Shown here: positions 1 to 64,000 of the stretch, piece after piece
Layout of the letters: the number at the start of each line of letters is the position of its first letter
Numbering within the stretch: position 1 is the stretch's first letter
Source: Haladaptatus caseinilyticus
Lineage (GTDB): Archaea; Halobacteriota; Halobacteria; Halobacteriales; Haladaptataceae
Direction of reading: 5' to 3'
Assembly (NCBI RefSeq): GCF_026248685.1
Contig: NZ_CP111040.1
Coordinates: forward strand, 1 to 64,000
Length of the DNA stretch: 64,000 nt
Position numbers and translations under genes: made by a program
Notes under the pieces: model-generated
Databases searched by the model: none
What the model saw: only the letters and a program-made list of their open reading frames with translations
Told to the model about the DNA's origin: nothing

Positions 1-199
1 TCATTATTACTATTCTATAGTGTGTAGATCATGGCTCTAGCTTCGGCCGTAATGATTTCTCCCGCCTACGGATGTCAGTTTGGGACGACACCGATAATTG
101 GTATTACTATACAGAATTCTGATAGGAGTTACTGACCAGCATTACTGAAGGGTGTGTCTGACAAGTATTTATATACAAGCCGTTCGTTGCCGACCATAC
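1..199 (+). promoter_or_regulatory. Left edge and parA promoter
   Basis: No gene is visible in the first 199 bases. A strong archaeal TATA-like box (TATTTATATA) lies at 166-175, centred about 29 nt before the ATG at 200, which is the spacing of a leaderless haloarchaeal transcript. The AT-rich stretch around 95-125 (TATTACTATA, GAATTC) could hold partition or operator sites, but I see no clear iterated repeat. Confidence 0.5.
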
Positions 200-1069
200 A
201 TGATTTCGTACACCATTTGGTCGGAGGCTGGAGGCGTCGGGAAGACGACGCTCTCGGTTAACTTAGCGGCGGCCCACGCACGGCGTGGCGAACGAGTGCT
301 CGCTATCGACATGGACCCCCAAAACGGTGGGTTGACACACCATTTCGGCGGTGAAGTCTATCGAGAAGATCCCGAGGTGGACAACCTCGTTCGACACATG
401 GTCGAACGGCCAAAGGGCGATTTCACGGATCTCGTCGTCGAAGTCGAGGAGAACATCGACCTCGTACCGGGTCACAACATGTTGGAATCGCTCGAGCGAA
501 ACCTGACGCGTGCAGCTCAATTGGAGGAGGACATGCACGACGAGAACTATCGCTGGCCGAAAGAGAAACAACTCCGACGCGTGCTTTCTGATGCGGACAT
601 TCCAGCGACGTACGACGTCCTCATTATCGATCCACCTGCGACAGTCGGACAGCACATTTACAATTCGATTTATGCGACGTCCAATCTCCTGATTCCGGCC
701 GAGCTTTCGGCAAAAGGTGCCCAAAGTGTGGAGGGACTTAGAGACGTAGTGACGAACATCGAAGAAACTCTCGGTGATATCGAGGTTGGCGTTCTCGGTG
801 TCGTCCCAAATAAAGTCGCGAACACGAACGTCCAGCGCGAATACCGAAAGCTGCTCAACGAGCAGGATCTCCCTATCGCCCCGGTCTCAATTCGTGAGCG
901 TGGGTCGATGCTTGGCGACGCGTGGGACGGCCAAGTGAGTATTTTTGAACTCGCAACAAACGACGACCATCGTGATCTTCGCGACTACGAGCAAGAGACG
1001 CTCGAAAAGTTTGATCGACTGGCGGCGTTCATAAGCAAGCAGTTCGAGAGTCCGGAGGTAACAGCATGA
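200..1069 (+). CDS. parA: ParA/Soj-type partition ATPase
   Basis: A 289-residue P-loop ATPase of the ParA/MinD (SIMIBI) family, expected to segregate the replicon by ATP-dependent binding to DNA. Near the N-terminus the loop reads SEAGGVGKTTLS, with Lys15 as the Walker A lysine. The ParA signature lysine that usually begins KGGxGKT is Ala10 here. LAIDMDPQNG follows, and the Walker B strand is DVLIIDPPATVG. I chose the ATG at 200 rather than an upstream start because the fold begins at MISYTIW and the TATA box at 166-175 predicts transcription from about 200. It overlaps the next gene by ATGA, so the two should be co-translated. The family is confident; partition rather than another ParA-like role is inferred from the nearby origin. 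Confidence 0.9.
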   Translation: MISYTIWSEAGGVGKTTLSVNLAAAHARRGERVLAIDMDPQNGGLTHHFGGEVYREDPEVDNLVRHMVERPKGDFTDLVVEVEENIDLVPGHNMLESLERNLTRAAQLEEDMHDENYRWPKEKQLRRVLSDADIPATYDVLIIDPPATVGQHIYNSIYATSNLLIPAELSAKGAQSVEGLRDVVTNIEETLGDIEVGVLGVVPNKVANTNVQREYRKLLNEQDLPIAPVSIRERGSMLGDAWDGQVSIFELATNDDHRDLRDYEQETLEKFDRLAAFISKQFESPEVTA

Positions 1070-1485
1070 AATCCGGTGCATCCGACCCCTTTGCGGACGA
1101 CACAGCCGATGACACCACCGTGGAAAACGCAGACGGCGAAGCGCAGAATGCGGTCGAATCGGAGACGAAGGCGGAATCAGAGACAGAGTACTCCGAACAG
1201 TCTGACGAGTCAGGAACACCAAGCAGTAATACTCGGCAAATTAGCCGTGAAGACCTTCCATTCACGCTCCGCCGCGACAACGTCAAAGACGAACGCGAGA
1301 ACGTCCATCAGTTATTCGTCCAAACCGAGACGGACAAGCATGCTAAGGATGCAGAGCGAGAGCTGGAATCCCTTATCGGTGAAGACGTGTACCGACTCGA
1401 TGCACGTGAAGCAATCTATCTCGCAGGAATGCAGAATTTATCGGATGCGGCAACCATCCTCCGGGATTGGGGATACGACTTGTAG
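1066..1485 (+). CDS. Small acidic partner of ParA (possible partition adaptor)
   Basis: A 139-residue protein whose ATG overlaps the parA stop (ATGA), the usual arrangement of a ParA and its centromere-binding partner. Residues 1-65 are low-complexity and very acidic (D/E/S/T-rich), probably disordered. Residues 65-139 form a predicted helical domain beginning ISREDLPFTLRRD and ending in ARDWGY-like residues (ILRDWGYDL). No ParB nuclease motif or clear helix-turn-helix can be read with certainty. The function as ParB-like adaptor rests on position and size alone; the coding call is strong because of the overlap and acidic composition. Confidence 0.75.
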   Translation: MKSGASDPFADDTADDTTVENADGEAQNAVESETKAESETEYSEQSDESGTPSSNTRQISREDLPFTLRRDNVKDERENVHQLFVQTETDKHAKDAERELESLIGEDVYRLDAREAIYLAGMQNLSDAATILRDWGYDL

Positions 1486-1602
1486 ACGGCCACGATCCGT
1501 CAAAAGAGACGTTCTAAACGATCGGTCTCCCGTCGTCTAACCGGCTATATTCTCCATATAATTTATACAAAATATAATAATACGTTGTAATCAAACAATA
1601 CC

Positions 1603-2007
1603 ATGGATGGTATTGACAACCATAGAAGTTCAGAGCACAGTTCTCGCCACGAATCTGAAGGCAACGAACATACGATCGACCGACGAACGGCCCTTCAGCT
1701 ATTCGCTGCAGTCGGTGGTTTGAGCACCGTCTCGTCAGTCGCAGGAACGGAGGACAGCTCGGGCAGTGAATCGACAAACACAAATCTGGAAACGAAACAA
1801 AATGCGGCCCCCGTGGGAACGGATGCATTACTTTCGTATATCCGCGCTAGCTATGGTACGCAACTAAGCGAATCCGAACTCGGCCAAGTTCGTGACGACA
1901 TCGCCAGCGACCTTCGTGCGGCGAACTCACTCGATGCAGTCGAACTCGATTACACTGACGGCCCCGCACTAACGTTTCAGGCGTATCGGGAGGATGATTG
2001 CCGATGA
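1603..2007 (+). CDS. Small protein with Tat-like N-terminus, coupled to amidase
   Basis: A 134-residue protein of unknown function. Residues 25-50 resemble a twin-arginine signal: DRRTALQLF, then a hydrophobic stretch ending SSVAG. The rest is hydrophilic, with a helical C-terminal region containing SYGTQLSESELGQVRDD and ending in FQAYRED. TATA-like sequence ATATAATA at about 1571-1578 precedes the ATG by about 28 nt. Its stop overlaps the amidase ATG at 2004. Amidase-signature enzymes often need a small helical partner (GatC for GatA, AtzG for AtzE), and this could be an equivalent. Against that, a Tat signal would export it while the amidase has no signal, so the leader may be vestigial or the pairing wrong. 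Confidence 0.65.
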   Translation: MDGIDNHRSSEHSSRHESEGNEHTIDRRTALQLFAAVGGLSTVSSVAGTEDSSGSESTNTNLETKQNAAPVGTDALLSYIRASYGTQLSESELGQVRDDIASDLRAANSLDAVELDYTDGPALTFQAYREDDCR

Positions 2008-3410
2008 TTGCCGAGGAGAAGCTTTTTCAACCGATAGACGAGCTTGGAGACGGACTTCGTAACGGCGAGTATACAGCGACAGAGCTAACGAGGTCCTACC
2101 TCGACCGACTCGAACGGGTTGGGCCAGAGCTCAACGCTGTGGTCACCGTGATGCGTGAGCGTGCGCTAGAAACGGCCGCCAAACGAGATGCGGAGCTGGC
2201 TGCAGGCACGGACCGAGGACCGTTACATGGCATCCCGTACGGAGCAAAGGATTTGCTCGCGGCAAAAGGCGGACCGACAACATGGGGTGCAGAACCATAC
2301 CGCAACCAAACGTTTGACTACGATGCAACGGTAGTAAACCGGCTCGAAGAAGCAGGTGCGATTCTCATTGCGAAACTCGCGATGGTGGAATTGGCCGGTG
2401 GCTTCGGATACAACCAAGCCGACGCCTCGTTTACCGGGCCGACACGAAACCCCTGGAACCCGAGTGCGTGGACGTGTGGGTCGTCAAGTGGGCCAGGGGC
2501 CGCCGTCCCAGCTGGTTTGGTCGGGTTCGCCATCGGAAGCGAAACGTGGGGGTCGATACTTTGTCCCTCATCGTTCAGCGGCGTTTCCGGCTTCCGACCG
2601 ACGTACGGACGTGTCAGCCGCTATGGTGCAATGACACTATCGTACACGATGGATAAAATTGGGCCACTGTGCAGGTCTGCACGCGGATGTGAGCGGGTGT
2701 TCCGCGCTATTGCAGGATTCGACCCGAAAGACGACACGTCAGTCGAAAAACCACTCGAAATAAAATCGGAAGCGACACCGAATCCCGACATCGCAGTTCT
2801 CACAGATGCCGGAAAAGAAGAACAGGAAAGCGTTCGGGAAAATTATAACCAGTCACTCAATATCCTCAGTGAATTCGCGACGATAACCGAAATAACGCTT
2901 CCCGATCTTCCCTACAGCGAGGTTGCAGGCCTCGTTATCGACGCCGAGTCGGCAGCGGCGTTCGAGGACCTCGTCAAAAGTGGCGAAACTGATGAGCTGC
3001 GAGCACCGTCGAGTCAGATCGGTGGCTACAGTCAACAGGTCGTATTGGCGAAAGATTACCTGAAGGCTATGCGTGTTCGAACAAAAATTCAAGAACAGAT
3101 TGACGACGTGCTTGCACCGTATGATGCACTCGTCACTCCGGCAAGACAGACAGTTGCAAACCCGATCAAGACGCCGCTCAGCGAGTATTTCGGCCGATAC
3201 GGCGGTCCCTCGATTAGTGCTGCGGCTAACGTCGCCGGATTACCCGGCGTGACCGTTCCGAACGGGTTCGGTGCTCGTGACCTTCCGACCGGATTGGCGT
3301 TCACTGGCCGAGCGTTTTCAGACGTTCAGGTACTCGACATTGCACAGCAATATCAAGCCCAAACAGACCATATCGACTACAGTTCGTTGGAAGGGGGGCT
3401 TTCGGACTAG
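2004..3410 (+). CDS. Amidase-signature family hydrolase
   Basis: A 468-residue amidase-signature enzyme, which hydrolyses amides through a Lys-cisSer-Ser triad. The lysine is in PYGAKDLLAAKG, the cis-serine in GSSSGPGAAVPAG, and the nucleophile region is GSETWGSILCPSSF followed by GFRPTYGRVSRYG. The usual nucleophile motif has GSDTGGSIR; the Trp replacing Gly in ETWGS marks it as different from true GatA, so glutaminyl-tRNA amidotransferase is unlikely. The ATG at 2004 is preferred over a TTG six bases upstream: GGGAGGA at 1988-1994 is a good ribosome site for it and it overlaps the previous stop. The substrate is unknown. Confidence 0.88.
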   Translation: MIAEEKLFQPIDELGDGLRNGEYTATELTRSYLDRLERVGPELNAVVTVMRERALETAAKRDAELAAGTDRGPLHGIPYGAKDLLAAKGGPTTWGAEPYRNQTFDYDATVVNRLEEAGAILIAKLAMVELAGGFGYNQADASFTGPTRNPWNPSAWTCGSSSGPGAAVPAGLVGFAIGSETWGSILCPSSFSGVSGFRPTYGRVSRYGAMTLSYTMDKIGPLCRSARGCERVFRAIAGFDPKDDTSVEKPLEIKSEATPNPDIAVLTDAGKEEQESVRENYNQSLNILSEFATITEITLPDLPYSEVAGLVIDAESAAAFEDLVKSGETDELRAPSSQIGGYSQQVVLAKDYLKAMRVRTKIQEQIDDVLAPYDALVTPARQTVANPIKTPLSEYFGRYGGPSISAAANVAGLPGVTVPNGFGARDLPTGLAFTGRAFSDVQVLDIAQQYQAQTDHIDYSSLEGGLSD

Positions 3411-3447
3411 CACCGAAAGCTGGTACTCGTTCAGGAGAGGTGTCTAG

Positions 3448-4605
3448 TCACCCGGTTCGTAAGTCCGCAGCAATTGCGAGTACGTCGGTATCAGTTATTG
3501 GAGTCGTACATTCGGCACGTTCCTGGACTCTGCTTACCACGGAGGACAGTTCGTCGTCGTCAACGGCAACATCGTGGTCTTCTAACACCGCTCGGACGCT
3601 TGCGCGACCGGAATGTTTGCCCAGCACAAGACGTCGGTTGCGCCCGACTTTCTGAGGTGGGTAAGGTTCATACATTGCCTCATCCTTGAGCGTCCCATCC
3701 GTGTGAATGCCGCTTTCGTGAGCGAAGGCATTGGACCCAACGACAGCTTTGTTGGGCGGGAGTGAGATGTCTGTCGCCTGTGCTACGGTTTGTGCGAGGC
3801 CGTACAGTTCAGTCATCTCAACGGTCTCGATATCGTAAGCGTGATCGAGCGCGATAGCGACTTCCTCTAGTGCGACGTTTCCGGCCCGTTCGCCAATTCC
3901 ATTGACCGTTGCATGAACCATATTTGCTCCTGCGGCGATACTTGCGAGTGCATTCGTAAGTGCCAAACCGAGGTCGTCGTGTGTGTGCGTGCTTGTTGGT
4001 CCGAGCGTCGAAAGTCGGTTTACGGTTTCTGCTGTTTGTGCCGGGTTTGAGTGACCAACCGTATCGCAGTAGCAAATACGGTCGGCACCAGCGTCCAACG
4101 CGGCACCGAATAGTCGTTCGAGAAAGTCATCGTCCGCCCGACTACCATCTTCGCCGAGTACTTCCACCCAAAGTCCGTGAGCAGTCGCATATTCGACGAG
4201 GTCGATGGTCGTTTCAATGACTTCGTTTCGTGTTGAGTCAACTTTTTGCTCGATATGTCGGTCGCTCGCAGGAACAACAAGGTTGATGCCATCAACCTCA
4301 CAATCGAGCGCGTAGTCGATATCTTCTCGTATGCCTCTCGCAAAACTCGTTATTCGAGCCTCAAGGCCGAGTGACGTCACACGACGGATAGCATCGCGTT
4401 CAGCCTCGCTCGTACACGCGCTCCCAGCTTCGATTACGGAGATACCTCCTGCGTCGAGTGCTGTTGAAATCTCGGCTTTTTCTTGGGGAGACAGTGATAC
4501 ACCTGGCGCTTGCTCACCGTCACGAAGCGTGGTATCGAGAAACTGTACTTCTTCGCAATCAGATAGCGTGGTTAGATTCGGGGAGCCCCCGAATAAATCG
4601 GTCAC
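3448..4605 (-). CDS. 2-isopropylmalate / citramalate / homocitrate synthase-family protein
   Basis: A 385-residue member of the DRE-TIM acyltransferase family, which condenses acetyl-CoA with a 2-oxo acid. The N-terminal LDTTLRDGEQAPGVSLS motif gives the catalytic Arg and a metal Asp. THTHDDLGLAL supplies the metal-binding His pair, followed by NGIGERAGN and HESGIHTDG. Family members that make leucine normally carry a C-terminal allosteric domain and are about 500 residues; this one stops after the catalytic and hinge regions, so feedback inhibition by that domain is absent. It resembles homocitrate- or citramalate-synthase-like short forms, and the substrate cannot be read from sequence. It is divergent from leuS, with a palindrome at 4661-4678 beside its promoter. 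Confidence 0.85.
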   Translation of the reverse strand: MTDLFGGSPNLTTLSDCEEVQFLDTTLRDGEQAPGVSLSPQEKAEISTALDAGGISVIEAGSACTSEAERDAIRRVTSLGLEARITSFARGIREDIDYALDCEVDGINLVVPASDRHIEQKVDSTRNEVIETTIDLVEYATAHGLWVEVLGEDGSRADDDFLERLFGAALDAGADRICYCDTVGHSNPAQTAETVNRLSTLGPTSTHTHDDLGLALTNALASIAAGANMVHATVNGIGERAGNVALEEVAIALDHAYDIETVEMTELYGLAQTVAQATDISLPPNKAVVGSNAFAHESGIHTDGTLKDEAMYEPYPPQKVGRNRRLVLGKHSGRASVRAVLEDHDVAVDDDELSSVVSRVQERAECTTPITDTDVLAIAADLRTG

Positions 4606-4640
4606 CGGTCATGCTTTACCGTCAGCACCATTTTGGGGAG

Positions 4641-4678
4641 GGATATTAACGGGTGCGATCTGACAGACGCGTCTGTCA
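4641..4678 (-). promoter_or_regulatory. Promoter and 18-bp palindromic operator of the leuA-like gene
   Basis: On the minus strand a TATA-like GTTAATATC occupies about 4641-4650, some 40 nt before the ATG at 4605. Immediately upstream of it, 4661-4678 reads TGACAGACGCGTCTGTCA, a perfect 18-bp palindrome. A dyad this close to the BRE/TATA region is a typical place for an archaeal activator or repressor site, for example of an Lrp/AsnC-type regulator. The symmetry is seen directly; the regulatory role is inferred. Confidence 0.5.
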
Positions 4679-4974
4679 TCCATCCGTTTCAAATGTGAGA
4701 AATTTGACGCAGTATTTTTTGGTGTGATTTCAAGTGAATTTTTTACGATCGCCACAAAACACTTAATCGGAGCGATTATGCCATATGCTGTGGCGAGGGA
4801 AGCCTCTGACACCGCTTGGATCGGGTTCATTCTGGTACTGACTTGATTGTCACCTGATCCATTTTACCCTCGTCACCTTCCACCAAATAAGCGCCTACGG
4901 TACCGATTGATACTATCAGCCGGTCGAATCACTTTCTCCCGATAATGGAAAGCTATAGGGGTTGCAGTGGTTAA

Positions 4975-7629
4975 ATGACAACCACGAGAATGTCTGAGGA
5001 GGAGTACGATCACGCGGCAATAGAACGGCGGTGGCAGGAAGTGTGGGATGAGAGAGAGGCGTATCGGACGTCTGACAATGCAACGGACCCAACGTACGTG
5101 CTGGGGATGTTTCCCTACCCATCAGGGAAGCTTCACATGGGTCACGTTCGTAACTACACGATCACAGACGCATTTGAACGATATCGGCGAATGTGCGGCG
5201 ACGACGTACTACACCCGATGGGATGGGACTCGTTCGGTCTTCCCGCTGAGAACGCGGCCAAAGAGCGCGATACCGATCCTCGCGAATGGACGCTCGATTG
5301 CATCGATACGATGCGGGGTCAGATGAAGTCGATGGGATTCGGCTACGATTGGGACCGTGAAATTACCACGTGTGAACCAGAGTACTACCGGTGGAACCAG
5401 TGGCTCTTCCAACGGTTCCACGATGAGGGTCTCGTCGAGCGGAAAGCTGCGGAAGTGAACTGGTGTCCCTCCTGTCAGACGGTGCTTGCGGACGAGCAGG
5501 TCGAGGGCGAAGACGACCACTGTTGGCGATGTGAGACCGTCGTCGAACAGCGCGAGTTGGATCAGTGGACGCTCGCCATCACCGAGTATGCCGACGAACT
5601 GCTCGAAGCGATCGACGAGTTGGATGGTTGGCCGGACAGCGTCCGTCAGATGCAACGCAACTGGATCGGGAAAAACGAAGGAACTGCCTTGGAATTCTCC
5701 GTCGAAGGCTACGGGCCGGTCGAGGCATTTACCACCCGCGTGGACACCGTCTTCGGCGCGGCATTCTTCGCACTCGCTCCGGACCATTCCATCGCCCAAG
5801 AACTGGCCAACGAGGACGACGGGATACGCCGATTCATCGAAGAAGAGGCGGACCCCGATGGTGACGAACCGAACGGTGTCGAAACCGGGCTCACCGCCAC
5901 GAACCCCGCGACCGGTGAGGAACTGCCGGTGTTCGTTGCCGACTTCGTGCTGTCGGACGTCGGAACGGGCGCGCTAATGGGTGTTCCGGGCCACGACGAT
6001 CGAGACCACGTGTTCGCGTCGAAGATGGGTGTCAATATCACGCCCGTCGTCGCTCCCGAATCGGACGAACCGGAGGCACCGGACGTGAGCGAATCGGCAT
6101 TCACCGAGGATGGCGTGCTGGTAAACAGCGACGAATACTCGGGACTGACGAGCGCGGAGGCGCGTGAGCGACTGACAGCGGACATCGAATCCGCGACATT
6201 CCACACGCAGTATCGCCTACGCGACTGGCTCATCTCCCGGCAGCGCTACTGGGGAACGCCCATCCCGGTCATCCACTGTGACGACTGTGGACCGGTCATG
6301 GTACCCGAAGATGAGTTGCCAGTCGAACTGCCCGAGTTCGTCAACACGACGGGCAATCCGCTCGACGCTGCTGAAGAGTGGAAACACGTCGAGTGTCCGG
6401 ACTGCGGTGCCGATGCGACTCGCGAGACGGATACGATGGACACGTTCATCGATTCGTCGTGGTATTATCTGCGGTATATTTCGCCGGACTTCGAAGACGC
6501 GCCGTTCGAGACGGACCGTGCCAACGACTGGATGCCGGTGGACCAGTACGTGGGCGGTATCGAACACGCCGTGATGCACCTACTGTACGCCCGATTCGTC
6601 ACAAAGGCTATCTCGGATCTCGGGATGTTGGACCATCGCGAGCCGTTCACGAACCTGCTCGCACAGGGAATGGTGCAACTGGAGGGGGAAAAGATGTCGA
6701 AATCAAAGGGGAACACCGTGTCGCCCCAGCGAATCGTCGAGGAATACGGTGCCGATACGGCTCGGCTCTTCATGATGCAAGCCGCACAGCCGGAGCGCGA
6801 CTTCGACTGGTCCGAAGAGGGCGTTCGCTCCACGAACCGCTTTTTGACGCGGTTGAAAGCGACCGTAGACGACTTCGATCCCGCGGCCGCCGACGGTGAA
6901 GACGATTCCGTCGCAAGGTACGTCCGGAGAGAGATCGACACGGCAGTCGCCGTCGCCACCGACGAGTACGAGGAGTTGACGTTCAACGTGGCGCTCCGGG
7001 AAGCACAGGACCTCGTCGGAACACTGCGAACGTATCAGGAGTTTACCGACGTTCACGCTCCGACGTTCGAGCGTGGACTAACGGTAGCGACCAAACTGTT
7101 GGCCCCGGTGACGCCACATATCGCCGAGGAACTATACGACGAGCTCGGTCACGATGGCCTCGTCGTCGATGCCGAGTGGCCATCGTCCGACGTTGAGATA
7201 GACGATGCAGTCGAACGTCGTCAGTTGATACAGAATACCCGCGAGGACGTACGCAACATCGTTGACGTCGCCGGTATCGAGGAACCCGAGCGCGTTGATG
7301 TCGTCGTCACACCCGAATGGAAATACCGAGCTCGAGAGATTGCCATCACAAGCGATGCGGACAACCTCATCTCCGAGCTGATGCAAGAAGGGGAAATCCG
7401 TGAACACGGTGATGTCGCCGCCTCCTACGGACAGGATTTACAGGCCGAGCGCGAGGCGCTCACCCACACGTTGACGCCGGAGTCGGAGTACGAAGTGCTC
7501 CAGCAGGCGACGTGGTTGATCGAGCAGGAGTTCGACGCGCCGGTACGGATTCTCAGCGCGGAGGAGGCCGACGACGATGTCGTTCGAAAGGCCGAGCCGG
7601 GACGGCCCGCCATCGACATCCAAGAATAG
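4975..7629 (+). CDS. leuS: Leucyl-tRNA synthetase, bacterial-type
   Basis: An 884-residue class I synthetase charging tRNA-Leu. The HIGH-type motif is PYPSGKLHMGHVRNY near residues 43-57 and KMSKS is at 573-577. The CP1 editing domain has a threonine-rich TTRVDTVFG (usually TTRPDTLFG) and GTGALMGVPGHDDRDH with the conserved aspartates. Two zinc-ribbon cysteine sets are present (CPSC...CWRC and CDDC...CPDC). Domain order and length match the bacterial-type enzyme rather than the longer archaeal-eukaryal form, as is known for haloarchaea. An internal ATG at 4990 (MSEEEYDHAAIE) is an alternative start. Some haloarchaea carry two leuS genes; a copy beside an origin and accessory genes might be the second one. 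Confidence 0.96.
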   Translation: MTTTRMSEEEYDHAAIERRWQEVWDEREAYRTSDNATDPTYVLGMFPYPSGKLHMGHVRNYTITDAFERYRRMCGDDVLHPMGWDSFGLPAENAAKERDTDPREWTLDCIDTMRGQMKSMGFGYDWDREITTCEPEYYRWNQWLFQRFHDEGLVERKAAEVNWCPSCQTVLADEQVEGEDDHCWRCETVVEQRELDQWTLAITEYADELLEAIDELDGWPDSVRQMQRNWIGKNEGTALEFSVEGYGPVEAFTTRVDTVFGAAFFALAPDHSIAQELANEDDGIRRFIEEEADPDGDEPNGVETGLTATNPATGEELPVFVADFVLSDVGTGALMGVPGHDDRDHVFASKMGVNITPVVAPESDEPEAPDVSESAFTEDGVLVNSDEYSGLTSAEARERLTADIESATFHTQYRLRDWLISRQRYWGTPIPVIHCDDCGPVMVPEDELPVELPEFVNTTGNPLDAAEEWKHVECPDCGADATRETDTMDTFIDSSWYYLRYISPDFEDAPFETDRANDWMPVDQYVGGIEHAVMHLLYARFVTKAISDLGMLDHREPFTNLLAQGMVQLEGEKMSKSKGNTVSPQRIVEEYGADTARLFMMQAAQPERDFDWSEEGVRSTNRFLTRLKATVDDFDPAAADGEDDSVARYVRREIDTAVAVATDEYEELTFNVALREAQDLVGTLRTYQEFTDVHAPTFERGLTVATKLLAPVTPHIAEELYDELGHDGLVVDAEWPSSDVEIDDAVERRQLIQNTREDVRNIVDVAGIEEPERVDVVVTPEWKYRAREIAITSDADNLISELMQEGEIREHGDVAASYGQDLQAEREALTHTLTPESEYEVLQQATWLIEQEFDAPVRILSAEEADDDVVRKAEPGRPAIDIQE

Positions 7630-8357
7630 AGCGTCATTGCTACCAAGGACGACCCTATTCTCGGGGTGATGGCCGTATCGTCGTTTCGATGGCCCCGGGG
7701 GCTCGAATATCTCGAAGAGGGCTACAACGCCGAAATCACGACTACCGGCGAGCTCATCGACTCGTGGGAATCGTAACTCGAGCACAACAGCAATCGGGAA
7801 CGATACTTCTGCAGACCAAGCAGAAAAACCAAAAGAAGCGGGATGAGAGGCGCAGCAGAGCCGGATTCGGACCCTCACTTCCCACTCGATGGAAAAAATG
7901 AGGCATGGCTCGAATCATTCCACCGGGATCGTGTGGCTGCCCTTCGTTCATTATAGCATAATACAGTTTATCAGTATGGCCATGTGAATACATCCGACCG
8001 TGAACGTCGGTCCACTTTTCCACCGTACGATCGTTCGGACGAGGACGAACAGTGGTGGAGATGAGATAGCCGAGAAGATGACCAGGGATAGTAGCGAGTA
8101 CGCCCTCGTTGCCTCTTTTCGTCGGACTCGGCCGTGGCCGGCACCGCTACGAACTGCTATCCGACGTCTGAACATCTGTACGTCTACCGTAAACGAACAG
8201 CAACGAACGCATGAGCGTAGCGCACTTCGACGGCGGGTTTTATATTTCAGTGCTTAGACTACATTGGTTGATGACGGTTCACCCGAGTCGCGGAGCGACA
8301 CAAGTAGTCAGTATCAACATAGAACCACTATCAGCCGTTTCAGGAGGGAACTAACCG
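7630..8357 (+). other. Intergenic stretch with short coding-like fragments and ridA promoter
   Basis: About 730 bases with no convincing full gene. Two short reading frames look coding-like by composition: one from about 7667 ending at the stop near 7776 (contains PRGLEYLEEGYNAEITTTG), and one at 7843-7956 (37 residues, contains NEAWLESFHRDRVAALRSL). Both could be remnants of decayed genes; I cannot assign a family. Near the right end, TTTTATATTT at about 8235-8244 is a good TATA box for the ridA-gdh transcript, and GGAGGG at 8343-8348 is a ribosome site nine bases before the ridA ATG. Confidence 0.4.
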
Positions 8358-8744
8358 ATGGAGGAAGTCAGCACCGACGCCGCGCCGCCGAGTATCGGTC
8401 CGTTCTCGCAGGCGATTCTCGACGGCGACCGGATCTACGTCTCCGGTCAGGGACCGGTCGACCCGGAGACCGGCGACATCGTCGGGGAAACCATTGGCGA
8501 GCAGACGGCACGAACTCTCGAAAACATCGACGCAGTCCTTGCGGCGGCGGGGCGGTCACTCGATGACGTCGTAAAAGCGACCGTCTTCGTCCAAGATATG
8601 GCCGATTACGACGAGATTAACGATGTGTATGCGGAGTACGTCTCGTCACCGTATCCAGCTCGAAGCGCCGTCGAAGTGGCGGATTTACCCATCGATATCG
8701 GCGTCGAAATAGAGGTCGTTGCGAGCACTCGTGCGGAGGAGTAA
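8358..8744 (+). CDS. ridA: RidA/YjgF-YER057c-UK114 family enamine/imine deaminase
   Basis: A 128-residue RidA-family protein. RidA trimers hydrolyse reactive enamine/imine products released by PLP-dependent eliminases, liberating ammonia and a keto acid. The diagnostic arginine is Arg102 in SSPYPARSAVEVADLP, and GPFSQAI and YVSGQGPVDPETGD are typical of the fold. The start is supported by GGAGGG nine bases upstream. Glucose dehydrogenase follows seven bases after the stop, so they form an operon, and a SelA-like PLP enzyme lies just beyond. That context suggests RidA clears the imine released when the PLP enzyme removes an amino group from an amino-sugar acid. This is inference; housekeeping RidA activity is the alternative. 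Confidence 0.92.
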   Translation: MEEVSTDAAPPSIGPFSQAILDGDRIYVSGQGPVDPETGDIVGETIGEQTARTLENIDAVLAAAGRSLDDVVKATVFVQDMADYDEINDVYAEYVSSPYPARSAVEVADLPIDIGVEIEVVASTRAEE

Positions 8745-8751
8745 GAGGACA

Positions 8752-9819
8752 ATGAAAGCCGTTGCAGTTCGTCGTGATGAACCCGGACCACAGGTCGTGG
8801 ACGTGCCGAAACCACAACCCACGTCGGATGAAGCATTAATACGGACGCTCAGGGTTGGCATCGACGGTACGGACCACGAGGTAATCGAAGGGAGTCATGG
8901 CGGGTATCCGGACGATTCGGACTACCAGATACTGGGTCACGAGGCGGTTGGTGTCGTCGAAGAGCCGAATGGAACCCGGTTCGCGGAGGGTGATCTCGTC
9001 GTCCCGACCGTTCGGCGACCATTGGGAGAACCGAACGAATATTTCGACCGCGGTGAACCGGATGTCGCTCCGGATGGCACGTATCTCGAACGGGGAATCG
9101 TCGGTGCACATGGCTATATGGCAGAGTACTTCACCAGCCCGGCGGAGTTTCTTGTCAGTGTTCCTGACTCCTTTGCCGACACGGGATTTCTGGTCGAACC
9201 CATCAGCAACTCCGAGAAGGCCATCGAGTTCGCTCACGCGAGTCGGTCCGCGTTCGAATGGAACCCGAAGTCCGCGCTCGTCCTCGGCAACGGGCCGCTG
9301 GGGTTACTAACGCTGGCGATGCTCACCGAACACAATACGTTCGAGCGAACGTACTGCCTCGGGCGTCGTGATCGACCCGATCGGACGATCGAAATCATCG
9401 AGCGACTCGGCGCGACGTACGTGGATTCGCGTGAAACCCCCGTCTCCGACATTCCGAACGTGTACGGGCCGATGGATTTCATCTACGAAGCAACGGGCTA
9501 TGCACCACACGTCTTCGAGACGGTGAGCGCACTCGCGGCGAACGGTGTCGCCACGCTGCTCGGAATTCCGAGCGATCACGCGTTCGAAGTCGATGGCGGC
9601 CGCCTCCATCGAGAGTTAGTACTCCGGAACAAAGCACTACTCGGGAGCGTCAATTCGAACGTCCGCCATTTCGAGGCTGCAAAAACGTCGCTCGCGGAAT
9701 TTCCGGACTGGTTTACGGACGAGTTGATTACCGGGGTGTACACCCCTGAAAATGCCGATCGGGCGTTCGAAACCGGCGACAACGTTATCAAAACTGTCGT
9801 CGAATTCGATACACTGTAG
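8752..9819 (+). CDS. gdh: Glucose 1-dehydrogenase-like zinc-dependent MDR enzyme
   Basis: A 355-residue medium-chain dehydrogenase closely resembling haloarchaeal glucose dehydrogenase (the Haloferax mediterranei type), which oxidises the anomeric carbon of glucose with NAD(P)+ in the semi-phosphorylated Entner-Doudoroff route. Asp38 (VGIDGTDHE), His63 and Glu64 (ILGHEAVGVV) and a Glu at about 149 (FLVEPISNSEKA) fit the known catalytic zinc ligands. The nucleotide fold contains LVLGNGPLGLLTLAM. The ATG at 8752 is chosen because MKAVAVRRDE is the family N-terminus; an in-frame upstream GTG would overlap ridA. The neighbouring RidA and SelA-like enzyme make glucosamine or another hexosamine a plausible substrate, giving glucosaminate. 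Confidence 0.9.
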   Translation: MKAVAVRRDEPGPQVVDVPKPQPTSDEALIRTLRVGIDGTDHEVIEGSHGGYPDDSDYQILGHEAVGVVEEPNGTRFAEGDLVVPTVRRPLGEPNEYFDRGEPDVAPDGTYLERGIVGAHGYMAEYFTSPAEFLVSVPDSFADTGFLVEPISNSEKAIEFAHASRSAFEWNPKSALVLGNGPLGLLTLAMLTEHNTFERTYCLGRRDRPDRTIEIIERLGATYVDSRETPVSDIPNVYGPMDFIYEATGYAPHVFETVSALAANGVATLLGIPSDHAFEVDGGRLHRELVLRNKALLGSVNSNVRHFEAAKTSLAEFPDWFTDELITGVYTPENADRAFETGDNVIKTVVEFDTL

Positions 9820-9823
9820 CGGG

Positions 9824-11035
9824 CTATGGTTCGGCCTGCGCCGTGATTCGTTCGACAGCGTACGTTGCTTCATCGTCAGTGAGACACATCGGATTCACCG
9901 TGAACTCGCCCGCTGGAAGGGCGTCGGCACCGACGAAAACGCGGGGCTCCTCACTGCGGAGGCCGCCGACAATGTCGGTGGCCGTGACACCTGCGGCCTC
10001 GGCATCTACCGACACGACGACCTCCGGCGCGACTGCAGTTTTGTCGTCGGCTGTAAGAGAGGTTTCGAAACCGTCAATGGTGTCCAGTTCGGCCGCGATT
10101 CGCTGCGAACGGTCGAGCCATTCGGCAGCGCGGGCATCATGATCCTCCTCGATGAAAAGCGAGAGTGCACGAATCAGCCCGACGAGCTCCTCCTTGCCAA
10201 CTTTCATCGAGCGACCGATTCCCTGTCTAGGGACGCCGCCGAGCTGGGTCGGATCGACGAGTGCAGGTGCCGGTTCCCACACCTGCTCCGCGGCGTGCAT
10301 GTCCAGATGCTGGGCGGCTACCGACTCGATCAAGTCCTGACGGCCGGCAAGTATCCCGGTGGTTTGCGGGCCGCGAATCGCTTTACCGCCGCTGAACGCG
10401 ACGAGGTCGGCGCCCGCTTCGGTGAACGTCGAGAGGTTGCTCACCGGGGGCAGTTCGGCGGCAGCATCCACGATGACCGGAACGTCGTTGTCGTGTGCGA
10501 TTTCACAGACAACGTCGAGTGGTGGTTCGGTGTAGGATTTCTCCATATACGCGACCGCCGCCGTGTCCTCGCCGATGGCGTCTTCGATTTCCCACGGTTC
10601 GACGTTGCGCGATCCGGTACCGAGATGACGGTCATTCGTTCCCACATCTACGATACGTGCGCCCACCGCTCGGAGTGCATGGTCGTAACCCGTTCGGTGC
10701 GTTCTGGGCATCACGATTTCGTCCGGCACGCCCTCCGTCTTCGGTAGCCGCGCCATCACACCGAGGTCATCAGCCGCGATGCAGGCGGCCGCGCCGAGCG
10801 CAAGCGCGCTCGACGCACCGGACGTGACGTAGCCTGCGTCCGCACCGGTTGCCTTGGCGATCAACTCGCTCGCTTTCGCCTGGAGGTCGGAGAGACGGAC
10901 GAAGGCGTCCGATGCGCGAGCCATCGCCTCGACGGCCTCTGGGTGGATTCGACTGCCGCCAATTCGCGTTTTGGTTCCGGTCGCGTTGACGACGTGTGGG
11001 ACGCCCAACTCCTCGTAGATAGTCTCGCGTGGCAT
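9824..11035 (-). CDS. SelA-like PLP-dependent enzyme (possible amino-sugar-acid ammonia-lyase)
   Basis: A 403-residue fold-type I PLP enzyme of the SelA-like / D-glucosaminate-6-phosphate ammonia-lyase group. The Schiff-base lysine is Lys218 in FSGGKAIRGPQTTG, and the PLP-contacting Asp190 is in VPVIVDAAAELPP. TSGASSALALGAAACIA binds phosphate. VVNATGTKTRIGGSRI is the family N-terminus. Haloarchaea do not need SelA (selenocysteyl-tRNA is absent, and archaea use SepSecS), so a sugar-acid eliminase is likelier. Convergent with gdh (four bases apart) and divergent from the next gene. A TATA-like CTATTTAG on the minus strand at about 11061-11068 suits leaderless initiation at 11035. The substrate is inferred from context. 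Confidence 0.8.
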   Translation of the reverse strand: MPRETIYEELGVPHVVNATGTKTRIGGSRIHPEAVEAMARASDAFVRLSDLQAKASELIAKATGADAGYVTSGASSALALGAAACIAADDLGVMARLPKTEGVPDEIVMPRTHRTGYDHALRAVGARIVDVGTNDRHLGTGSRNVEPWEIEDAIGEDTAAVAYMEKSYTEPPLDVVCEIAHDNDVPVIVDAAAELPPVSNLSTFTEAGADLVAFSGGKAIRGPQTTGILAGRQDLIESVAAQHLDMHAAEQVWEPAPALVDPTQLGGVPRQGIGRSMKVGKEELVGLIRALSLFIEEDHDARAAEWLDRSQRIAAELDTIDGFETSLTADDKTAVAPEVVVSVDAEAAGVTATDIVGGLRSEEPRVFVGADALPAGEFTVNPMCLTDDEATYAVERITAQAEP

Positions 11036-11179
11036 ACGCTATCCTCACACAGCTTGCACTAAATAGATTCGACTGGACAACCGTCCCACGGCTGTTATCG
11101 GTTCCTCCGGGCTTCGATACACCAACCACCACCGATACGTTCATGTCCTGCGAGTGAGCATCGATACCAAGCCACGAAT

Positions 11180-12184
11180 ATGCCCGACACCGAAAGCGGA
11201 GCAAGCTATTTCGGCGTACAGGACCCCGAACACGCGGTTGCGGACCTCGAACGATTCCGGGACGAGGGATTAGACGCCGTTCTCCACACGTTCAGCGAAC
11301 GTGATCAAGCGTTCTACCGCGAAACGATGGCGGACATCGTCGCCGCAAGCCACGACCATTCGCTTACGGTCTACGTCAATCCGTGGGCGGTCGGCGGCGT
11401 CTTCGGCGGCGAGGAGTTCTCACGGTTCGTCGCCCACAACCCTAACAGTCGGCAGGTTCTCAGCACCGGGGAGCGCGTGCCAGCCGCCTGCTTTAACGCC
11501 CCGGCGTTCCGTGAATTCATGCACGAGTGGACCCGCGATGCCGCCGGACTCGGTGCGGATGTGCTCTTCTGGGACGAACCGCACTGGCATAACGTTCACT
11601 GGTACGGCGACGACCATCCACGAGATGTGTGGTGCTGTCGCTGTACCCATTGCCGCGACGGCTATCGCGAGCGATATGACGAACCGATGCCCGCCACCGA
11701 GACGGAAGCAGTCTCGACGTTTCGGGAGGAGTCGATGCTCGACTTTCTGGACGAAATGATGGCACTAACACGCGAGGAAGGCGCGGAGAACGCGGTCTGT
11801 CTTATGCCGAGTCAGTCAGCCGACCACGGACCGCGAAACTGGGAACGACTCGCCGAAAACGAGCATCTCGACGTGCTCGCCACCGATCCCTACTGGGACG
11901 CCTTCGCGGAGGACGCCGACCCGGAAGCCTACGTCTCACAGTTCGGAACGGAACTGGTCGAACTCGCCGATGAACACGGGTTGCGAAGCCAGCTCTGGAT
12001 ACAGGGGTTCGGATTGAAGGGGGAATCGGCGACAGACGAAGTTCGAACTGCCACACGAACCGCGCTCGACCTCGACGCCGACAGCATTTTTATGTGGGGC
12101 TACGACGGCTGTCGAACCATTTCCGAAATCGCCTGTGAAGAACCGATGGCCGTCTGGGAGGCGTATTTGGACGAGGTCAACTGA
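11180..12184 (+). CDS. Uncharacterised TIM-barrel, glycosidase-like protein with Cys cluster
   Basis: A 334-residue protein with the alternating pattern of a TIM barrel and no signal peptide. Acidic strand-end motifs such as DVLFWDEPHWHN (about residues 125-136) resemble glycoside hydrolase catalytic strands, where WDEP would carry the acid/base or nucleophile. It is followed by a cysteine cluster, WCCRCTHCRDGYRERY, a hallmark of several uncharacterised glycoside-hydrolase-like families. Further strands include LDVLATDPYW, QLWIQGFG and SIFMWGYDGC. A related architecture recurs at 27359-28534. I do not recognise a characterised homologue. Context suggests hydrolysis or processing of a sugar in the amino-sugar pathway. 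Confidence 0.7.
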   Translation: MPDTESGASYFGVQDPEHAVADLERFRDEGLDAVLHTFSERDQAFYRETMADIVAASHDHSLTVYVNPWAVGGVFGGEEFSRFVAHNPNSRQVLSTGERVPAACFNAPAFREFMHEWTRDAAGLGADVLFWDEPHWHNVHWYGDDHPRDVWCCRCTHCRDGYRERYDEPMPATETEAVSTFREESMLDFLDEMMALTREEGAENAVCLMPSQSADHGPRNWERLAENEHLDVLATDPYWDAFAEDADPEAYVSQFGTELVELADEHGLRSQLWIQGFGLKGESATDEVRTATRTALDLDADSIFMWGYDGCRTISEIACEEPMAVWEAYLDEVN

Positions 12185-12430
12185 TCGGTGACCACGAACG
12201 ACGTGGTCGATAACATGATTCCACGCGTCAGGAGACCATCCCACGACAACAGTTCCTTCGGTACCCAATGTAGCATACAGTCGATTGTGTAAATGAACGG
12301 ATCTCCGTCGTCATAGTCATCAACGGCGAGAAACGAGTCGTTCTGAACTCTCACCCCCAACTCGCCGGCAAACATGACGTTTGTTATTGTTAGAATATCA
12401 TCTCAGTATCATATGATCCCATTGTCCGTC

Positions 12431-13255
12431 TCAGAACGGAAACAATCGTGCTTTCTCGTCGGCAGTGAGTTGCTTACCGTACTCGCTCGCTTCAAACGCC
12501 TCCGCATAGCAAACGTGCTCGCCATCGGCACCGTATCGTTCGACGAGGTCGTCGCGGTAGCGGTCCGCTACGTTCGAAAGGGCCTCGACATGCGGCAGTC
12601 CACCCTCGCGTAACCACTCGAGTCGTTCGTCGGGGTCGTCCGGAACCTCGCCGAGCGTCCCTTCGACCGATGGCAACCATTCGTACATCTGAGATTCGTG
12701 GCAATCAAGCATCTTGAACTTTCTATCGGCGGTATCGTCGATATCGATGACGACATCCGGCGAAAAGGGATACGGACGCTCGAATGTATCACTCATGTAC
12801 GCAAAGACGGGATTTTCGTCGAGTGCGGGCGTTCCCGGACGAATCTTCGGCACCGCGACTAAATACGCCGCGTCCCGGACGAGCTGTGCCGTATACCGGT
12901 GGTCCGGGTGGTAATCGTTCGGACGATGAGTGAGGACGAGGTCGGGGCGAAACTGGCGGATACGTTCGATGAGCCGCCCTCGATTTTCGAGCGATGGTTG
13001 GAGTTTCCCGTCCGGAACGTCTAGCGTCTCGAACTCGGCATCAGCGACTGCTGCTGCAGCTTTTCCTTCCTCGTATCGGCGACGTATCAGCTCTCGACCT
13101 CCGAGACCGTGGTGTCCAGCTTCGCCATTTGTCATCGAAACGAAGCGTACGTCATGGCCGTTGTCGGAATATTTACACGCGATGCCGCCCGCTTTGAGGT
13201 CGCAGTCATCGGGATGAGCACCGACGACGAGAACCCGTATTGATTCCCTCGACAT
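12431..13255 (-). CDS. PIG-L/LmbE family zinc deacetylase
   Basis: A 274-residue PIG-L superfamily enzyme. Family members remove N-acetyl groups from GlcNAc-containing sugars using a single zinc. The metal and catalytic motif AHPDD (GAHPDDCDLKAG, residues 12-23) and the distal HPDH (RPNDYHPDHRYTAQL) are both present, as is the MTNGEAGHHG loop. It starts at 13255, where a minus-strand TATA (CTTATACAA, about 13277-13285) is some 26 nt upstream, consistent with a leaderless message. In this neighbourhood the likely substrate is GlcNAc or MurNAc, giving free glucosamine or muramic acid for oxidation by the nearby dehydrogenase. The family is certain; the substrate is inferred. Confidence 0.9.
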   Translation of the reverse strand: MSRESIRVLVVGAHPDDCDLKAGGIACKYSDNGHDVRFVSMTNGEAGHHGLGGRELIRRRYEEGKAAAAVADAEFETLDVPDGKLQPSLENRGRLIERIRQFRPDLVLTHRPNDYHPDHRYTAQLVRDAAYLVAVPKIRPGTPALDENPVFAYMSDTFERPYPFSPDVVIDIDDTADRKFKMLDCHESQMYEWLPSVEGTLGEVPDDPDERLEWLREGGLPHVEALSNVADRYRDDLVERYGADGEHVCYAEAFEASEYGKQLTADEKARLFPF

Positions 13256-13276
13256 CGATTCATAAGAGACGATTCG

Positions 13277-13333
13277 ATTGTATAAGCTCTCCGAACTGTT
13301 GGCTGACGAAATCGCCGCCGTACGGAATTATTT
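13277..13333. promoter_or_regulatory. Divergent promoters of the PIG-L and enolase-family genes
   Basis: Two TATA-like elements lie in the 102-base gap. One is on the minus strand at about 13277-13285 (TTATACAA), 26 nt before the PIG-L ATG. The other is on the plus strand at about 13325-13332 (ATTATTTG), 29 nt before the ATG at 13358. Both spacings predict leaderless mRNAs, and the shared gap suggests common control. Confidence 0.5.
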
Positions 13334-13357
13334 GTAGGTCGAGTTCGAGGAATACAT

Positions 13358-14473
13358 ATGTCGATTACGGACGTGTCAGCCATCCCAGTAGAGATGGGCG
13401 TCAAACCACTCGAATCGGAACTTGGCCTCGCACCCTACGTGAGCAACCACGATAGTGTCGAATCGGTTACGAGAATGCTCGTCAAAGTCAAAACGGACGA
13501 GGGTGTGACCGGTTGGGGCGAGATGCTCGTCGGAATGAAATCCGCCGCGGTGACGAAAGCGGTCATGGACGACGTGATCGCTCCCGAACTCGTGGGTCGT
13601 GAGGTCGGCGAAATACGCAATTTCGTTGAGTCGTTTTACTTCCCATACGTGAAAGTCCGACCGTTCCTCGGAGCCGTCGAAACCGCACTCTGGGACGCGT
13701 TCGGCAAGCAGGTTGGTGTTCCTGTCCACCAACTACTTGGCGGCAAGACCCGCGAAAACGTACCAATAGCGACCTGTCTCGGCATCCTCGGCCCCGAAGA
13801 GTCACGCAATTACGCCAATCGAGCGGTCGAGCATGGATTCACGACGTTGAAAACGAAAGCCGGACCGGATTGGCGCGAGGACGTCGAACGGATTCGTGCG
13901 ATGCACGACGAAGTGGATGGTGAATTGGAGTTTCGACTCGATCCCAATCAAGGATGGGCGTTCGAGGACGCGGTTCGCGTCGCTACTCGGCTCGAGGAGG
14001 AAGGGATCTTGCTCCAGTATCTGGAGCAACCGGTTCGAATCGATACGTATGGAACGTATGCCTCGCTCCGAAACCGTGTCCGAACGCCGATTGCAGTCAA
14101 CGAGGATACCTACTTCCCGCGAAACCTCCGCTACCTACTCCAAGCCGACGCCATCGACGTAGCCGTCGTTGATCTCGTCCCTGCTGGTGGTATCCTCCGC
14201 GTCAGAGAGCAAGTCGCGATGGCGGCAAACGCGGGTGTCTCGGTATCACACCACTGTGGGTTCGACCTCGGCGTCAAGACTGCTGCCATGCTCCACACTG
14301 TAGCGAGCACGCCTGGAATCAATCTCCCCCCGGATAGCGTCTACTACGGATGGGATGACTACATCATCGAGGAGCCGTTCGAAGTCGAAGACGGAGCCCT
14401 TTCAGTGCCCGACGAACCGGGGCTCGGGATAACGGTGGACGAGGAGAAGGTAGAACAGTATCGATGTGATTGA
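13358..14473 (+). CDS. Enolase-superfamily (mandelate racemase/muconate-lactonizing type) enzyme
   Basis: A 371-residue enolase-superfamily protein; members abstract the proton alpha to a carboxylate, commonly dehydrating sugar acids. The second-strand KxK motif is Lys165-Thr-Lys167 (TTLKTKAGP). Metal ligands are Asp195 (FRLDPNQGW), Glu223 (YLEQPVR) and Glu249 (VNEDTYF), and the final-strand base is probably His in SVSHHCGFDLG (near 301). An acid-sugar dehydratase such as gluconate/galactonate dehydratase fits a pathway feeding 2-keto-3-deoxy sugar acids, but epimerase or cycloisomerase activity cannot be excluded. It is convergent with the ABC operon, with only two bases between stops. The family assignment is firm, the reaction unknown. 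Confidence 0.88.
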   Translation: MSITDVSAIPVEMGVKPLESELGLAPYVSNHDSVESVTRMLVKVKTDEGVTGWGEMLVGMKSAAVTKAVMDDVIAPELVGREVGEIRNFVESFYFPYVKVRPFLGAVETALWDAFGKQVGVPVHQLLGGKTRENVPIATCLGILGPEESRNYANRAVEHGFTTLKTKAGPDWREDVERIRAMHDEVDGELEFRLDPNQGWAFEDAVRVATRLEEEGILLQYLEQPVRIDTYGTYASLRNRVRTPIAVNEDTYFPRNLRYLLQADAIDVAVVDLVPAGGILRVREQVAMAANAGVSVSHHCGFDLGVKTAAMLHTVASTPGINLPPDSVYYGWDDYIIEEPFEVEDGALSVPDEPGLGITVDEEKVEQYRCD

Positions 14474-14475
14474 GA

Positions 14476-15606
14476 TCAGTCACTTTCGGCCGCACTGCTC
14501 GGGGGAGGGGACCCTTTTTCGTCTTCGAGCGGTTCGCTCTGCCAATAACTGTGCGTGTCTTCGTGCCGGAAGCACGCCGTTCGTCGTCCGTCGCCATCGT
14601 GGTCAGTGAGTGAGGGGCAGGCCTTCGTACACGCCGTCCGCGCCTCTGGGCAGCGCGTATGGAATCGACATCCAGACGGTGGATCGACGGGGTCGGGAAT
14701 ATCGAGCGATCGAACCGGCGGTTCCGGGACGCTATCAGAACGATTTCGGAGATCGGAAGTCGCCCAGAGCAACACCTTCGTGTAGGGATGCTGTGGGTCG
14801 TGAATTATCTGTTCGGGGGTTCCGATTTCCACGAGTTCGCCGAGATACATGATGCCGATTCGGCCATTCGCTCGCTGTGTGAGATGCTTTGCGTTGGCGA
14901 GATCGTGTGAAATGTACAGATAGGACGTGTTGAACTGCTCTTGCAGTTCGAGCATGAGGTCCATCATCTCGGCACGAAGCGATACGTCGAGCGCACTGAT
15001 GGCCTCGTCCGCGAGGATGAGGTCGGGATTCATCAACAGAGACCGAATGAGGGCAACGCGTTGCTGTTCGCCGCCGGAAAGCTGGTGTGGATATCGCTTT
15101 GCGTAATCCTTCGCTGGGGACATTCCCACGTACTCGAGCAACCCGTAGATCCGGGCACGGCGGTCGGCTTCGCTCATCTCCGGTTGCCAGCGTTTTAGTG
15201 GTTCGGCGAGACTCGATTCGACGGTGTAGTTCGAGTTCAACGAACTGCCGGGGTCCTGGTGAATCATCTGGAGCGACCGCCGTATTTCCTGGGGCGAGTA
15301 CTCACCCTCTGCCTGTTTCCCGCCGAACAGCCCACCGGACTCCTTCGTCTCCCAAATGTCCTGCCCTCGGTACAACACGCGACCGTCCGTCGGACGCTGA
15401 ACGCCGATAGCAGTCTTACCAAGCGTCGTCTTTCCACAGCCGGATTCGCCAACGAGGGCGACGATATCGTTCTCGTACAGGTCGAGGCTTACATCATCGA
15501 CGGCGTGGACGGTTTCGGAACCAGCGAGCCCGAACAGGCGCTCTTTCTCAAAGTGAACGCTCACGTTTTGCATGGACAACAGTGGTTCACCGCGGTTGTC
15601 TGTCAT
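14476..15606 (-). CDS. Opp/Dpp-type ABC transporter ATP-binding protein (OppF-like)
   Basis: A 376-residue ATPase of the oligopeptide/dipeptide (Opp/Dpp) class, last gene of the importer operon. Walker A is GESGCGKTTLG, the signature HQLSGGEQQRVAL, and Walker B LILADEAISALDVS (most relatives have DEPTSALD). The H-loop is ISHDLANAKHL. The C-terminus has the Opp/Dpp cysteine motif CRFHTRCPEA...CTKACP. A lineage insertion, GLFGGKQAEGEYS, follows Walker A. It overlaps the upstream ATPase gene by ATGA. With its partner it should power import of peptides, muropeptides or amino-sugar oligomers. Confidence 0.92.
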   Translation of the reverse strand: MTDNRGEPLLSMQNVSVHFEKERLFGLAGSETVHAVDDVSLDLYENDIVALVGESGCGKTTLGKTAIGVQRPTDGRVLYRGQDIWETKESGGLFGGKQAEGEYSPQEIRRSLQMIHQDPGSSLNSNYTVESSLAEPLKRWQPEMSEADRRARIYGLLEYVGMSPAKDYAKRYPHQLSGGEQQRVALIRSLLMNPDLILADEAISALDVSLRAEMMDLMLELQEQFNTSYLYISHDLANAKHLTQRANGRIGIMYLGELVEIGTPEQIIHDPQHPYTKVLLWATSDLRNRSDSVPEPPVRSLDIPDPVDPPSGCRFHTRCPEARTACTKACPSLTDHDGDGRRTACFRHEDTHSYWQSEPLEDEKGSPPPSSAAESD

Positions 15607-16718
15607 CGCCGGTCACCCCCATGAGTCTCAGTAACGCTTTCCATCGAATCCGTCGATTCATCAAGCAGCAACGGAATGGTTTCACGGGCTTCCTCCCAGT
15701 GGAAACAAGCGACATCGTGGCCGGAATCCACATCCCGCAGCTGTGGGTTTTCCGACGTGCACATCCCATCCGCGAGCGGGCATCGTGGGTTGAACGAACA
15801 CCCCCGTGGAAGCGTTACGGGGTCGGGACTCGATCCATCGATACCATCGACTTCCATCTCGCGGTCGGAGATGTTCGGGACAGCATTGAGCAACGCACGG
15901 GTATACGGGTGTGCTGCATGGTCGAGAACGTCGTCCGTTGGACCGAGTTCGACGAGTTCGAATGCATACATCACCGCAAGTCGGTCCGCGAGGTCGGCGA
16001 CCAACGGCAGATCGTGGGTGACGAATACCATCGTCAAGTCGTATTTTTCCTGCAGGTCTTCCAACATGCTGATGATGGAGCGTTGCATGAGAAGGTCGAG
16101 TGCCGCGGTCGGTTCGTCCATCACGACGACGTTCGGGTTCAAAACGAGGCCAAGCGCGATAAGGGCGCGCTGTTTCATCCCGCCGGATAGCTCGTGGGGA
16201 TGTGAGTGCAATACCTGTTCGATGGGCAGATAGAGGTCGGCGAGGAGTTCTCGGGCGAACTCCATACCGGCCGCAACATCGGCGTCGTGTGCCCGGAGTG
16301 TCTCCTCGAAGTGACTACCGATAGTCATCGTCGGATTGAACGCGCTTTGAGCGCCCTGGATGACGAACGAAATCTCGTTCCAGCGGAGTTTCGTGAGTTC
16401 CTCACGGGAAAGGGAAAGGATGTCAACCGGCGAACCCTCCGGCGGATGATAGATGATCTCGCCCTCGACTTGTCCCGGCGAAACGACGGCATCCAACATC
16501 GCAGAGGCAAGCATCGATTTTCCGGAACCGCTTTCGCCGACGACGCCGAGCACCTCGCCTGCGCGAACGTCGATGCTGACATCACGGAGGACACGAGAAT
16601 CACCGCGATCCATGCTGAACGAGACGCTGGTATCCCGTATCTCCAAGATAATGTCTCCGTCCGGCGGACCCTCCGCATCTGAAGTGGGGCGGGATTCAGT
16701 CGCCATTCCTACCTCCAT
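15603..16718 (-). CDS. Opp/Dpp-type ABC transporter ATP-binding protein (OppD-like)
   Basis: A 371-residue Opp/Dpp-class ATPase. Walker A is GESGSGKSMLAS, the signature HELSGGMKQRALI, Walker B VVVMDEPTAALD, and the H-loop VTHDLPLVADL. The C-terminal motif GCSFNPRCPLADGMC is typical of OppD/DppD and may hold an iron-sulphur cluster in some relatives. Start is uncertain between ATG 16718 (GAGGAG about ten bases upstream) and ATG 16706, which also has GGAGGT close by. Ends overlapping the oppF-like start. A 123-base gap separates it from the small membrane-protein gene upstream. Confidence 0.92.
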   Translation of the reverse strand: MEVGMATESRPTSDAEGPPDGDIILEIRDTSVSFSMDRGDSRVLRDVSIDVRAGEVLGVVGESGSGKSMLASAMLDAVVSPGQVEGEIIYHPPEGSPVDILSLSREELTKLRWNEISFVIQGAQSAFNPTMTIGSHFEETLRAHDADVAAGMEFARELLADLYLPIEQVLHSHPHELSGGMKQRALIALGLVLNPNVVVMDEPTAALDLLMQRSIISMLEDLQEKYDLTMVFVTHDLPLVADLADRLAVMYAFELVELGPTDDVLDHAAHPYTRALLNAVPNISDREMEVDGIDGSSPDPVTLPRGCSFNPRCPLADGMCTSENPQLRDVDSGHDVACFHWEEARETIPLLLDESTDSMESVTETHGGDRR

Positions 16719-16841
16719 CGTCGCAGATCTCCTCGAATCGAACGGTTCGGGTGAATCGTTCGGGTCGGTTCGAGTGTCGATACGACGTTGCCGTGGTGGT
16801 GTCTGTAGTGGGCATGGGTTCGATCGTGGATTGTCGTTTCA

Positions 16842-17090
16842 TTAGGTGTAATTGATGAGTCGAAGTCCGAGATGGCCGATAATCGCGTAGACGAACGCGC
16901 TTGTACCCCAGATAGCGAACATCCCGGCAAGGACGCCGTGCGTTAGCGACGGGAGAACGTGCGTCGAGAGGAGAACGGCCAACAGGCAACAGATGACGCC
17001 CATCGCCGTGATGAACGCAAGGAACGACTGCCTGATGGCAAGCAGAACGGACACCGTTCGTCCGTTCACGGCCGATAAGCGGGTGCTCAT
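16842..17090 (-). CDS. Small membrane protein inside the Opp operon
   Basis: An 82-residue hydrophobic protein with two or three predicted membrane helices: about 22-44 (FLAFITAMGVICCLLAVLL) and 50-78 (VLAGMFAIWGTSAFVYAII). Its ATG overlaps the stop of the oppC-like gene (ATGA), so it is co-translated with the permease and is very likely real. Opp/Dpp operons do not normally encode such a protein. It may be an accessory subunit stabilising or regulating the permease. No known family is recognised. Confidence 0.72.
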   Translation of the reverse strand: MSTRLSAVNGRTVSVLLAIRQSFLAFITAMGVICCLLAVLLSTHVLPSLTHGVLAGMFAIWGTSAFVYAIIGHLGLRLINYT

Positions 17091-18142
17091 GTGTCACCAC
17101 CACCGGCGGCCGTCTCGTGACGGGAGCGAAGTCGGACGTTGAACACCCTATCGAGGCCCTGCGCGAGCAGGATGAATCCAAGCGAGATGAGGATGATGAG
17201 TGCCATCGGAACGAGGAGCCAGTGAATCTGATCGGGGTTCGTCAAGTCCGCATTGCTGTAGGCCTTGTCCATCATCACGCCCCAATTGAGCGTCGAGTGG
17301 GGGAGGATACCAAGGAAGTACAGGGCGATCGACTCGAAGATGATGTTTCGCGAGCTGTTCGCGAAGTTCACCGAGATGTACGGCATCAGGTTCGAAATGA
17401 TGTCCTTGCGAAGGATACGAGTCTCGGATAAGCCCATGATACGTGAAGCTTCCGTAAACGACTCCTCGCGGATACTCAGCACCTGCGAACGCACGGTTCG
17501 GGCCAACCGTGGCCAGTTGTCGATACCGAGGATGAGTCCGACGACGAGCGGCTGTTCGGGTTGGTAGATGCTCGCCAGCACGATTACCAGTGCGATACCG
17601 GGGATCGTGAGTACGACATCGGTGATCGACATCAACACGTAATCGGTTCGGCCGCCGCGATAACCCGCGACCGTCCCAATAACCGTTCCGAGACAGACCG
17701 AAAGTAATGCACCTGCTAAAATCATCTGCAGCATTGCAGGAGTCGCGTGGACGACCTGTTTCAAAATCGACTTCCCCATCACGCCCGTTCCAAGCGGATA
17801 CTCCCAATTGGTGAATGGCGGGACGAATATCGGCCCTTCCATGACGCTGGCTTCTGGAATGAGGTAGACTCCAACGGTACCCATCACAACGAATCCAAGC
17901 AGGATGAGCGAGCCGAACAGTGCCCGCCAATCGTTGAGCAGAACCGCCACCGGCGCATAGATGCGGCGCTCGAACGTTCTTCGAGCCTTTTCACGCGGTG
18001 TCAGTTCGGGAACGTTCGCTGTCTGTGTGAAAATGCTCTCGTCTACCGGACCGGCGGAACCGGAGTGGCCGCTCGTCCCACCATCCGTGCGTGGGGGCGA
18101 ACAGTCCGAGCCAAGATCGTTTGCGTCATCAGTAGGCTTCAC
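17087..18142 (-). CDS. Opp/Dpp-type ABC transporter permease (OppC-like)
   Basis: An inner-membrane permease of about 351 residues from the GTG at 18142 (364 from the ATG at 18181). I prefer 18142 because TCCCTCCT at 18149-18156 (AGGAGGGA on the coding strand) is six bases upstream. It still overlaps the oppB-like gene by 14 bases. An N-terminal hydrophilic segment precedes the first helix (LFGSLILLGFVVMGTVGVYL), as in OppC/DppC. The EAA-type cytoplasmic loop is TEASRIMGLSETRILRKDI, which docks to the ATPases. The residue pattern matches substrate importers for peptides or oligosaccharides; specificity depends on the lipoprotein encoded at 19756-21708. Confidence 0.9.
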   Translation of the reverse strand: MKPTDDANDLGSDCSPPRTDGGTSGHSGSAGPVDESIFTQTANVPELTPREKARRTFERRIYAPVAVLLNDWRALFGSLILLGFVVMGTVGVYLIPEASVMEGPIFVPPFTNWEYPLGTGVMGKSILKQVVHATPAMLQMILAGALLSVCLGTVIGTVAGYRGGRTDYVLMSITDVVLTIPGIALVIVLASIYQPEQPLVVGLILGIDNWPRLARTVRSQVLSIREESFTEASRIMGLSETRILRKDIISNLMPYISVNFANSSRNIIFESIALYFLGILPHSTLNWGVMMDKAYSNADLTNPDQIHWLLVPMALIILISLGFILLAQGLDRVFNVRLRSRHETAAGGGDT

Positions 18143-19154
18143 GGTCACTCCCTCCTTTGACTCGGGGATCGATGACCCCATACGTCAAGTCCGCAACGAG
18201 AATCCCTAACAGTGTAATGCTGGTGAAGAAGATGAACGCACCCATGATGACCGGATAATCACGATTCAACAGTGCGTTGAACGTTACGAGTCCCATTGCG
18301 GGATAGTTGAAAATCGTCTCCAAGATGATTCCACTTCCGAAGATACTCGCGATACCCATCATGATACTTGTGTAGATGGGTAAGAGCGCGTTCCGACCAA
18401 CGTAGCGAATGGCGATTCGCCCCTGACTGATGCCACGGAGCTGTGCGACCCGAATATAGCCTTCACCCATCTCACGGATACAGTTGCCGCGGAACGCTAA
18501 CGCACCCCCGAATCCCGCGATAAACGACGAGAGGACGGGCAGCGCCGCATGTTTAACGACCCCGATGATGAACGGGAGGTTGAGACCTGGCGTCGTGTTC
18601 GGGTCCATCCGACCGCCACTCGGCAGCCAGCCGAGATAGAACGAGAAGACGATGAGCGAGAGGATGGCGACGATGTAGTACGGAACGGTGGTATTAGCAA
18701 TGGAGAAAATCGTCATTCCGGTGTCGAATTTGCTCCCCTCGTTGTACGCCATGACCGCGCCGAACAGCAAGCTGACGGTAGTCCCGAGCGCAAGTCCGTA
18801 GATGCTGATGAAAATCGACCACGGCATCGCTTCGAACAGGATATCGAAGACAGGTCGGTTTTTGAATATTGACCGTCCAAAATCCTGGTACAGGACGATA
18901 TCCCGCAGATAATGATAGTACGAAACGTACCACGGTTGATTGGGGTCGATTCCGGTGTAGGTCTCGACCATTGCGTTGATACGCGCCATCTGCTGCGGTG
19001 ATGGACTCTCACCCTGCTCTAGCATCTGTTGCATCAGATGGATTTTGACCATCTCGATGGGACCGAATGGGAGCATCCGGTACAGGGCGAACGTTACTGT
19101 CAGTGCGAGGAAAAACACCAGCACTGACTGGCCGATCCGCTTCGAATAATACAT
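18129..19154 (-). CDS. Opp/Dpp-type ABC transporter permease (OppB-like)
   Basis: A 341-residue permease, first gene of the importer operon. I take the ATG at 19154 (MYYSKRIGQSVLVFFL), the classic OppB/DppB start with a first helix directly after a short basic segment; the open frame extends 103 codons further upstream but that part is not OppB-like and overlaps the zinc-ribbon gene. A long external loop follows helix 1, containing DPNQPWYVSYYHYLRD and DFGRSIFKNRPV. The EAA loop is MGEGYIRVAQLRGISQGRI. Transcribed leftwards with oppC, the small membrane protein, oppD and oppF. The lipoprotein gene is a separate unit on the same strand further upstream. Confidence 0.9.
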   Translation of the reverse strand: MYYSKRIGQSVLVFFLALTVTFALYRMLPFGPIEMVKIHLMQQMLEQGESPSPQQMARINAMVETYTGIDPNQPWYVSYYHYLRDIVLYQDFGRSIFKNRPVFDILFEAMPWSIFISIYGLALGTTVSLLFGAVMAYNEGSKFDTGMTIFSIANTTVPYYIVAILSLIVFSFYLGWLPSGGRMDPNTTPGLNLPFIIGVVKHAALPVLSSFIAGFGGALAFRGNCIREMGEGYIRVAQLRGISQGRIAIRYVGRNALLPIYTSIMMGIASIFGSGIILETIFNYPAMGLVTFNALLNRDYPVIMGAFIFFTSITLLGILVADLTYGVIDPRVKGGSDREAY

Positions 19155-19250
19155 CGTGCTACTGTGCTTGTGTTTCTCCCATACCAATAAAGCTATGGGA
19201 GAGATTCTCTGTAACGGTCCATTCATGAGGGCCGACAACCAGATGAGGGT

Positions 19251-19436
19251 ATGACGCTCCTCGAACGGCTTCGAAGCTATCTCGGCGGTGGTACGGACGA
19301 CACCGAAACGTACCAATGCATCAGATGTGGTGGAACATTTGACCGCAAGCACTACGAATGTCCCGACTGCGGTGTTCCACACGTTGTTACGCATACGGGT
19401 GACAGCGACGAGCGGGACGAAACGCTTAATCCCTGA
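19251..19436 (+). CDS. Small zinc-ribbon protein
   Basis: A 61-residue protein with two CxxC knuckles, YQCIRCGG and YECPDCGVP, separated by about a dozen residues, the layout of a rubredoxin-like zinc ribbon. The N-terminus MTLLERLRSYLGGG is a short amphipathic helix. Small zinc-ribbon proteins are abundant in haloarchaea and usually uncharacterised. It is divergent from the oppB-like gene across about 100 bases. No function is assigned. Confidence 0.7.
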   Translation: MTLLERLRSYLGGGTDDTETYQCIRCGGTFDRKHYECPDCGVPHVVTHTGDSDERDETLNP

Positions 19437-19456
19437 CACACGAGTCCATCGAACGG

Positions 19457-19678
19457 ATGTCACACGGCCTTAGCCTCTTCGACTACGTCTGTTCGAACAC
19501 CGATAAGTTTGCCCTGCTGTTCGCCTTTGAGTGTCTTGCCGGAGTCCTCTCGATAGCACTCTTTTTCTGGACGGAACCGGGCACGGCCACGCACGTCATT
19601 TCCCTTCTCAATGCCGTCGGCGCTGGAGCACTCGGAGCGGTGACGGGAGTCGTCCTTCTGAAATGCTATCGGACGTGA
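19457..19678 (+). CDS. Small two-helix membrane protein
   Basis: A 73-residue protein with two predicted transmembrane helices, about 18-38 (FALLFAFECLAGVLSIALFF) and 46-68 (ISLLNAVGAGALGAVTGVVL), and short charged ends. It starts 20 bases after the zinc-ribbon stop and may be co-transcribed. No family is recognised. The hydrophobic pattern supports a real gene, but small size leaves some doubt. Confidence 0.55.
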   Translation: MSHGLSLFDYVCSNTDKFALLFAFECLAGVLSIALFFWTEPGTATHVISLLNAVGAGALGAVTGVVLLKCYRT

Positions 19679-19755
19679 TGGAACAGACAGTAAAATGGAA
19701 GTCGTGATCGAATCTAGTACACTCCGATTCTACTCGGGGTGTGTTTGCTTCTCGG

Positions 19756-21708
19756 TTACTTGGTTTTCGCGCTGACGTGCCCCTTCATCAGGAACTCCAT
19801 CGAGTTCGAGAAGTGTTCCGCCTTTGTCCCCTCCGCGTTCGGGTGGTCATCGGCCTCTGCGGTGGGGAAGTTGAACTTACTCGTGTCACCCCAGAACGCT
19901 CTCGTCTCGTCGTAGAAGCCGATATGTGGAACTTGCCAATTCGTGTACCACATGAGCTTCTTGGTGAGATCTTTGACTTCCTTCGTGGACTGCGTCTGGG
20001 ACATGATGTTGTTCCATTTGACCGGGTTCAACGTTTGTTTCGAACCGCCGTTCCCCTTCTGTCCAACCTTTTTCGGGAACTTCGCTCGGATGGGATGGTT
20101 CAGTTTGTTGCTCCGATCTTGCGAAAGATCGGGCATACTACGGTTTACTTTGCAGTTGCCTTTCGCCTCACTCTTATTCACAATTTCGTCGTACTTCCCG
20201 ATACCTGCCACGCTGAGGGTCGAATACGCATTTGCCGGGTGTGACGTATCGGAGAACCAGTTGACCATGTCGAAGTCGTGTGTGTCCGTCCAGCGTTTCC
20301 AAAAGCCGCTGCTTGACGGGATGACAAGTTTGTTATCGAAACCAAACTCCTTGAGTTTGGGACTCATGTAGTTCCCGATGGTTTCGTAGATGTTCCACGG
20401 CGGGGTCAGATAGGTGAGCCCCTCGACTCGACTACCGTTCGGACCGACCCAGACGTTTCCATCCTTCGAGTAGCCAGCGTTTTCGAGGACCTGTTTCGCT
20501 TTTTGTGGCTTCGAATTGCGTCCGTAGGTGATGAGTTTGTTCCGGAAACCGTCGTCGACCCATTGTTTCGTCGCCTTGGATGACATTCCGGTGACGGTAT
20601 CACGGGATTCGTAGTTCAGGCCCTGTGTGCTTTTGATGACTTGAACGAGTTCATCGTGATCGATGAGGTAGGCGATAGCCCGGCGAACCGGACGGCGGGC
20701 GAGATGTTCGTTGTTCCAGTTCATCGAGAGTTTGACAATGCTGGACGTACCGAACCGATTGAACACGTCCACCTTGCTGCTGGATTTTGCCTGATTTACC
20801 GTCTTGTCACCCATGTCGAGCTGGTCGGCTCTAAGCGACTGAATCGCCTTTTGCTTCTCGGAGATGAGATGCCAGTTGAACGTCTTTAGGTTCGTCCAAT
20901 CGGCTCGGGGGTGATCCTCGTACTTCTCGTGAACGGCGTTAGTTGGCGAAAGTTGTGTTGGCTTCCAGAGACCACAGCCGAGTCCCTTCTCAGTCAGGTC
21001 GTTCAGCGTGATGTTCTCCTCTTCCAGTTCCTTCGTTACCTCCTTGATAGCCTCCTCGCTTCCCGCATCCTCGTACTTCTGCAGCCACGATTTGAAGTAG
21101 TCGTGTTTGACGGCGATAGAAAGGTACGAAGACTTCTGCAGGGACGGATTGGCCGGTCCCGAAAGTTTGTGTTTGAGGGTGTATTTGTCCACGATCTCCC
21201 AGCTATCGTCGGTATTCTCCGGGCCGAGATCCACGCGATAGTCACTGATGAGATACGCCGTATGAAGGTCCTGTGCAGTCACGGGTGTACCATCCCACCA
21301 CGTGTAGTCCTCGTTGAGCTTTATTTCGACTTCACAGCCGTCTCCTTTGATATTGACTTCATCCGCGAGCCAATACATCGGTTTCCCATGGGCGTTGGGA
21401 TACACTGGAGACTCCCACCAGATGTAATCCATCCAAAATTCCGTATTTTTGGTGCTCGTGAACGGGTTGATGTTCGCTTTGCTCGGTTGCCAGCTGACCG
21501 GCGCACGCATATGGAGTTCCGTTGTGACGGGCGTTCCATCGCCGTTCGATGTGTTGGAACTCATCGTTACGTCCGGGTCATTGGGGTTGTTCCCGCCACA
21601 ACCGGCCAGACCAGCCATCGTCGCACTCCCGCCGAGCGCGAGCCATTGTCGTCGTGTCAGGCGGTTCCCCTGTGGATCACCGCTAGAACCGTGGTTGCTG
21701 TTAACCAT
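19756..21708 (-). CDS. ABC importer substrate-binding lipoprotein, family 5 (Opp/Dpp)
   Basis: A 650-residue extracytoplasmic binding protein (SBP family 5). The N-terminus has a Tat signal, RLTRRQWLALGGSATMAG, ending in the lipobox LAGC, so it is exported folded and anchored by lipid. Mature features include YTWWDGTPVTAQDLHTAYL, a standard family 5 motif, and RRPVRRAIAYLIDHDELVQ. I start at the ATG at 21708; longer readings run into non-coding-like sequence. It lies just upstream of the permease/ATPase operon on the same strand, separated by two small genes on the other strand. Family 5 proteins bind peptides, murein peptides or chito-oligosaccharides, so muropeptide or GlcNAc-oligomer binding is plausible here. 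Confidence 0.9.
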   Translation of the reverse strand: MVNSNHGSSGDPQGNRLTRRQWLALGGSATMAGLAGCGGNNPNDPDVTMSSNTSNGDGTPVTTELHMRAPVSWQPSKANINPFTSTKNTEFWMDYIWWESPVYPNAHGKPMYWLADEVNIKGDGCEVEIKLNEDYTWWDGTPVTAQDLHTAYLISDYRVDLGPENTDDSWEIVDKYTLKHKLSGPANPSLQKSSYLSIAVKHDYFKSWLQKYEDAGSEEAIKEVTKELEEENITLNDLTEKGLGCGLWKPTQLSPTNAVHEKYEDHPRADWTNLKTFNWHLISEKQKAIQSLRADQLDMGDKTVNQAKSSSKVDVFNRFGTSSIVKLSMNWNNEHLARRPVRRAIAYLIDHDELVQVIKSTQGLNYESRDTVTGMSSKATKQWVDDGFRNKLITYGRNSKPQKAKQVLENAGYSKDGNVWVGPNGSRVEGLTYLTPPWNIYETIGNYMSPKLKEFGFDNKLVIPSSSGFWKRWTDTHDFDMVNWFSDTSHPANAYSTLSVAGIGKYDEIVNKSEAKGNCKVNRSMPDLSQDRSNKLNHPIRAKFPKKVGQKGNGGSKQTLNPVKWNNIMSQTQSTKEVKDLTKKLMWYTNWQVPHIGFYDETRAFWGDTSKFNFPTAEADDHPNAEGTKAEHFSNSMEFLMKGHVSAKTK

Positions 21709-21808
21709 GCTCGATTTGATATTTAAATGAGAGGGCAAAAATGTTTGGGTTAGTGATTTTACCCTCTTGGACCCAAAACAGTTTGTATTGGGGGAACAGG
21801 TGTGAGGT

Positions 21809-22654
21809 ATGGCTTTCAGCGCAGACAGTCGACATACCGATGTCGCCATCGTCACCGGTGCGGCAAAGGGTATCGGACGTGCCGTTGCGAAACGATTTGC
21901 CGACGCGGACATGACCGTAATTGTTGCAGATGTGGACAACGAGGGCAGCGAGCGGACGGTTGCGGAGATCGAGAACGAAGGCGGCACCGCCGAGTTTGTC
22001 CCGACGGACGTCAGCAATCCAAGCGACGTCGCGACGATGGTCGAAGCGACGATGGAGCGACACGGGAGCGTCGATATTCTCGTGAACAACGCGGGCGGGT
22101 CGTTTGACGATGGAAACGTCGCCGACGTGGCGACCAACACGTGGGATAGAATCATCGATATCAACCTGAAGGGACAGTTCCTCTGTGCCCGGGAAGTACT
22201 CCCGGCGATGGTCGAATCGGGTGGCGGTTCGATGGTTCACATCTCGTCCGTTAACGCGCGACTCGGTATCGGCCTGGTTTCGTATTCCGCCGCGAAAAGC
22301 GGTATTCTCGCGCTTTCTCGGCTCGTGGCGACCCAGTACGGCAGACACGGCGTTCGCTCGAACGCGATCTGCCCGGGAAGCATCATCACTGATGCATCGA
22401 GCGAGAAGCTGACGACCGAGGGACCGGTTCGAGAGGAATGGATAAACCAGTATCCTGTCGGTCGATTCGGTCGCCCCGAAGACGTGGCCGCTGCTGCATT
22501 TTATCTGACGTCCGAAGAAGCATCGTTCGTTACCGGCACCGAGCTCGTCGTCGATGGCGGCCTCACCGCCGGACTCGACCAGCAGTTGGAGACGATGATG
22601 TACGATATCGACGAACCGCCGACGCGTCACCACGAGAGCGACCAGGGCGAATGA
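21809..22654 (+). CDS. Short-chain dehydrogenase/reductase
   Basis: A 281-residue classical SDR that oxidises or reduces a hydroxyl/keto group with NAD(P). The cofactor motif is VTGAAKGIGRAVAKR, with Asp in VADVDNEG suggesting NAD preference. NNAG is at DILVNNAGG, the catalytic serine in VHISSVN, and the YxxxK pair in YSAAKSG. The C-terminus extends about 25 residues beyond the usual end. Divergent from the lipoprotein gene and followed by GNAT and AnmK genes on the same strand. Its substrate is unknown; a sugar or lactate-derived alcohol would fit the context. Confidence 0.88.
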   Translation: MAFSADSRHTDVAIVTGAAKGIGRAVAKRFADADMTVIVADVDNEGSERTVAEIENEGGTAEFVPTDVSNPSDVATMVEATMERHGSVDILVNNAGGSFDDGNVADVATNTWDRIIDINLKGQFLCAREVLPAMVESGGGSMVHISSVNARLGIGLVSYSAAKSGILALSRLVATQYGRHGVRSNAICPGSIITDASSEKLTTEGPVREEWINQYPVGRFGRPEDVAAAAFYLTSEEASFVTGTELVVDGGLTAGLDQQLETMMYDIDEPPTRHHESDQGE

Positions 22655-22708
22655 AACGTCGGTTCGGGGAGTGGAATTATAAGTAGCGGTGGGAGAAACA
22701 GCGGAAGG

Positions 22709-23701
22709 ATGACCGCCGAGTTCCGCCAACTGACCGACTACGATAGCATTCGTGTCGGCATCGACTGCTGGAATCGCACCTATCCGTCCTTCGCCATCCC
22801 GGGGCGGGTAGCGGTACAGAACGTCTTTGCCCCCTTCACCGGGGTCGATGTAACGGCATGGGGTGGTTTCGAGGACAATACGCTCGTGGCGTTCGCGCTC
22901 GGAAAGCGGCTTACGACGTCGATTCCCGAATATACGGGTTCCGAACAGGGATGGATAAGTCTGTTCGCTGTGGATCCGGCAGTCGAGAATCGAACCAATG
23001 TTTCTCAAAAACTGCTCGCGACGGTCGAGCGCGACATGACGGATTTTGGCGTCTCCCGACTCCGTTTTGGCGGTGACCCCGGGCATTTCCTCCCCGGTGT
23101 CCCGACCGAGCTGGACGACCTTCGGAAGACGCTCCGTCAAAACGGGTTCGGCATCGACAGGACGTTTCACGACCTCCGAGGTACCCTCACGGAATACGAA
23201 TCACCCCCACGAATCGCCGACGTTGCCGACTCGTGGCCGGAGTTGGCGCTCGAACGGGTCGGAGCGGACGCGAAACCCCTTCTCGAATTCCTGTCCGACC
23301 AGTTCCCGGGTCGCTGGAGCTACGAGGCGGAGAACTTCGTCCGTGTTCCTGGTGGGGCTTCGGAGTACTGGCTCCTCCGAAACGAGGGAGAAACGGTCGG
23401 CTTCGCCCGGACGAACACGCCGAATTCAGCGTATCGCGGTGGGAACGTCAACTGGGCGGACCGACTCGACGGAACCGTCTGCGGACTTGGCCCGCTCGGC
23501 GTTCACGAATCGTATCGCGGTCGTGGATGGGGACTCTGGTTGGTCGCGTCGCTCACCGAACGCTATCGCGACGCGGGATACGACCACATGATCATCGACT
23601 GGACCGACCTCGCCGAATACTACGGTAAGCTCGGCTTCGAACCGTGGCTCACCTACGAAACGGTCACGAAAGAACTGCGGGCGACAAAGGGGGCGGCGTG
23701 A
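22709..23701 (+). CDS. GNAT N-acetyltransferase, probably two-domain
   Basis: A 330-residue protein with GNAT features at both ends. The C-terminal half has the acetyl-CoA pyrophosphate loop GVHESYRGRGWGLWLVASL (the R/Q-x-x-G-x-G/A type) followed by YYGKLGFEPW. The N-terminal half (ISLFAVDPAVENRTNVSQKLL) looks like a degenerate copy. TATA-like AATTATAAG at about 22675-22683 precedes the ATG by 30 nt. Its TGA overlaps the GTG start of anmK, so the two are translationally coupled and probably act together. It might acetylate an amino sugar or peptide-derived amine, or protect against toxic amines. The exact role is unknown. Confidence 0.8.
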   Translation: MTAEFRQLTDYDSIRVGIDCWNRTYPSFAIPGRVAVQNVFAPFTGVDVTAWGGFEDNTLVAFALGKRLTTSIPEYTGSEQGWISLFAVDPAVENRTNVSQKLLATVERDMTDFGVSRLRFGGDPGHFLPGVPTELDDLRKTLRQNGFGIDRTFHDLRGTLTEYESPPRIADVADSWPELALERVGADAKPLLEFLSDQFPGRWSYEAENFVRVPGGASEYWLLRNEGETVGFARTNTPNSAYRGGNVNWADRLDGTVCGLGPLGVHESYRGRGWGLWLVASLTERYRDAGYDHMIIDWTDLAEYYGKLGFEPWLTYETVTKELRATKGAA

Positions 23702-24870
23702 ACGAGCGCATCGTTATCGGCCTCATGTCCGGAACGTCACTGGATGGCGTCGATGCGGCCTGTTGTCGAATTCGAAGCGATGGGAACGACAGTCCAGACT
23801 ACGATGTGTCCGTCGAGTCGTTCGTCACGCGTTCGTATGACCCACCACTCCGCGAGCGAATCGAAAAGGTGTGCACCGACGAGGGATCCGTCGCGGAGGT
23901 GTGTACCCTGAACGTTACGCTCGGAACGGTTTTCGCGGATGCGGCTGTTGCGGCCGCCACGGCCGCGAACATCGATATAGAGAATGTAAACGCCATCGGG
24001 TCACACGGCCAAACAGTCCGGCACGAACCGATACCGAAAGCGATGCCCGTTGGTGACGAGCGTCTCCGTTCGACGCTCCAAATTGGGGACGGGAGTCTTA
24101 TCGCCGAACGAACCGGTATTACGACGATTTCCGACTTCCGCACCGCCGACATTGCAGTCGGCGGACATGGTGCCCCCCTTGTACCGTTCGCCGACCTCGC
24201 CCTACTTGCCGACGATGAGTCGTTCCAGATCGCTCAGAACATCGGTGGAATCGCAAACTGTACAGCGTTGCCACCCGAAGCGAGTCGAGAGAACGTCACA
24301 GCATTCGACACGGGTCCCGGCAATATGGTTATTGATGGCGTCGTCCAACGGTTGACCGACGGCGAACGGACGTACGATCGAGATGGAGAAATCGCTCGGA
24401 ACGGAACGGTCAGCGACGCGATTCTCAAAACTGCGATGGACAAGCACTACTTCCATACTGCGCCTCCGAAATCGACCGGGAGGGAAGAGTTTGGTCGTGC
24501 GTACGTTCGAGAGTTCATCGACATCTGTCGCGAGCAAAATCTTCCCGACGAAGATATCGTCGCGACAGCGACCGCGCTGACGGCCCGATCGATCGCTGCT
24601 GCGTACCGCAAATTCCTCCCGCAGATGCCGGACGAAGTCGTCGTCTCCGGCGGTGGAGCGTTCAATTCTACGCTCATCGAGATGCTCGACGCGGAGGTGA
24701 ACGGTCCGGTAACAACGATCGATGAATATGGCATCGGTGCCGACGCGAAGGAAGCCGTCGCGTTCGCCCTACTCGCCACAGCAGCACTCGATGGGGTTCC
24801 AAATAATGTTCCCAGCGCGACCGGTGCCGCCCGCCCGGTCGTCATGGGAAAGCGTTGTCCACCGACCTGA
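23698..24870 (+). CDS. anmK: Anhydro-N-acetylmuramic acid kinase
   Basis: A 390-residue AnmK-family kinase, which in bacteria opens the 1,6-anhydro ring of anhMurNAc while phosphorylating it to MurNAc-6-phosphate during cell-wall recycling. Diagnostic motifs are all present: MSGTSLDGVDAA, GSHGQTVRHEP, ADIAVGGHGAPLVPF (the Asp is the likely base), QNIGGIAN, FDTGPGNMVID and VSGGGAFN. I take the GTG at 23698, which overlaps the GNAT stop (GTGA) and leaves the MSGTS strand near residue 9 as in relatives. Archaea have no murein, so the substrate must come from bacteria or the enzyme must act on a related sugar. Confidence 0.93.
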   Translation: MNERIVIGLMSGTSLDGVDAACCRIRSDGNDSPDYDVSVESFVTRSYDPPLRERIEKVCTDEGSVAEVCTLNVTLGTVFADAAVAAATAANIDIENVNAIGSHGQTVRHEPIPKAMPVGDERLRSTLQIGDGSLIAERTGITTISDFRTADIAVGGHGAPLVPFADLALLADDESFQIAQNIGGIANCTALPPEASRENVTAFDTGPGNMVIDGVVQRLTDGERTYDRDGEIARNGTVSDAILKTAMDKHYFHTAPPKSTGREEFGRAYVREFIDICREQNLPDEDIVATATALTARSIAAAYRKFLPQMPDEVVVSGGGAFNSTLIEMLDAEVNGPVTTIDEYGIGADAKEAVAFALLATAALDGVPNNVPSATGAARPVVMGKRCPPT

Positions 24871-25405
24871 GCGACCCACACGTTTTCGAACGGTCGATAT
24901 CTCACCGTAGCCCGGTCTCAACGGTAGGTTGTTTTCGACTCCGTAAAAGCCATATACAGTGATGTATCGACAAGCAGTGCTCCGCCATTCAGGGTTCGTC
25001 TTCATTCGTCAGCCGTTCAGAAGGTTTCGAACGAACCGAATCAAACGTTCATTCATCGTTAAATTAGGAAAAATGCGAACTGTAACGAGGGATGGCATAC
25101 GACCCATCAAACAGACCATTACATCCATAGTATCGTAATGGATATCGAATGTCGTCGAGTCCACCATTCTGCAGAGAGAAGTGGTAATACTTGCGTTTAG
25201 AGCATGGTTTCTACTCTATCGAAACGGTGAGTCCCGATTATGAAAGTCCCATACACAACGAATTTTGGAAATTAACGTGTCTCGTGGCTTCTCCCGGTCG
25301 TTTCTGCTGAGCCGAAATTGATTACAAGACAGATGAAGGGTGAGAAACAGTTCCAGAAATTCGAACCGAGCGGCACTCTAATGGGAAAATGTGGACGAGA
25401 AGAAG
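24871..25405. other. Intergenic gap without a visible gene
   Basis: About 535 bases between the convergent anmK and HAD genes. I find no open frame with coding character, no tRNA and no long repeat. It contains several AT-rich patches but no strong TATA box followed by an ORF. The gap is unusually long for a convergent pair and might hold a small RNA or a decayed gene, neither of which I can support. Confidence 0.4.
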
Positions 25406-26086
25406 CTACGAATCCGCTGTGACACCCGGGAGGTCGGGGAGGACTGTGAGTGACGTTACCTCGTAGGTCGGATCTTCGGGAAGATCGTATTCCGTTCGAT
25501 GCGACCGGCGAACGAACACCGAATCGAGACCAGCGGCGTGGGCAGCACGAACGTCACATGCACTATCCCCGACGTACAATCCGTCCGTTACGTCGAGGTC
25601 CGCCATTGCGCGTTCGAGATAGTACGTGTCCGGCTTCGTTCGTTCGAATCCTTCGACCGTCGGTTTGCGGCCGTATACCGTCTCGAAAAGGTGAGCAAAC
25701 TCGAAATATTCGAGCATGTATTCGACGGTTGCGTGTTGGTTGCTGCTGATAACACCCATTGCGTGGTGTTCAGCGAGGTCAAAAAGAACCGAACAATCGT
25801 CGTATGGTACTCGCTCGCCACAATCCATCATTCCACATTGAAGGCTCGACGTGTTTGCTTCGCGCTCCGGCCAAAACCTGGTGAAGTCGACGCCGAGATT
25901 ATCACACACGCGACGCATATCCTCGATCGTCGCACCCGCGATAAACGCGTCTACGTCGGCAGTCGATGGAGAAATGCCAAACGCATCGAACGTCTCCTCG
26001 ACAGCCTGCCGATAGGCGGTCGGATGCTCCGGATGGAAGTCGAGAAGGACGCCATCGACATCGAACAACAGCGAATCATACGTCAT
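25406..26086 (-). CDS. HAD-superfamily phosphatase (phosphoglycolate-phosphatase/MupP-like)
   Basis: A 226-residue HAD subfamily IA hydrolase. Motif I is LFDVDGVLLDF (nucleophile and acid aspartates), motif II GVISSNQHATV, the lysine in ERTKPDTYYLERA, and motif IV YVGDSACDVRAAHAAGL. The ATG at 26086 begins directly at MTYDSLLFDVDG; the open frame extends nine codons upstream. It is divergent from the AmiE-like gene. Bacterial MupP, a HAD phosphatase of similar size, removes the 6-phosphate of MurNAc-6-P made by AnmK. A similar role here is attractive because of the neighbourhood, but HAD substrates cannot be read from sequence. Confidence 0.85.
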   Translation of the reverse strand: MTYDSLLFDVDGVLLDFHPEHPTAYRQAVEETFDAFGISPSTADVDAFIAGATIEDMRRVCDNLGVDFTRFWPEREANTSSLQCGMMDCGERVPYDDCSVLFDLAEHHAMGVISSNQHATVEYMLEYFEFAHLFETVYGRKPTVEGFERTKPDTYYLERAMADLDVTDGLYVGDSACDVRAAHAAGLDSVFVRRSHRTEYDLPEDPTYEVTSLTVLPDLPGVTADS

Positions 26087-26181
26087 TGTGTTGTTTATTC
26101 CGTGTGAAGTCACAAATAGATTGTTCTCCCATGTTCGACAGGCAGAGTAGTTAAGACGGTTCGCAACCCTCGTTCAGCGGA

Positions 26182-27228
26182 ATGACACATTCGACGGGAA
26201 ACGATTCACTTGAAGCGGTTCTCGAACGCGGCCGGGACGAAGGCGTGTATCCCGGTGCCGTAGCAGCACTCGGGTCTACGGCGGGCATCGAACAGGTTGC
26301 AGTCGTCGGCGAACGTGACCCGGAGCGGGACAAAGAGATGACTCGCGAAACCGTGTTCGACGCCGCGTCCGTAACGAAACCGGTCGTAACGGCGACAACT
26401 GCACTCTCGCTCGTTGAAGCCGGAATCATCACGCTTTCGGACGAACTCCGGCAACACGTCTCGAACCTCGATGGCCACCGTCGTGGGAGGATTCGACTTC
26501 TCGAACTACTGACTCATAGCTCTGGTTTTCAGCCGTATTCGTTTTCCGAGTCGTGGCGGTCGCCGACGGATGTGTTGGATGGACTCCGAAACCGTTCGAT
26601 ACTCGAAGCCGAACCCGGAAGCCGAAACGAGTACAGCTGTCTCAATTTCGTCTATCTGGCTGAGGCGCTTCGGCAGGCAACCGGACGTTCGCTCTCCAAA
26701 CTTGCTGAGGCGCACGTCTTCAACTCCGTTAACATGAAGAACTCCAGTCTGGGGCCGTTAACGGACAGTTCGAGCGTCGCTGCGACCTACGACCACCAGT
26801 ATCGCGACCGAACACTCAGAGGAGAAGTACATGACCCCCTCGGCTGGGCCATGGATGGTCAGAGCGGAAACGCTGGGCTATTCACGACGGTCGATGACCT
26901 CGCGGCGTTCGCCCGAGCGTACCTCGCTGCGGATGGGACGCTTCTTTCGCACGCGACCGTCGAGCGTTTGCAAGACGACTGGGTACCGGAGTTGAACATC
27001 CGTCACAGCCTCGGGTGGCGACTTGCCGACGAGACGTACCCCGCGCCGAACTGGTCGCGGACTGGGCTGGGCCACACGGGCTATACCGGAACCTCACTGT
27101 GGCTCGACCACGACCGCGACCGATTCGCCGTGTTGCTCACGAATCAAATCCACGATGGAAAAGAAACTGGTCTCATTCGGTTTCGCGAGCGGCTTCATGC
27201 GATGATTGCCGCTGGGCGTTTCGACTGA
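26182..27228 (+). CDS. Beta-lactamase-fold serine hydrolase, AmiE-like
   Basis: A 348-residue serine hydrolase of the penicillin-binding/class C beta-lactamase fold. The SxxK motif is Ser63-Val-Thr-Lys66 (DAASVTKPVV), the second motif NEYSCLNFVYLAEAL, and the third GHTGYTGTSLWLDHDRD. The last two match the group containing Bacillus AmiE (YbbE), the amidase that trims peptides from MurNAc and is encoded next to nagZ and namZ. No signal peptide is present, so it should act in the cytoplasm, unlike AmiE. Position three genes after anmK and upstream of namZ-nagZ supports muropeptide amidase activity. Esterase or D-aminopeptidase activity is possible; a resistance beta-lactamase is unlikely. Confidence 0.85.
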   Translation: MTHSTGNDSLEAVLERGRDEGVYPGAVAALGSTAGIEQVAVVGERDPERDKEMTRETVFDAASVTKPVVTATTALSLVEAGIITLSDELRQHVSNLDGHRRGRIRLLELLTHSSGFQPYSFSESWRSPTDVLDGLRNRSILEAEPGSRNEYSCLNFVYLAEALRQATGRSLSKLAEAHVFNSVNMKNSSLGPLTDSSSVAATYDHQYRDRTLRGEVHDPLGWAMDGQSGNAGLFTTVDDLAAFARAYLAADGTLLSHATVERLQDDWVPELNIRHSLGWRLADETYPAPNWSRTGLGHTGYTGTSLWLDHDRDRFAVLLTNQIHDGKETGLIRFRERLHAMIAAGRFD

Positions 27229-27327
27229 GAATGGGGAATTTAGGGGTGATATGACGGGAGCATCGTCATCGAAGCGTAACCGAAGGAAGACGCAAGAGCG
27301 AACTGGATTCTTGCCACGGCCGGGGAA

Positions 27328-27336
27328 TATTTATTA
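27328..27336 (+). promoter_or_regulatory. TATA box for leaderless start at 27359
   Basis: TATTTATTA at about 27328-27336 is centred roughly 27 nt before the ATG at 27359, inside the longer open frame. This spacing is the haloarchaeal leaderless arrangement and argues that translation begins at 27359 and not at 27206 or 27251. Confidence 0.5.
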
Positions 27337-27358
27337 CACGGCGCGAACGTTGGCAGGT

Positions 27359-28534
27359 ATGGTCGCAGTCTGGAGTTACCCGTGGAATTTACTCTCACAC
27401 GACCCGAACCAGGTTGTAAGAGAGTTCGATGAACTGGGGGTAACGAGTGTCACAGTCGCCGCGCATTATCACTCCATTCGAACGCTCGACCCGCGTTCCA
27501 CCGACGGTCTGTTCGAATCGTACAGCGGTGGCTGTTATTTTGTCCCCGACGAGAAGTATTTTGACGAGACACCGATCGACCCTCCGGTAAACGAAATCGA
27601 TGACCATCCCGACCCGTTTGGGGATGTCGTCGAACTGCTAACCGAGAACGGAATCGACGTCACCGCTTGGCTCGTCTGTTTTCATAATTCGAGGCTCGGT
27701 CGGGACAACCCACAGTTTCGCACGGAAAGTGCGTTTGGAGACGCACACGACCACGCGTTTTGTCCGTCCCATCCCGAGGTCCACGATTACTTTGATGGAG
27801 TCGTACAGTCGCTCGAAGACTATGGAATCGACGCGATCAACCTCGAATCGCTCGGCTTTCCAACCGCGTTCCATGGGCACGGTTCGACGTTTGGACATGC
27901 GAAAAATCACGTCGTCAGCGGAACACCCGAAGAGCTCCTCGTCTCACAGTGTTTCTGTTCCGCCTGCCAAGAGCGGGCGGCAAGTCATCACGTAGATTTC
28001 GATGGTGCCCGTGAGATCGTTCAGTCGCTCGCTCGTGACATACTTCAAAAACCGACGTCGCAGATGGAATCAATGGAACAGCTCGTTGAAGACCATCCTG
28101 TCCTCGGGGACCTCTTCGATTTTCGTGCGACCGTTATCGAAACCTTCCTCGAACGAATTGCGGCAGCCAGCGGTGACGTCGATTTAACTTACTCCGCGTC
28201 GGACGGTCTTGGCCGCGGCCCGAACGATGGCTGGCCAGCGGGCGTCGTTCTCGACGCTGTTCAAACGCATCTCGACCGCATTATCGCACTCTGTTATACG
28301 GATGACTGTGGTCTTGCTGAACGTCGTGTTCGAGAGTATCGTAACGCGGTCGATATCCCGGTCGATGTCGGACTCACTCTCGATCCGAATGTCCTCGGAA
28401 CTCGAGACGACTGGCGGACGTTTGTCGCCGAAATCGGCGCTCTTGGCGACGATCTTCACGTATACAATCATTCCCTCATGAGTGAGGAACATCTCGATTG
28501 GCTCGAAACGGCAATCGCACGACCCAAAAATTGA
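27359..28534 (+). CDS. Uncharacterised TIM-barrel, glycosidase-like protein with Cys cluster (second copy type)
   Basis: A 391-residue protein from the ATG at 27359, beginning MVAVWSYPWNLLSHDP. The open frame reaches back to 27206, but the TATA box at 27328-27336 and the Ser/Lys/Arg-rich extra residues favour the internal start. The pattern is a TIM barrel: TSVTVAAHYHS, DVTAWLVCFHNS, DAINLESLGFP and DLTYSASDG are likely strand ends. A cysteine cluster, SQCFCSACQERA, sits after the INLES strand, just as WCCRCTHC follows DVLFWDEP in the protein at 11180-12184, indicating a common family. No signal peptide. Immediately upstream of namZ, so probably part of the same sugar-hydrolysis pathway. Confidence 0.75.
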   Translation: MVAVWSYPWNLLSHDPNQVVREFDELGVTSVTVAAHYHSIRTLDPRSTDGLFESYSGGCYFVPDEKYFDETPIDPPVNEIDDHPDPFGDVVELLTENGIDVTAWLVCFHNSRLGRDNPQFRTESAFGDAHDHAFCPSHPEVHDYFDGVVQSLEDYGIDAINLESLGFPTAFHGHGSTFGHAKNHVVSGTPEELLVSQCFCSACQERAASHHVDFDGAREIVQSLARDILQKPTSQMESMEQLVEDHPVLGDLFDFRATVIETFLERIAAASGDVDLTYSASDGLGRGPNDGWPAGVVLDAVQTHLDRIIALCYTDDCGLAERRVREYRNAVDIPVDVGLTLDPNVLGTRDDWRTFVAEIGALGDDLHVYNHSLMSEEHLDWLETAIARPKN

Positions 28535-28560
28535 GCCAGCAGCCACCAATTCACATAGGG

Positions 28561-28570
28561 TTTTTTAAGT
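28561..28570 (+). promoter_or_regulatory. namZ promoter TATA box
   Basis: TTTTTTAAGT at 28561-28570 is centred about 26 nt before the ATG at 28592, predicting a leaderless namZ-nagZ message. nagZ follows namZ after six bases and has no separate TATA box. Confidence 0.5.
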
Positions 28571-28591
28571 CAAAAACGCATTGCCAAAGAT

Positions 28592-29758
28592 ATGGTTACA
28601 CTCGGTGTAGAGCGGTTGTTAGATGACCGTTCCGAGATAGTCGAAGACGACCGATTGGGACTCACCACAAACCCATCGGGAACTGACAGTAAACTCAACA
28701 CGACGATTGACCTGCTCGACAATCACGACGCATTCGACCTCCAGAAACTGTTCGGACCTGAACACGGTATTCGTGGCGACGCGCAGGCAGGTGTGAAGGT
28801 CGAAGACAGCATCGACGACAGAACCGGTCTCCCGGTGAAAAGTCTTTATGGGGAACAAAAACGGCTGAAGCCGGAGATGGTGGACGATATCGACACGATC
28901 ATTTACGATATGCAGGACGTCGGCTGTCGGTTTTATACCCTCATCTATACGTTAGCGTACGCACTTCGAGGCGCCGCGGAGGCCGACAAGCGAATGGTCG
29001 TTTTAGACCGGCCGAATCCGATCTCCTCGTTGCCCGTCACCGGGAATCGAATTGGTGGCGATGCGTCGTCGTTCGTCGGCGCGTATGGGCTTCCGATCGT
29101 ACACGGAATGACCATCGGAGAACTCGCGTTATACTTCAATGGCGAGTTTGAGATGGGTGCCGACGTGGAGGTCATCGAGATGCGTGACTGGGCTCGCTCG
29201 GACTGGTTTTCGGACACCGACCTCCCGTGGGTGTATCCCTCACCAAACATGCCGACACCGGAAACGGCGATGCTGTACCCCGGCATGTGTTTTTTCGAAG
29301 GGACGAACATTTCCGAGGGTCGCGGAACGACAAAACCGTTCGAACTCGTCGGCGCACCGTGGATCAGCGCGGACGAGTGGGCGACGGACCTTTCGAACCA
29401 AGGGTTGGACGGAGTGGCATTCCGACCAGCCTACTTTTCCCCGACGTTCTCAAAGCACGAGCGAGAGAACGTCACGGGCGTCCAAATCCACGTCCTCGAC
29501 CAGGACGCAATCGACCCCGTCATGGTCGGTCTCACGGTTCTTGCGTCCGCGTTCACGACGTACGACGACTGTGAGTGGATTGCCTACGATGACGAATACT
29601 TTATCGACAAGCTGGCAGGAGGGAGCTATCTTCGTGAGACAGTAACCACTGCAGACCCTGCCACAGAGCCCCGTGAGATAGCCGAAACCATCGTAAACAG
29701 TTGGGAAGACGACCGTGCCGAATTCCTCGATGCACGAGCGAACTACCTCAGGTACTGA
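28592..29758 (+). CDS. namZ: Exo-beta-N-acetylmuramidase NamZ (DUF1343)
   Basis: A 388-residue DUF1343 protein. This family was identified in Bacillus subtilis (YbbC) as NamZ, an exo-lytic enzyme releasing MurNAc from the non-reducing ends of peptidoglycan fragments. Family motifs are complete: LFGPEHGIRGDAQAG, MQDVGCRFYTLIYTL, VLDRPNPIS, YPSPNMPTPETA and EGTNISEGRGTTKPFE. The Glu in GPEHG is a likely catalytic residue. There is no signal peptide and the transcript appears leaderless, so the enzyme should be cytoplasmic, whereas Bacillus NamZ is secreted. It is followed by nagZ after six bases, the same pairing as in bacteria. NamZ is the strongest single indicator of MurNAc as substrate. Confidence 0.93.
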   Translation: MVTLGVERLLDDRSEIVEDDRLGLTTNPSGTDSKLNTTIDLLDNHDAFDLQKLFGPEHGIRGDAQAGVKVEDSIDDRTGLPVKSLYGEQKRLKPEMVDDIDTIIYDMQDVGCRFYTLIYTLAYALRGAAEADKRMVVLDRPNPISSLPVTGNRIGGDASSFVGAYGLPIVHGMTIGELALYFNGEFEMGADVEVIEMRDWARSDWFSDTDLPWVYPSPNMPTPETAMLYPGMCFFEGTNISEGRGTTKPFELVGAPWISADEWATDLSNQGLDGVAFRPAYFSPTFSKHERENVTGVQIHVLDQDAIDPVMVGLTVLASAFTTYDDCEWIAYDDEYFIDKLAGGSYLRETVTTADPATEPREIAETIVNSWEDDRAEFLDARANYLRY

Positions 29759-29764
29759 CCACCG

Positions 29765-31402
29765 ATGATGGATTCAACAATCGAGACGGAATCGATTCCC
29801 TCAACGTCATTGTATTCCAAGACAGCGATCGAGTCAGCTGTTTCATCTCTATCGCTGGATGAAAAAGTCGGACAGTTGTTCGTTGCTGGGTTCGATGGAA
29901 CGACACCGACACGGGAGATAGAACGGCTCGTTTCCGAGCGCCATCTCGGCGGCGTTATCTACTTTAGCCGAAACGTCGAATCGCCGGAGCAGGTTCAAAC
30001 TCTCTCTCGCACGCTTCAGGGATTCGTCCCCGATGGGCTGCCGCCACTGCTCCTGTCCATCGATCAAGAGGGAGGTCGAGTCGCCCGCCTCTCGTGGGGA
30101 ACTGAGCTTCCGAGTGCGATGACACTCGGTGCGACGGACGACTCGGCACTTGCCACCCGGGCTGGAAATGCGGTCGGCCGTGAACTGCGGTCGCTCGGTA
30201 TTGATATCGACCTCGCACCCGTTCTCGACGTAAACAACAATCCAGACAACCCAGTCATCGGAGTTCGGTCGTTCGGGGAGCGTCCCGAGCACGTCGCAAC
30301 GCTTGGCTCCGCCTTTGCTGATGGAATTCAGGAAGCGAGTGTCATCGCTTGCGGAAAACACTTTCCTGGTCACGGCGATACAGCAGTCGATTCCCATCTC
30401 GATTTACCCGTTATCGACCACGACCGCGACCGACTTGATGCGGTCGAACTGCAACCGTTCCGTCAGGCTATCGAGGCCAATATCGGCGCGATTATGACGA
30501 CACACGTCGCGTTTCCGACCATCACGGGAGACGCAGAGCGACCGGCGACGCTCTCCCGCAGAGTCATCACCGACCTTCTCCGAAAAGAACTCGGATTCGA
30601 CGGGTTGGTGCTCACGGACTGCATGGAGATGGACGCCATCGCCGACGGCGTTGGAACGGTCGAAGGGTGTGTACGGGCTGTCGAAGCGGGTTGTGACCAA
30701 ATCTGTGTTTCACACACACCGCGGAAACAACATGCCGCCATCGACGCCGTCATCGACGCAGTCGAATCGGAGAGGATTGCAGAATCACAGATTGACACAT
30801 CGGTTCGACGCATCGTTCGCGCGAAACAGACGTTTGGCGCCGGATACGTGGGCGGTACGGACGAATGGAACACCGTTGCAGATGAATGCCGATCCGTAGG
30901 TCGGACCGTCGCCGAACGTGGCGTTACGCTCGTGCGCGACGTTTCCAACGCGATTCCATTGCCCGATCACACTGTGTCCGTCTACGAGTTCGAGGCCGGA
31001 CGTGGTTCGCTCGCCGAGGAAACACAGGACAATCAAGGTGTATTCGCATCGGCACTCTCGGCAGCCGGCGCGACAGTCGATGCCACGGTTCTTCAGAAAG
31101 GAGAGTTTCCGGACGAAATTGAAGACAGGCCGACAGTAGTTTGCACGTCGGAGGCCGTCTCGAATCCTGATCAAGCAACAGTCGTCCGTAACCTCATAGC
31201 GGAAGGCGTAAATCCGATCGTAGTTGCCGTGCGAAACCCCTACGATCTATCGGTGCTTTCCGGCGTTCGGACGTACATGACGACATATGACGACACAGAA
31301 GCGTCGCTCGTCGCGGCAGCCGAACTACTGGTCGGAAACGGGAAGCCGACCGGTCGGCTTCCCGTTACGATTCCGAATCGGGACAATACACTGGAGAGGT
31401 AG
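29765..31402 (+). CDS. nagZ: Beta-N-acetylglucosaminidase, GH3 (NagZ-type)
   Basis: A 545-residue GH3 enzyme that removes non-reducing GlcNAc. The NagZ-specific loop KHFPGHGDTAVDSH (about residues 197-210) carries the Asp-His dyad used as acid/base. The nucleophile is the Asp of LVLTDCMEMDA (about 285). SIDQEGGRVARL binds substrate. After the barrel (to about 350) there is a second alpha/beta domain, as in Bacillus NagZ (YbbD), though without a secretion signal. Start is ATG 29765 or the adjacent ATG 29768, six bases after the namZ stop. With NamZ it could degrade imported GlcNAc-MurNAc from either end, leaving monosaccharides. Chito-oligosaccharides are an alternative substrate. Confidence 0.93.
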   Translation: MMDSTIETESIPSTSLYSKTAIESAVSSLSLDEKVGQLFVAGFDGTTPTREIERLVSERHLGGVIYFSRNVESPEQVQTLSRTLQGFVPDGLPPLLLSIDQEGGRVARLSWGTELPSAMTLGATDDSALATRAGNAVGRELRSLGIDIDLAPVLDVNNNPDNPVIGVRSFGERPEHVATLGSAFADGIQEASVIACGKHFPGHGDTAVDSHLDLPVIDHDRDRLDAVELQPFRQAIEANIGAIMTTHVAFPTITGDAERPATLSRRVITDLLRKELGFDGLVLTDCMEMDAIADGVGTVEGCVRAVEAGCDQICVSHTPRKQHAAIDAVIDAVESERIAESQIDTSVRRIVRAKQTFGAGYVGGTDEWNTVADECRSVGRTVAERGVTLVRDVSNAIPLPDHTVSVYEFEAGRGSLAEETQDNQGVFASALSAAGATVDATVLQKGEFPDEIEDRPTVVCTSEAVSNPDQATVVRNLIAEGVNPIVVAVRNPYDLSVLSGVRTYMTTYDDTEASLVAAAELLVGNGKPTGRLPVTIPNRDNTLER

Positions 31403-31440
31403 TCTGCGACGCAACTTCATTCAGGAGATTGGGTACAACG

Positions 31441-32268
31441 TTACTGCGTCTGTGCGGATATATTTCGAAGCACGTCGGCCAATTCGTCACCCAATCGGTC
31501 GAAGAGCATTTTCCCTTTTTCAGCGCTGGCCAGCTCAGGATCACCGATGGCACCTGAGTCAGAATACGCTTCGAATGGTCGATACGTCGAAAGCGGCCCG
31601 CCAACAAGAAGGTCTTTTCCGCCACGATCGTAGGGCTCATCCAGATACTCGGCATCAGCCTGGTTCATCTTGACGAGGTCGTCGTAGAGATGGAGCATAA
31701 GCGATGTTTCGAACTCGCCACCGTGTGCCATACCGCCAACGTCGCTCTCCCGAATCTCGTCGATAAACGGTTCAGCGAGTTGGAAATAGGTTACACCGGT
31801 CACCTCTACGTCGGGATGGTTTTTACCGATAATGCTGACGGCGTTATCGACGGCAGAGGCGTTTCCGCCGTGTCCGTTAACGAAACAGAGACCGTTGAAG
31901 CCGTTTTCAAGGGCCGTACTAGCGACATCTGAAAGAACATCGAGCAGGTCATCTAGTTCGAGCGAGATGGTTCCGCCGAGCGAGAGATGGTGCGGTGAAA
32001 AGCCGGACCACACCGGCGGCGTGACGAGAATCGGAACGTCATCTGCGACACGTTCTGCGCCCAGATGGGCGACTGCGTCAGCTAATAGCGTATCAGTAGC
32101 GACGGGAAGGTGGTGGCCGTGCTGTTCGATACTTCCGACGGGAATGACGAGAACTGACCGATCATCGGTGCCGATGTCTCCAATTTCACGTCGAGTCTTT
32201 GCCGCCCATGCAACTGATGAGAGACGCATCGCTGTCGTCATAAAGAACACTGCTCGTTTTGGTCGCAT
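31441..32268 (-). CDS. Creatininase-family metal-dependent amidohydrolase
   Basis: A 275-residue creatininase-superfamily protein. Metal-binding motifs include PVGSIEQHGHHLPVATDTLLA (His and Asp ligands), NGHGGNASA and GGMAHGGEFETSLML. Members hydrolyse cyclic or linear amides (creatinine, formamidopyrimidines, mycofactocin precursor). ATG 32268 is about 25 nt after a minus-strand TATTTTACG, suggesting leaderless translation there, although ATG 32229 (MRLSSVAWAAK) is where relatives usually begin. Convergent with nagZ and divergent from the GH18 gene. A role in cleaving an amide of a muropeptide or lactam sugar is possible but not shown. Confidence 0.87.
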   Translation of the reverse strand: MRPKRAVFFMTTAMRLSSVAWAAKTRREIGDIGTDDRSVLVIPVGSIEQHGHHLPVATDTLLADAVAHLGAERVADDVPILVTPPVWSGFSPHHLSLGGTISLELDDLLDVLSDVASTALENGFNGLCFVNGHGGNASAVDNAVSIIGKNHPDVEVTGVTYFQLAEPFIDEIRESDVGGMAHGGEFETSLMLHLYDDLVKMNQADAEYLDEPYDRGGKDLLVGGPLSTYRPFEAYSDSGAIGDPELASAEKGKMLFDRLGDELADVLRNISAQTQ

Positions 32269-32383
32269 AATTATTTGGATTGTATCGTAAAATAATATTC
32301 ATCACGCGAGAAACGGTACACGAAATTGAATTATATCTTTTCATCAACAATTTTTATTAGTATTAATATATTATTACGGCTGT

Positions 32384-33556
32384 ATGACGGGAGAAGAAAT
32401 TCAAACGTCGAATCGTATCGGGCGAAAGCTAACTCGAGACGCATCGCGACGCACGTTCCTGAAGGGGACTGGTGCGCTCGCAACGACGGGGACGTTCGTC
32501 ACGCGCGGGGTAAAAGCACACGGAAGTTACGGTAACCGCGTCGTCGGGTATTATCCATCGTGGGCAGGCAATTACACCCCATCAGATATACCGTTTGACA
32601 AGCTCACACACTTGAACTATGCCTTCCTCGAGCCACAGTCGGACGGAACGGTCGTCGTCGGCGATTCCTCGGAAAAGAGTCTGCTCAGCGACCTCGCAAC
32701 CTACGACAACACAGATACGGTATTCATGCTTTCCATCAGTTCCGGTTGGTATTCCGGAACGTTTTCCGACGCTGCATCGACGGCCGCACGACGCCAACGG
32801 TTTGCCAAGACGGCCGTCGATATCATGGAGCAGTACAACTTCGACGGCCTCGACCTCGATTGGGAGTATCCGGATGGAACGGTTCGTGCAGAGGATCCAC
32901 ATAACTTCACACTACTCTTAGAGGCGTGTCGTAACGAACTCGATTCGAGGTTTGGTTCGTGGACTCACCTAACGATGGCTGGATCCCCTAATCCGAACAT
33001 CGTCGACGATGCGTATGAATTGGGTACTATCAGTAGCTACCTCGATCATATCAATGTAATGACATACGATTATCATGGTGATTGGAGTAACGACACTAAC
33101 TTCAATGCCCCATTCGATTCACCGCCGGAAGATCCCGACGGGCAACAAAGTTGGAACACTACTAATCACATGGAGTATTGGGGCAGTAAACCAATATCGA
33201 AGGACAAGCTTGTGATGGGAATGCCATTTTACGGCCGTTCCTATTCGGGTGTCGCACCGACGAACGACGGATTGTTCAATTCGTTCAGTTCGTCAACGTC
33301 CGAGACGTACTATAATATCCGAGAGAATATCAAACCGCAATCGGACTACGAATATCACTGGCATCCCGACGCAAAGGTGCCATGGCTATATTCCACGGTG
33401 GAAAACACGTTCATCTCCTATGATAACGTTGATTCAATATCGAACAAGGTAGAGTACGCGAAAGCCAATGGGTTCGGAGGAGCGATGTGTTGGGAACTCT
33501 CTCAGGATCCAAGCAATACCCTCATCAGCGAAATGCACGACCGATTGCACGCCTGA
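32384..33556 (+). CDS. Secreted GH18 chitinase-like glycosidase
   Basis: A 390-residue GH18 enzyme with a Tat signal: SRRTFLKGTGALATTGTFV ending near VKAHG. There is no lipobox, so it is probably released. The catalytic DxxDxDxE motif is FDGLDLDWEYP (about residues 152-162), with the acid Glu near 161. SISSGW, INVMTYDYHG, MGMPFYGRSYS and GAMCWELSQD are the other conserved strands. GH18 covers chitinases and endo-beta-N-acetylglucosaminidases, including some that cut peptidoglycan glycan. TATA-like sequence lies at about 32352-32375. As the only clearly secreted hydrolase in the cluster, it could generate the oligomers imported by the Opp-type transporter. Confidence 0.92.
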   Translation: MTGEEIQTSNRIGRKLTRDASRRTFLKGTGALATTGTFVTRGVKAHGSYGNRVVGYYPSWAGNYTPSDIPFDKLTHLNYAFLEPQSDGTVVVGDSSEKSLLSDLATYDNTDTVFMLSISSGWYSGTFSDAASTAARRQRFAKTAVDIMEQYNFDGLDLDWEYPDGTVRAEDPHNFTLLLEACRNELDSRFGSWTHLTMAGSPNPNIVDDAYELGTISSYLDHINVMTYDYHGDWSNDTNFNAPFDSPPEDPDGQQSWNTTNHMEYWGSKPISKDKLVMGMPFYGRSYSGVAPTNDGLFNSFSSSTSETYYNIRENIKPQSDYEYHWHPDAKVPWLYSTVENTFISYDNVDSISNKVEYAKANGFGGAMCWELSQDPSNTLISEMHDRLHA

Positions 33557-33654
33557 AAATCATCCATTTGAGTAGTCCAACTAAATCATCCGTCGTAGTA
33601 GTGTGGCGGAATGTTTTCGCAAGTATACCCTGGCATATTTTCACAGGATGCCAA

Positions 33655-34416
33655 TCATGTATGAGTTAGTTTTAGCTCTATTATATTCTTTGCACGTCTG
33701 AGGTTTTTTAATAAGCGCTCGCGAAGGTCATCGTCGAGTCTGCTCGCTGGGCCGGAGACGCTGATCGCTCCGATAACCTGTCCGTTCTCGTTTTTGATCG
33801 CGACCGCAATACAGCGAACACCCCGGACTCGTTCCTCGTCGTCGACAGCGTATCCTTGCTCCCGAATCATCTCCAGTTCAGCGCGGAGTTCGACAGGATC
33901 GGTTATCGTCTTGACAGTCTGGGCAGATAGCTCCCGCCGATCAAAAATCGATTCGGTCTTGCTTTCCGGAAGATAGGCCAGAATGGCTTTTCCGAGCGCA
34001 GTTGCGTGGAGTGGCACATGTTTCCCAGGACGAGTGTCGAGTGGAATCGCATCGTCCCCTTGTGTGTTATAAATATAGACGCCAACACCGTCCTCCTCGA
34101 CAAGTAGGCTTGCTGACTCTTCAGTTTCAAATGCCAATGTATCGATTTCCGATTTGGCCAGTTCGTATACTTTCCGCCGGGAGCGTGCGTATTCCCCGAA
34201 ATCGAGAAACCGCAGACTTACGTGATAGGTGTTGTTATCCCTCACAACATATCCTCGTTGCGCGAGTGTACGGAGATGGTTATGCACTGTACTATCGGGA
34301 AGATCAAGATGTGCGGAGATCTCGGTGAGACGAGCACCATCGAGTTCACGAAGAGTTTCGATGATATCGAACGACCGCGCGGTTGTCCTGACTGGAGTAT
34401 TTGATTCGCGGGTCAT
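33655..34416 (-). CDS. IclR-family transcriptional regulator
   Basis: A 253-residue IclR regulator. The N-terminal winged helix (residues 8-70) includes SFDIIETLRELDGARLTEI and LPDSTVHNHLRTLAQRGYV. The C-terminal ligand domain contains LHATALGKAILAYLPE, VRGVRCIAVAI and VIGAISVSGPASRL. Haloarchaeal IclR proteins often control sugar-acid or amino-sugar catabolic genes in their neighbourhood. It closes the 8-34 kb gene cluster and is the only transcription factor in it, so it is the best candidate local regulator. Its own promoter has a TATA element and an inverted repeat (34449-34489). Confidence 0.92.
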   Translation of the reverse strand: MTRESNTPVRTTARSFDIIETLRELDGARLTEISAHLDLPDSTVHNHLRTLAQRGYVVRDNNTYHVSLRFLDFGEYARSRRKVYELAKSEIDTLAFETEESASLLVEEDGVGVYIYNTQGDDAIPLDTRPGKHVPLHATALGKAILAYLPESKTESIFDRRELSAQTVKTITDPVELRAELEMIREQGYAVDDEERVRGVRCIAVAIKNENGQVIGAISVSGPASRLDDDLRERLLKNLRRAKNIIELKLTHT

Positions 34417-34448
34417 TGCCCTTTACGTCTCTTTGTATTCCCGAGGAT

Positions 34449-34489
34449 AGTTATATAATTTCCTTCACGCAAAAAGGTATAGTCGTGAA
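34449..34489 (-). promoter_or_regulatory. iclR-like gene promoter and inverted repeat
   Basis: On the minus strand a TATA element (TTATATAA, about 34451-34458) precedes the ATG at 34416 by about 38 nt. Just upstream, TTCACG at 34464-34469 and CGTGAA at 34484-34489 form an inverted repeat with a 14-base spacer. The position beside the TATA box suggests an operator, perhaps autoregulatory. Seen: the repeat. Inferred: its role. Confidence 0.4.
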
Positions 34490-34523
34490 AACGGTGATTA
34501 TGGCGAGTAAAAACCGAACAGCA

Positions 34524-34546
34524 ATTGTAAGCCATGCAATTACAAT
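34524..34546. repeat. Inverted repeat ATTGTAA / TTACAAT
   Basis: ATTGTAA (34524-34530) and TTACAAT (34540-34546) form a 7-bp dyad with a nine-base spacer in the AT-rich gap between the regulator gene and the replication origin. It could be an operator or plasmid-maintenance site. Confidence 0.35.
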
Positions 34547-34610
34547 AACGATTGCCGTCGTCTGCCGATAATAGTAGGAAGAACACTTGCCCGCCAGTAT
34601 TATCAGTTAG

Positions 34611-34633
34611 TCTGATCAGTAATACTGATCAGA
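34611..34633. repeat. 23-base perfect dyad
   Basis: The segment starting TCTGATCAGT and ending ACTGATCAGA has perfect 11-base arms around one central base. Each arm includes the 8-bp palindrome CTGATCAG. Just upstream, CAGTATTA (about 34596-34603) is repeated in inverse as TAATACTG within the dyad. It lies about 0.4 kb from the first origin repeat. It could be a protein-binding site for replication or partition, or a terminator-like hairpin. Confidence 0.45.
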
Positions 34634-35011
34634 AATGCCATATAGCAATTTTAGATAGTATTACCAGGCAATAATCCCAAGCAATAGGACTATTTAGCAA
34701 TGCCAGTTAGAATGTCCGAGCTTTGCTACTAAAAAATAAGCCCGGTCGATAATCAAATAGAACACAAAGAGTTGATTGCTAAATTTGGTCGGTCGAACGG
34801 TCAGCATCGCATAATCGAATCGGTCAGTTCAGAGATGATACGGCGAAAAATCGAACAGACATGAGTCGGGACATTCGTCTGTCGACTACCACTGGCAAAT
34901 CAATGCAAACGGACGATGCTAAATATTCACAAAACGGAAAGCGCAATGACATCGCTGGAAGTTCCAATCGGAGTTTTCAACCGAAACACTGACGTGAAAT
35001 CTTGATTCGAG

Positions 35012-35033
35012 ACACCCCCCGTCAAGAGTGAAA
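35012..35033 (-). repeat. Origin recognition box 1 (variant)
   Basis: Reads ACACCCCCCGTCAAGAGTGA on the plus strand, an inverted and slightly divergent copy of the TACACTCTGGACGAGGGGTGT element, preserving the C/G tract and the GAGTG end. Confidence 0.65.
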
Positions 35034-35103
35034 CGCAGGATGAGTTCGATAGTGAAATGAGATGCCTCAAACTCACGGAATAACGGTCGAGGGTGAGGGG
35101 GAC

Positions 35104-35124
35104 ACACCCCTCGTCCAGAGTGTA
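35104..35124 (-). repeat. Origin recognition box 2
   Basis: Exact inverse of the element at 35437 and 35611: ACACCCCTCGTCCAGAGTGT plus a final A on the plus strand. Confidence 0.75.
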
Positions 35125-35436
35125 TCGGTTGAGGATGGGGTGGGGAGGATGGTACACAGTCGAAGACGAAGAAAAAAGAGACGTTTTACTGCATCTAGCG
35201 GGGACGCAGCAGTGAATAAAACAACTGAAAGGCGCTACTCGGGAGGCTCCGTTCTTCTGGTCGGGAAACGGATTTACAAATCCGTTTCCTTTAGATAACG
35301 GATTTTTACTTAATGGACTTTTATGTTCTGTACTCATATAATACTTATGTTCTACTTGCCCTCTACGAACCCTATTGTATCAGAAACTTTTCATTTATTC
35401 GGCCTCACTCTCTTTCCCCAGCGGCTCTTTTTCTAT

Positions 35437-35457
35437 TACACTCTGGACGAGGGGTGT
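35437..35457 (+). repeat. Origin recognition box 3
   Basis: Exact element beginning TACACTCTGG and ending GAGGGGTGT in direct orientation, facing box 2 across the AT-rich region. Confidence 0.75.
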
Positions 35458-35550
35458 GTGGCGGACGGCGTGAAACCAGCGTACACATCTGATAACTAGC
35501 TCGAATTTCTGTTAGCAGGATGCGACTGGTTGCGTCTATTTGTGTATAGT

Positions 35551-35571
35551 TACACTCTGGGTGAGGGGTGT
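35551..35571 (+). repeat. Origin recognition box 4
   Basis: TACACTCTGGGTGAGGGGTG plus T; differs from the consensus at two central positions. Confidence 0.72.
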
Positions 35572-35610
35572 CTTGACGATACAGAAAACACGACTGAACC
35601 TAACTCGTCA

Positions 35611-35631
35611 TACACTCTGGACGAGGGGTGT
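35611..35631 (+). repeat. Origin recognition box 5
   Basis: Exact copy of the consensus element, 40 bases after box 4 and in the same orientation. Confidence 0.75.
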
Positions 35632-35770
35632 GGCATGCAGAGTAGAACGTTCATCAGACACCAACGACTATCATACAACGACACCCGTCTCAATTTCACT
35701 CTGTCTATGGTTTCCGTACGACCATGGAAATACCTCTTATTCAGCCATTCTCTATACGGTATTCCGAAGA

Positions 35771-35810
35771 GTTACACTCTTGGCCCGCTTGGAGTAGCTA
35801 TTTATATTAA
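35771..35810 (+). promoter_or_regulatory. orc1/cdc6 promoter with half origin box
   Basis: TTTATATTAA at 35801-35810 is centred about 25 nt before the ATG at 35829, predicting a leaderless message. Directly upstream, GTTACACTCTTGGCCCGC (from 35771) keeps the left half of the origin element but not its G-rich half. Binding of the initiator here could autoregulate its gene. Confidence 0.5.
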
Positions 35811-35828
35811 GCGAACACTCACTGTGGT

Positions 35829-37088
35829 ATGCCTGATGAATCGACTCGGATAACCGATTTCGAGGATGGTTCGGAAGATCCTCTGTTTAGCATTGATGAC
35901 GATGATGCATCTACTCAAGTCTTCGAGCGAAAAGAGCTCCTCAAAGTCGGGCACGTTCCGGAAAGCGATCGAATCGTAGGCCGGGATACGGAAATCGAGT
36001 CCGTCGCCGCCGAACTTCGACCCATCGTTCGGTCCGAACCCCCGAACAACGTAATGATTTATGGGAAGACGGGAACAGGAAAATCACTTGTCACTCGTCA
36101 CGTCACCGAGCGAGCGCGACAAGCCGCGGCCGCGCAGGGCCTCACTGTCGGGACCGTGTATGTCGACTGTGCCCAACACGATACACATACCCGCGTCGCT
36201 AGGAGCATCACACGAACGCTAAACGACGAGGTTTCGACTGGCCTCTCGATACCACGGACGGGTATCGGGAGTGGAGAATATTACGACTATCTTTGGGAGG
36301 TCCTCGATGCGAGCTATGATTCGGTGCTCGTCATCCTCGACGAAGTTGACCGCCTCGAAACCGACGACGTGCTTATGCAACTTTCGCGTGCGCGCGAATC
36401 CGGAAAAGCCGAGTGCCATCTTGGTATCGTTGCAATTAGCAATAAAATCGAGTACCGAGATAGCCTGAACGAACGTGTGAAAAGCAGTCTTCGTGAGGAA
36501 GAATTCGTGTTTCAGCCATACGATGCGAACCAACTTCGCGAAATTATGGAACATCGTCGTGATGCGTTCAAAGACAATGTCCTCACCGATGATGTGATTC
36601 CACTCACTGCTGCGTTTGCAGCACAAGAACACGGTGACGCTCGCAAAGCTATCGAGATCCTTCGCCACGCTGGAGAGTTGGCTGAACGGCAGGCGGACGG
36701 AGAAATCACCGACGAACATGTTCGCGATGCGCAAGAATGGGCAGAAGTCGACCGTTTTGAGGAACTGCTTCGTGGATCGACGACGCAAGTGAAATTCATC
36801 CTCTATTCGCTCGCAATACTTACTCGGGAGAATCGAGAAAACGAATTCTCTACGAGTCGAATTTACAAACAATATACGAACGTCTGTGGTAATCTTGATG
36901 CAAACGTACTTAGTGAACACCGCGTCTACGAACTGCTGAAAGAGCAAGCATTTCTCGGCGTCGTCGAATCAACTCGAACGGGTGGTGGACGTGGACAGGG
37001 AAGCTATCTCGAACATCGACTTGTGCAGGACACCAACGTCGTGCTCAAATCCGTTCTTAGGGACAGTCGATTCGACGATTTAGACTGA
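35829..37088 (+). CDS. orc1: Orc1/Cdc6 replication initiator
   Basis: A 419-residue Orc1/Cdc6 AAA+ initiator that recognises origin repeats and recruits the MCM helicase. Walker A is MIYGKTGTGKSLV (about residues 75-87), Walker B VLVILDEVDRL, sensor 1 VAISNKIEYRD, and sensor 2 EHGDARKAIEIL. A C-terminal winged-helix domain (about 320-419) includes HRVYELLKEQAFLGVVES. The acidic N-terminal leader (about 30 residues) is typical of haloarchaea. It is surrounded by at least six origin repeats, upstream and downstream, so it very probably serves this origin. Which of the multiple haloarchaeal Orc paralogue classes it belongs to cannot be told by eye. Confidence 0.95.
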   Translation: MPDESTRITDFEDGSEDPLFSIDDDDASTQVFERKELLKVGHVPESDRIVGRDTEIESVAAELRPIVRSEPPNNVMIYGKTGTGKSLVTRHVTERARQAAAAQGLTVGTVYVDCAQHDTHTRVARSITRTLNDEVSTGLSIPRTGIGSGEYYDYLWEVLDASYDSVLVILDEVDRLETDDVLMQLSRARESGKAECHLGIVAISNKIEYRDSLNERVKSSLREEEFVFQPYDANQLREIMEHRRDAFKDNVLTDDVIPLTAAFAAQEHGDARKAIEILRHAGELAERQADGEITDEHVRDAQEWAEVDRFEELLRGSTTQVKFILYSLAILTRENRENEFSTSRIYKQYTNVCGNLDANVLSEHRVYELLKEQAFLGVVESTRTGGGRGQGSYLEHRLVQDTNVVLKSVLRDSRFDDLD

Positions 37089-37215
37089 ACCTGCAGTCTT
37101 TTGTTTCCATTATGATTCTCTCTGCGACTTCTCTAATGTTATCGAATTCAACTACTTAGTTAGAACGAGGACAATCATTTTGTATGAAAAAATATGATTG
37201 TCATACGCACAGCAG

Positions 37216-37239
37216 ACACCCCCGGTCAAGAGTGTAAAC
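37216..37239 (-). repeat. Origin recognition box 6, downstream of orc1/cdc6
   Basis: ACACCCCCGGTCAAGAGTGT followed by AAAC. It is an inverted variant of the element, closest to box 1, placed 128 bases after the initiator stop. Repeats on both sides of the gene enclose it within the origin locus. Confidence 0.65.
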
Positions 37240-37328
37240 CAGTCGTATTCAACACGCAATCGTATCGAAACTCCAACCGTATCTTTTTTAGCTTCTACTG
37301 TTTTGCACTGTCATCTGTTCGCGAAGCG

Positions 37329-37883
37329 TCATTGATTACTCGACGAAAGCCACTTTCGTTTCCGGAGCGCACGATACCCCGGTGATCCGTCGGCTATCCA
37401 AACGACGAATGCGATTCCCACGAGAGCGAACTGACTGAGGACGAACACCGAAAGATCTAGTTCCGCAAAGTGTGCGAGAAAACTTTGCTCCGTTTCGTAA
37501 GATGGTGATGGGAGTACTGGCCAGAGCAGAAAACTCAGCTTCGAAAGATCACCATCAAGAACTGGTTTTGCTATATCCATCGCAAGATGACTGAGATAGC
37601 CGATGGCAAACGCCTGCCACGGAACTTGTTTTGAATACCGCTGAATAAGGAGCCAGCCAACACTTAGAATTAGAGCCGCAGTCAGCAACGAATGCATCAG
37701 CGACCGCCCCGTTGGGAGAATAGCGAACGTCCACGCAAATGGCTTATCGATCAGGTCGGGAAACTGCGTTCCGATGGCGACGAACAGGGTCCCGAGTGCC
37801 GTCGGTCTACGATGAGTAGATACTCGACTTGACAGCGAATACAACAGATATCCGACGGCGAGATGTCCCCAGGGCCACATCAT
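37329..37883 (-). CDS. Membrane-bound DUF457-type metal-dependent hydrolase-like protein
   Basis: A 184-residue protein with about four membrane helices. Conserved features are WGHLAVGYLLYSL at the N-terminus, TQFPDLIDKP, RSLMHSLLTAAL and YLSHLAMDIAKP, the His/Asp pattern of the YdjM/DUF457 family, which is annotated as metal-dependent hydrolase and has no agreed function. Located between the origin and the polyhydroxyalkanoate genes and transcribed away from the latter. Family assignment is good; biochemical role unknown. Confidence 0.8.
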   Translation of the reverse strand: MMWPWGHLAVGYLLYSLSSRVSTHRRPTALGTLFVAIGTQFPDLIDKPFAWTFAILPTGRSLMHSLLTAALILSVGWLLIQRYSKQVPWQAFAIGYLSHLAMDIAKPVLDGDLSKLSFLLWPVLPSPSYETEQSFLAHFAELDLSVFVLSQFALVGIAFVVWIADGSPGYRALRKRKWLSSSNQ

Positions 37884-38474
37884 CGTAATATCCTTGCTCA
37901 GTTTTGTTAGCTACTTCGCTTTCGATGTCACGTATTTCAATCAAATTGGCAACCACACTTCACACCTAAACTTGCGCTTCCGTTCGATAATTTCCCTTTT
38001 TATATTGATCCTTTCATTGTTATCTCCTCATCTTACTACTCTCTATGAACTTATCATCTGAAAAGGAATTTCTAATTACGACGGTTTTACGTCGTGAACG
38101 AACTCGACTCGATATTTATAATTGTCATACGTAACAGATATTTTAATATAGGGAATTTCAGGTCTTGTCGCTACTGAATGGGGGACAGATGATTAGCACT
38201 CGCGATAGCTGGCTTTTGGTTCCTTCTTCTGCGACGAATAGAAGTCTGATAACCGAATTGGTGCTGCTCGTCCCCTCAAATGATATGTGGAATTCCATTT
38301 TCTAACTACATTCGTATACAATATAATATATATTCATCTTATCAATATTGGGTTATTTTTTTATAGTAGACTGTGGTACCCAACTTGACCGGCGATTCGG
38401 CAGACGTGTGCTACAACAGAATCGAAAGCGTCGCCGGACATGAAAAACTGACGTATAATCAAAATTATAGAAAA
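37884..38474. other. AT-rich intergenic region upstream of phaB
   Basis: About 590 AT-rich bases between two divergent genes. Visible elements are a small hairpin, ACGACG (38078-38083) with CGTCGT (38090-38095), and a TATA-like TTTTTTTATAG at about 38355-38365, which would start a phaB message with a leader of roughly 85 bases. A GTG at 38373 could extend phaB in frame, but the extra residues do not resemble the family. No gene is seen. Confidence 0.45.
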
Positions 38475-39224
38475 ATGACAGGAAACACTAACGAAAAAAC
38501 GTGCGTCGTTACTGGTGCATCACGGGGAATCGGGGCGGAAATTGCGAGAGATCTTGCACGCGATGGTGCGGATACCGTCGTAAACTATCGCTCCTCTGAG
38601 GGGGAAGCTCTCGATGTTGTTGAATCAATTGAAGCGGAAGGGAACAACGCAATCGCTGTACAGGCAGACGTAACCGACAAGAAGGAGGTAGAGGAAATGT
38701 CGGATATTGTCCAAGACAGGTTTGGTCCCGCCGATGTGCTGGTGAACAACGCGGGCATCACCGTTGACCGCACGTTTAAGAATATGACCCGCGAAGACTG
38801 GGACCGCGTTGTTAACGTGAACCTTGGAGGGGTGTTCAATTGTACGAAAGCCTTCTACGACGACATCAAACAGGCACCGGAAGGGCGTCTCATCAATATT
38901 TCAAGCGTTGTGGGACAACAAGGGAACTACGGTCAGGCAAATTACGCAACCACGAAAAGTGGACTCTTTGGCTTTACGCGAACACTCGCTCTCGAACTGG
39001 CAAATTCGGGTTCGACAGTGAATTGTGTCGCACCTGGTTTCACGAGAACCGATATGCTCGCGGATGTAGACGAGGAAATTCAAGGGAAAATCCGCAACCG
39101 GATTCCACTCGACCGATTCGCTGACGTAGACGATATCTCCGGTGTAGTTCGATTTCTGGCGAGCGAGGAATCCTCATATATGACCGGGCAAATCCTTGGA
39201 ATCAACGGCGGAATGGAGTGGTAA
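38475..39224 (+). CDS. phaB: Acetoacetyl-CoA reductase, PhaB/FabG type
   Basis: A 249-residue SDR that reduces 3-ketoacyl-CoA to the (R)-3-hydroxyacyl-CoA monomer for polyhydroxyalkanoate. It has VTGASRGIGAEIARD, VLVNNAGITVD, INISSVVGQQGNYGQ and the catalytic NYATTKSG. The R-containing VVNYRSSEG after strand 2 suggests NADPH preference, as in PhaB. The C-terminus SYMTGQILGINGGMEW is typical. I use the ATG at 38475 because the residues before it are non-homologous. It faces phaC (convergent, 164 bases between stops), placing it in the PHA locus. Confidence 0.9.
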   Translation: MTGNTNEKTCVVTGASRGIGAEIARDLARDGADTVVNYRSSEGEALDVVESIEAEGNNAIAVQADVTDKKEVEEMSDIVQDRFGPADVLVNNAGITVDRTFKNMTREDWDRVVNVNLGGVFNCTKAFYDDIKQAPEGRLINISSVVGQQGNYGQANYATTKSGLFGFTRTLALELANSGSTVNCVAPGFTRTDMLADVDEEIQGKIRNRIPLDRFADVDDISGVVRFLASEESSYMTGQILGINGGMEW

Positions 39225-39388
39225 TCGGAGGGTAGTACTACTCGTTCTTCAGCGCCGAACCAGCTATTTCAGGGCTGAATGACTTTCTCCCGACTATTAT
39301 CGATCGGCAAAATAGGTCGCCTTGGAAGGCGATAATCCAGGAGCGAAAGCGACGACGGAATACATCAGAGAAACTTCCTATTAGCAGG

Positions 39389-40660
39389 TCATTTGGACGC
39401 CGTAAGGCGAACAGCCTGATCAATCCACTCTCGAACGGTCTTCTCGGAGAAATCGGTCTCTTCTGCGAGATGACTTGCATCGGCATCAGCGAGCGCAGAG
39501 AGAGTATCGATACCGGCTGCTTGCAGTCGTTCCGCGTACACTGAACCGATTCCCGACACAGCTTCGAGATTCTCTTGGGTTACCGAGCGTCCAGCATACC
39601 AGTCACAGACTTTTGGCCATAACTTCGTATGTGAACTAGATGAAACGGACAGGCCGATATGTCCGGTCGGGAACTCTAGAACGGAGGTGTCGTCACTTCC
39701 AACGACCTCGTTGAACGGTTTGCTTGCCTCGGGTGGAATCAAGTGGTCGTACTCCCCGACGATTTGGAGTACGGGCATGTCAATGTCGTCCAGGTCTATA
39801 TGCCTCCCGTTCAGATGGAGTTCGTTCCTCATCAATTTGTCATCTTGGTAGATGTCCTCTATGAACTGGCGGTACGTTTCCCCGGCGACATCAATGCCGT
39901 CGCCAATCCACCGTTCCATCCGGGCGAAATTCTCGACCATTTCGTCATTGTCGATGTTATCGAACAACCGGACGTACTTGGTGACGAAGTTATCGACTGG
40001 ATCCATGAGCGCGAACCCGACATCAAGAAATTCGGATGGGACGTTTCCGACCGTCTCTGTGAGTACTTCGGGTGAATAATACTCGTCGTCTCCCCATAGT
40101 TCGAGGACTCCGCCATCGCCATCGAAGGACAGTCCGGCGGCCATCAATCCAAGGTTTTTGACTTTGTCCGGATGCAAAGAAGCGTACATCGCGCTCATAG
40201 TCCCACCCATACAGTAACCGAGAACGTTGATCGAATCCTCTCCGGACCGCTCGCGAACGACATCGACGCAGTTGTCGATATATCGATCAACGTAGTCGTA
40301 GAGCGTGAGATGAGCGTCAAGTTTTGACGGCTCGCCCCAATCAATCATGTAGACATCGAATCCTTGGTCGAGCAGCGTTTTGACCACGCTTCGATCCTGC
40401 TGTAGATCGAGAATATATGGCCGATTGATCAGCGCATAGACGATGAGGATTGGCACGTCATGCTGTTTGTCCGTCGTCGGCTCGTAATGTTTGAGCGTGA
40501 GTTTGTTTTCTGAGTACACCTCCCTGCAGGGGGTTTGACCGACTTCGACGTCCGACATCCGCTCGATTTGCTCGGGGAGTACGGTACTTTTGTCCATCAT
40601 TTCGGTTGCTTTCTCCCACTGTTGACGTTGCATATCGGTGATGAGCGTAAACGGGTTCAT
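39389..40660 (-). CDS. phaC: Class III poly(3-hydroxyalkanoate) synthase, catalytic subunit with C-terminal HhH domain
   Basis: A 423-residue PHA synthase subunit that polymerises (R)-3-hydroxyacyl-CoA. The lipase-like box [10 protein letters not shown] places the catalytic Cys at 150. The Asp is in [12 protein letters not shown] and the His in [31 protein letters not shown] is conserved in the family. After the core (about residue 360), the last 60 residues read as a helix-hairpin-helix unit: [20 protein letters not shown] then [19 protein letters not shown], as in DNA-binding HhH domains of Rad51/topoisomerase type. Its start overlaps the phaE stop (ATGA), so the two subunits are co-translated. 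Confidence 0.95.
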
Positions 40661-41205
40661 TCGCTCTCTACCACGTCGAGCACTCGGTCTAGTTTCCGCT
40701 CGATGTCGTGTTGTCGTCGCTCCACTTCGACCAATCGCTCTCCGATTTCTTGAATATCTGTTTCTGTCGGAAGACCGAATGCGCCAAGCGTTTGTTCAGT
40801 AGCTTCGTCCATGGTTTGCTTGTACGCCATCGAGTTTTCGACGGAGTCAGCAGTCATGGAAGCAAACTCGGATGTGGTCGTGACCTCTTTGAACGCATCG
40901 TTGGCCGCCTTCAGCCAGATGTCTCGGAACTCTTCGATGGGGACATCTTCCCCGTCAAGTGCGTCGTTTATCCGCTCGAACTGCTTTTGAGCGGCGTCCA
41001 TCCATGCTTCGTACGCACCGATATACCCGTTCATCCCGTCCGATGCCTTCTCATCCGTTTCAGTGGTATCGAATGCCGACATCCATGAATCGACGAAAGC
41101 AGTCTGTGCTTCGACGTTTCGTTCGAGCGACTCGATAAAGGCATCATTCATTTCATTCATGTACTTGTTTTGTGAGGCGTTCTTTGATGGGTTTGTGTCT
41201 GTCAT
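40657..41205 (-). CDS. phaE: PHA synthase subunit PhaE (haloarchaeal type)
   Basis: A 182-residue subunit required for activity of class III PhaC. It is rich in helix-forming and acidic residues. [16 protein letters not shown] and [35 protein letters not shown] are present in overlapping pieces; the latter end is a coiled-coil region, and the motif GLPTETDI is a PhaE signature. It is shorter than bacterial PhaE, as in other haloarchaea. The ATG at 41205 ([11 protein letters not shown]) is chosen over an upstream TTG. It is translated with phaC (ATGA overlap). Confidence 0.9.
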
Positions 41206-41251
41206 GGATATGGGTATTTCGTGGTGGAGTGACAAAAGCGTTAGTCAGAAG

Positions 41252-41722
41252 CTACTCGGTCTTGAACTCGGTCGCATCGACCACGGCATCCGACTGTTCT
41301 TCGAACTGCTTGTTCGTCTCCAGCATCATTTCGGCGGAATCGTCGACGAACGAACTGTAACTTTCGTTCATCTCTTCGGATGCTTCGATGCTATTCTCGA
41401 CGTTGCGTTCGATAGACTCCCACACCTGATTATGAATGTGATTCAACACGTCGAACTGATCGTCTATCGCTTCGTGCATACTCGTGACCGCTGTCGAGTC
41501 CGAAGGCGTCATGCTATCAATCACGTCGATCGACGCCTCGGTAGCCGATTTCCACGCATCGAACCCCTTCGACTGAGCCGACTTTTGCTGTTCGACCGCT
41601 CTGGTGAATGAGTCGGACATCTCACTCTGGACTTCGATAGTCTGTTTACTCATTTTCCGTCCCTGCTCGATCGATTGACGTTGCATCTCGAATATCGGTG
41701 CGAATGGATTGTTATTCATCAT
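41252..41722 (-). CDS. phaP: Phasin-like PHA granule protein
   Basis: A 156-residue, almost entirely helical protein rich in Glu, Ser and Gln, with no Cys. It starts MMNNNPFAPIFEMQRQSIE. The repeated amphipathic helices (SATEASIDVIDSM, NQVWESIERNVENSIEAS, EMMLETNKQFEEQ) match haloarchaeal phasin PhaP, which coats granules. The start at 41722 overlaps the end of the AbrB-like gene by 11 bases, and phaE follows 46 bases later, giving the order regulator-phasin-phaE-phaC known from Haloferax mediterranei. Confidence 0.85.
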   Translation of the reverse strand: MMNNNPFAPIFEMQRQSIEQGRKMSKQTIEVQSEMSDSFTRAVEQQKSAQSKGFDAWKSATEASIDVIDSMTPSDSTAVTSMHEAIDDQFDVLNHIHNQVWESIERNVENSIEASEEMNESYSSFVDDSAEMMLETNKQFEEQSDAVVDATEFKTE

Positions 41723-42032
41723 CGTTTGTTGATTGTTTCTTGAAGGGAATAACGATCGTCTGTACGATGTCTCCTTCATTGATGTCGAGTACCTCTCTCT
41801 CGGCATCGGGAATACTGATTCGGCCACCACTCTGGACACGAGTTTTGAAAATTGCGGTCTCTCTCCCGATGGACTCGACCTTCGAAAACTCATCGACTTT
41901 CGAACCGCTAGTCCCGGAGACCATCTGTTCCCACATATCCAACTGTTTCTCCGCCGCATTCTCACTCGCCTGTTGCAGCTGGTTCGCAAACAGAGCGGGT
42001 GGCCACATACTTCGGTCGTCCTGATTCGTCAT
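41712..42032 (-). CDS. AbrB/SpoVT-family regulator of PHA genes (PhaR-like)
   Basis: A 106-residue protein with a C-terminal swapped-hairpin AbrB domain: FKTRVQSGGRISIPDAERE then LDINEGDIVQTIVIPF. The N-terminal half (SMWPPALFANQLQQASENA) is helical and resembles phasin N-termini, as expected for a regulator that also binds granules. The haloarchaeal PhaR that represses phaP has this arrangement and position. ATG 42032 is favoured over 42044 because the minus-strand TATA (GATTTTTAC, about 42060-42068) predicts a start of transcription near 42040. Confidence 0.85.
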   Translation of the reverse strand: MTNQDDRSMWPPALFANQLQQASENAAEKQLDMWEQMVSGTSGSKVDEFSKVESIGRETAIFKTRVQSGGRISIPDAEREVLDINEGDIVQTIVIPFKKQSTNDDE

Positions 42033-42234
42033 CGTCGAACACATGTACGACAGACCTCTGTAAAAATCTACCGCCGAAAGACACTAAATGGGATAGAATG
42101 CCATTGATTGGTTTCCAGTGTCATCGAGAACGTTGAGCACGTCAACCTTACTTTCCTGGACGACCCTCTATTGCCACCGGAATTACTATTATGTTCCTCT
42201 CCCACATACTCTCTAGTTCGGACAATCCCTTACC

Positions 42235-42864
42235 ATGAGCAAAAACGAATCCTCGGCAAACCTCGGTCGAACGATAACGAAATCGTGGTTGGATGCATCT
42301 GAGCATGTGATGAACAGCTTCTTCGAAGTAAACCGGGCTTCGCTCGCCGCATTTGGCTTTTCGACTGAGACAAACGGTTCTCACAGCCCTGAACAACCCC
42401 AACAATCTACAGAAACATGGACGTTCGATCGGTCCGTCGAGGACCCGGACGATATTAGTCTTGGTGACACTGTCGAGTTTACCAAAACGCTCACCGACGC
42501 AGATGTCGAAGCGTTTGCCCGCGCAAGTGGAGATACGAACCCACTCCATTTGGACGACGGATTCGCAATGGAAACTCGATTTGGCGAACGAATTGTCCAT
42601 GGAACCCTCGTTTCTGGCCTGATCAGCGCAGCGTTAGCGCGTCTTCCAGGCCTGACAATATATCTCTCTCAGGATATTTCGTTCATGAAGCCGGTTACAC
42701 CCGGGCAAACACTCACCGCGGTCGTCGAGGTAATCGACGTTCTCAACGACGACCGATATACGCTCTCGACGGTCGTGTACGACGAAGACGGCCAATCGGT
42801 CGTCGAAGGAGAGTCGACCGTCCTCATTGATACTCTCCCGGAGAAAACAACGGAATCGAAGTGA
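42235..42864 (+). CDS. phaJ: MaoC-like (R)-enoyl-CoA hydratase, PhaJ type, with N-terminal extension
   Basis: A 209-residue protein. Residues about 75-200 are a hotdog-fold MaoC hydratase: FARASGDTNPLHLDD holds the catalytic Asp/His, then FGERIVHGTLVSGLIS and LSQDISFMKPVTPGQ. It converts enoyl-CoA from beta-oxidation to (R)-3-hydroxyacyl-CoA for PHA synthesis. The first 55 residues are extra: SWLDASEHVMNSFFEVNRA and SLAAFGF resemble phasin helices, followed by a Ser/Gln-rich linker. This suggests direct attachment to granules. Divergent from the PhaR-like gene; the 200-base gap holds both promoters. Confidence 0.9.
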   Translation: MSKNESSANLGRTITKSWLDASEHVMNSFFEVNRASLAAFGFSTETNGSHSPEQPQQSTETWTFDRSVEDPDDISLGDTVEFTKTLTDADVEAFARASGDTNPLHLDDGFAMETRFGERIVHGTLVSGLISAALARLPGLTIYLSQDISFMKPVTPGQTLTAVVEVIDVLNDDRYTLSTVVYDEDGQSVVEGESTVLIDTLPEKTTESK

Positions 42865-42974
42865 ACGGCTTCGCTTTCCCCGAACATTGGTCCGATAGTT
42901 CTACTATCGGTATGATGACCGAACGCGATCGCTCGAACGTGAGTCGGTACAAACGATAATTAAAAACAGATACC

Positions 42975-43787
42975 ATGAACACCCACTACACCCAACGGGG
43001 AACGGGAACGCCGCTGATATTTATCCATGGTGGCTGGTTGAGTGAGCGGATGTGGACGGACCAGATGGAACGATTCGAGCGTGACTATCACGTTATCTCA
43101 TACGATATTCGAGGCCACGGACAAACTGGCGGGTCACCGAAATCGACCTATTCGATGGACCTCTTCGTCGATGACCTTCGACGACTACTGACTGAACTTT
43201 CCGTCGAGATGCCCGTTCTCTGCGGACTTTCACTCGGCGGGATGATCGCACAAAAGTATGTAGATCGCTACCCGGACGACGTATTGGGTGTCGTACTCGC
43301 AAATACAGTGCAGTCGTTTCCCCCATTTCCGCTCACGCAAACCCAAAAAGAGCTGTTGTTTCCGCGGCTACAACGCCATCTCGCGCTATCCAACCTGGGG
43401 CCACAGTCGTACTTCAGACTCTCGTTTCCGCTGTTTCATCTTTTCGAAGGTCATCAGTGGATATCGCTCGACCGAGATACCCGAAAGTACGCACTTCGAG
43501 ACAGCGATCGAATCAGCGCTGAGGAATTTGCGAAGATATTTGATGCGATGTACACCTGCGACCTGCGAACGGACGTTTCGATATCGTGCCCAGGACTAGT
43601 ACTCACCAGCGACCACGAAACCCGCGCGGTCCGCAGGCAAAACGTCCGAATCGCAGAAAGCATACAACATAGTTCACATGTCGAAATCCCCGATGCGGGA
43701 CATCTGATGAATATGGATAACCCCGAAGCGTTCGATTCCGCAGTCGATAGGTTTATCGCTGATTTAGTGGTGGTTGACGACCGATAA
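42975..43787 (+). CDS. Alpha/beta-fold hydrolase
   Basis: A 270-residue alpha/beta hydrolase. The oxyanion region is FIHGGWLSERMW, the nucleophile elbow GLSLGGMIAQ, the acid likely Asp in LTSDHETRAV, and the catalytic His in IPDAGHLMNMDNP. DIRGHGQTGG is conserved. Substrates range widely (esters, lactones, thioesters). It lies 110 bases after phaJ on the same strand; depolymerisation or hydrolysis of PHA intermediates is possible, but the sequence gives no specific evidence for it. Confidence 0.87.
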   Translation: MNTHYTQRGTGTPLIFIHGGWLSERMWTDQMERFERDYHVISYDIRGHGQTGGSPKSTYSMDLFVDDLRRLLTELSVEMPVLCGLSLGGMIAQKYVDRYPDDVLGVVLANTVQSFPPFPLTQTQKELLFPRLQRHLALSNLGPQSYFRLSFPLFHLFEGHQWISLDRDTRKYALRDSDRISAEEFAKIFDAMYTCDLRTDVSISCPGLVLTSDHETRAVRRQNVRIAESIQHSSHVEIPDAGHLMNMDNPEAFDSAVDRFIADLVVVDDR

Positions 43788-43887
43788 TCGATAGCGCGAA
43801 TACTGTCATTCCTACCGATGCGCTGCCACTGAAAACCCACAATACTGTCAAAAATTATTTCCTGTTATCGACCGTGATGTACATTTC

Positions 43888-44949
43888 ATGCGCGCCGCTG
43901 TCTTAGAAGAGTATCAAGAACCGCTTGCTATCAAAGATGTAGACTCCCCTGACCCTGCGGTTGAGGGGGCAGTAATCGAAGTCGAGGCGTGTGGTATTTG
44001 TCGAAGCGACTGGCACGGTTGGCAGGGAGACTGGGATTGGCTCGGCATCAAGCCGCCGACCGGACAGATACTCGGCCACGAACCTGCTGGCAAAGTCATC
44101 GAAGTTGGGGACGAGGTCGAGAACATCAAGGTCGGTGATCGGGTCGCCGTCCCGTTCAACATCGGTGACGGTACCTGTCACCAGTGTCGGACCGGTCATG
44201 GGAACACCTGTCAAAACGTGATGCCATTAGGATTCGCCGAACCGGTTCAGGGAGCGTTCGCCGAACAGCTCCACATCCCAACCGCCGACCACAACGCCGT
44301 TCGACTGCCAGAGGGCGTCTCGTCGGTCGATATGGCTGGCTTGGGATGCCGATTCATGACTTCGTTCCATGCGCTTGCTCACCGTGCGGACGTCGAAGCA
44401 GGCGATTGGGTCGCCATTCACGGCTGTGGCGGTGTTGGCCTCTCGGCAGTTCACATCGCAGATGCTCTCGGTGCGAACGTCATCGCTGTGGATCTAATGG
44501 ACGACAAACTCCAAAAAGCGACGGACCTTGGCGCAGCCGAGGCGATCAATGCGAGTGAAAACGACGTTCCCGAGACGGTCAAAGCGATTACCGACGGTGG
44601 TGCCGACGTTTCTGTCGATGCCCTTGGAATCGAGACGACCTGTCGAAATTCGGTGATGAGTCTCGGCACTCGCGGTCAGCATGTCCAAGTCGGCCTGAGT
44701 ACACAGGCCGAGGAAGGGAAAGTGGCACTTCCGACGGATTTGATGGTCATGCAGGAGATCGAGTTCGTCGGTTCGCTCGGTATGCCTCCCACCAGTTACG
44801 ACGAAATCTTCCGGATGGTCGATACCGGGAAACTCGACCCGAGCGCTGTGGTTTCGGAGACGGTGGCGCTCGACGACGTGTCCGACCGACTGGCATCGAT
44901 GGACGATTTCGAGACGATGGGTATACCGGTCATCGACGAGTTCGCGTGA
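43888..44949 (+). CDS. Zinc-dependent alcohol dehydrogenase family protein
   Basis: A 353-residue medium-chain dehydrogenase. Catalytic zinc ligands are Cys in EACGICRSDWHGW, His-Glu in ILGHEPAGKV and a later Cys in GLGCRFMTSFHA. A structural-zinc loop, GTCHQCRTGHGNTC, is partly altered. The nucleotide fold is VAIHGCGGVGLSAVHIA, followed by DLMDDKLQ with Asp favouring NAD. TATA-like AAAATTATTT at about 43851-43860 precedes the ATG by about 31 nt. Substrate unknown; alcohols, diols or 3-hydroxy compounds are typical. Confidence 0.9.
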   Translation: MRAAVLEEYQEPLAIKDVDSPDPAVEGAVIEVEACGICRSDWHGWQGDWDWLGIKPPTGQILGHEPAGKVIEVGDEVENIKVGDRVAVPFNIGDGTCHQCRTGHGNTCQNVMPLGFAEPVQGAFAEQLHIPTADHNAVRLPEGVSSVDMAGLGCRFMTSFHALAHRADVEAGDWVAIHGCGGVGLSAVHIADALGANVIAVDLMDDKLQKATDLGAAEAINASENDVPETVKAITDGGADVSVDALGIETTCRNSVMSLGTRGQHVQVGLSTQAEEGKVALPTDLMVMQEIEFVGSLGMPPTSYDEIFRMVDTGKLDPSAVVSETVALDDVSDRLASMDDFETMGIPVIDEFA

Positions 44950-45215
44950 TTGCTCGTCCGTGAGTGAGAATCACACCGTTTCTATATTAACGGACTGTTT
45001 TTCGACATGCCTATAGACCCTGGTTAAGGGTTGCTGATCAATGCTTATCATTTTCGAAAAGGTATTCTGTTCGTTTTAATATCGAAAATAAGAACAGAAC
45101 AGCCGACAGACATACCATCTCTGAGAACGTTCTATTAGTCGGGGGAAAACAGTGAAACGTTACGAATCGGATGTTAGCACGAACGCAGTCTACGTGAATC
45201 GGGGATGTCCGTAAT

Positions 45216-45578
45216 ATGGCTCTCGTGGATACGCTCATCATCCTCATCGTCAGTTTGCTGGTCGGTGGGTTCGGTATTTACGTTGGAGCGAGGGTCGCAA
45301 CCGACCGTCCAAGTGGCTACTCACACGCCATCGTCACGGCCCTTATCGGTTCGATAGTGTGGGGCATCATCAGCTTCTTCGTTGGTTGGATACCCCTCCT
45401 CGGGGCACTCTTAGCGCTTGTTGCATGGATTGGCGTTATCAACTGGCGGTATCCCGGAGGATGGGGGACTGCGATCGTCATCGGACTGGTCGCGTGGTTC
45501 GCGGCCGCAATCGTGTTGTACCTCCTCGCACTGTTGGACATCGTCGCTTCTGGCGCCCTCGGGATTCCTGGAATCTGA
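45216..45578 (+). CDS. Small multi-pass membrane protein
   Basis: A 120-residue hydrophobic protein with about four membrane helices: IILIVSLLVGGFGIYVGA, ALIGSIVWGIISFFVGWI, LLGALLALVAWIGVI and TAIVIGLVAWFAAAIVLYLL. Connecting loops are short. Similar small proteins are common and uncharacterised in haloarchaea. The region 44950-45215 upstream holds no further gene that I can see. Confidence 0.75.
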   Translation: MALVDTLIILIVSLLVGGFGIYVGARVATDRPSGYSHAIVTALIGSIVWGIISFFVGWIPLLGALLALVAWIGVINWRYPGGWGTAIVIGLVAWFAAAIVLYLLALLDIVASGALGIPGI

Positions 45579-45722
45579 TCCGATTTCACGCCGAATCGCA
45601 GGCCGATAACAGCATGCACATGTAATGTCGGTTCTCAATTTCTTCACCGATCAATGACAAACCATATTCGATTTTCGTAGTGGCTCGGCAGCGACGGTAA
45701 CCGATAACAAAGCGAAAAGCGT

Positions 45723-47717
45723 TCAGTCCGCGCCTGCAGGGGTTGGTGTTCCTGGCGGTTCGTTGAACATGTACTGTTTGAGAAGTACAGCGGCAATGAC
45801 GGCGAATCCGACAATGTCGGTCATCATCCCCGGTGCAATAAGTACCACTGCGCCAATAACGAGCGCGGCCCGTTCGGGGTAGCTAGCGGCCATATACAGA
45901 TATCCTTGTGTTCCGGCGGACAGTGCAAGGACACCAATGACTGCCGTTGTTGCACTAATGGCGATTTCGGTCGTTGAACCGATGAGCAGGAGTTGTGGCC
46001 CGTAGACGAACATGTATGGCACAAGAAAGCCTGCAGCGGCGAGGTTGAGCGCGGTAAAGCCAGTTTTCCACGGATCTGATTCGGCGATTCCACTTGCGGT
46101 AAACACTGCCAACATGATCGGTGGTGTAATCGCCGAGATGATGCCGAAGTAGAAAATAAACAGGTGTGCAGCGATCAGTTCGACACCCATGTTGACGAGT
46201 GCAGGTGCGCCGAGTGCTGCGAGAACGACGTACGCTGCCGTTGTTGGAAGTCCCATGCCAAGGATAATCGATGTGAGCATGGTCAAGAACAGTGCGATGA
46301 TGAGCGTACCACCGGAGAGACTGGTGATGAGCGTACTGAACTTGAGGCCGAGGCCAGTGAGCGTGACCATTCCGACAACGAGACCGGCAGTCGCACAGGC
46401 TGCGGCCACGGTGATAGTCATCCGCATTCCGCGTTCCATAGCGGCGACGCCAATGCTGAGGGCACTGCGACCAAGGCGACGAATCGTCGCGACATCACCG
46501 TTCGTGAGTGCACGGCCGAACTCTCCTGCTCGTGCAGGTGGAATTGCCACCACGACGGTCAGCAAGATGGCGTAAAACGCGGCTTTCATCGCGGAGTTCC
46601 CTTGGACAAGCATAACCACAAGCGAGACGAGCGGTATCAGGAAGTGGAATCCGGTTTTAAGAAGGTGCCACGTGTCGGGGAGGTCCTCGGACGCCATCCC
46701 TTCGAGCCCCTCTTTTTTCGCGCGGAAGTGAACGGCTGCGCCAATCGAGAGGAAGTAAAGTAGTGCCGGAATCGACGCTGCTGCAATAATCGTCACGTAA
46801 GAGATTCCCGTCCATGAAGACATGATGAACGCGCCCGCGCCCATCACTGGTGGCATGATTTGACCGCCGCTCGATGCGGCAGATTCGACGGCGGCGGCGT
46901 ATTTCGATTTGAATCCAGTGCGTTTCATCAGCGGAATAGTGAACGCACCCGTGGTCGCGGTATTCGCGACTGCGCTGCCGTTCAGGCTGGCTAAGAAGCC
47001 ACTCGCCATGACCGACGTTTTCGCGGGGCCGCCGGTCGTTCGTCCTGTCGCGCCATAGGCAAGGTCGATAAACCAGTCGCCGATGCCCGTGACCTCCAGA
47101 AACGCGCCAAGGATGATGAACACAACAACGAAGGTCGCACTCACACCGAGTGGGATGCCGAAGATACCCTCGGTGGTGAGGTAGGAGTGAGAGATGATCC
47201 GTTCGATGGTGTATCCGCGGTGGATAATCGGTTGGGGCATGCTCCGACCGTAGTACGCGTAGAGGAGGAACGACGACGCGATGATCGGCAGTGCACGACC
47301 CGTCGCACGCCGTGTGATTTCGAGCACGACGAGGATGGTGATTGCTCCAAAGACAAGGTCGCGTGTCAGTGGACTCCCCGAACGAGACGCGAGCGTCCCG
47401 AACTTGATGGCGTACGCAATGTATAGAATACTCGGGACGGAAACGAGTATCAGCAACCAGTCATACCATGGCACACTGTTCGTGTCCTTTGTACGGCCGG
47501 GGAACAGCAAGAACGCGAGAATGGTGACGAACGCGAGATGAACTGGTCGGTTGATGAACGCAGTGGGCGTCCCGAAACCCGCAGTATATACGTGATAGAC
47601 GCCGGCGATAACCGCCACAGCGACCGCGAGATATCGGCCGATACCGGCCAATTCGCGTGATTTTTTCGTTTCCGATTCAGCTGTTTCGTCCGGATGTGAA
47701 GTCGTTGTGTTGGTCAT
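45723..47717 (-). CDS. TRAP transporter fused permease (TAXI class)
   Basis: A 664-residue integral membrane protein joining the small (4-helix DctQ-like) and large (12-helix DctM-like) TRAP subunits in one chain, as in TAXI-type systems. It imports organic acids driven by a sodium or proton gradient. Typical motifs are SGGQIMPPVMGAGAFIM, GMGLPTTAAYVVLAALG and ITPPIMLAVFTASGIAESDP. I start at ATG 47717 (MTNTTTSHPDE), which overlaps the DUF1850 stop (ATGA). It forms an operon with the DUF1850 and TAXI binding-protein genes. The substrate is unknown; glutamate and C4/C5 dicarboxylates are known for relatives. Confidence 0.92.
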   Translation of the reverse strand: MTNTTTSHPDETAESETKKSRELAGIGRYLAVAVAVIAGVYHVYTAGFGTPTAFINRPVHLAFVTILAFLLFPGRTKDTNSVPWYDWLLILVSVPSILYIAYAIKFGTLASRSGSPLTRDLVFGAITILVVLEITRRATGRALPIIASSFLLYAYYGRSMPQPIIHRGYTIERIISHSYLTTEGIFGIPLGVSATFVVVFIILGAFLEVTGIGDWFIDLAYGATGRTTGGPAKTSVMASGFLASLNGSAVANTATTGAFTIPLMKRTGFKSKYAAAVESAASSGGQIMPPVMGAGAFIMSSWTGISYVTIIAAASIPALLYFLSIGAAVHFRAKKEGLEGMASEDLPDTWHLLKTGFHFLIPLVSLVVMLVQGNSAMKAAFYAILLTVVVAIPPARAGEFGRALTNGDVATIRRLGRSALSIGVAAMERGMRMTITVAAACATAGLVVGMVTLTGLGLKFSTLITSLSGGTLIIALFLTMLTSIILGMGLPTTAAYVVLAALGAPALVNMGVELIAAHLFIFYFGIISAITPPIMLAVFTASGIAESDPWKTGFTALNLAAAGFLVPYMFVYGPQLLLIGSTTEIAISATTAVIGVLALSAGTQGYLYMAASYPERAALVIGAVVLIAPGMMTDIVGFAVIAAVLLKQYMFNEPPGTPTPAGAD

Positions 47718-48208
47718 ACTTGTGCGGTTGCTTTGAGATATGCGTATTCGAGGTACGAAATCCGCTCTGCGGAAAACGTGAGGGTCTCCCACCGGTCAGA
47801 ATAGTCAGTCAGCGGCGTTCGTTCGTCATCGATGACAAGCGATTGGTTCGTGTACGTCGCGACCCGAAGGGCGAATGAGTCGAAAGGCCGTTCCATGTGG
47901 AGAACAGTGAAGTTCCCGACTCGCTCTTGCTCGCGCTCAGTGTACTCTAGCCCGATCGCGAAATATTGGAATTCTTCTCGGATTTGGACGATTTTGCCGT
48001 CGCGAATAACGTACACTTCGTGAATGGGAGTCTTGTCGAACGAATGGGTATAGTGGATGGCGAACTCCTGGCCGGGGTCGATCCGCTCGATGCCAACAGT
48101 TTCGTCGGTTCGAGCATTTTGGATGTGAAGGACGGTCACACCTGTCGTTGCACCGGCACCCACGACTACTCCGCAGGCGACGAGAATCATTACGAGACGA
48201 ACGCGCAT
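47714..48208 (-). CDS. DUF1850 protein of TAXI-TRAP operon
   Basis: A 164-residue protein with an N-terminal hydrophobic anchor (VMILVACGVVVGAGATTGVTV) and a DUF1850 domain recognised by HYTHSFDKTPIHEVYVI and a C-terminal RISYLEYAY. DUF1850 genes usually accompany TAXI-TRAP transporters and may form an accessory subunit. Its stop overlaps the permease start and it begins ten bases after the binding-protein gene, so the three are co-expressed. Confidence 0.85.
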   Translation of the reverse strand: MRVRLVMILVACGVVVGAGATTGVTVLHIQNARTDETVGIERIDPGQEFAIHYTHSFDKTPIHEVYVIRDGKIVQIREEFQYFAIGLEYTEREQERVGNFTVLHMERPFDSFALRVATYTNQSLVIDDERTPLTDYSDRWETLTFSAERISYLEYAYLKATAQV

Positions 48209-48217
48209 GAAGTCGAG

Positions 48218-49231
48218 TTAGAGACCCGCTTCGTCGAAATATTTCTTCGACCCTGGATGGAGATCAATCGGAGCGGCACGCGCCGTCCCCTCGAACTGGT
48301 TTGCGGCCTGATGAACCTCGGCGAGACTATCGAGGTTTTCGAAAACCGTTTTCGTGAGTTTGTACGCGAGGTCTTCGCTCATGCTGTTTTGAACGACCAT
48401 CGTGTTTGTGACACCCGGCACCTGAACGTCCTTATTGATCCCCTTGTAGGTTCCTGCAGGAATTGTCCCCTTCGAATAGTAGTCGAACTTCGACGTGATT
48501 TTGTTCAGGTCCTTCTTGGGGAACTTGACGAACTTGATGTCGCGCTGGCTGGCAAGGTTCTGAATCGAGGAAGCCGGATAGGCGACCGACCAGAAACCGG
48601 CATCTACCTGGCCGTCCTGCATCGCTGTGGCCGTTTCGCTGAACGAGAGGCGCTGTGCATTGATATCTTTGTAAGAGATATTGAAGTGGCTCAGGAGCTC
48701 TTTAGCAATGACTTCGGTTCCGGAACCGGGAGCACCGACGGAGATTTTCTTCCCCTTCATGTCCGGAATGGTTTCGATACCGGAACCCTTCGTCGTGATG
48801 ACTTGGGTGCTGTTCTGATATGCACCGAAGGCGGCCTTCAAGTTTAGCGCCTTGCTGAAGTCACCTTCGCCGTTAACCGCGAGAAGGACGGCATTCCCAA
48901 GAGCGAGGGCCATGGTCATCTCTCCATTTGCGACAAGACGGCAGTTTTCGACGGAGGCACCCGTCGATTCGGCAGTCGCCTCGACGTTTTTCAGGTTCTT
49001 GTTCATAATGTCCGCCATCCCGCCACCGAGCGGGTAGTAGACTCCGCCCGTCCCACCAGTTCCGATGGTTACGAACTGTGTTCCACCGCCGCCGTCTTTC
49101 GAACCATCCGAACCGCCGGATTTAGCTGGTCCGCCAGAACAGCCGGCAATAGTCGCTGCTGTTGCGATACCTGCACTTGATTTGAGAAACGTCCGTCTTT
49201 GTATTCCGTGTGAGGGTCTACCACTAGCCAT
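48218..49231 (-). CDS. TAXI-family TRAP substrate-binding lipoprotein
   Basis: A 337-residue binding protein. The signal has a Tat motif, IQRRTFLKSSAGIATAAT, and the lipobox IAGC. A Gly/Ser/Asp-rich linker leads to the TAXI domain: VTIGTGGTGGVYYPLGGG, then STGASVENCRLV and ISVGAPGSGTEVIA, then DAGFWSVAYPASS. ATG 49231 is preferred because it places the Arg pair about 12 residues in; the frame extends five codons further. First gene of the TRAP operon, divergent from a short ORF and the CoA-transferase gene. Confidence 0.92.
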   Translation of the reverse strand: MASGRPSHGIQRRTFLKSSAGIATAATIAGCSGGPAKSGGSDGSKDGGGGTQFVTIGTGGTGGVYYPLGGGMADIMNKNLKNVEATAESTGASVENCRLVANGEMTMALALGNAVLLAVNGEGDFSKALNLKAAFGAYQNSTQVITTKGSGIETIPDMKGKKISVGAPGSGTEVIAKELLSHFNISYKDINAQRLSFSETATAMQDGQVDAGFWSVAYPASSIQNLASQRDIKFVKFPKKDLNKITSKFDYYSKGTIPAGTYKGINKDVQVPGVTNTMVVQNSMSEDLAYKLTKTVFENLDSLAEVHQAANQFEGTARAAPIDLHPGSKKYFDEAGL

Positions 49232-49246
49232 ACTCAAAAACAACAA

Positions 49247-49585
49247 TTGATAACAATAAATGCTCCGAATGAGGAATCTATCAAAATATATGTGTTAATA
49301 ATACGTAGCATTGGACGATTGTAAACTTTATTGACTTTTTCTGGTTGAATATTATTGACAGACTGATTGCTTCTCTTCTATTAATATAATGGTATGAGTG
49401 GCTACTTACACGAGAACGAATTCGTACTGGTGGCGTATTCTCCCGAACCTCTACGTTCTATCGGTCAAGACGACCGCGCCATATACATTTGATGATATAT
49501 GTCGAAAAATGAAACAAGTGACATCTACCGCAAATACCCTACCGAAACAGTTTAACCCGGTTTTTTCGAAATACTTACCACGACC
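49247..49585. other. Gap upstream of the CoA-transferase gene
   Basis: AT-rich intergenic sequence that should contain the minus-strand promoter of the TRAP operon. I see no coding sequence here. Confidence 0.35.
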
Positions 49586-49702
49586 ATGCTAGACCTCGTC
49601 TCACTAGAATTTTCGATCGATAATCGGATAATCCGGTACACTGATTGCGTCGGCTCGATACTCGATGGCGACCACATCACCGGAATTCCAGCGTTCAAAT
49701 AA
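49586..49702 (+). CDS. Possible small ORF before the CoA-transferase gene
   Basis: A 38-codon frame, MLDLVSLEFSIDNRIIRYTD and onward, ending IPAFK. It ends six bases before the ATG at 49709. Its composition is coding-like (alternating hydrophobic strands) and the placement suggests co-transcription. It may be a genuine small protein or the remnant of a longer gene. No family is recognised. Confidence 0.35.
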   Translation: MLDLVSLEFSIDNRIIRYTDCVGSILDGDHITGIPAFK

Positions 49703-49708
49703 CGATAC

Positions 49709-50935
49709 ATGGTTGGAGAAGCACGACAACCGGAAACCGATTCCGGCCCGCTTGACGGCGTTACCGTCCTCGACGCCTCTCGCGTCCTCGTCGGTCCGTT
49801 CTGTACGATGCAGTTAGGCGACCTGGGTGCAGACGTCATCAAAGTCGAGCGACCGGACGGCGGCGACCAAACACGTGGCTGGCATCCACCGACCTATGGC
49901 GAGTCGGACGAGAGTGCTTACTACCTCAGCGTGAATCGGAACAAACGTTCGATGACGCTCAATCTCGCGAGTGAAGACGGGCGCGAACTCTTTCGTGACC
50001 TCGCAAGCGAGGCCGACGTCGTCGTTTCGAATTTCCGCGTCGGCAAGATGGAAGAATGGGGGCTCGACTATCGGACGTTGCGGGAAAATAATCCCGCCCT
50101 TATTTACTGTGCCCTCTCGGGATACGGCGAATGGGGTCCTGACAGAGATCGTCCGGCCTATGACCTCATCATGCAAGCGGAAGGTGGCCTGATGAGTATT
50201 ACCGGCGAAAAAGACGGTGCACCCGTCCGTGTTGGAGTCGCAATCGCTGACATCGGTGCGGGAATGTACGCCACTCAGGCTATTCTCGCCGCACTGCTCG
50301 AACGCGAACTCGGGGACGGAACAGGTCAAAAAATCGATGTGTCGTTGCTCGACGGGCAGGTCGCATGGATGAGTTACATGGCGTCGAACTACTTTGCGAC
50401 GGGAACCGCACCCGATAGGATGGGAAGTAAACACCCGACTATTGCCCCCTATCAAGCGTTTCCGACTGCGGACGGTTACGTCGTTATCGCGGTTCCCTCG
50501 CCGAACCTCTGGCCGAAATTCTGTACCGCAATCGACCGCGACGATCTCATCGATGATGACCGGTTTCACGACAACGCCTCACGCGTCGAAAACCGCGAGA
50601 AACTCGATACGTTGCTTGAAGCGGAATTTGCGGCGTATACGACGGCGGAAATCCTCGACGTGATGGACGACCACGGTGTTCCGGCGAGCGAAGTAAAGGA
50701 CATGGAAGACGTTTTCGATGATCCACAGGTTGCGGCGCGAGGGATGCACCAATCGGTTTCGCATCCGACTGCAGGCGATGTCGAGATGGCTGGCAGTCCG
50801 ATGCATCTCTCGAAGACACCAGCGAGCGTTCGTGCTCACCCCCCGTTGCTCGGCGAGCATACCGAACAAATCCTTTCCGAATACGGCTACACAGCATCCG
50901 ATATCGACCAATTGGAAGAGAAGGATATCATCTAA
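49709..50935 (+). CDS. CoA-transferase family III (CaiB/BaiF type)
   Basis: A 408-residue family III CoA-transferase, moving CoA between carboxylic acids through an aspartyl-acid anhydride. The catalytic Asp is in RPAYDLIMQAEGG (near residue 152). The N-terminus VTVLDASRVLVGPFCTM then LGDLGADVIKVERP binds CoA, and NKRSMTLNL follows. Adjacent to the TAXI-TRAP operon in the opposite direction, it could activate the imported organic acid. Haloarchaea use such an enzyme for mesaconate in the methylaspartate cycle, but there is no evidence here to choose that substrate. Confidence 0.9.
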   Translation: MVGEARQPETDSGPLDGVTVLDASRVLVGPFCTMQLGDLGADVIKVERPDGGDQTRGWHPPTYGESDESAYYLSVNRNKRSMTLNLASEDGRELFRDLASEADVVVSNFRVGKMEEWGLDYRTLRENNPALIYCALSGYGEWGPDRDRPAYDLIMQAEGGLMSITGEKDGAPVRVGVAIADIGAGMYATQAILAALLERELGDGTGQKIDVSLLDGQVAWMSYMASNYFATGTAPDRMGSKHPTIAPYQAFPTADGYVVIAVPSPNLWPKFCTAIDRDDLIDDDRFHDNASRVENREKLDTLLEAEFAAYTTAEILDVMDDHGVPASEVKDMEDVFDDPQVAARGMHQSVSHPTAGDVEMAGSPMHLSKTPASVRAHPPLLGEHTEQILSEYGYTASDIDQLEEKDII

Positions 50936-51098
50936 CTGACGTTTCGTTTCGATTCACCATTTCACCTCGGCTTACACGTATTCCCGAACACAGCTACAAT
51001 ACCAACGACTACTGATGCAGAGTCTCTTCGGGTTCCACTTGTCTACGGACACCGTCCTACCATGGGGGTTTTTGACATGGTAGTCATAAGATATTCGT

Positions 51099-53171
51099 AT
51101 GGTTCCTCCTGCTGGTGCCTCAACTCCTCCAGCAACACGACGCGAGGTCGTCACCGAAACTCTCCATGGAACCGAGATTGTCGATCCGTTTCGCTGGCTG
51201 GAAAATGACAACACAAGGGTACAGGAGTGGCTCGACGCACAAAACGAGTACACGGACGCTCATTTGGATTCAGCGGTGCAAGAGCATCTGCGACCGAAAA
51301 TGAAGCGTCTCGCTGACGTTCCGAACTACAGTCCGATCAAAGTGGAAAACGGGAAATTCTTCCAAACAGTCAGGGGAGCAGCCGACGACCATTCGCGTCT
51401 CCTCGTCCGGCGATCGCCGGACGAGGAGGGTACTGTTCTCGCTGACCCTAACGAGTGGTCGACTAACGACGACGCGAACGCACCAGCATGTTCGATTCGC
51501 TGGTTCCTTCCCGCTTACGACGGCGAGCACATCGCGTACGGTGTTACCGAAGGTGGTGAAGACCAGATCGATATTCACGTCGTGTCTGTCCCTGATGGCG
51601 ACGAAATCGCCGTGATGGAAAACTGCGGGCGGGTATTCCTCGGTATCATCAGCTTTGACGCGGTGAGTCCGGGGATGGTTGCGTGGGACGCCGACAGCGA
51701 TGGGTTCTATTATGTCGCCACCGGCGATACAGAGTCCGGCGCACAAATAACAACGGAACTACGACACTGGCGCTTCGACAGCGGCGAACAGACATTGTTC
51801 GAGCATGATAACCAACATGCATGGCCGACGGTCAAAACCGATCCCGAGTCGGGAACGCTCGCGGTCGGGTTCCACGACGTTTCCGGGACCGACTGGCACG
51901 TCTCCATCGATGAAGAACTCCGACCGGTCATCGTTGACAGCGACGCCGAGACGTTCGTTACCTTTCACGACGATACCGTTTTCTTTCTCACCGACTACGG
52001 AGCTTCGCGGAAACGTCTCCTTTCTTGTTCGCTCTCGCGATTTCGGGATGGCGACCTCACGTTCGAGGAATGTGAAACGGTTCTCCCCGAACACAAGGCA
52101 CTTCTTCACTCATTCGCTGTCACGTCCAGACACATCGTTGCTCAGTACCTAACGGACGCTCATGCACGACTTGCCGTTTACAGCCACGACGGCGAACACC
52201 TTCATGACCTCTCGCTCGCCGACTACGTGTCGGTGTCGCAACTGCGGGTATGTGATGACACTGAAGATGTCTTCTATCAGGTGGAATCGTTCCATCTACC
52301 ACCGACGCTCGTTCGGGCGAACCCCGCCACAGGTAACCATCGGGAACTCACAACGGTCGATGTCGAACTCCCCGAGATGGTCGTTCGACAGGAGTTCGTC
52401 GAGTCTACCAACGGTGCCAAGGTGCCCGTGTTTGTCTGTCACCGAGCGGATGTCAAGTTGGACGGAGACAACCCGGCGGTGCTGTCTGGATATGGTGGGT
52501 TCCGGTCCAATCGACCGCCCCGTTTCGACCGCTTTCGAGTCGCGTTTCTCACCGACGGCGGCGTCTATGCACAAGTCTGTGCCCGTGGCGGACAGGAGTA
52601 CGGTGAATCGTGGCACGAGGATGGAATGCTAGCGAACAAACAACACACGTTCGACGATTTCATCGCGGCCGGGGAGTTCCTTTGTTCGGCCGAGTACACC
52701 TCCTCCGATCGACTGGCGGTTGTGGGCCGTTCCAACGGTGGCTTGTCCGTCGGTGCCGTAGTCACTCAGCGTCCCGATCTCTGGACCGCGGCCCGGTGTT
52801 CGGTACCACTGCTGGATATGCTCCGATTCCATCGATTCCTGATCGGGGAGTCGTGGACCACCGAATACGGCCACCCTGAAGACGCCGACGCCTTCGAGTA
52901 CCTCCGTGCGTATTCGCCATACCACAATATCGAACGCGGTATCGACTACCCGGCGATTCTCCTTACGACCGCGGCCGAGGACGCTCGCGTCCACCCTGCT
53001 CACGCCCGCAAAATGGCCGCTCGACTGCAAAACGAGGCCGACGGCGGCCCGTTCCTCCTCCGAACCAAAATCGACACCGGACATGGTGGCGGCAAACCCT
53101 CCTCTATGCTCGTCGCGGAGCAGACAGACGAATGGGCATTTCTCTACGACCGTCTCGGGATAGACAATTGA
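51099..53171 (+). CDS. Prolyl oligopeptidase family serine peptidase (S9A)
   Basis: A 690-residue S9A peptidase, cytosolic by absence of a signal. The N-terminal lobe starts IVDPFRWLENDNTRVQEWL and forms the beta-propeller (about 70-420). The catalytic Ser is in AVVGRSNGGLSVGAV (about 546), the Asp in AAEDARVHPAHA and the His in DTGHGGGKPS (GHGAGKP in relatives). GRSNGG replaces the common GGSNGG. Cleaves after proline in peptides up to about 30 residues and would help use imported peptides. Its 3' end overlaps the convergent glucosidase gene by 28 bases. A 30-base palindrome lies within it. Confidence 0.93.
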   Translation: MVPPAGASTPPATRREVVTETLHGTEIVDPFRWLENDNTRVQEWLDAQNEYTDAHLDSAVQEHLRPKMKRLADVPNYSPIKVENGKFFQTVRGAADDHSRLLVRRSPDEEGTVLADPNEWSTNDDANAPACSIRWFLPAYDGEHIAYGVTEGGEDQIDIHVVSVPDGDEIAVMENCGRVFLGIISFDAVSPGMVAWDADSDGFYYVATGDTESGAQITTELRHWRFDSGEQTLFEHDNQHAWPTVKTDPESGTLAVGFHDVSGTDWHVSIDEELRPVIVDSDAETFVTFHDDTVFFLTDYGASRKRLLSCSLSRFRDGDLTFEECETVLPEHKALLHSFAVTSRHIVAQYLTDAHARLAVYSHDGEHLHDLSLADYVSVSQLRVCDDTEDVFYQVESFHLPPTLVRANPATGNHRELTTVDVELPEMVVRQEFVESTNGAKVPVFVCHRADVKLDGDNPAVLSGYGGFRSNRPPRFDRFRVAFLTDGGVYAQVCARGGQEYGESWHEDGMLANKQHTFDDFIAAGEFLCSAEYTSSDRLAVVGRSNGGLSVGAVVTQRPDLWTAARCSVPLLDMLRFHRFLIGESWTTEYGHPEDADAFEYLRAYSPYHNIERGIDYPAILLTTAAEDARVHPAHARKMAARLQNEADGGPFLLRTKIDTGHGGGKPSSMLVAEQTDEWAFLYDRLGIDN
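51399..51428. repeat. Perfect 30-base palindrome inside the S9 peptidase gene
   Basis: Bases 51399-51428 start CTCCTCGTCCGGCGA and continue with the exact reverse complement, TCGCCGGACGAGGAG, giving 15-base arms with no loop. It encodes LLVRRSPDEE in the peptidase, in an exposed part of the N-terminal propeller. A perfect 30-bp palindrome in a GC-rich gene is unlikely by chance. It might be a protein-binding site or the footprint of a small inverted-repeat insertion. Confidence 0.6.
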
Positions 53172-55030
53172 TACGTTTGCGCCTGTAGGAACCCGAAAAC
53201 GCTTCCGGCACTCCACGCTGCCGGAAGACACGCATCTGGATGGCGAACGGTTCCGGGGCAGACAGCTTCGTCGCCAACCCCTACCATGAGTTCTGGGAAA
53301 CCGAACCGCTCCGGCGAACCCGCACGAACCGTGTCGGCGAGCGCCGACAACCCTCTCGACGAGAGCGATTCGGCAGCGTCCCGGTGACCGCGCTCCGCGA
53401 ACCCTATCGCGGCGATACTTGTATCGTGCGGCCACACACTCCCGCGATGATATGAGAGCGGGTCGTATGAGTCGTGCGAGGATGCGACAGTTCGGAGTCC
53501 CGCCGATGTCAGCATATCCTCGTTGGTCAGTCGATTGACGACGCGAGCGACGCGGTCGTCACTTCCCAGTCCGCCCCACACGGCGTGTCCCTGATTTGAG
53601 GCAACGGTCGGAATGACGCCGCTGTCGTCGGCCCCAAGCGCGTAGCATCCCTGTTCGGGAAGCCAGAGGTCAGCGTCGAATGACACCGCGAGGGTTTCGG
53701 CGGCTGTTCGACATTCCTCTGCGAGTTCGTCGTCTTCGTTGTCGCTGGCGAGTGGTTCGAATCGTTGGAGTGCGCGGTAAACATACCCCTGCACCTCGGC
53801 GAGCGCGATCGAGCCTTGAGCGGGCGTGCCATCGGGGTGGGCGAGCGCTTCTGCACTGTCCTTCCATCCGAGGTGTTCAAGACCGAGCGGGTGGTCATGA
53901 GAGTCATATCGAAGGAACCCGTCATCGTCCTGTTCGTCGAGTGTCCATTCAATGGCCGCTTTTGCGTGCGAATAAAGTTCCCTACGGAGGGTCTCGTTCC
54001 CCGTTTGCCGCACGGTGTCGGCGAATAGCGCGGCGAACAACGGTGTTGCATCAACCGTACCGTAGTACGGTGACCGGACGCTCTCGCCGACAGTAGGACG
54101 ATCCCCGTACCGTTTCTCGTGCATGATCCGACCGGGGGCCTCGACCGTCGAACTGTCGACTTCCTTTCCCTGTTCCCCGGCCAAAAATCGCAACGTTCGT
54201 TCCGCGACGGTCGAATCAAACGGCAGGAGTTGGTACCCGACGATGAGCGAATCCCGTCCGAACGGCGCCAGGAATCGTGGCGCTCCTGCTGCTGGAACGC
54301 CGCACGGGAGCATCAACGAGTCGAGGGTCCGCCGTGCCCGCTCAATGAGGTCACCGTTGGGTAAATCCTCGGCAGTGGTATCAATATTGGAGGTTGTTCG
54401 ATGGCCGGCGGGAAGGTCGATATCGACGGTGATTATCTGTGTCGAAGCGGGGGGTGCCGTCACCTCGGTAGAAAGGACGACGGAATCACTGGTGACGGCC
54501 GGTTCAAGGTCGGGATCTCCTGTGACCTCGACATGATTCTCCGTTCCATCCGCGAGCGTTCCCGTAAACGTACATCCCGCTGCTTGCGGGGAGACCGTGA
54601 CCGACCGGTTCAGGTTGTCACGCGGTGAGAAGAACGATTCGACCTCGAAGATGTGGCGAAAGTCGGGTGTAAGCGTGACTGAGACAGGAACTGCTCGCGT
54701 GGACTGTGTGTTGTTCGTAAGTCGAACGCTCGTCCGAACTCCGGTGTGTGTAATCGCCAGCCGTTTGACGAGCGTCCATCGCCGCTGCTCGCCTCGCCCG
54801 GACCCGACTGCCGAACTGGCGAGCGTCGTCGATATCCCTCGCTCGCGGCGTTCACGACCGAGAACCTCCCAACCGTGACGGGCAGCAACGTCGACCGAGA
54901 GTTCGGAAAGATAGCGGTGGTCGGACTCGTCGATACCGGTTTCGGGAACCGTGGAGGAAACGTCCCCCTTCGAATCGACGATTATCTGCCGTCCGGAATC
55001 GATGGCGAGCGTACACGATTCAGGAAGCAT
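53144..55030 (-). CDS. Glycogen debranching-type amylo-alpha-1,6-glucosidase (six-hairpin)
   Basis: A 628-residue protein. The N-terminal half (to about 240) is a beta-rich domain like the bacterial/archaeal GDE N-terminal domain. The C-terminal half is an (alpha/alpha)6 barrel with LAPFGRDSLIVGYQ, which carries a conserved acid, KDSAEALAHPDGTPAQ, and LSYHRGSVWPHDTSIAA, typical of GDE_C/MGH-type glucosidases. It should hydrolyse alpha-linked oligosaccharides in the cytoplasm. Its ATG overlaps the TrmB-like stop (TAATG), so the two are co-translated. The end overlaps the convergent peptidase gene by 28 bases. The exact linkage is uncertain. Confidence 0.85.
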   Translation of the reverse strand: MLPESCTLAIDSGRQIIVDSKGDVSSTVPETGIDESDHRYLSELSVDVAARHGWEVLGRERRERGISTTLASSAVGSGRGEQRRWTLVKRLAITHTGVRTSVRLTNNTQSTRAVPVSVTLTPDFRHIFEVESFFSPRDNLNRSVTVSPQAAGCTFTGTLADGTENHVEVTGDPDLEPAVTSDSVVLSTEVTAPPASTQIITVDIDLPAGHRTTSNIDTTAEDLPNGDLIERARRTLDSLMLPCGVPAAGAPRFLAPFGRDSLIVGYQLLPFDSTVAERTLRFLAGEQGKEVDSSTVEAPGRIMHEKRYGDRPTVGESVRSPYYGTVDATPLFAALFADTVRQTGNETLRRELYSHAKAAIEWTLDEQDDDGFLRYDSHDHPLGLEHLGWKDSAEALAHPDGTPAQGSIALAEVQGYVYRALQRFEPLASDNEDDELAEECRTAAETLAVSFDADLWLPEQGCYALGADDSGVIPTVASNQGHAVWGGLGSDDRVARVVNRLTNEDMLTSAGLRTVASSHDSYDPLSYHRGSVWPHDTSIAAIGFAERGHRDAAESLSSRGLSALADTVRAGSPERFGFPELMVGVGDEAVCPGTVRHPDACLPAAWSAGSVFGFLQAQTYQLSIPRRS

Positions 55031-56148
55031 TACTCGTCTCCTCCATCGTTCGGATAGGAAACCGACTCAATGATGATGCGGTCTGCTTCTAAATCTTCGA
55101 GGACGGCACCCCATCCGCCGACGCCGAATTTACCGTCGTCCGTTCGTAGGACGATGGTGGCTTGCCCCGCGAGCGAGGACAACGATGGGATCTGGTCCTG
55201 TTCGTAATGGTCGCCAGTAGCATACAATATGTCGGTGATTTCTCCGGAGAGTGTCTGTGTCTGTTTTAGCCCGATTTTCCTGCCACGAGCGGTGGCGTGG
55301 ATGGTCGCACCGTCGGAGAGTAGCGGTGCGATGTCGCGGATACACCGCCGGATGTTCACGTACTCCGCCGGGAGCGAATCGTCGTGGCTGGTATAGATAA
55401 GTGGCCACGATTCCCAGAGTGCCGCCTCGAAATACCAGTGGAAAACGTATGCGAGCGTTTCGTCTTCGAACACCGCACCGTACTGTGCGAGTTTCTTGTG
55501 TGGGGCGAAACACGCGATTTCGCGGTCCGCGAGCACTAGAAACGGTGCCGGGAGATGTCGGTGACGAGCTTCCGTGACGATGCCGTCTAACTCTTCGTCG
55601 GACGGGAGTTCGGTCGGTTCTTCGTGCGTCGTGTTGAACGAAACGGAAACAAACACGCCGTTCTCGTGGCACGCTTGAAGAGCTGGAGCGAGTTCGTAAT
55701 ATTGGTCAGGTGTTACCGAAATGTGGACCTGATTAGTTGTGTCGCGTATCGATTCCTCCGCGCGTTCGATGACGGTTTCGACCCGTTTGAGGACACTAAT
55801 ACGATGGCTGCCGACGCCAGGTTGTTGCCACCGATTTCGTATTTCGGTCGCCGTATTCGAAAGCGTCTCCGCCCGCGATTGTAGTTCCTGAAATACCTTC
55901 GACGGTTCACTCGCACGTACTCGAAGCGAGTCCTGCTTGTATGTTTCCACGTACCCGTCTTCTTCTAGGTCACGGAGGACGTCGTAAATACGCGACCGGG
56001 GAACGTCCGCTTTTTCAGCGAGGCTGGTTGCGGAAGCGCTCCCGAGGTTCAACAGCGTAACGTACGCATCGATTTGGTAAGACGACAACCCAGCCTCCGA
56101 GAGGCCCGTTCGAAGTTCGTCAGTGTCCATCTCTGTTTCTTGATCCAT
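55030..56148 (-). CDS. TrmB-family sugar-responsive transcriptional regulator
   Basis: A 372-residue TrmB regulator. The N-terminal winged helix has GLSSYQIDAYVTLLNLG, ADVPRSRIYDVLRDLEEDGYV. A coiled coil follows (about 85-125), then a phospholipase D-like and C-terminal sugar-binding portion (PAPFLVLADREIACFAP). TrmB proteins sense maltose, glucose and related sugars and act on promoters of sugar transporters. It is divergent from the sugar ABC operon at 56291 and co-translated with the glucosidase, so it most likely controls both. Confidence 0.92.
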   Translation of the reverse strand: MDQETEMDTDELRTGLSEAGLSSYQIDAYVTLLNLGSASATSLAEKADVPRSRIYDVLRDLEEDGYVETYKQDSLRVRASEPSKVFQELQSRAETLSNTATEIRNRWQQPGVGSHRISVLKRVETVIERAEESIRDTTNQVHISVTPDQYYELAPALQACHENGVFVSVSFNTTHEEPTELPSDEELDGIVTEARHRHLPAPFLVLADREIACFAPHKKLAQYGAVFEDETLAYVFHWYFEAALWESWPLIYTSHDDSLPAEYVNIRRCIRDIAPLLSDGATIHATARGRKIGLKQTQTLSGEITDILYATGDHYEQDQIPSLSSLAGQATIVLRTDDGKFGVGGWGAVLEDLEADRIIIESVSYPNDGGDE

Positions 56149-56246
56149 CTTACGAACGGGAGTCCATAACGCTGCGGTCCTGTCTATCCACTGTACCTTC
56201 CATACGTGCCCTGATATTCACACCTGTAACAAACAGCTGGGGAAGA

Positions 56247-56256
56247 TTTATATATT
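56247..56256 (+). promoter_or_regulatory. Promoter of the sugar ABC operon
   Basis: TTTATATATT at 56247-56256 is a strong TATA box about 39 nt before the ATG at 56291, so a leader of about 12 bases is expected. The 142-base gap shared with the TrmB-like gene is the likely site of regulation. Confidence 0.5.
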
Positions 56257-56290
56257 GTTATTTAGCATGGTTTAGTAGGTCAGTTATCCA

Positions 56291-57628
56291 ATGGCAGATG
56301 ATTACAAACACGGTGGAAAGTCACGGCGGAGGATTCTACAATCGTTAGGTGGTGCGGTCGGCACGGCGTCACTTGCTGGCTGTATGGGTAGCCTCAGTGG
56401 CGGCGGCGATAGTGATGGGACGACCGAACTCAGATTTTGGACGAGCAATGTCGAAAACGACCGGAAGAAGGTTATCAAGGACCTCCTCAAATCATTCGAT
56501 TCGAATAGTAAGAGCAAGGTCACAATGAATGCAGTCAAGGAAGACGACCTTCCAACGCGAATTTCTTCGGCACGTGCATCGGGGACGCTGCCGACGGTCG
56601 CTGACTTTGGCCTCTCACCGATGCAGAAACTCGGGAGCAGCGACCTCCTCTCGACGAAAGTCGCCGACGAGGTCATTGCCAACGTGGGTAAGGACAGATT
56701 CTACCAGGGTGCGCTTGACCTCACGAAAGCACCCGACGGTGGCCACTACGCGGTTCCTATGTATGGATGGGTCGAAGGGATGTGGTATCGAAAGAGCGTC
56801 TGGGAAGAGAACGGACTGAAGGAGCCCACGACGTGGGATGCACTGTTGAACGCCGCGAAGACGCTTCATAAACCCGACGACAACCAATACGGTATCGTCA
56901 TCGGAACGAAGAAGACGGCATTCGCTCGACAGTGTTTCACGCCGTTCGCTCGTTCGAACGATGCACGCGTTTTCGACAAGAACGGAAAAATCGTCTTCGA
57001 CAGCAAAGAGATGGTTGAAGCGCTTGACTTCTACGGCAAGCTCGCGCAGTACACGCCGCCGGGGAAGGACACGTGGAAGACCGCGAACAACACGTATCTG
57101 AACGAACAATCCCACCTCATCGAATATTCGACGTTCATCATGGGTGACGTGGTCGAAAAGGGAACGAAGATGGTCAAGGATACCAACTTCGCCCCGTACG
57201 TCGAAAACAAACGTAAGAGCTCGTTCGGGCAAATCGTTGGCCTTAATCACTTCACGGCGGCCTCCGACGAGGCATTGAAATACGGGAAGGAGCTCTCCTC
57301 GTTCTTGATGGAAAAAGACCAGTACATCAAATGGCTCCACATGGCACCGGGCGGCATGAACCCCGTCTTGAAGGATGTCGCCAGCAGCAAGGCGTTCAAA
57401 CAGAACGAAACGCTGAGTGCATGGGGCTCGACCGTCGAGGACGTGTCGGCCGCCTTCGAGAACATCGAACGGTTCGGTTACGTTGACGGGAAATCGTTCC
57501 CGAAACTCGGCAACATTACCAACAAGTATCTCATCGCGGAAGCCATTTCGCGTGTCACCGACGGTGAAGACGCGAAAACGGTTGCGACGGAACAAGCCGA
57601 AAAGATGCGGCAAGCAATCAAAGAGTAA
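56291..57628 (+). CDS. Sugar ABC transporter substrate-binding lipoprotein, family 1
   Basis: A 445-residue family 1 binding protein. The signal has a Tat motif, KSRRRILQSLGGAVGTAS, with the lipobox LAGC, then a Gly/Ser/Asp linker. The mature protein contains LRFWTSNVENDRKKVIKDLL, YAVPMYGWVEGMWYRKSV and LKEPTTWDALLNAAKTLHKP, typical of MalE/UgpB-type proteins that bind oligosaccharides. First gene of a complete CUT1 importer operon. The neighbouring alpha-glucosidases point to malto- or isomalto-oligosaccharides. Confidence 0.93.
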   Translation: MADDYKHGGKSRRRILQSLGGAVGTASLAGCMGSLSGGGDSDGTTELRFWTSNVENDRKKVIKDLLKSFDSNSKSKVTMNAVKEDDLPTRISSARASGTLPTVADFGLSPMQKLGSSDLLSTKVADEVIANVGKDRFYQGALDLTKAPDGGHYAVPMYGWVEGMWYRKSVWEENGLKEPTTWDALLNAAKTLHKPDDNQYGIVIGTKKTAFARQCFTPFARSNDARVFDKNGKIVFDSKEMVEALDFYGKLAQYTPPGKDTWKTANNTYLNEQSHLIEYSTFIMGDVVEKGTKMVKDTNFAPYVENKRKSSFGQIVGLNHFTAASDEALKYGKELSSFLMEKDQYIKWLHMAPGGMNPVLKDVASSKAFKQNETLSAWGSTVEDVSAAFENIERFGYVDGKSFPKLGNITNKYLIAEAISRVTDGEDAKTVATEQAEKMRQAIKE

Positions 57629-57672
57629 CGGTTTCGATTTCACCCACCAATCATGGCACCCACTTTCCACGC

Positions 57673-58578
57673 ATGAGTTTGGCAAATCGAGCAGGATTGT
57701 CGTTGGATGGCGACTATACCATCGAACAGAAGGAAGCCGTTCTTGGCTATCTCCTCATCGCTCCAGCGTTGCTGTTGGTCGCGGGCGTCATCGTCTATCC
57801 CGTCCTGTACAACATTTATCTGAGCTTCACCGAAGTTCCGTTGTCCCCCTCGCAAGCACCCGTTTGGGTTGGACTGCAACATTATCAGACGTTGGTGTCG
57901 AGTAGCGAGTTCTGGGCGGCACTGAAAACGACCGTCATCTTCACCTTCTTTAGCGATTTGCTGGCGACCATCGGCGGTCTTGGCGTCGCAATCCTGTTCA
58001 ATCGGAAGTTCCGAGGACGACGGCTCGTTCGTGGTCTCATGCTTCTGCCGTACGTTGCACCCCTTATCGCGGTCGCCTACGTCTGGCAGTTGCTTCTCGA
58101 CCCTCTGTATGGAGTCGTTCCATTCCTATTGAGCGACGTCCTCGGTCTTTACAGCGGCAATCTTGACTTGCTCAACAACGCGAAAAGCGCCCTGTGGACG
58201 GTCATCGCATTCGATGCGTGGCGGTATTTCCCGTTTGCGTTCCTCATGATAATCGCTCGATTACAAGCGATTCCAAGCGATATGTACGAGGCCGCTAAAA
58301 TCGATGGCGCGGGGCGAATCGCCCAATTCAAGGACATTACACTGGCCGAACTCAAATACGTTCTCGCGACTGTCTTCCTTCTTAGGTGGATCTGGAATTT
58401 CAATAAGTTCGCAGACATCTGGCTCCTCACTCGGAAGGTGAACACGCTGTCCCTGTACGCCTATCAAACGGCATTCGCCAACTACAAACAGGGGCAAGCA
58501 GCTGCCATCGCGATGGTGCTGTTTGTCGCGCTTATGGGATTCGTCCTTGTGTACGTTAGTTGGATTCTGGAGTGGTAA
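57673..58578 (+). CDS. Sugar ABC transporter permease (MalF/UgpA type)
   Basis: A 301-residue CUT1 permease with six helices, starting after a short N-terminus (LGYLLIAPALLLVAGVIVYP). The EAA motif that contacts the ATPase is YEAAKIDGAGRIAQFKDITL. The family is clear from GLQHYQTLVSSSEFWAALK. It begins 44 bases after the lipoprotein gene and three bases before the second permease. Confidence 0.92.
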   Translation: MSLANRAGLSLDGDYTIEQKEAVLGYLLIAPALLLVAGVIVYPVLYNIYLSFTEVPLSPSQAPVWVGLQHYQTLVSSSEFWAALKTTVIFTFFSDLLATIGGLGVAILFNRKFRGRRLVRGLMLLPYVAPLIAVAYVWQLLLDPLYGVVPFLLSDVLGLYSGNLDLLNNAKSALWTVIAFDAWRYFPFAFLMIIARLQAIPSDMYEAAKIDGAGRIAQFKDITLAELKYVLATVFLLRWIWNFNKFADIWLLTRKVNTLSLYAYQTAFANYKQGQAAAIAMVLFVALMGFVLVYVSWILEW

Positions 58579-58580
58579 CA

Positions 58581-59480
58581 ATGGTTCACACAATCCTCAC
58601 GACAGTCACTGATAGTTTCAAAACCGCCTTCGGGCAGAGTCGAATCGAAACCAGCCTGTGGGAGCGCGTCGTGTTCTACGCGGCTGTCGGGCTAACACTG
58701 GTCGTGTCGCTCGTCCCATTCTACTGGATGATCGTCACGAGTTTCATGCCAGAGAGCGCGATATACTCGCTTCCGCCGTCGTTCGTCCCACAGGAACTGA
58801 CGCTGAAACATTATCGGGCTGTTTTCAGCCCGGAGACGTTTCCGTTCGTCACGTACTTCAAGAACAGTTTCATCATCGCGGTCGTTACCGGCGGACTGTC
58901 GGTCATTGTCTCCACGTTTGGCGCGTACAGCTTCGCTCGACTGAACTATCCCGGACGAGGGCTGTTCTCGCGTGGGGTCCTACTCGTCTACATGTTCTCG
59001 GGCATTCTGTTGGTCGTCCCACTGTTCCAAATCGTCGTTTGGTTGGGACTGGTCGACAGTTTGGGCAGTCTCGTTATCACGTACCTCGTCCAGACGCTTC
59101 CGGTGTCGCTGTACATGCTCGGGAATTACTTCCGAAGTGTTCCGCCGGAAATTGAAGAGGCAGCAATGATGGATGGCTATTCGCGGCTAGAGGTCATCTT
59201 CCGTATTACGCTTCCGCTGTCGGCACCCGCCATCGTCGCAGTGTTCATTTACACGTTCATGATTGCATGGAACGAGTATCTCTTCGCCAGCATCTTCTTA
59301 CAAAGTCAAGCGAACTTCACGCTCCCGATCGGTCTCGACGCGCTGTCGTCGGGCCTGCACCAGGTATGGGGTCAAATTATGGCCGCATCCCTGCTGACGA
59401 GCATCCCCATCATTGTCATGTTCGTCTACCTGGAGAAGTACATGGTCGAGGGGCTCACCTTCGGCTCGGTGGAGGGATAA
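58581..59480 (+). CDS. Sugar ABC transporter permease (MalG/UgpE type)
   Basis: A 299-residue CUT1 permease. I start at ATG 58581 (MVHTILTTVTDS), two bases after the preceding stop; an upstream TTG would overlap that gene. FYWMIVTSFMPESAIYSLPP and the EAA motif EEAAMMDGYSRLEVIFRITLP are diagnostic, with AWNEYLFASIFL near the C-terminus. It pairs with the MalF-type subunit. Confidence 0.92.
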   Translation: MVHTILTTVTDSFKTAFGQSRIETSLWERVVFYAAVGLTLVVSLVPFYWMIVTSFMPESAIYSLPPSFVPQELTLKHYRAVFSPETFPFVTYFKNSFIIAVVTGGLSVIVSTFGAYSFARLNYPGRGLFSRGVLLVYMFSGILLVVPLFQIVVWLGLVDSLGSLVITYLVQTLPVSLYMLGNYFRSVPPEIEEAAMMDGYSRLEVIFRITLPLSAPAIVAVFIYTFMIAWNEYLFASIFLQSQANFTLPIGLDALSSGLHQVWGQIMAASLLTSIPIIVMFVYLEKYMVEGLTFGSVEG

Positions 59481-59483
59481 TTC

Positions 59484-60635
59484 GTGTCATCTCAAATAAC
59501 CGATAAAAAGACAGAACCCGCCATTGAAACCGAAGAGGCGGGTATCTCGCTGACCGACTTGGAAAAATCCTATGGCGACGTGTTGGCCGTGGACGGGCTG
59601 TCGCTCGACATCGAACCGGGCGAATTTCTCGTCTTGCTTGGCCCGTCGGGATGCGGCAAGTCCACAACATTGCGGATGATCGCAGGACTGGAGACGCCGA
59701 CGGGTGGCCGAATCGAAATCGGCGACGACGAGGTGACACGGACGTTGCCTCAGAAGCGGGGTCTCTCGATGGTCTTCCAGAGTTACGCGCTCTATCCGCA
59801 CAAGACGGTCGGCGAAAACCTCGAATTCCCGCTTGGGAAGATGGACCTCTCGGCTGAAGAAACGGAAGCGAAAGTCGAGCGAACCGCGCAACTCCTCGAG
59901 ATTCAGGATTTGCTCGACAAGAAACCCGGTCAACTGTCCGGTGGCCAGCGCCAGCGTGTGGCTGTCGGACGAACCATCATCCGGGAACCCAGGGCCTTTC
60001 TAATGGACGAACCGCTTTCCAACCTGGACGCGAAACTCCGCGTGAAGACGCGCTTCGAGATCCGCGAACTCCAGCAGGAACTCGGGACGACCACCGTGTA
60101 CGTTACACACGACCAGGAAGAAGCGATGAGCGTCGCCGACCGCATCGCCGTCATGAACGACGGCGAACTCCAACAGGTGGGCACGCCCGAGGAGATATAC
60201 AAAAAGCCGAAAAACGAGTTCGTCGCGGGATTCATCGGAAATCCTCCAATGAACTTCTTTGACGTCGGTGAGAGTGGTCGTGGTGAATCACCTTCGAGCA
60301 GTGTGGCATCGGTTATTGACGCTACACTGCCGACCGAAACGACAACACTCGGTGTTCGGCCCGAGGACGTTCACTTGCTCGAAACGACGGCGGTGAACGT
60401 TGCGAACGTGTCGAGACCTAGTGCGTCGGATTTGACCGACCCGCTCACCTGCGATGTCACGGTCATCGAACCGTTGGGCAACGCGTACGAATTGGAACTC
60501 GACAGGAACGGCGAAACGTTCGTCGCCCGCGCTCGTGCGCTGCCGGAAACAGTCTCCACTGGGGGGACGGTCGAAGTCGCGTTTGACGAGACCGAACTGC
60601 ACGCCTTCGACCCGGGTGGGGAGGCGATACGATGA
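59484..60635 (+). CDS. Sugar ABC transporter ATPase (MalK/UgpC type), first copy
   Basis: A 383-residue CUT1 ATPase. Walker A is GPSGCGKSTTLRMIAG, signature QLSGGQRQRVAVG, Walker B AFLMDEPLSNLDAKLR and switch His VTHDQEEAMSVA, followed by a C-terminal OB-type (TOBE) regulatory domain from about 240 (LGVRPEDVHLL). Start codon is GTG at 59484 with GGAGGG at 59471-59476. It lies within the permease operon and is followed by a second ATPase gene. Confidence 0.93.
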   Translation: MSSQITDKKTEPAIETEEAGISLTDLEKSYGDVLAVDGLSLDIEPGEFLVLLGPSGCGKSTTLRMIAGLETPTGGRIEIGDDEVTRTLPQKRGLSMVFQSYALYPHKTVGENLEFPLGKMDLSAEETEAKVERTAQLLEIQDLLDKKPGQLSGGQRQRVAVGRTIIREPRAFLMDEPLSNLDAKLRVKTRFEIRELQQELGTTTVYVTHDQEEAMSVADRIAVMNDGELQQVGTPEEIYKKPKNEFVAGFIGNPPMNFFDVGESGRGESPSSSVASVIDATLPTETTTLGVRPEDVHLLETTAVNVANVSRPSASDLTDPLTCDVTVIEPLGNAYELELDRNGETFVARARALPETVSTGGTVEVAFDETELHAFDPGGEAIR

Positions 60636-60745
60636 GTCGCCGATTTGCCGATGTTTTGGCGCTCGATCGAACACTCGGGAACGGTGTATTGTCCGACGAA
60701 CACGGATCTGTCGGTCGAACGACCGACGGCATAGGTGGTGACTGA
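60632..60745 (+). CDS. Possible 37-residue ORF between the two ATPase genes
   Basis: An ATG at 60632 overlaps the first ATPase stop (ATGA) and the frame (MSRRFADVLALDRTLGNGVL and onward) ends at TGA 60743-60745, just inside the start region of the second ATPase gene. The tight overlaps on both sides suggest translational relay or a real small protein. Too short for any family match; could also be chance. Confidence 0.35.
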   Translation: MSRRFADVLALDRTLGNGVLSDEHGSVGRTTDGIGGD

Positions 60746-61901
60746 CGTGGCGACGCTCGAACTGAACGATCTCTCGAAAATATACGATGATGCACAGGGC
60801 CGTGAAACCGCAGTCGATTCACTCGATATCGACATTCGGGACGGTGAATTTCTCGTCCTGGTCGGTCCGTCCGGCTGCGGCAAATCAACGACGCTACGGA
60901 TGATTGCCGGGCTAGAAACGGTGACTAATGGGACCATCACTATCGGCGACCGCGAAGTACAATCACTCTCGCCGAGCGAGCGGGAAATCGCGATGGTGTT
61001 CCAGAGCTACGCGCTCTACACCCAAATGACCGCACGCCGGAACATGGCCTACGGCCTGAAACACTCGACGGAACTGTCCAAACAGGAGCGCCACAAAAGA
61101 GTGGACGAGATAGCAGAACTGCTCGACATTACCGAGTTGCTGGACGACAAACCCGACGAGATGAGCGGCGGGCAGAAACAACGGGTCGCCCTTGGCCGTG
61201 CGATCGTTCGCGACCCCGACGTATTCCTGTTGGACGAACCGCTCAGCAACTTGGATGCAAAACTGCGAGCGCGAATGCGAACCGAACTGCAACAACTGCA
61301 GAGCGACCTCGACGTGACAGTCGTGTACGTCACCCACGATCAGACGGAGGCGATGACCATGGCCGACCGTATCGCCGTCATGAACGACGGCGAACTCCAG
61401 CAAGTTGCGCCACCCGAAGTGGCATACGACCACCCCGAAAACGAGTTCGTCGCAACATTCCTTGGCAGTCCGTCGATGAATACGTTCGAGACGACGACCG
61501 ACGTGACCGCAACCGAATTGCGGTTCCGATACGAGGGGACGACACTCGCGTCTGTCCCACGCGAATCCGTCGAGTTGTCCCAAGACGAACGAGTGACACT
61601 CGGACTTCGCCCGGAAGACGTTCGACTGTTCGACGACTCCAAGGATGGGAGCTTTGCTGCGACGGTTACCGTTTCGGAATATCAGGGGAACGATAACTTT
61701 GTCCACCTCTCCGTGGATGACCGAGACCTCATGGCCCGCGTTCCGCCGGACACGTATCCCGACCCCGGAGAAACGGTCGGTGTAACCGTTTCGCCACGAG
61801 ACGTATTCCTCTTTGACTCCGACACTGGCACGGCCCTGAAAACGTACGGGGCCCCCGATGAACAGACTGCACAGACACGACAATCAGTCTCCGAACCCTG
61901 A
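60738..61901 (+). CDS. Sugar ABC transporter ATPase (MalK/UgpC type), second copy
   Basis: A 387-residue ATPase with GPSGCGKSTTLRMIAG, EMSGGQKQRVALG, VFLLDEPLSNLDAKLR and VTHDQTEAMTMA, plus a C-terminal TOBE-type domain (LGLRPEDVRLFD). Possible GTG starts are 60735, 60738 and 60747; the homologous region begins near VATLELNDLSKIYDD. It is clearly different from the first copy in the linker and C-terminal region. The two may form a heterodimer on one permease pair, or the second may serve another permease. Confidence 0.92.
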   Translation: MTDVATLELNDLSKIYDDAQGRETAVDSLDIDIRDGEFLVLVGPSGCGKSTTLRMIAGLETVTNGTITIGDREVQSLSPSEREIAMVFQSYALYTQMTARRNMAYGLKHSTELSKQERHKRVDEIAELLDITELLDDKPDEMSGGQKQRVALGRAIVRDPDVFLLDEPLSNLDAKLRARMRTELQQLQSDLDVTVVYVTHDQTEAMTMADRIAVMNDGELQQVAPPEVAYDHPENEFVATFLGSPSMNTFETTTDVTATELRFRYEGTTLASVPRESVELSQDERVTLGLRPEDVRLFDDSKDGSFAATVTVSEYQGNDNFVHLSVDDRDLMARVPPDTYPDPGETVGVTVSPRDVFLFDSDTGTALKTYGAPDEQTAQTRQSVSEP

Positions 61902-61918
61902 ACCTCTTTACTCGATTC

Positions 61919-63247
61919 ATGGCTTCAACGAACTCAAATACGAAGAACGATCCGACGACAAAAGCCCTCGACGACCCAACGTTTCACCTTGACGTCCTTG
62001 ACAGTCTCGTCTACCCCGCAGACTGTGAGGGCTCAGTACCGCTTGCGAGCGACCCCGACGACCGCTATCCCTACGCCTATCCTCGCGACATCGCGTCGAT
62101 TACAAAGGCGTGGCTCGGCGCGACCGAAGCTGGAATCCGTCCGTCGGAGTGCCGACGTCACATCGTCGATTCCGCCCGATTCCTCCTCGCCGCACAGGAC
62201 GAGATGGGCCGGTGGCGCCAGCGATACGCCCTCGATGGAACCGACAGCGGAATCTACCAACAGGAGGACAACGTCGGACACGGTCTCCGCGTACTTGCCC
62301 ACGCGGTGTTCGCGCTCGACGAAACTGACTCGCTTAACGACATCAACGACGCATTTCGACGAAACCTCATCGACGCGGTAGAGCGGGCCGTGACGCACGT
62401 TCGTGACGACCTCTTTGACCCCAACGCGCATCTCGTGGAGAGCACGACGAGTATCCACGAGGGGCGTATCGAATCGGGCTATACACTCTGGGTCAACTGT
62501 GTATTCGTCGCTGCCCTTCGGCAGGTTGGTCGAGCACTCTCGTTGCTTCCAGAGGAAACGGCCGATATTGAATCGTCCATCGAATCGTTCCGGTCACACC
62601 TCGAAGGAGGTGTCGAGCGAGCGTTTACGAGCCCTGCGCAGGTTCCGAGACGTTACTCGCCAACCGGCGATATCGATATGCGGCCGGACGTGACGCTGTT
62701 CGCACCGTTTTACTTCGGATTGGCCGATCTGTTCGGCGATCACCTTCACGAGGCCGCCGGACGAAGTGCGACTGCCCTTGAAGACCCAGAAATCGGTGGT
62801 ATCCAGCGATTCCTGGGATTTTACGGCGATTTCGAAGTCCACCAGCACGGCGGAAACGGGCCGTGGCTGCAGTATACGGCGTGGCACGCGCAGTACCGAT
62901 TCAAAAACGGCGAACATGACCACGGCAATGAGATTCTAGCAACGATTGCCCGGTACGCGGACGAACAGGGTCACATTCCGGAACACCTGACGACCAAGCG
63001 ACGGTTTGAGGCGTTCATGGAAGAAGAGTGGAACACCGGCGTCGATTTCGAAAAGGAGTTCGACGAGGAGGTGTTACGGGACGTTTCGTTCGACTTTGTC
63101 GCCGAGGAGTTGGGTCACATGAAAGCGGCGTACCGTGACTTGGAAGCCCAGACGAAAGAGCACGACGTCGTCCGGTTCGCAATGCCGTTGGCGTGGTGTC
63201 ACGCAGAGTATCTGACCGCGCTACTCGCTCGGCGGGTGACGGAGTAA
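61919..63247 (+). CDS. Glucoamylase-like (GH15-type) six-hairpin glycosidase
   Basis: A 442-residue (alpha/alpha)6 protein without signal peptide. YPYAYPRDIASITKAWLG resembles the first catalytic loop of GH15/glucodextranase-type enzymes, QQEDNVGHGLRVLAHAVF the second, and MRPDVTLFAPFYFGLADLF a later helix. It is shorter than secreted glucoamylases and lacks a starch-binding domain. Likely hydrolyses imported alpha-linked oligosaccharides from the ABC system. Seventeen bases after the second ATPase stop. Confidence 0.8.
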   Translation: MASTNSNTKNDPTTKALDDPTFHLDVLDSLVYPADCEGSVPLASDPDDRYPYAYPRDIASITKAWLGATEAGIRPSECRRHIVDSARFLLAAQDEMGRWRQRYALDGTDSGIYQQEDNVGHGLRVLAHAVFALDETDSLNDINDAFRRNLIDAVERAVTHVRDDLFDPNAHLVESTTSIHEGRIESGYTLWVNCVFVAALRQVGRALSLLPEETADIESSIESFRSHLEGGVERAFTSPAQVPRRYSPTGDIDMRPDVTLFAPFYFGLADLFGDHLHEAAGRSATALEDPEIGGIQRFLGFYGDFEVHQHGGNGPWLQYTAWHAQYRFKNGEHDHGNEILATIARYADEQGHIPEHLTTKRRFEAFMEEEWNTGVDFEKEFDEEVLRDVSFDFVAEELGHMKAAYRDLEAQTKEHDVVRFAMPLAWCHAEYLTALLARRVTE

Positions 63248-63250
63248 TCA

Positions 63251-64000
63251 ATGAAGCACAAGTACGGACTCAATCAGGCCGGGTTTCCGGCATCGGAAAT
63301 CGAGGAGACAAGTGCGATACTATCGTCAGCAGACTACGATGGACTCGAACCAAACTACATCGTTGACGGGCTGTTGACGACCCCGGACGGATGCGAGCGC
63401 GTTCGAAGAGCCGCGGACGAACACGACCTGTCCGTTCCCGCCGTCTCGACCACACTGCATTGGGAATACCCTCTTTCGAGCGCAGATGAAGAACGACGTC
63501 GACAGGGAATCGACGTTGCGACATCGATGGTGGATGCAGCGGTAACGCTTGGCGCGGACGAGATTCTCATTGTCCCTGCCGTCGTTACGCCCGGCTCGAA
63601 GTACAACGACCATTACGACCGTGCGGTCGATTCGGTTCGTGAAATCGTGGGCTACGCGGCGGATGCGGACGTCGGCGTCGCAATAGAGAACGTCCAGAAT
63701 AACTTCCTCTACTCACCACGCGAGTTCGCCGAGTTCTTGGAACGCGTCGAGGACGCTGGGTCAGTGACCGCCTACTTCGACATCGGAAACGGGTTTCGGT
63801 CCGGTCTCCCGGACCGATGGATTCGCGCGCTCGGCGACTGGATTTCGAAAATCCACGTAAAGGACTGGATGACGAACGCACATCGCCCGACGTACCCGCT
63901 GCAAGGGAACATCGATTGGGAGAGCGTCATCAACGCGCTTGACGATATTGGGTATCGGGGTTGGATTACCGGTGAGGTTCCGCCTTACAACTCCGCCCCA
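63251..64000 (+). CDS. Sugar phosphate isomerase/epimerase-type TIM barrel, 3' end beyond window
   Basis: At least 250 residues of an AP-endonuclease-2-like TIM barrel (xylose-isomerase superfamily); the frame is still open at 64000. Motifs include LGADEILIVPAVVTPG, VGVAIENVQNNFLYSP, AYFDIGNGFRSGLPD and SKIHVKDWMTNA, where Glu, Asp, His and Glu would bind a metal. The ATG at 63251 is three bases after the glucoamylase-like stop. Such enzymes isomerise or epimerise sugars or keto-inositols; here probably the sugar released by the glycosidases. Confidence 0.85.
   Translation, partial: MKHKYGLNQAGFPASEIEETSAILSSADYDGLEPNYIVDGLLTTPDGCERVRRAADEHDLSVPAVSTTLHWEYPLSSADEERRRQGIDVATSMVDAAVTLGADEILIVPAVVTPGSKYNDHYDRAVDSVREIVGYAADADVGVAIENVQNNFLYSPREFAEFLERVEDAGSVTAYFDIGNGFRSGLPDRWIRALGDWISKIHVKDWMTNAHRPTYPLQGNIDWESVINALDDIGYRGWITGEVPPYNSAP

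Follow-up and report, generated by a model that had tools for sequence, protein, structure and literature searches.

The question raised by positions 8358-14473 of the window (the whole stretch of 64,000 nucleotides of Haladaptatus caseinilyticus DNA that was analysed) is whether the genes found there make up one pathway, and on which sugar such a pathway would act. The initial annotation had named five protein families in this region, viz. RidA, a glucose dehydrogenase (GDH), a PLP enzyme, a PIG-L deacetylase and an enolase-family protein, and all five were recovered at the positions given. The genes are as follows:

8358..8744, + strand: RidA-family imine/enamine deaminase (PF01042; TIGR00004 152.8 bits, cut-off 106.25; PAR motif with the Arg of the RidA active site)
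8749..9819, + strand: cluster-type glucose(amine) 1-dehydrogenase (GDH) of the MDR family (PF16912; Asn at position 154)
9824..11035, - strand: SelA/DgaE-like PLP enzyme (DGA), proposed glucosaminate ammonia-lyase (7LC0 DGL, E 5e-49)
11180..12184, + strand: H334, conserved TIM-barrel glycosidase-like protein of 334 aa, without a Pfam family
about 12226..12387, - strand: decayed PF07090 GATase1_like gene, of which relatives have an intact copy
12431..13255, - strand: PIG-L/CE14 de-N-acetylase, proposed GlcNAc or oligomer deacetylase (PF02585, 102 bits)
13358..14473, + strand: enolase-superfamily MR_MLE protein (ENO; PF13378/PF02746)

The RidA-GDH pair was also correctly described as convergent with the PLP gene; the gaps on both sides of the GDH gene are 4 bp each. 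The intact open reading frame of H334, the decayed PF07090 gene and the island surrounding these genes had not been mentioned. As the strands alternate along 8358-14473, the genes do not form a single co-directional operon, and this would be expected if metabolic genes unrelated to each other had come together by chance. However, the full order of Rid-GDH, PLP enzyme, H334, (PF07090), PIG-L, ENO and Opp genes is maintained in several species of Haladaptatus and Halorussus, and the gene set is kept across the order. Further, in 59 named haloarchaeal loci from 30 genera, the PLP gene has a PIG-L gene nearby in 41, a Rid gene in 33 and a GDH gene in 29, whereas the chance expectation for such neighbours is about 0.5% per gene copy. 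The gene arrangement thus exceeds chance, and a fortuitous neighbourhood, already disfavoured by the synteny, is extremely improbable. Where the cluster GDH is missing, the PLP gene in several loci adjoins a different zinc dehydrogenase (ADH2). In 11 of the 59 loci (about a fifth), none of PIG-L, Rid, GDH or ADH2 is found near it, and due to this the PLP family may also have other substrates. Searches of the window found no RNA families or tRNAs and, among repeats, only short chance-level matches; a promoter and terminator scan, whose promoter model is bacterial while the host is archaeal, gave matches at or below the shuffled expectation.

The closest solved structure to the cluster GDH is 2B5V from Haloferax mediterranei (E 4e-151); its Glu_dehyd_C domain (PF16912) scores 311 bits, and the Zn ligands D38, H63 and E150 are conserved. 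A housekeeping GDH is encoded elsewhere in the same genome, and the two kinds of enzyme are separated in the tree by one supported branch (97/92), with the window GDH, which carries N154 and Q59, lying outside the housekeeping clade (n=18, support 0.96). Position 154, located beside the Zn ligand E150, is Asn in all 29 cluster GDHs but Ile in all 18 housekeeping GDHs. On these counts residue 154 is diagnostic of the two groups, and the distinction is new here; Glu64 and Glu150 are the only residues given for the H. mediterranei enzyme in one review.

The PLP enzyme has the fold family, the PLP lysine and the core motifs in common with DGL/DgaE; this lysine (K218) aligns with that of DGL and does not vary across 63 haloarchaeal and 16 other sequences. 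However, the enzyme falls below both curated DgaE cut-offs (209 of 600 bits and 210.9 of 385.3 bits), it contains a 28-aa insertion not present in DGL, and its conserved polar residues R24, R114, D118 and H119 are not common to DGL. Judged by sequence, the haloarchaeal PLP enzymes are a subfamily separate from DgaE, which is likewise newly described here, and the member in the window is proposed to be a glucosaminate ammonia-lyase.

The nearest solved relatives of the PIG-L protein, which has an HPDD motif at residue 14, include the archaeal diacetylchitobiose deacetylase 8bgn and PH0499 (3we7). Its identification as a bacillithiol deacetylase was rejected, as the BshB1 model scores 127 bits against a cut-off of 182.5 and the setting is sugar-catabolic. 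No Pfam or NCBIfam family was matched by H334; its AF2-predicted structure (pLDDT 87) has GH14/GH20/GH42-type barrels as Foldseek matches, and all 14 genomes with H334 also contain DGA. A tblastn search detected the PF07090 remnant by two matches, one of 52% across 46 aa of the C-terminus and the other of 15 aa at the N-terminus, and relatives have an intact 242-aa gene at the same spot (e.g. 6729-7457 of locus L039).

The region is followed by transport genes and by a series of genes related to peptidoglycan, which are listed below:

14476..16718, - strand: Opp/Dpp ABC transporter ATPases OppF and OppD (PF00005 and PF08352)
17087..19154, - strand: Opp permeases OppC and OppB, both by synteny (OppC PF00528; OppB start approximate)
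19756..21700, - strand: Opp solute-binding lipoprotein (PF00496; start approximate)
21809..22654, + strand: SDR dehydrogenase, possibly for MurNAc or sugar C1 oxidation (NF005559 'glucose 1-dehydrogenase', 235.6 over 215; adjoins AnmK in relatives)
23644..24870, + strand: AnmK anhydro-N-acetylmuramic acid kinase (NF007148, 463.6 over 387; PF03702)
26182..27228, + strand: serine beta-lactamase-fold hydrolase (PF00144; retained in NamZ loci)
27206..28534, + strand: U442, TIM-barrel protein with a Cwp19-like fold (AF2 pLDDT 80.5)
28592..29758, + strand: NamZ exo-beta-N-acetylmuramidase, GH171 (PF07075 264.4 bits and PF20732 160.6 bits, both over curated cut-off)
29765..31402, + strand: GH3, NagZ-like beta-N-acetylhexosaminidase (NF003740, 233.1 over 207)
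31441..32268, - strand: creatininase-family amidohydrolase (PF02633; a relative adjoins bacterial DGA homologues)
32384..33556, + strand: Tat-exported GH18 (PF00704; TAT_signal just below cut-off)
33655..34416, - strand: IclR-family regulator (PF01614/PF09339; retained in NamZ loci)

To our knowledge, haloarchaea have no peptidoglycan of their own, and an island of this kind would therefore serve catabolism rather than recycling. As in bacterial peptidoglycan recycling, NamZ, AnmK and the NagZ-like GH3 are present, all over curated cut-offs; however, MurQ (TIGR00274), NagA (TIGR00221) and NagB (TIGR00502) were not found at such cut-offs in 23 genomes. NagB had zero matches, with archaeal SIS-type glucosamine-6-phosphate deaminases lying outside the search, and the sub-cut-off matches to MurQ were short, below 37 bits and mostly within ORFs at least about 600 aa long. 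The top Foldseek match of U442, which indicates similarity of fold only, is Cwp19 (5oq3, E 1e-10, TMq 0.58), a lytic transglycosylase (PMC6016235); U442 has no Pfam match, the GHL10 family of Cwp19 included. The same genome encodes three peptidoglycan hydrolases that carry tandem PG_binding_1 domains and Tat-type N-termini, two of them M23 proteins and the third a glucosaminidase protein. Such hydrolases do not strictly track NamZ, as both occur in three genomes (G000, G031 and G041) whereas the domain occurs without NamZ in four others (G058, G074, G108 and G116). For the HAD protein at 25406-26113, a role as MurNAc-6-phosphate phosphatase of the MupP type is no more than a possibility, the matches being only generic HAD ones with all specific models far below cut-off.

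The best reading of these data is that 8358-13255 encodes an oxidative, probably phosphate-free amino-sugar branch within a peptidoglycan-scavenging island, with ENO on its muramic-acid side, and we give this reading a probability of roughly 0.6. From the gene identities, synteny, co-occurrence, residue differences and missing canonical NagA, NagB and MurQ, we infer every substrate and every reaction step. Opp would serve for import, and NamZ, GH3 and the Cwp19-like barrel would release GlcNAc, MurNAc and anhydro-MurNAc, with AnmK also part of the island. The amino-sugar branch would be the sugar outlet: PIG-L would deacetylate GlcNAc or a short oligomer, glucosamine would be oxidised at C1 by the cluster GDH, and the resulting glucosaminate would be converted by the PLP enzyme, with loss of water and ammonia, to 2-keto-3-deoxygluconate, while RidA would clear the imine. 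From there the 2-keto-3-deoxygluconate would pass into the Entner-Doudoroff route of haloarchaea via a kinase encoded elsewhere. The steps from PIG-L through GDH to the PLP enzyme and RidA, already suggested in the initial annotation, appear well supported by conservation, and they fit the conserved gene set, the diverged GDH and PLP subfamily, and the lack of canonical NagA and NagB; the peptidoglycan context had been omitted from that proposal, and the enolase has to be excluded from it. The formation of a 6-phosphate by AnmK fits a wholly phosphate-free scheme badly unless a phosphatase, perhaps the HAD protein, acts.

It is also conceivable, although rather unlikely, that a kinase makes glucosaminate-6-phosphate and that the PLP enzyme, acting like DgaE, converts it to KDPG, as in the scheme of PMC12343721. 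Of the characterised relatives, DGL/DgaE is the nearest to the PLP enzyme and uses the 6-phosphate as its substrate (as named in PDB 7LC0), the genome has PfkB-family kinases, and AnmK is a sugar kinase within the island itself. However, the window lacks a PfkB kinase, no kinase is present among the identified conserved neighbours, and the PLP enzyme differs from DgaE in scores, insertion and polar residues as described above; the kinase might still be encoded at another place in the genome. Other explanations concern ENO, whose active site is of the MR type (K165/K167, D195, E223, E249 and D272-H299, invariant in 14 orthologues). ENO and the cluster GDH could form a second ordinary glucose branch (glucose to gluconate to KDG), with the PLP and PIG-L proteins having a separate function, since chitin clusters hold a true galactonate/gluconate dehydratase, ENO2 (NF010624, 587 bits), near GDH. 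However, the window ENO belongs to a different subfamily, with about 28-29% identity to ENO2 and 153 bits against the NF010624 cut-off of 311, for which its identification as such a dehydratase was rejected. Further, ENO does not follow GDH in its distribution, the genome already has its housekeeping GDH, and the cluster enzyme has its own residue at 154, making this explanation very improbable. Similarly improbable is that ENO works on muropeptide peptides as an L-Ala-D/L-Glu (dipeptide) epimerase, the sugar genes being separate. Epimerases of this kind, which serve in the use of murein peptides, belong to the enolase superfamily; ENO is matched by 1jpm (E 1.6e-33), and the island imports peptides. 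However, although K165/K167 is present, ENO carries D272 where racemases (e.g. 2p88) have their second catalytic lysine, and D272 pairs with H299, a feature of MR-type enzymes (e.g. 3ozm); this assignment was rejected.

Among 146 genomes, ENO orthologues, NamZ and AnmK occur in an identical set of 12. The PLP enzyme is present in 11 of these and missing from G104, which has NamZ and AnmK. Because its distribution follows NamZ/AnmK and not the PLP enzyme, ENO falls outside the GlcNAc route, in which the initial annotation had placed it; the better part of that suggestion was the aside that a lactyl sugar acid might be its substrate, as ENO probably acts in muramic-acid use. One tentative and somewhat doubtful extension is that muramic acid undergoes C1 oxidation and loses its C3 lactyl ether by beta-elimination, either in the MR-type ENO or in the PLP enzyme, the latter then expelling lactate rather than water; this would yield 2-keto-3-deoxygluconate, ammonia and lactate with no need for MurQ. 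Archaea of the Haladaptatus/Halorussus type might in this way feed on bacterial peptidoglycan and, with the secreted M23 and glucosaminidase proteins, be consumers of bacteria.

The hexosamine route as an idea is not new, as essentially the same route was proposed in 2025 for Natrarchaeobius chitin clusters, with phosphorylation by an unidentified kinase (PMC12343721). That chitin/GlcNAc cluster, to which our loci L094/L095 correspond, shares with the window CE14/PIG-L, GDH, a DgaE-like PLP enzyme, RidA (named there a RutC repressor), an enolase-type dehydratase, IclR and the predicted intermediates glucosamine and glucosaminate. However, it differs in its galactonate-dehydratase type, another PIG-L subfamily, a carbohydrate-type transporter, chitinases and the assumed kinase step, whereas the window has the Opp transporter, NamZ, AnmK, another enolase and H334. 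In the Ong pathway of Pseudoalteromonas, described in 2022, a C1-oxidised free amino sugar acid is likewise deacetylated and, as free glucosaminate, deaminated to KDG without phosphate, and the RidA gene, which the cluster here also contains (8358-8744), is essential (PMC9537276). That pathway, however, begins from already oxidised GlcNAc1A, has KdgK in the cluster and uses other enzyme families: the deacetylase here is of PF02585 and not OngB-type, the deaminase is SelA-like and not an OngC-type D-amino-acid deaminase, and the window has no PfkB kinase. Archaea that kill bacteria with secreted peptidoglycan hydrolases (Woldo and Danwoldo) were reported in 2025, with feeding on peptidoglycan left open (PMC12352652); the genome here encodes the same domain combinations with Tat-type N-termini, but that work covers killing, while the island addresses feeding. 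Besides the N154 split and the PLP subfamily, the absence of canonical NagA, NagB and MurQ from the 23 genomes is new here.

For chitin- and GlcNAc-using haloarchaea, these results provide a minimal gene set for amino-sugar breakdown and a residue that is diagnostic, and whether the substrate is free or phosphorylated becomes a testable question. Further, the lack of MurQ suggests that muramic acid loses its lactyl group by a novel mechanism. The island looks built for eating bacterial cell-wall fragments, and the presence of conserved import and catabolic genes together with hydrolase genes in one genome makes archaeal feeding on peptidoglycan directly testable.

The span in which the initial annotation had placed a hexosamine route, leading from PIG-L through the dehydrogenase to a PLP enzyme acting with RidA, consists of the following features.

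Features of the candidate hexosamine gene span
8358-8744, + strand: RidA, 4 bp from the glucose dehydrogenase gene
8749-9819, + strand: glucose dehydrogenase
9824-11035, - strand: SelA/DgaE-like PLP gene, converging on the dehydrogenase gene with 4 bp between them
11180-12184, + strand: H334, an ORF of 334 aa with no Pfam or NCBIfam match
12226-12387: decayed remnant (pseudogene) of PF07090, GATase1_like
12431-13255, - strand: PIG-L
13358-14473, + strand: enolase-superfamily gene (ENO)

The RidA, dehydrogenase, PLP-enzyme, PIG-L and enolase-family genes are all present as had been described, and H334 and the PF07090 remnant are additions to that account. An intact PF07090 gene of 242 aa is kept beside H334 in relatives from Haladaptatus and Halorussus (e.g. 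L039:6729-7457), and the full gene order of the span is retained in these two genera. The PLP enzyme is found in 37 of the 146 sampled genomes of the order, and in 59 named haloarchaeal loci from 30 genera its gene lies near those for PIG-L (41 loci), Rid (33) and the glucose dehydrogenase (29), another zinc dehydrogenase adjoining it in several loci where the latter is missing. A further variant of the module, seen in other haloarchaea (L110, L115, L120, L127), has the PLP gene next to an FAH-family hydrolase gene and a window-type PIG-L. In one genome the module is present twice on a single contig (G102:C3; L043, L074) in nearly identical copies, reflecting either a recent duplication or an assembly artefact. 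Bacterial homologues of the PLP enzyme (in Chloroflexi and others) adjoin creatininase-family genes at L144, L150, L152 and L154, and a gene of this family is also found downstream in the window, at 31441-32268.

The PLP enzyme is related to DGL/DgaE (match to 7LC0, E 5e-49) and scores below the curated cut-offs for these proteins. In comparison with DGL, the PLP lysine (K218) is retained in the 63 haloarchaeal sequences, which have in common an insertion of about 28 residues together with R24, R114, D118 and H119; the DGL residues at these four positions are I, N, T and S. The features differing from DGL are also shared by most of 16 bacterial and other archaeal relatives, and the sequences place the enzyme in a sister subfamily of DGL/DgaE. 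For the dehydrogenase, a tree of 49 sequences separates the cluster-linked from the housekeeping enzymes by one branch (support 97/92), and in a quick FastTree tree rooted with Sulfolobus and Thermoplasma enzymes the housekeeping forms are a clade (support 0.96) nested among the cluster ones. Residue 154 (2B5V numbering) lies four positions away from E150, a zinc ligand. All 29 cluster enzymes, that of the window included, have Asn here and all 18 housekeeping enzymes have Ile; the outgroups have Asp and Asn. A housekeeping copy is kept elsewhere in the H. caseinilyticus genome. There is good evidence that the cluster dehydrogenase has a separate role, which we infer to be glucosamine oxidation.

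The most likely order of reactions would be deacetylation, oxidation at C1, and removal of water and ammonia by the PLP enzyme together with RidA, to give KDG. The KDG kinase would be encoded elsewhere; PfkB genes exist in the genome and none lies within the window. The initial interpretation is supported in part, and for the GlcNAc route it was largely anticipated in print, because the description of new Natrarchaeobius species had proposed CE14 deacetylation, glucose dehydrogenase oxidation, a phosphorylation step with an unidentified kinase, and conversion to KDPG by a homologue of DgaE (PMC12343721); loci L094 and L095 of Natrarchaeobius chitinivorans match the published chitin cluster. 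However, the route considered here differs from that scheme in its phosphate-free ending and in the metabolic role for RidA. A phosphate-free deamination of glucosaminate to KDG, in a pathway for which a RidA gene is essential, has been shown experimentally in Pseudoalteromonas (PMC9537276), although its enzymes are unrelated to those of the window. Of the canonical amino-sugar genes, NagB gave no match in the 23 genomes searched, and NagA and MurQ gave none over the cut-off in the same genomes, SIS-type archaeal deaminases lying outside the scope of this search. The MurQ matches were short, below 37 bits and mostly within ORFs about 600 aa long or longer, which resemble GlmS; control genomes gave the expected matches.

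The enolase-family gene, which had been assigned to the hexosamine route, has to be reassigned, as its occurrence follows AnmK and NamZ and not the PLP enzyme. Its orthologues (at least 67% identity; 58% in the fragmented genome G013) are confined to exactly the 12 of 146 genomes with AnmK and NamZ, and where the three genes are on one contig they lie within about 2-20 kb of each other. In G104 it stands in a row with IclR, U442 (a 442-residue ORF), NamZ, Opp, a beta-lactamase-fold protein and AnmK, and the PLP enzyme is absent; the two do not travel together. Fisher tests gave p 1e-15 for ENO with NamZ and p 8e-7 for the PLP enzyme with NamZ, both values overstating independence since 8 of the 12 NamZ genomes are of one family. 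The active site of ENO (K165/K167, D195, E223, E249 and the D272-H299 pair) is invariant in 14 orthologues. The position of D272 is taken by lysine in racemases aligned with it, among them 2p88, and by Asp in the MR-type 3ozm; on this ground ENO is an MR-type enzyme, and its reading as a dipeptide epimerase was rejected. It is most likely an acid-sugar lyase or epimerase on the muramic-acid side.

The genes following ENO, at 14476-34416, likewise an addition to the initial account, form an apparent island for peptidoglycan-fragment catabolism in an archaeon.

Features of the downstream island, in order
14476 to about 21700: Opp-type ABC transporter
Between the transporter and AnmK: SDR, then GNAT
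23644-24870: AnmK, over the curated cut-off
After AnmK: HAD hydrolase, then beta-lactamase-fold hydrolase
27206-28534, + strand: U442, no Pfam match
28592-29758: NamZ, over the curated cut-off
After NamZ: NagZ-like GH3, over the curated cut-off
After GH3: creatininase-family protein, Tat-exported GH18, IclR regulator

From their N-termini, judged by eye, NamZ and GH3 appear to be cytoplasmic; GH18 carries a Tat signal. This would suit the import of fragments followed by their internal breakdown. Both H334 and U442 are predicted TIM barrels (pLDDT 87 and 80.5, respectively). The predicted structure of H334 resembles several glycosidase families with no clear winner. The first structural match of U442, which is conserved beside NamZ or ENO, is Cwp19 (TMq 0.58, weak by fold alone, with beta-amylases close behind), a lytic transglycosylase yielding anhydro-muramoyl ends (PMC6016235); a Cwp19-like activity of the modelled protein would feed AnmK. 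The phosphorylated product of AnmK is left unexplained by the proposed scheme, and the nearby HAD hydrolase, whose family matches are generic, could be a phosphatase. More speculatively, the C3 lactyl ether might be lost as lactate by the same kind of beta-elimination, in ENO or the PLP enzyme, and such a release would replace MurQ.

No description of peptidoglycan catabolism in haloarchaea was found in the open-access literature searched. On contig C1 of its own genome, a contig other than that of the window, H. caseinilyticus encodes three Tat-type secreted hydrolases of peptidoglycan, two M23 proteins and one glucosaminidase (L250:1320-2327, L251:1045-3192), all carrying PG_binding_1 domains in tandem and an N-terminus of the Tat type. 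Woldo and Danwoldo, the bacteria-killing proteins of Halogranum salarium, show the same domain combinations; a use of such enzymes in scavenging was left open by the authors (PMC12352652). Of the two results, the peptidoglycan setting is more interesting than the hexosamine route.
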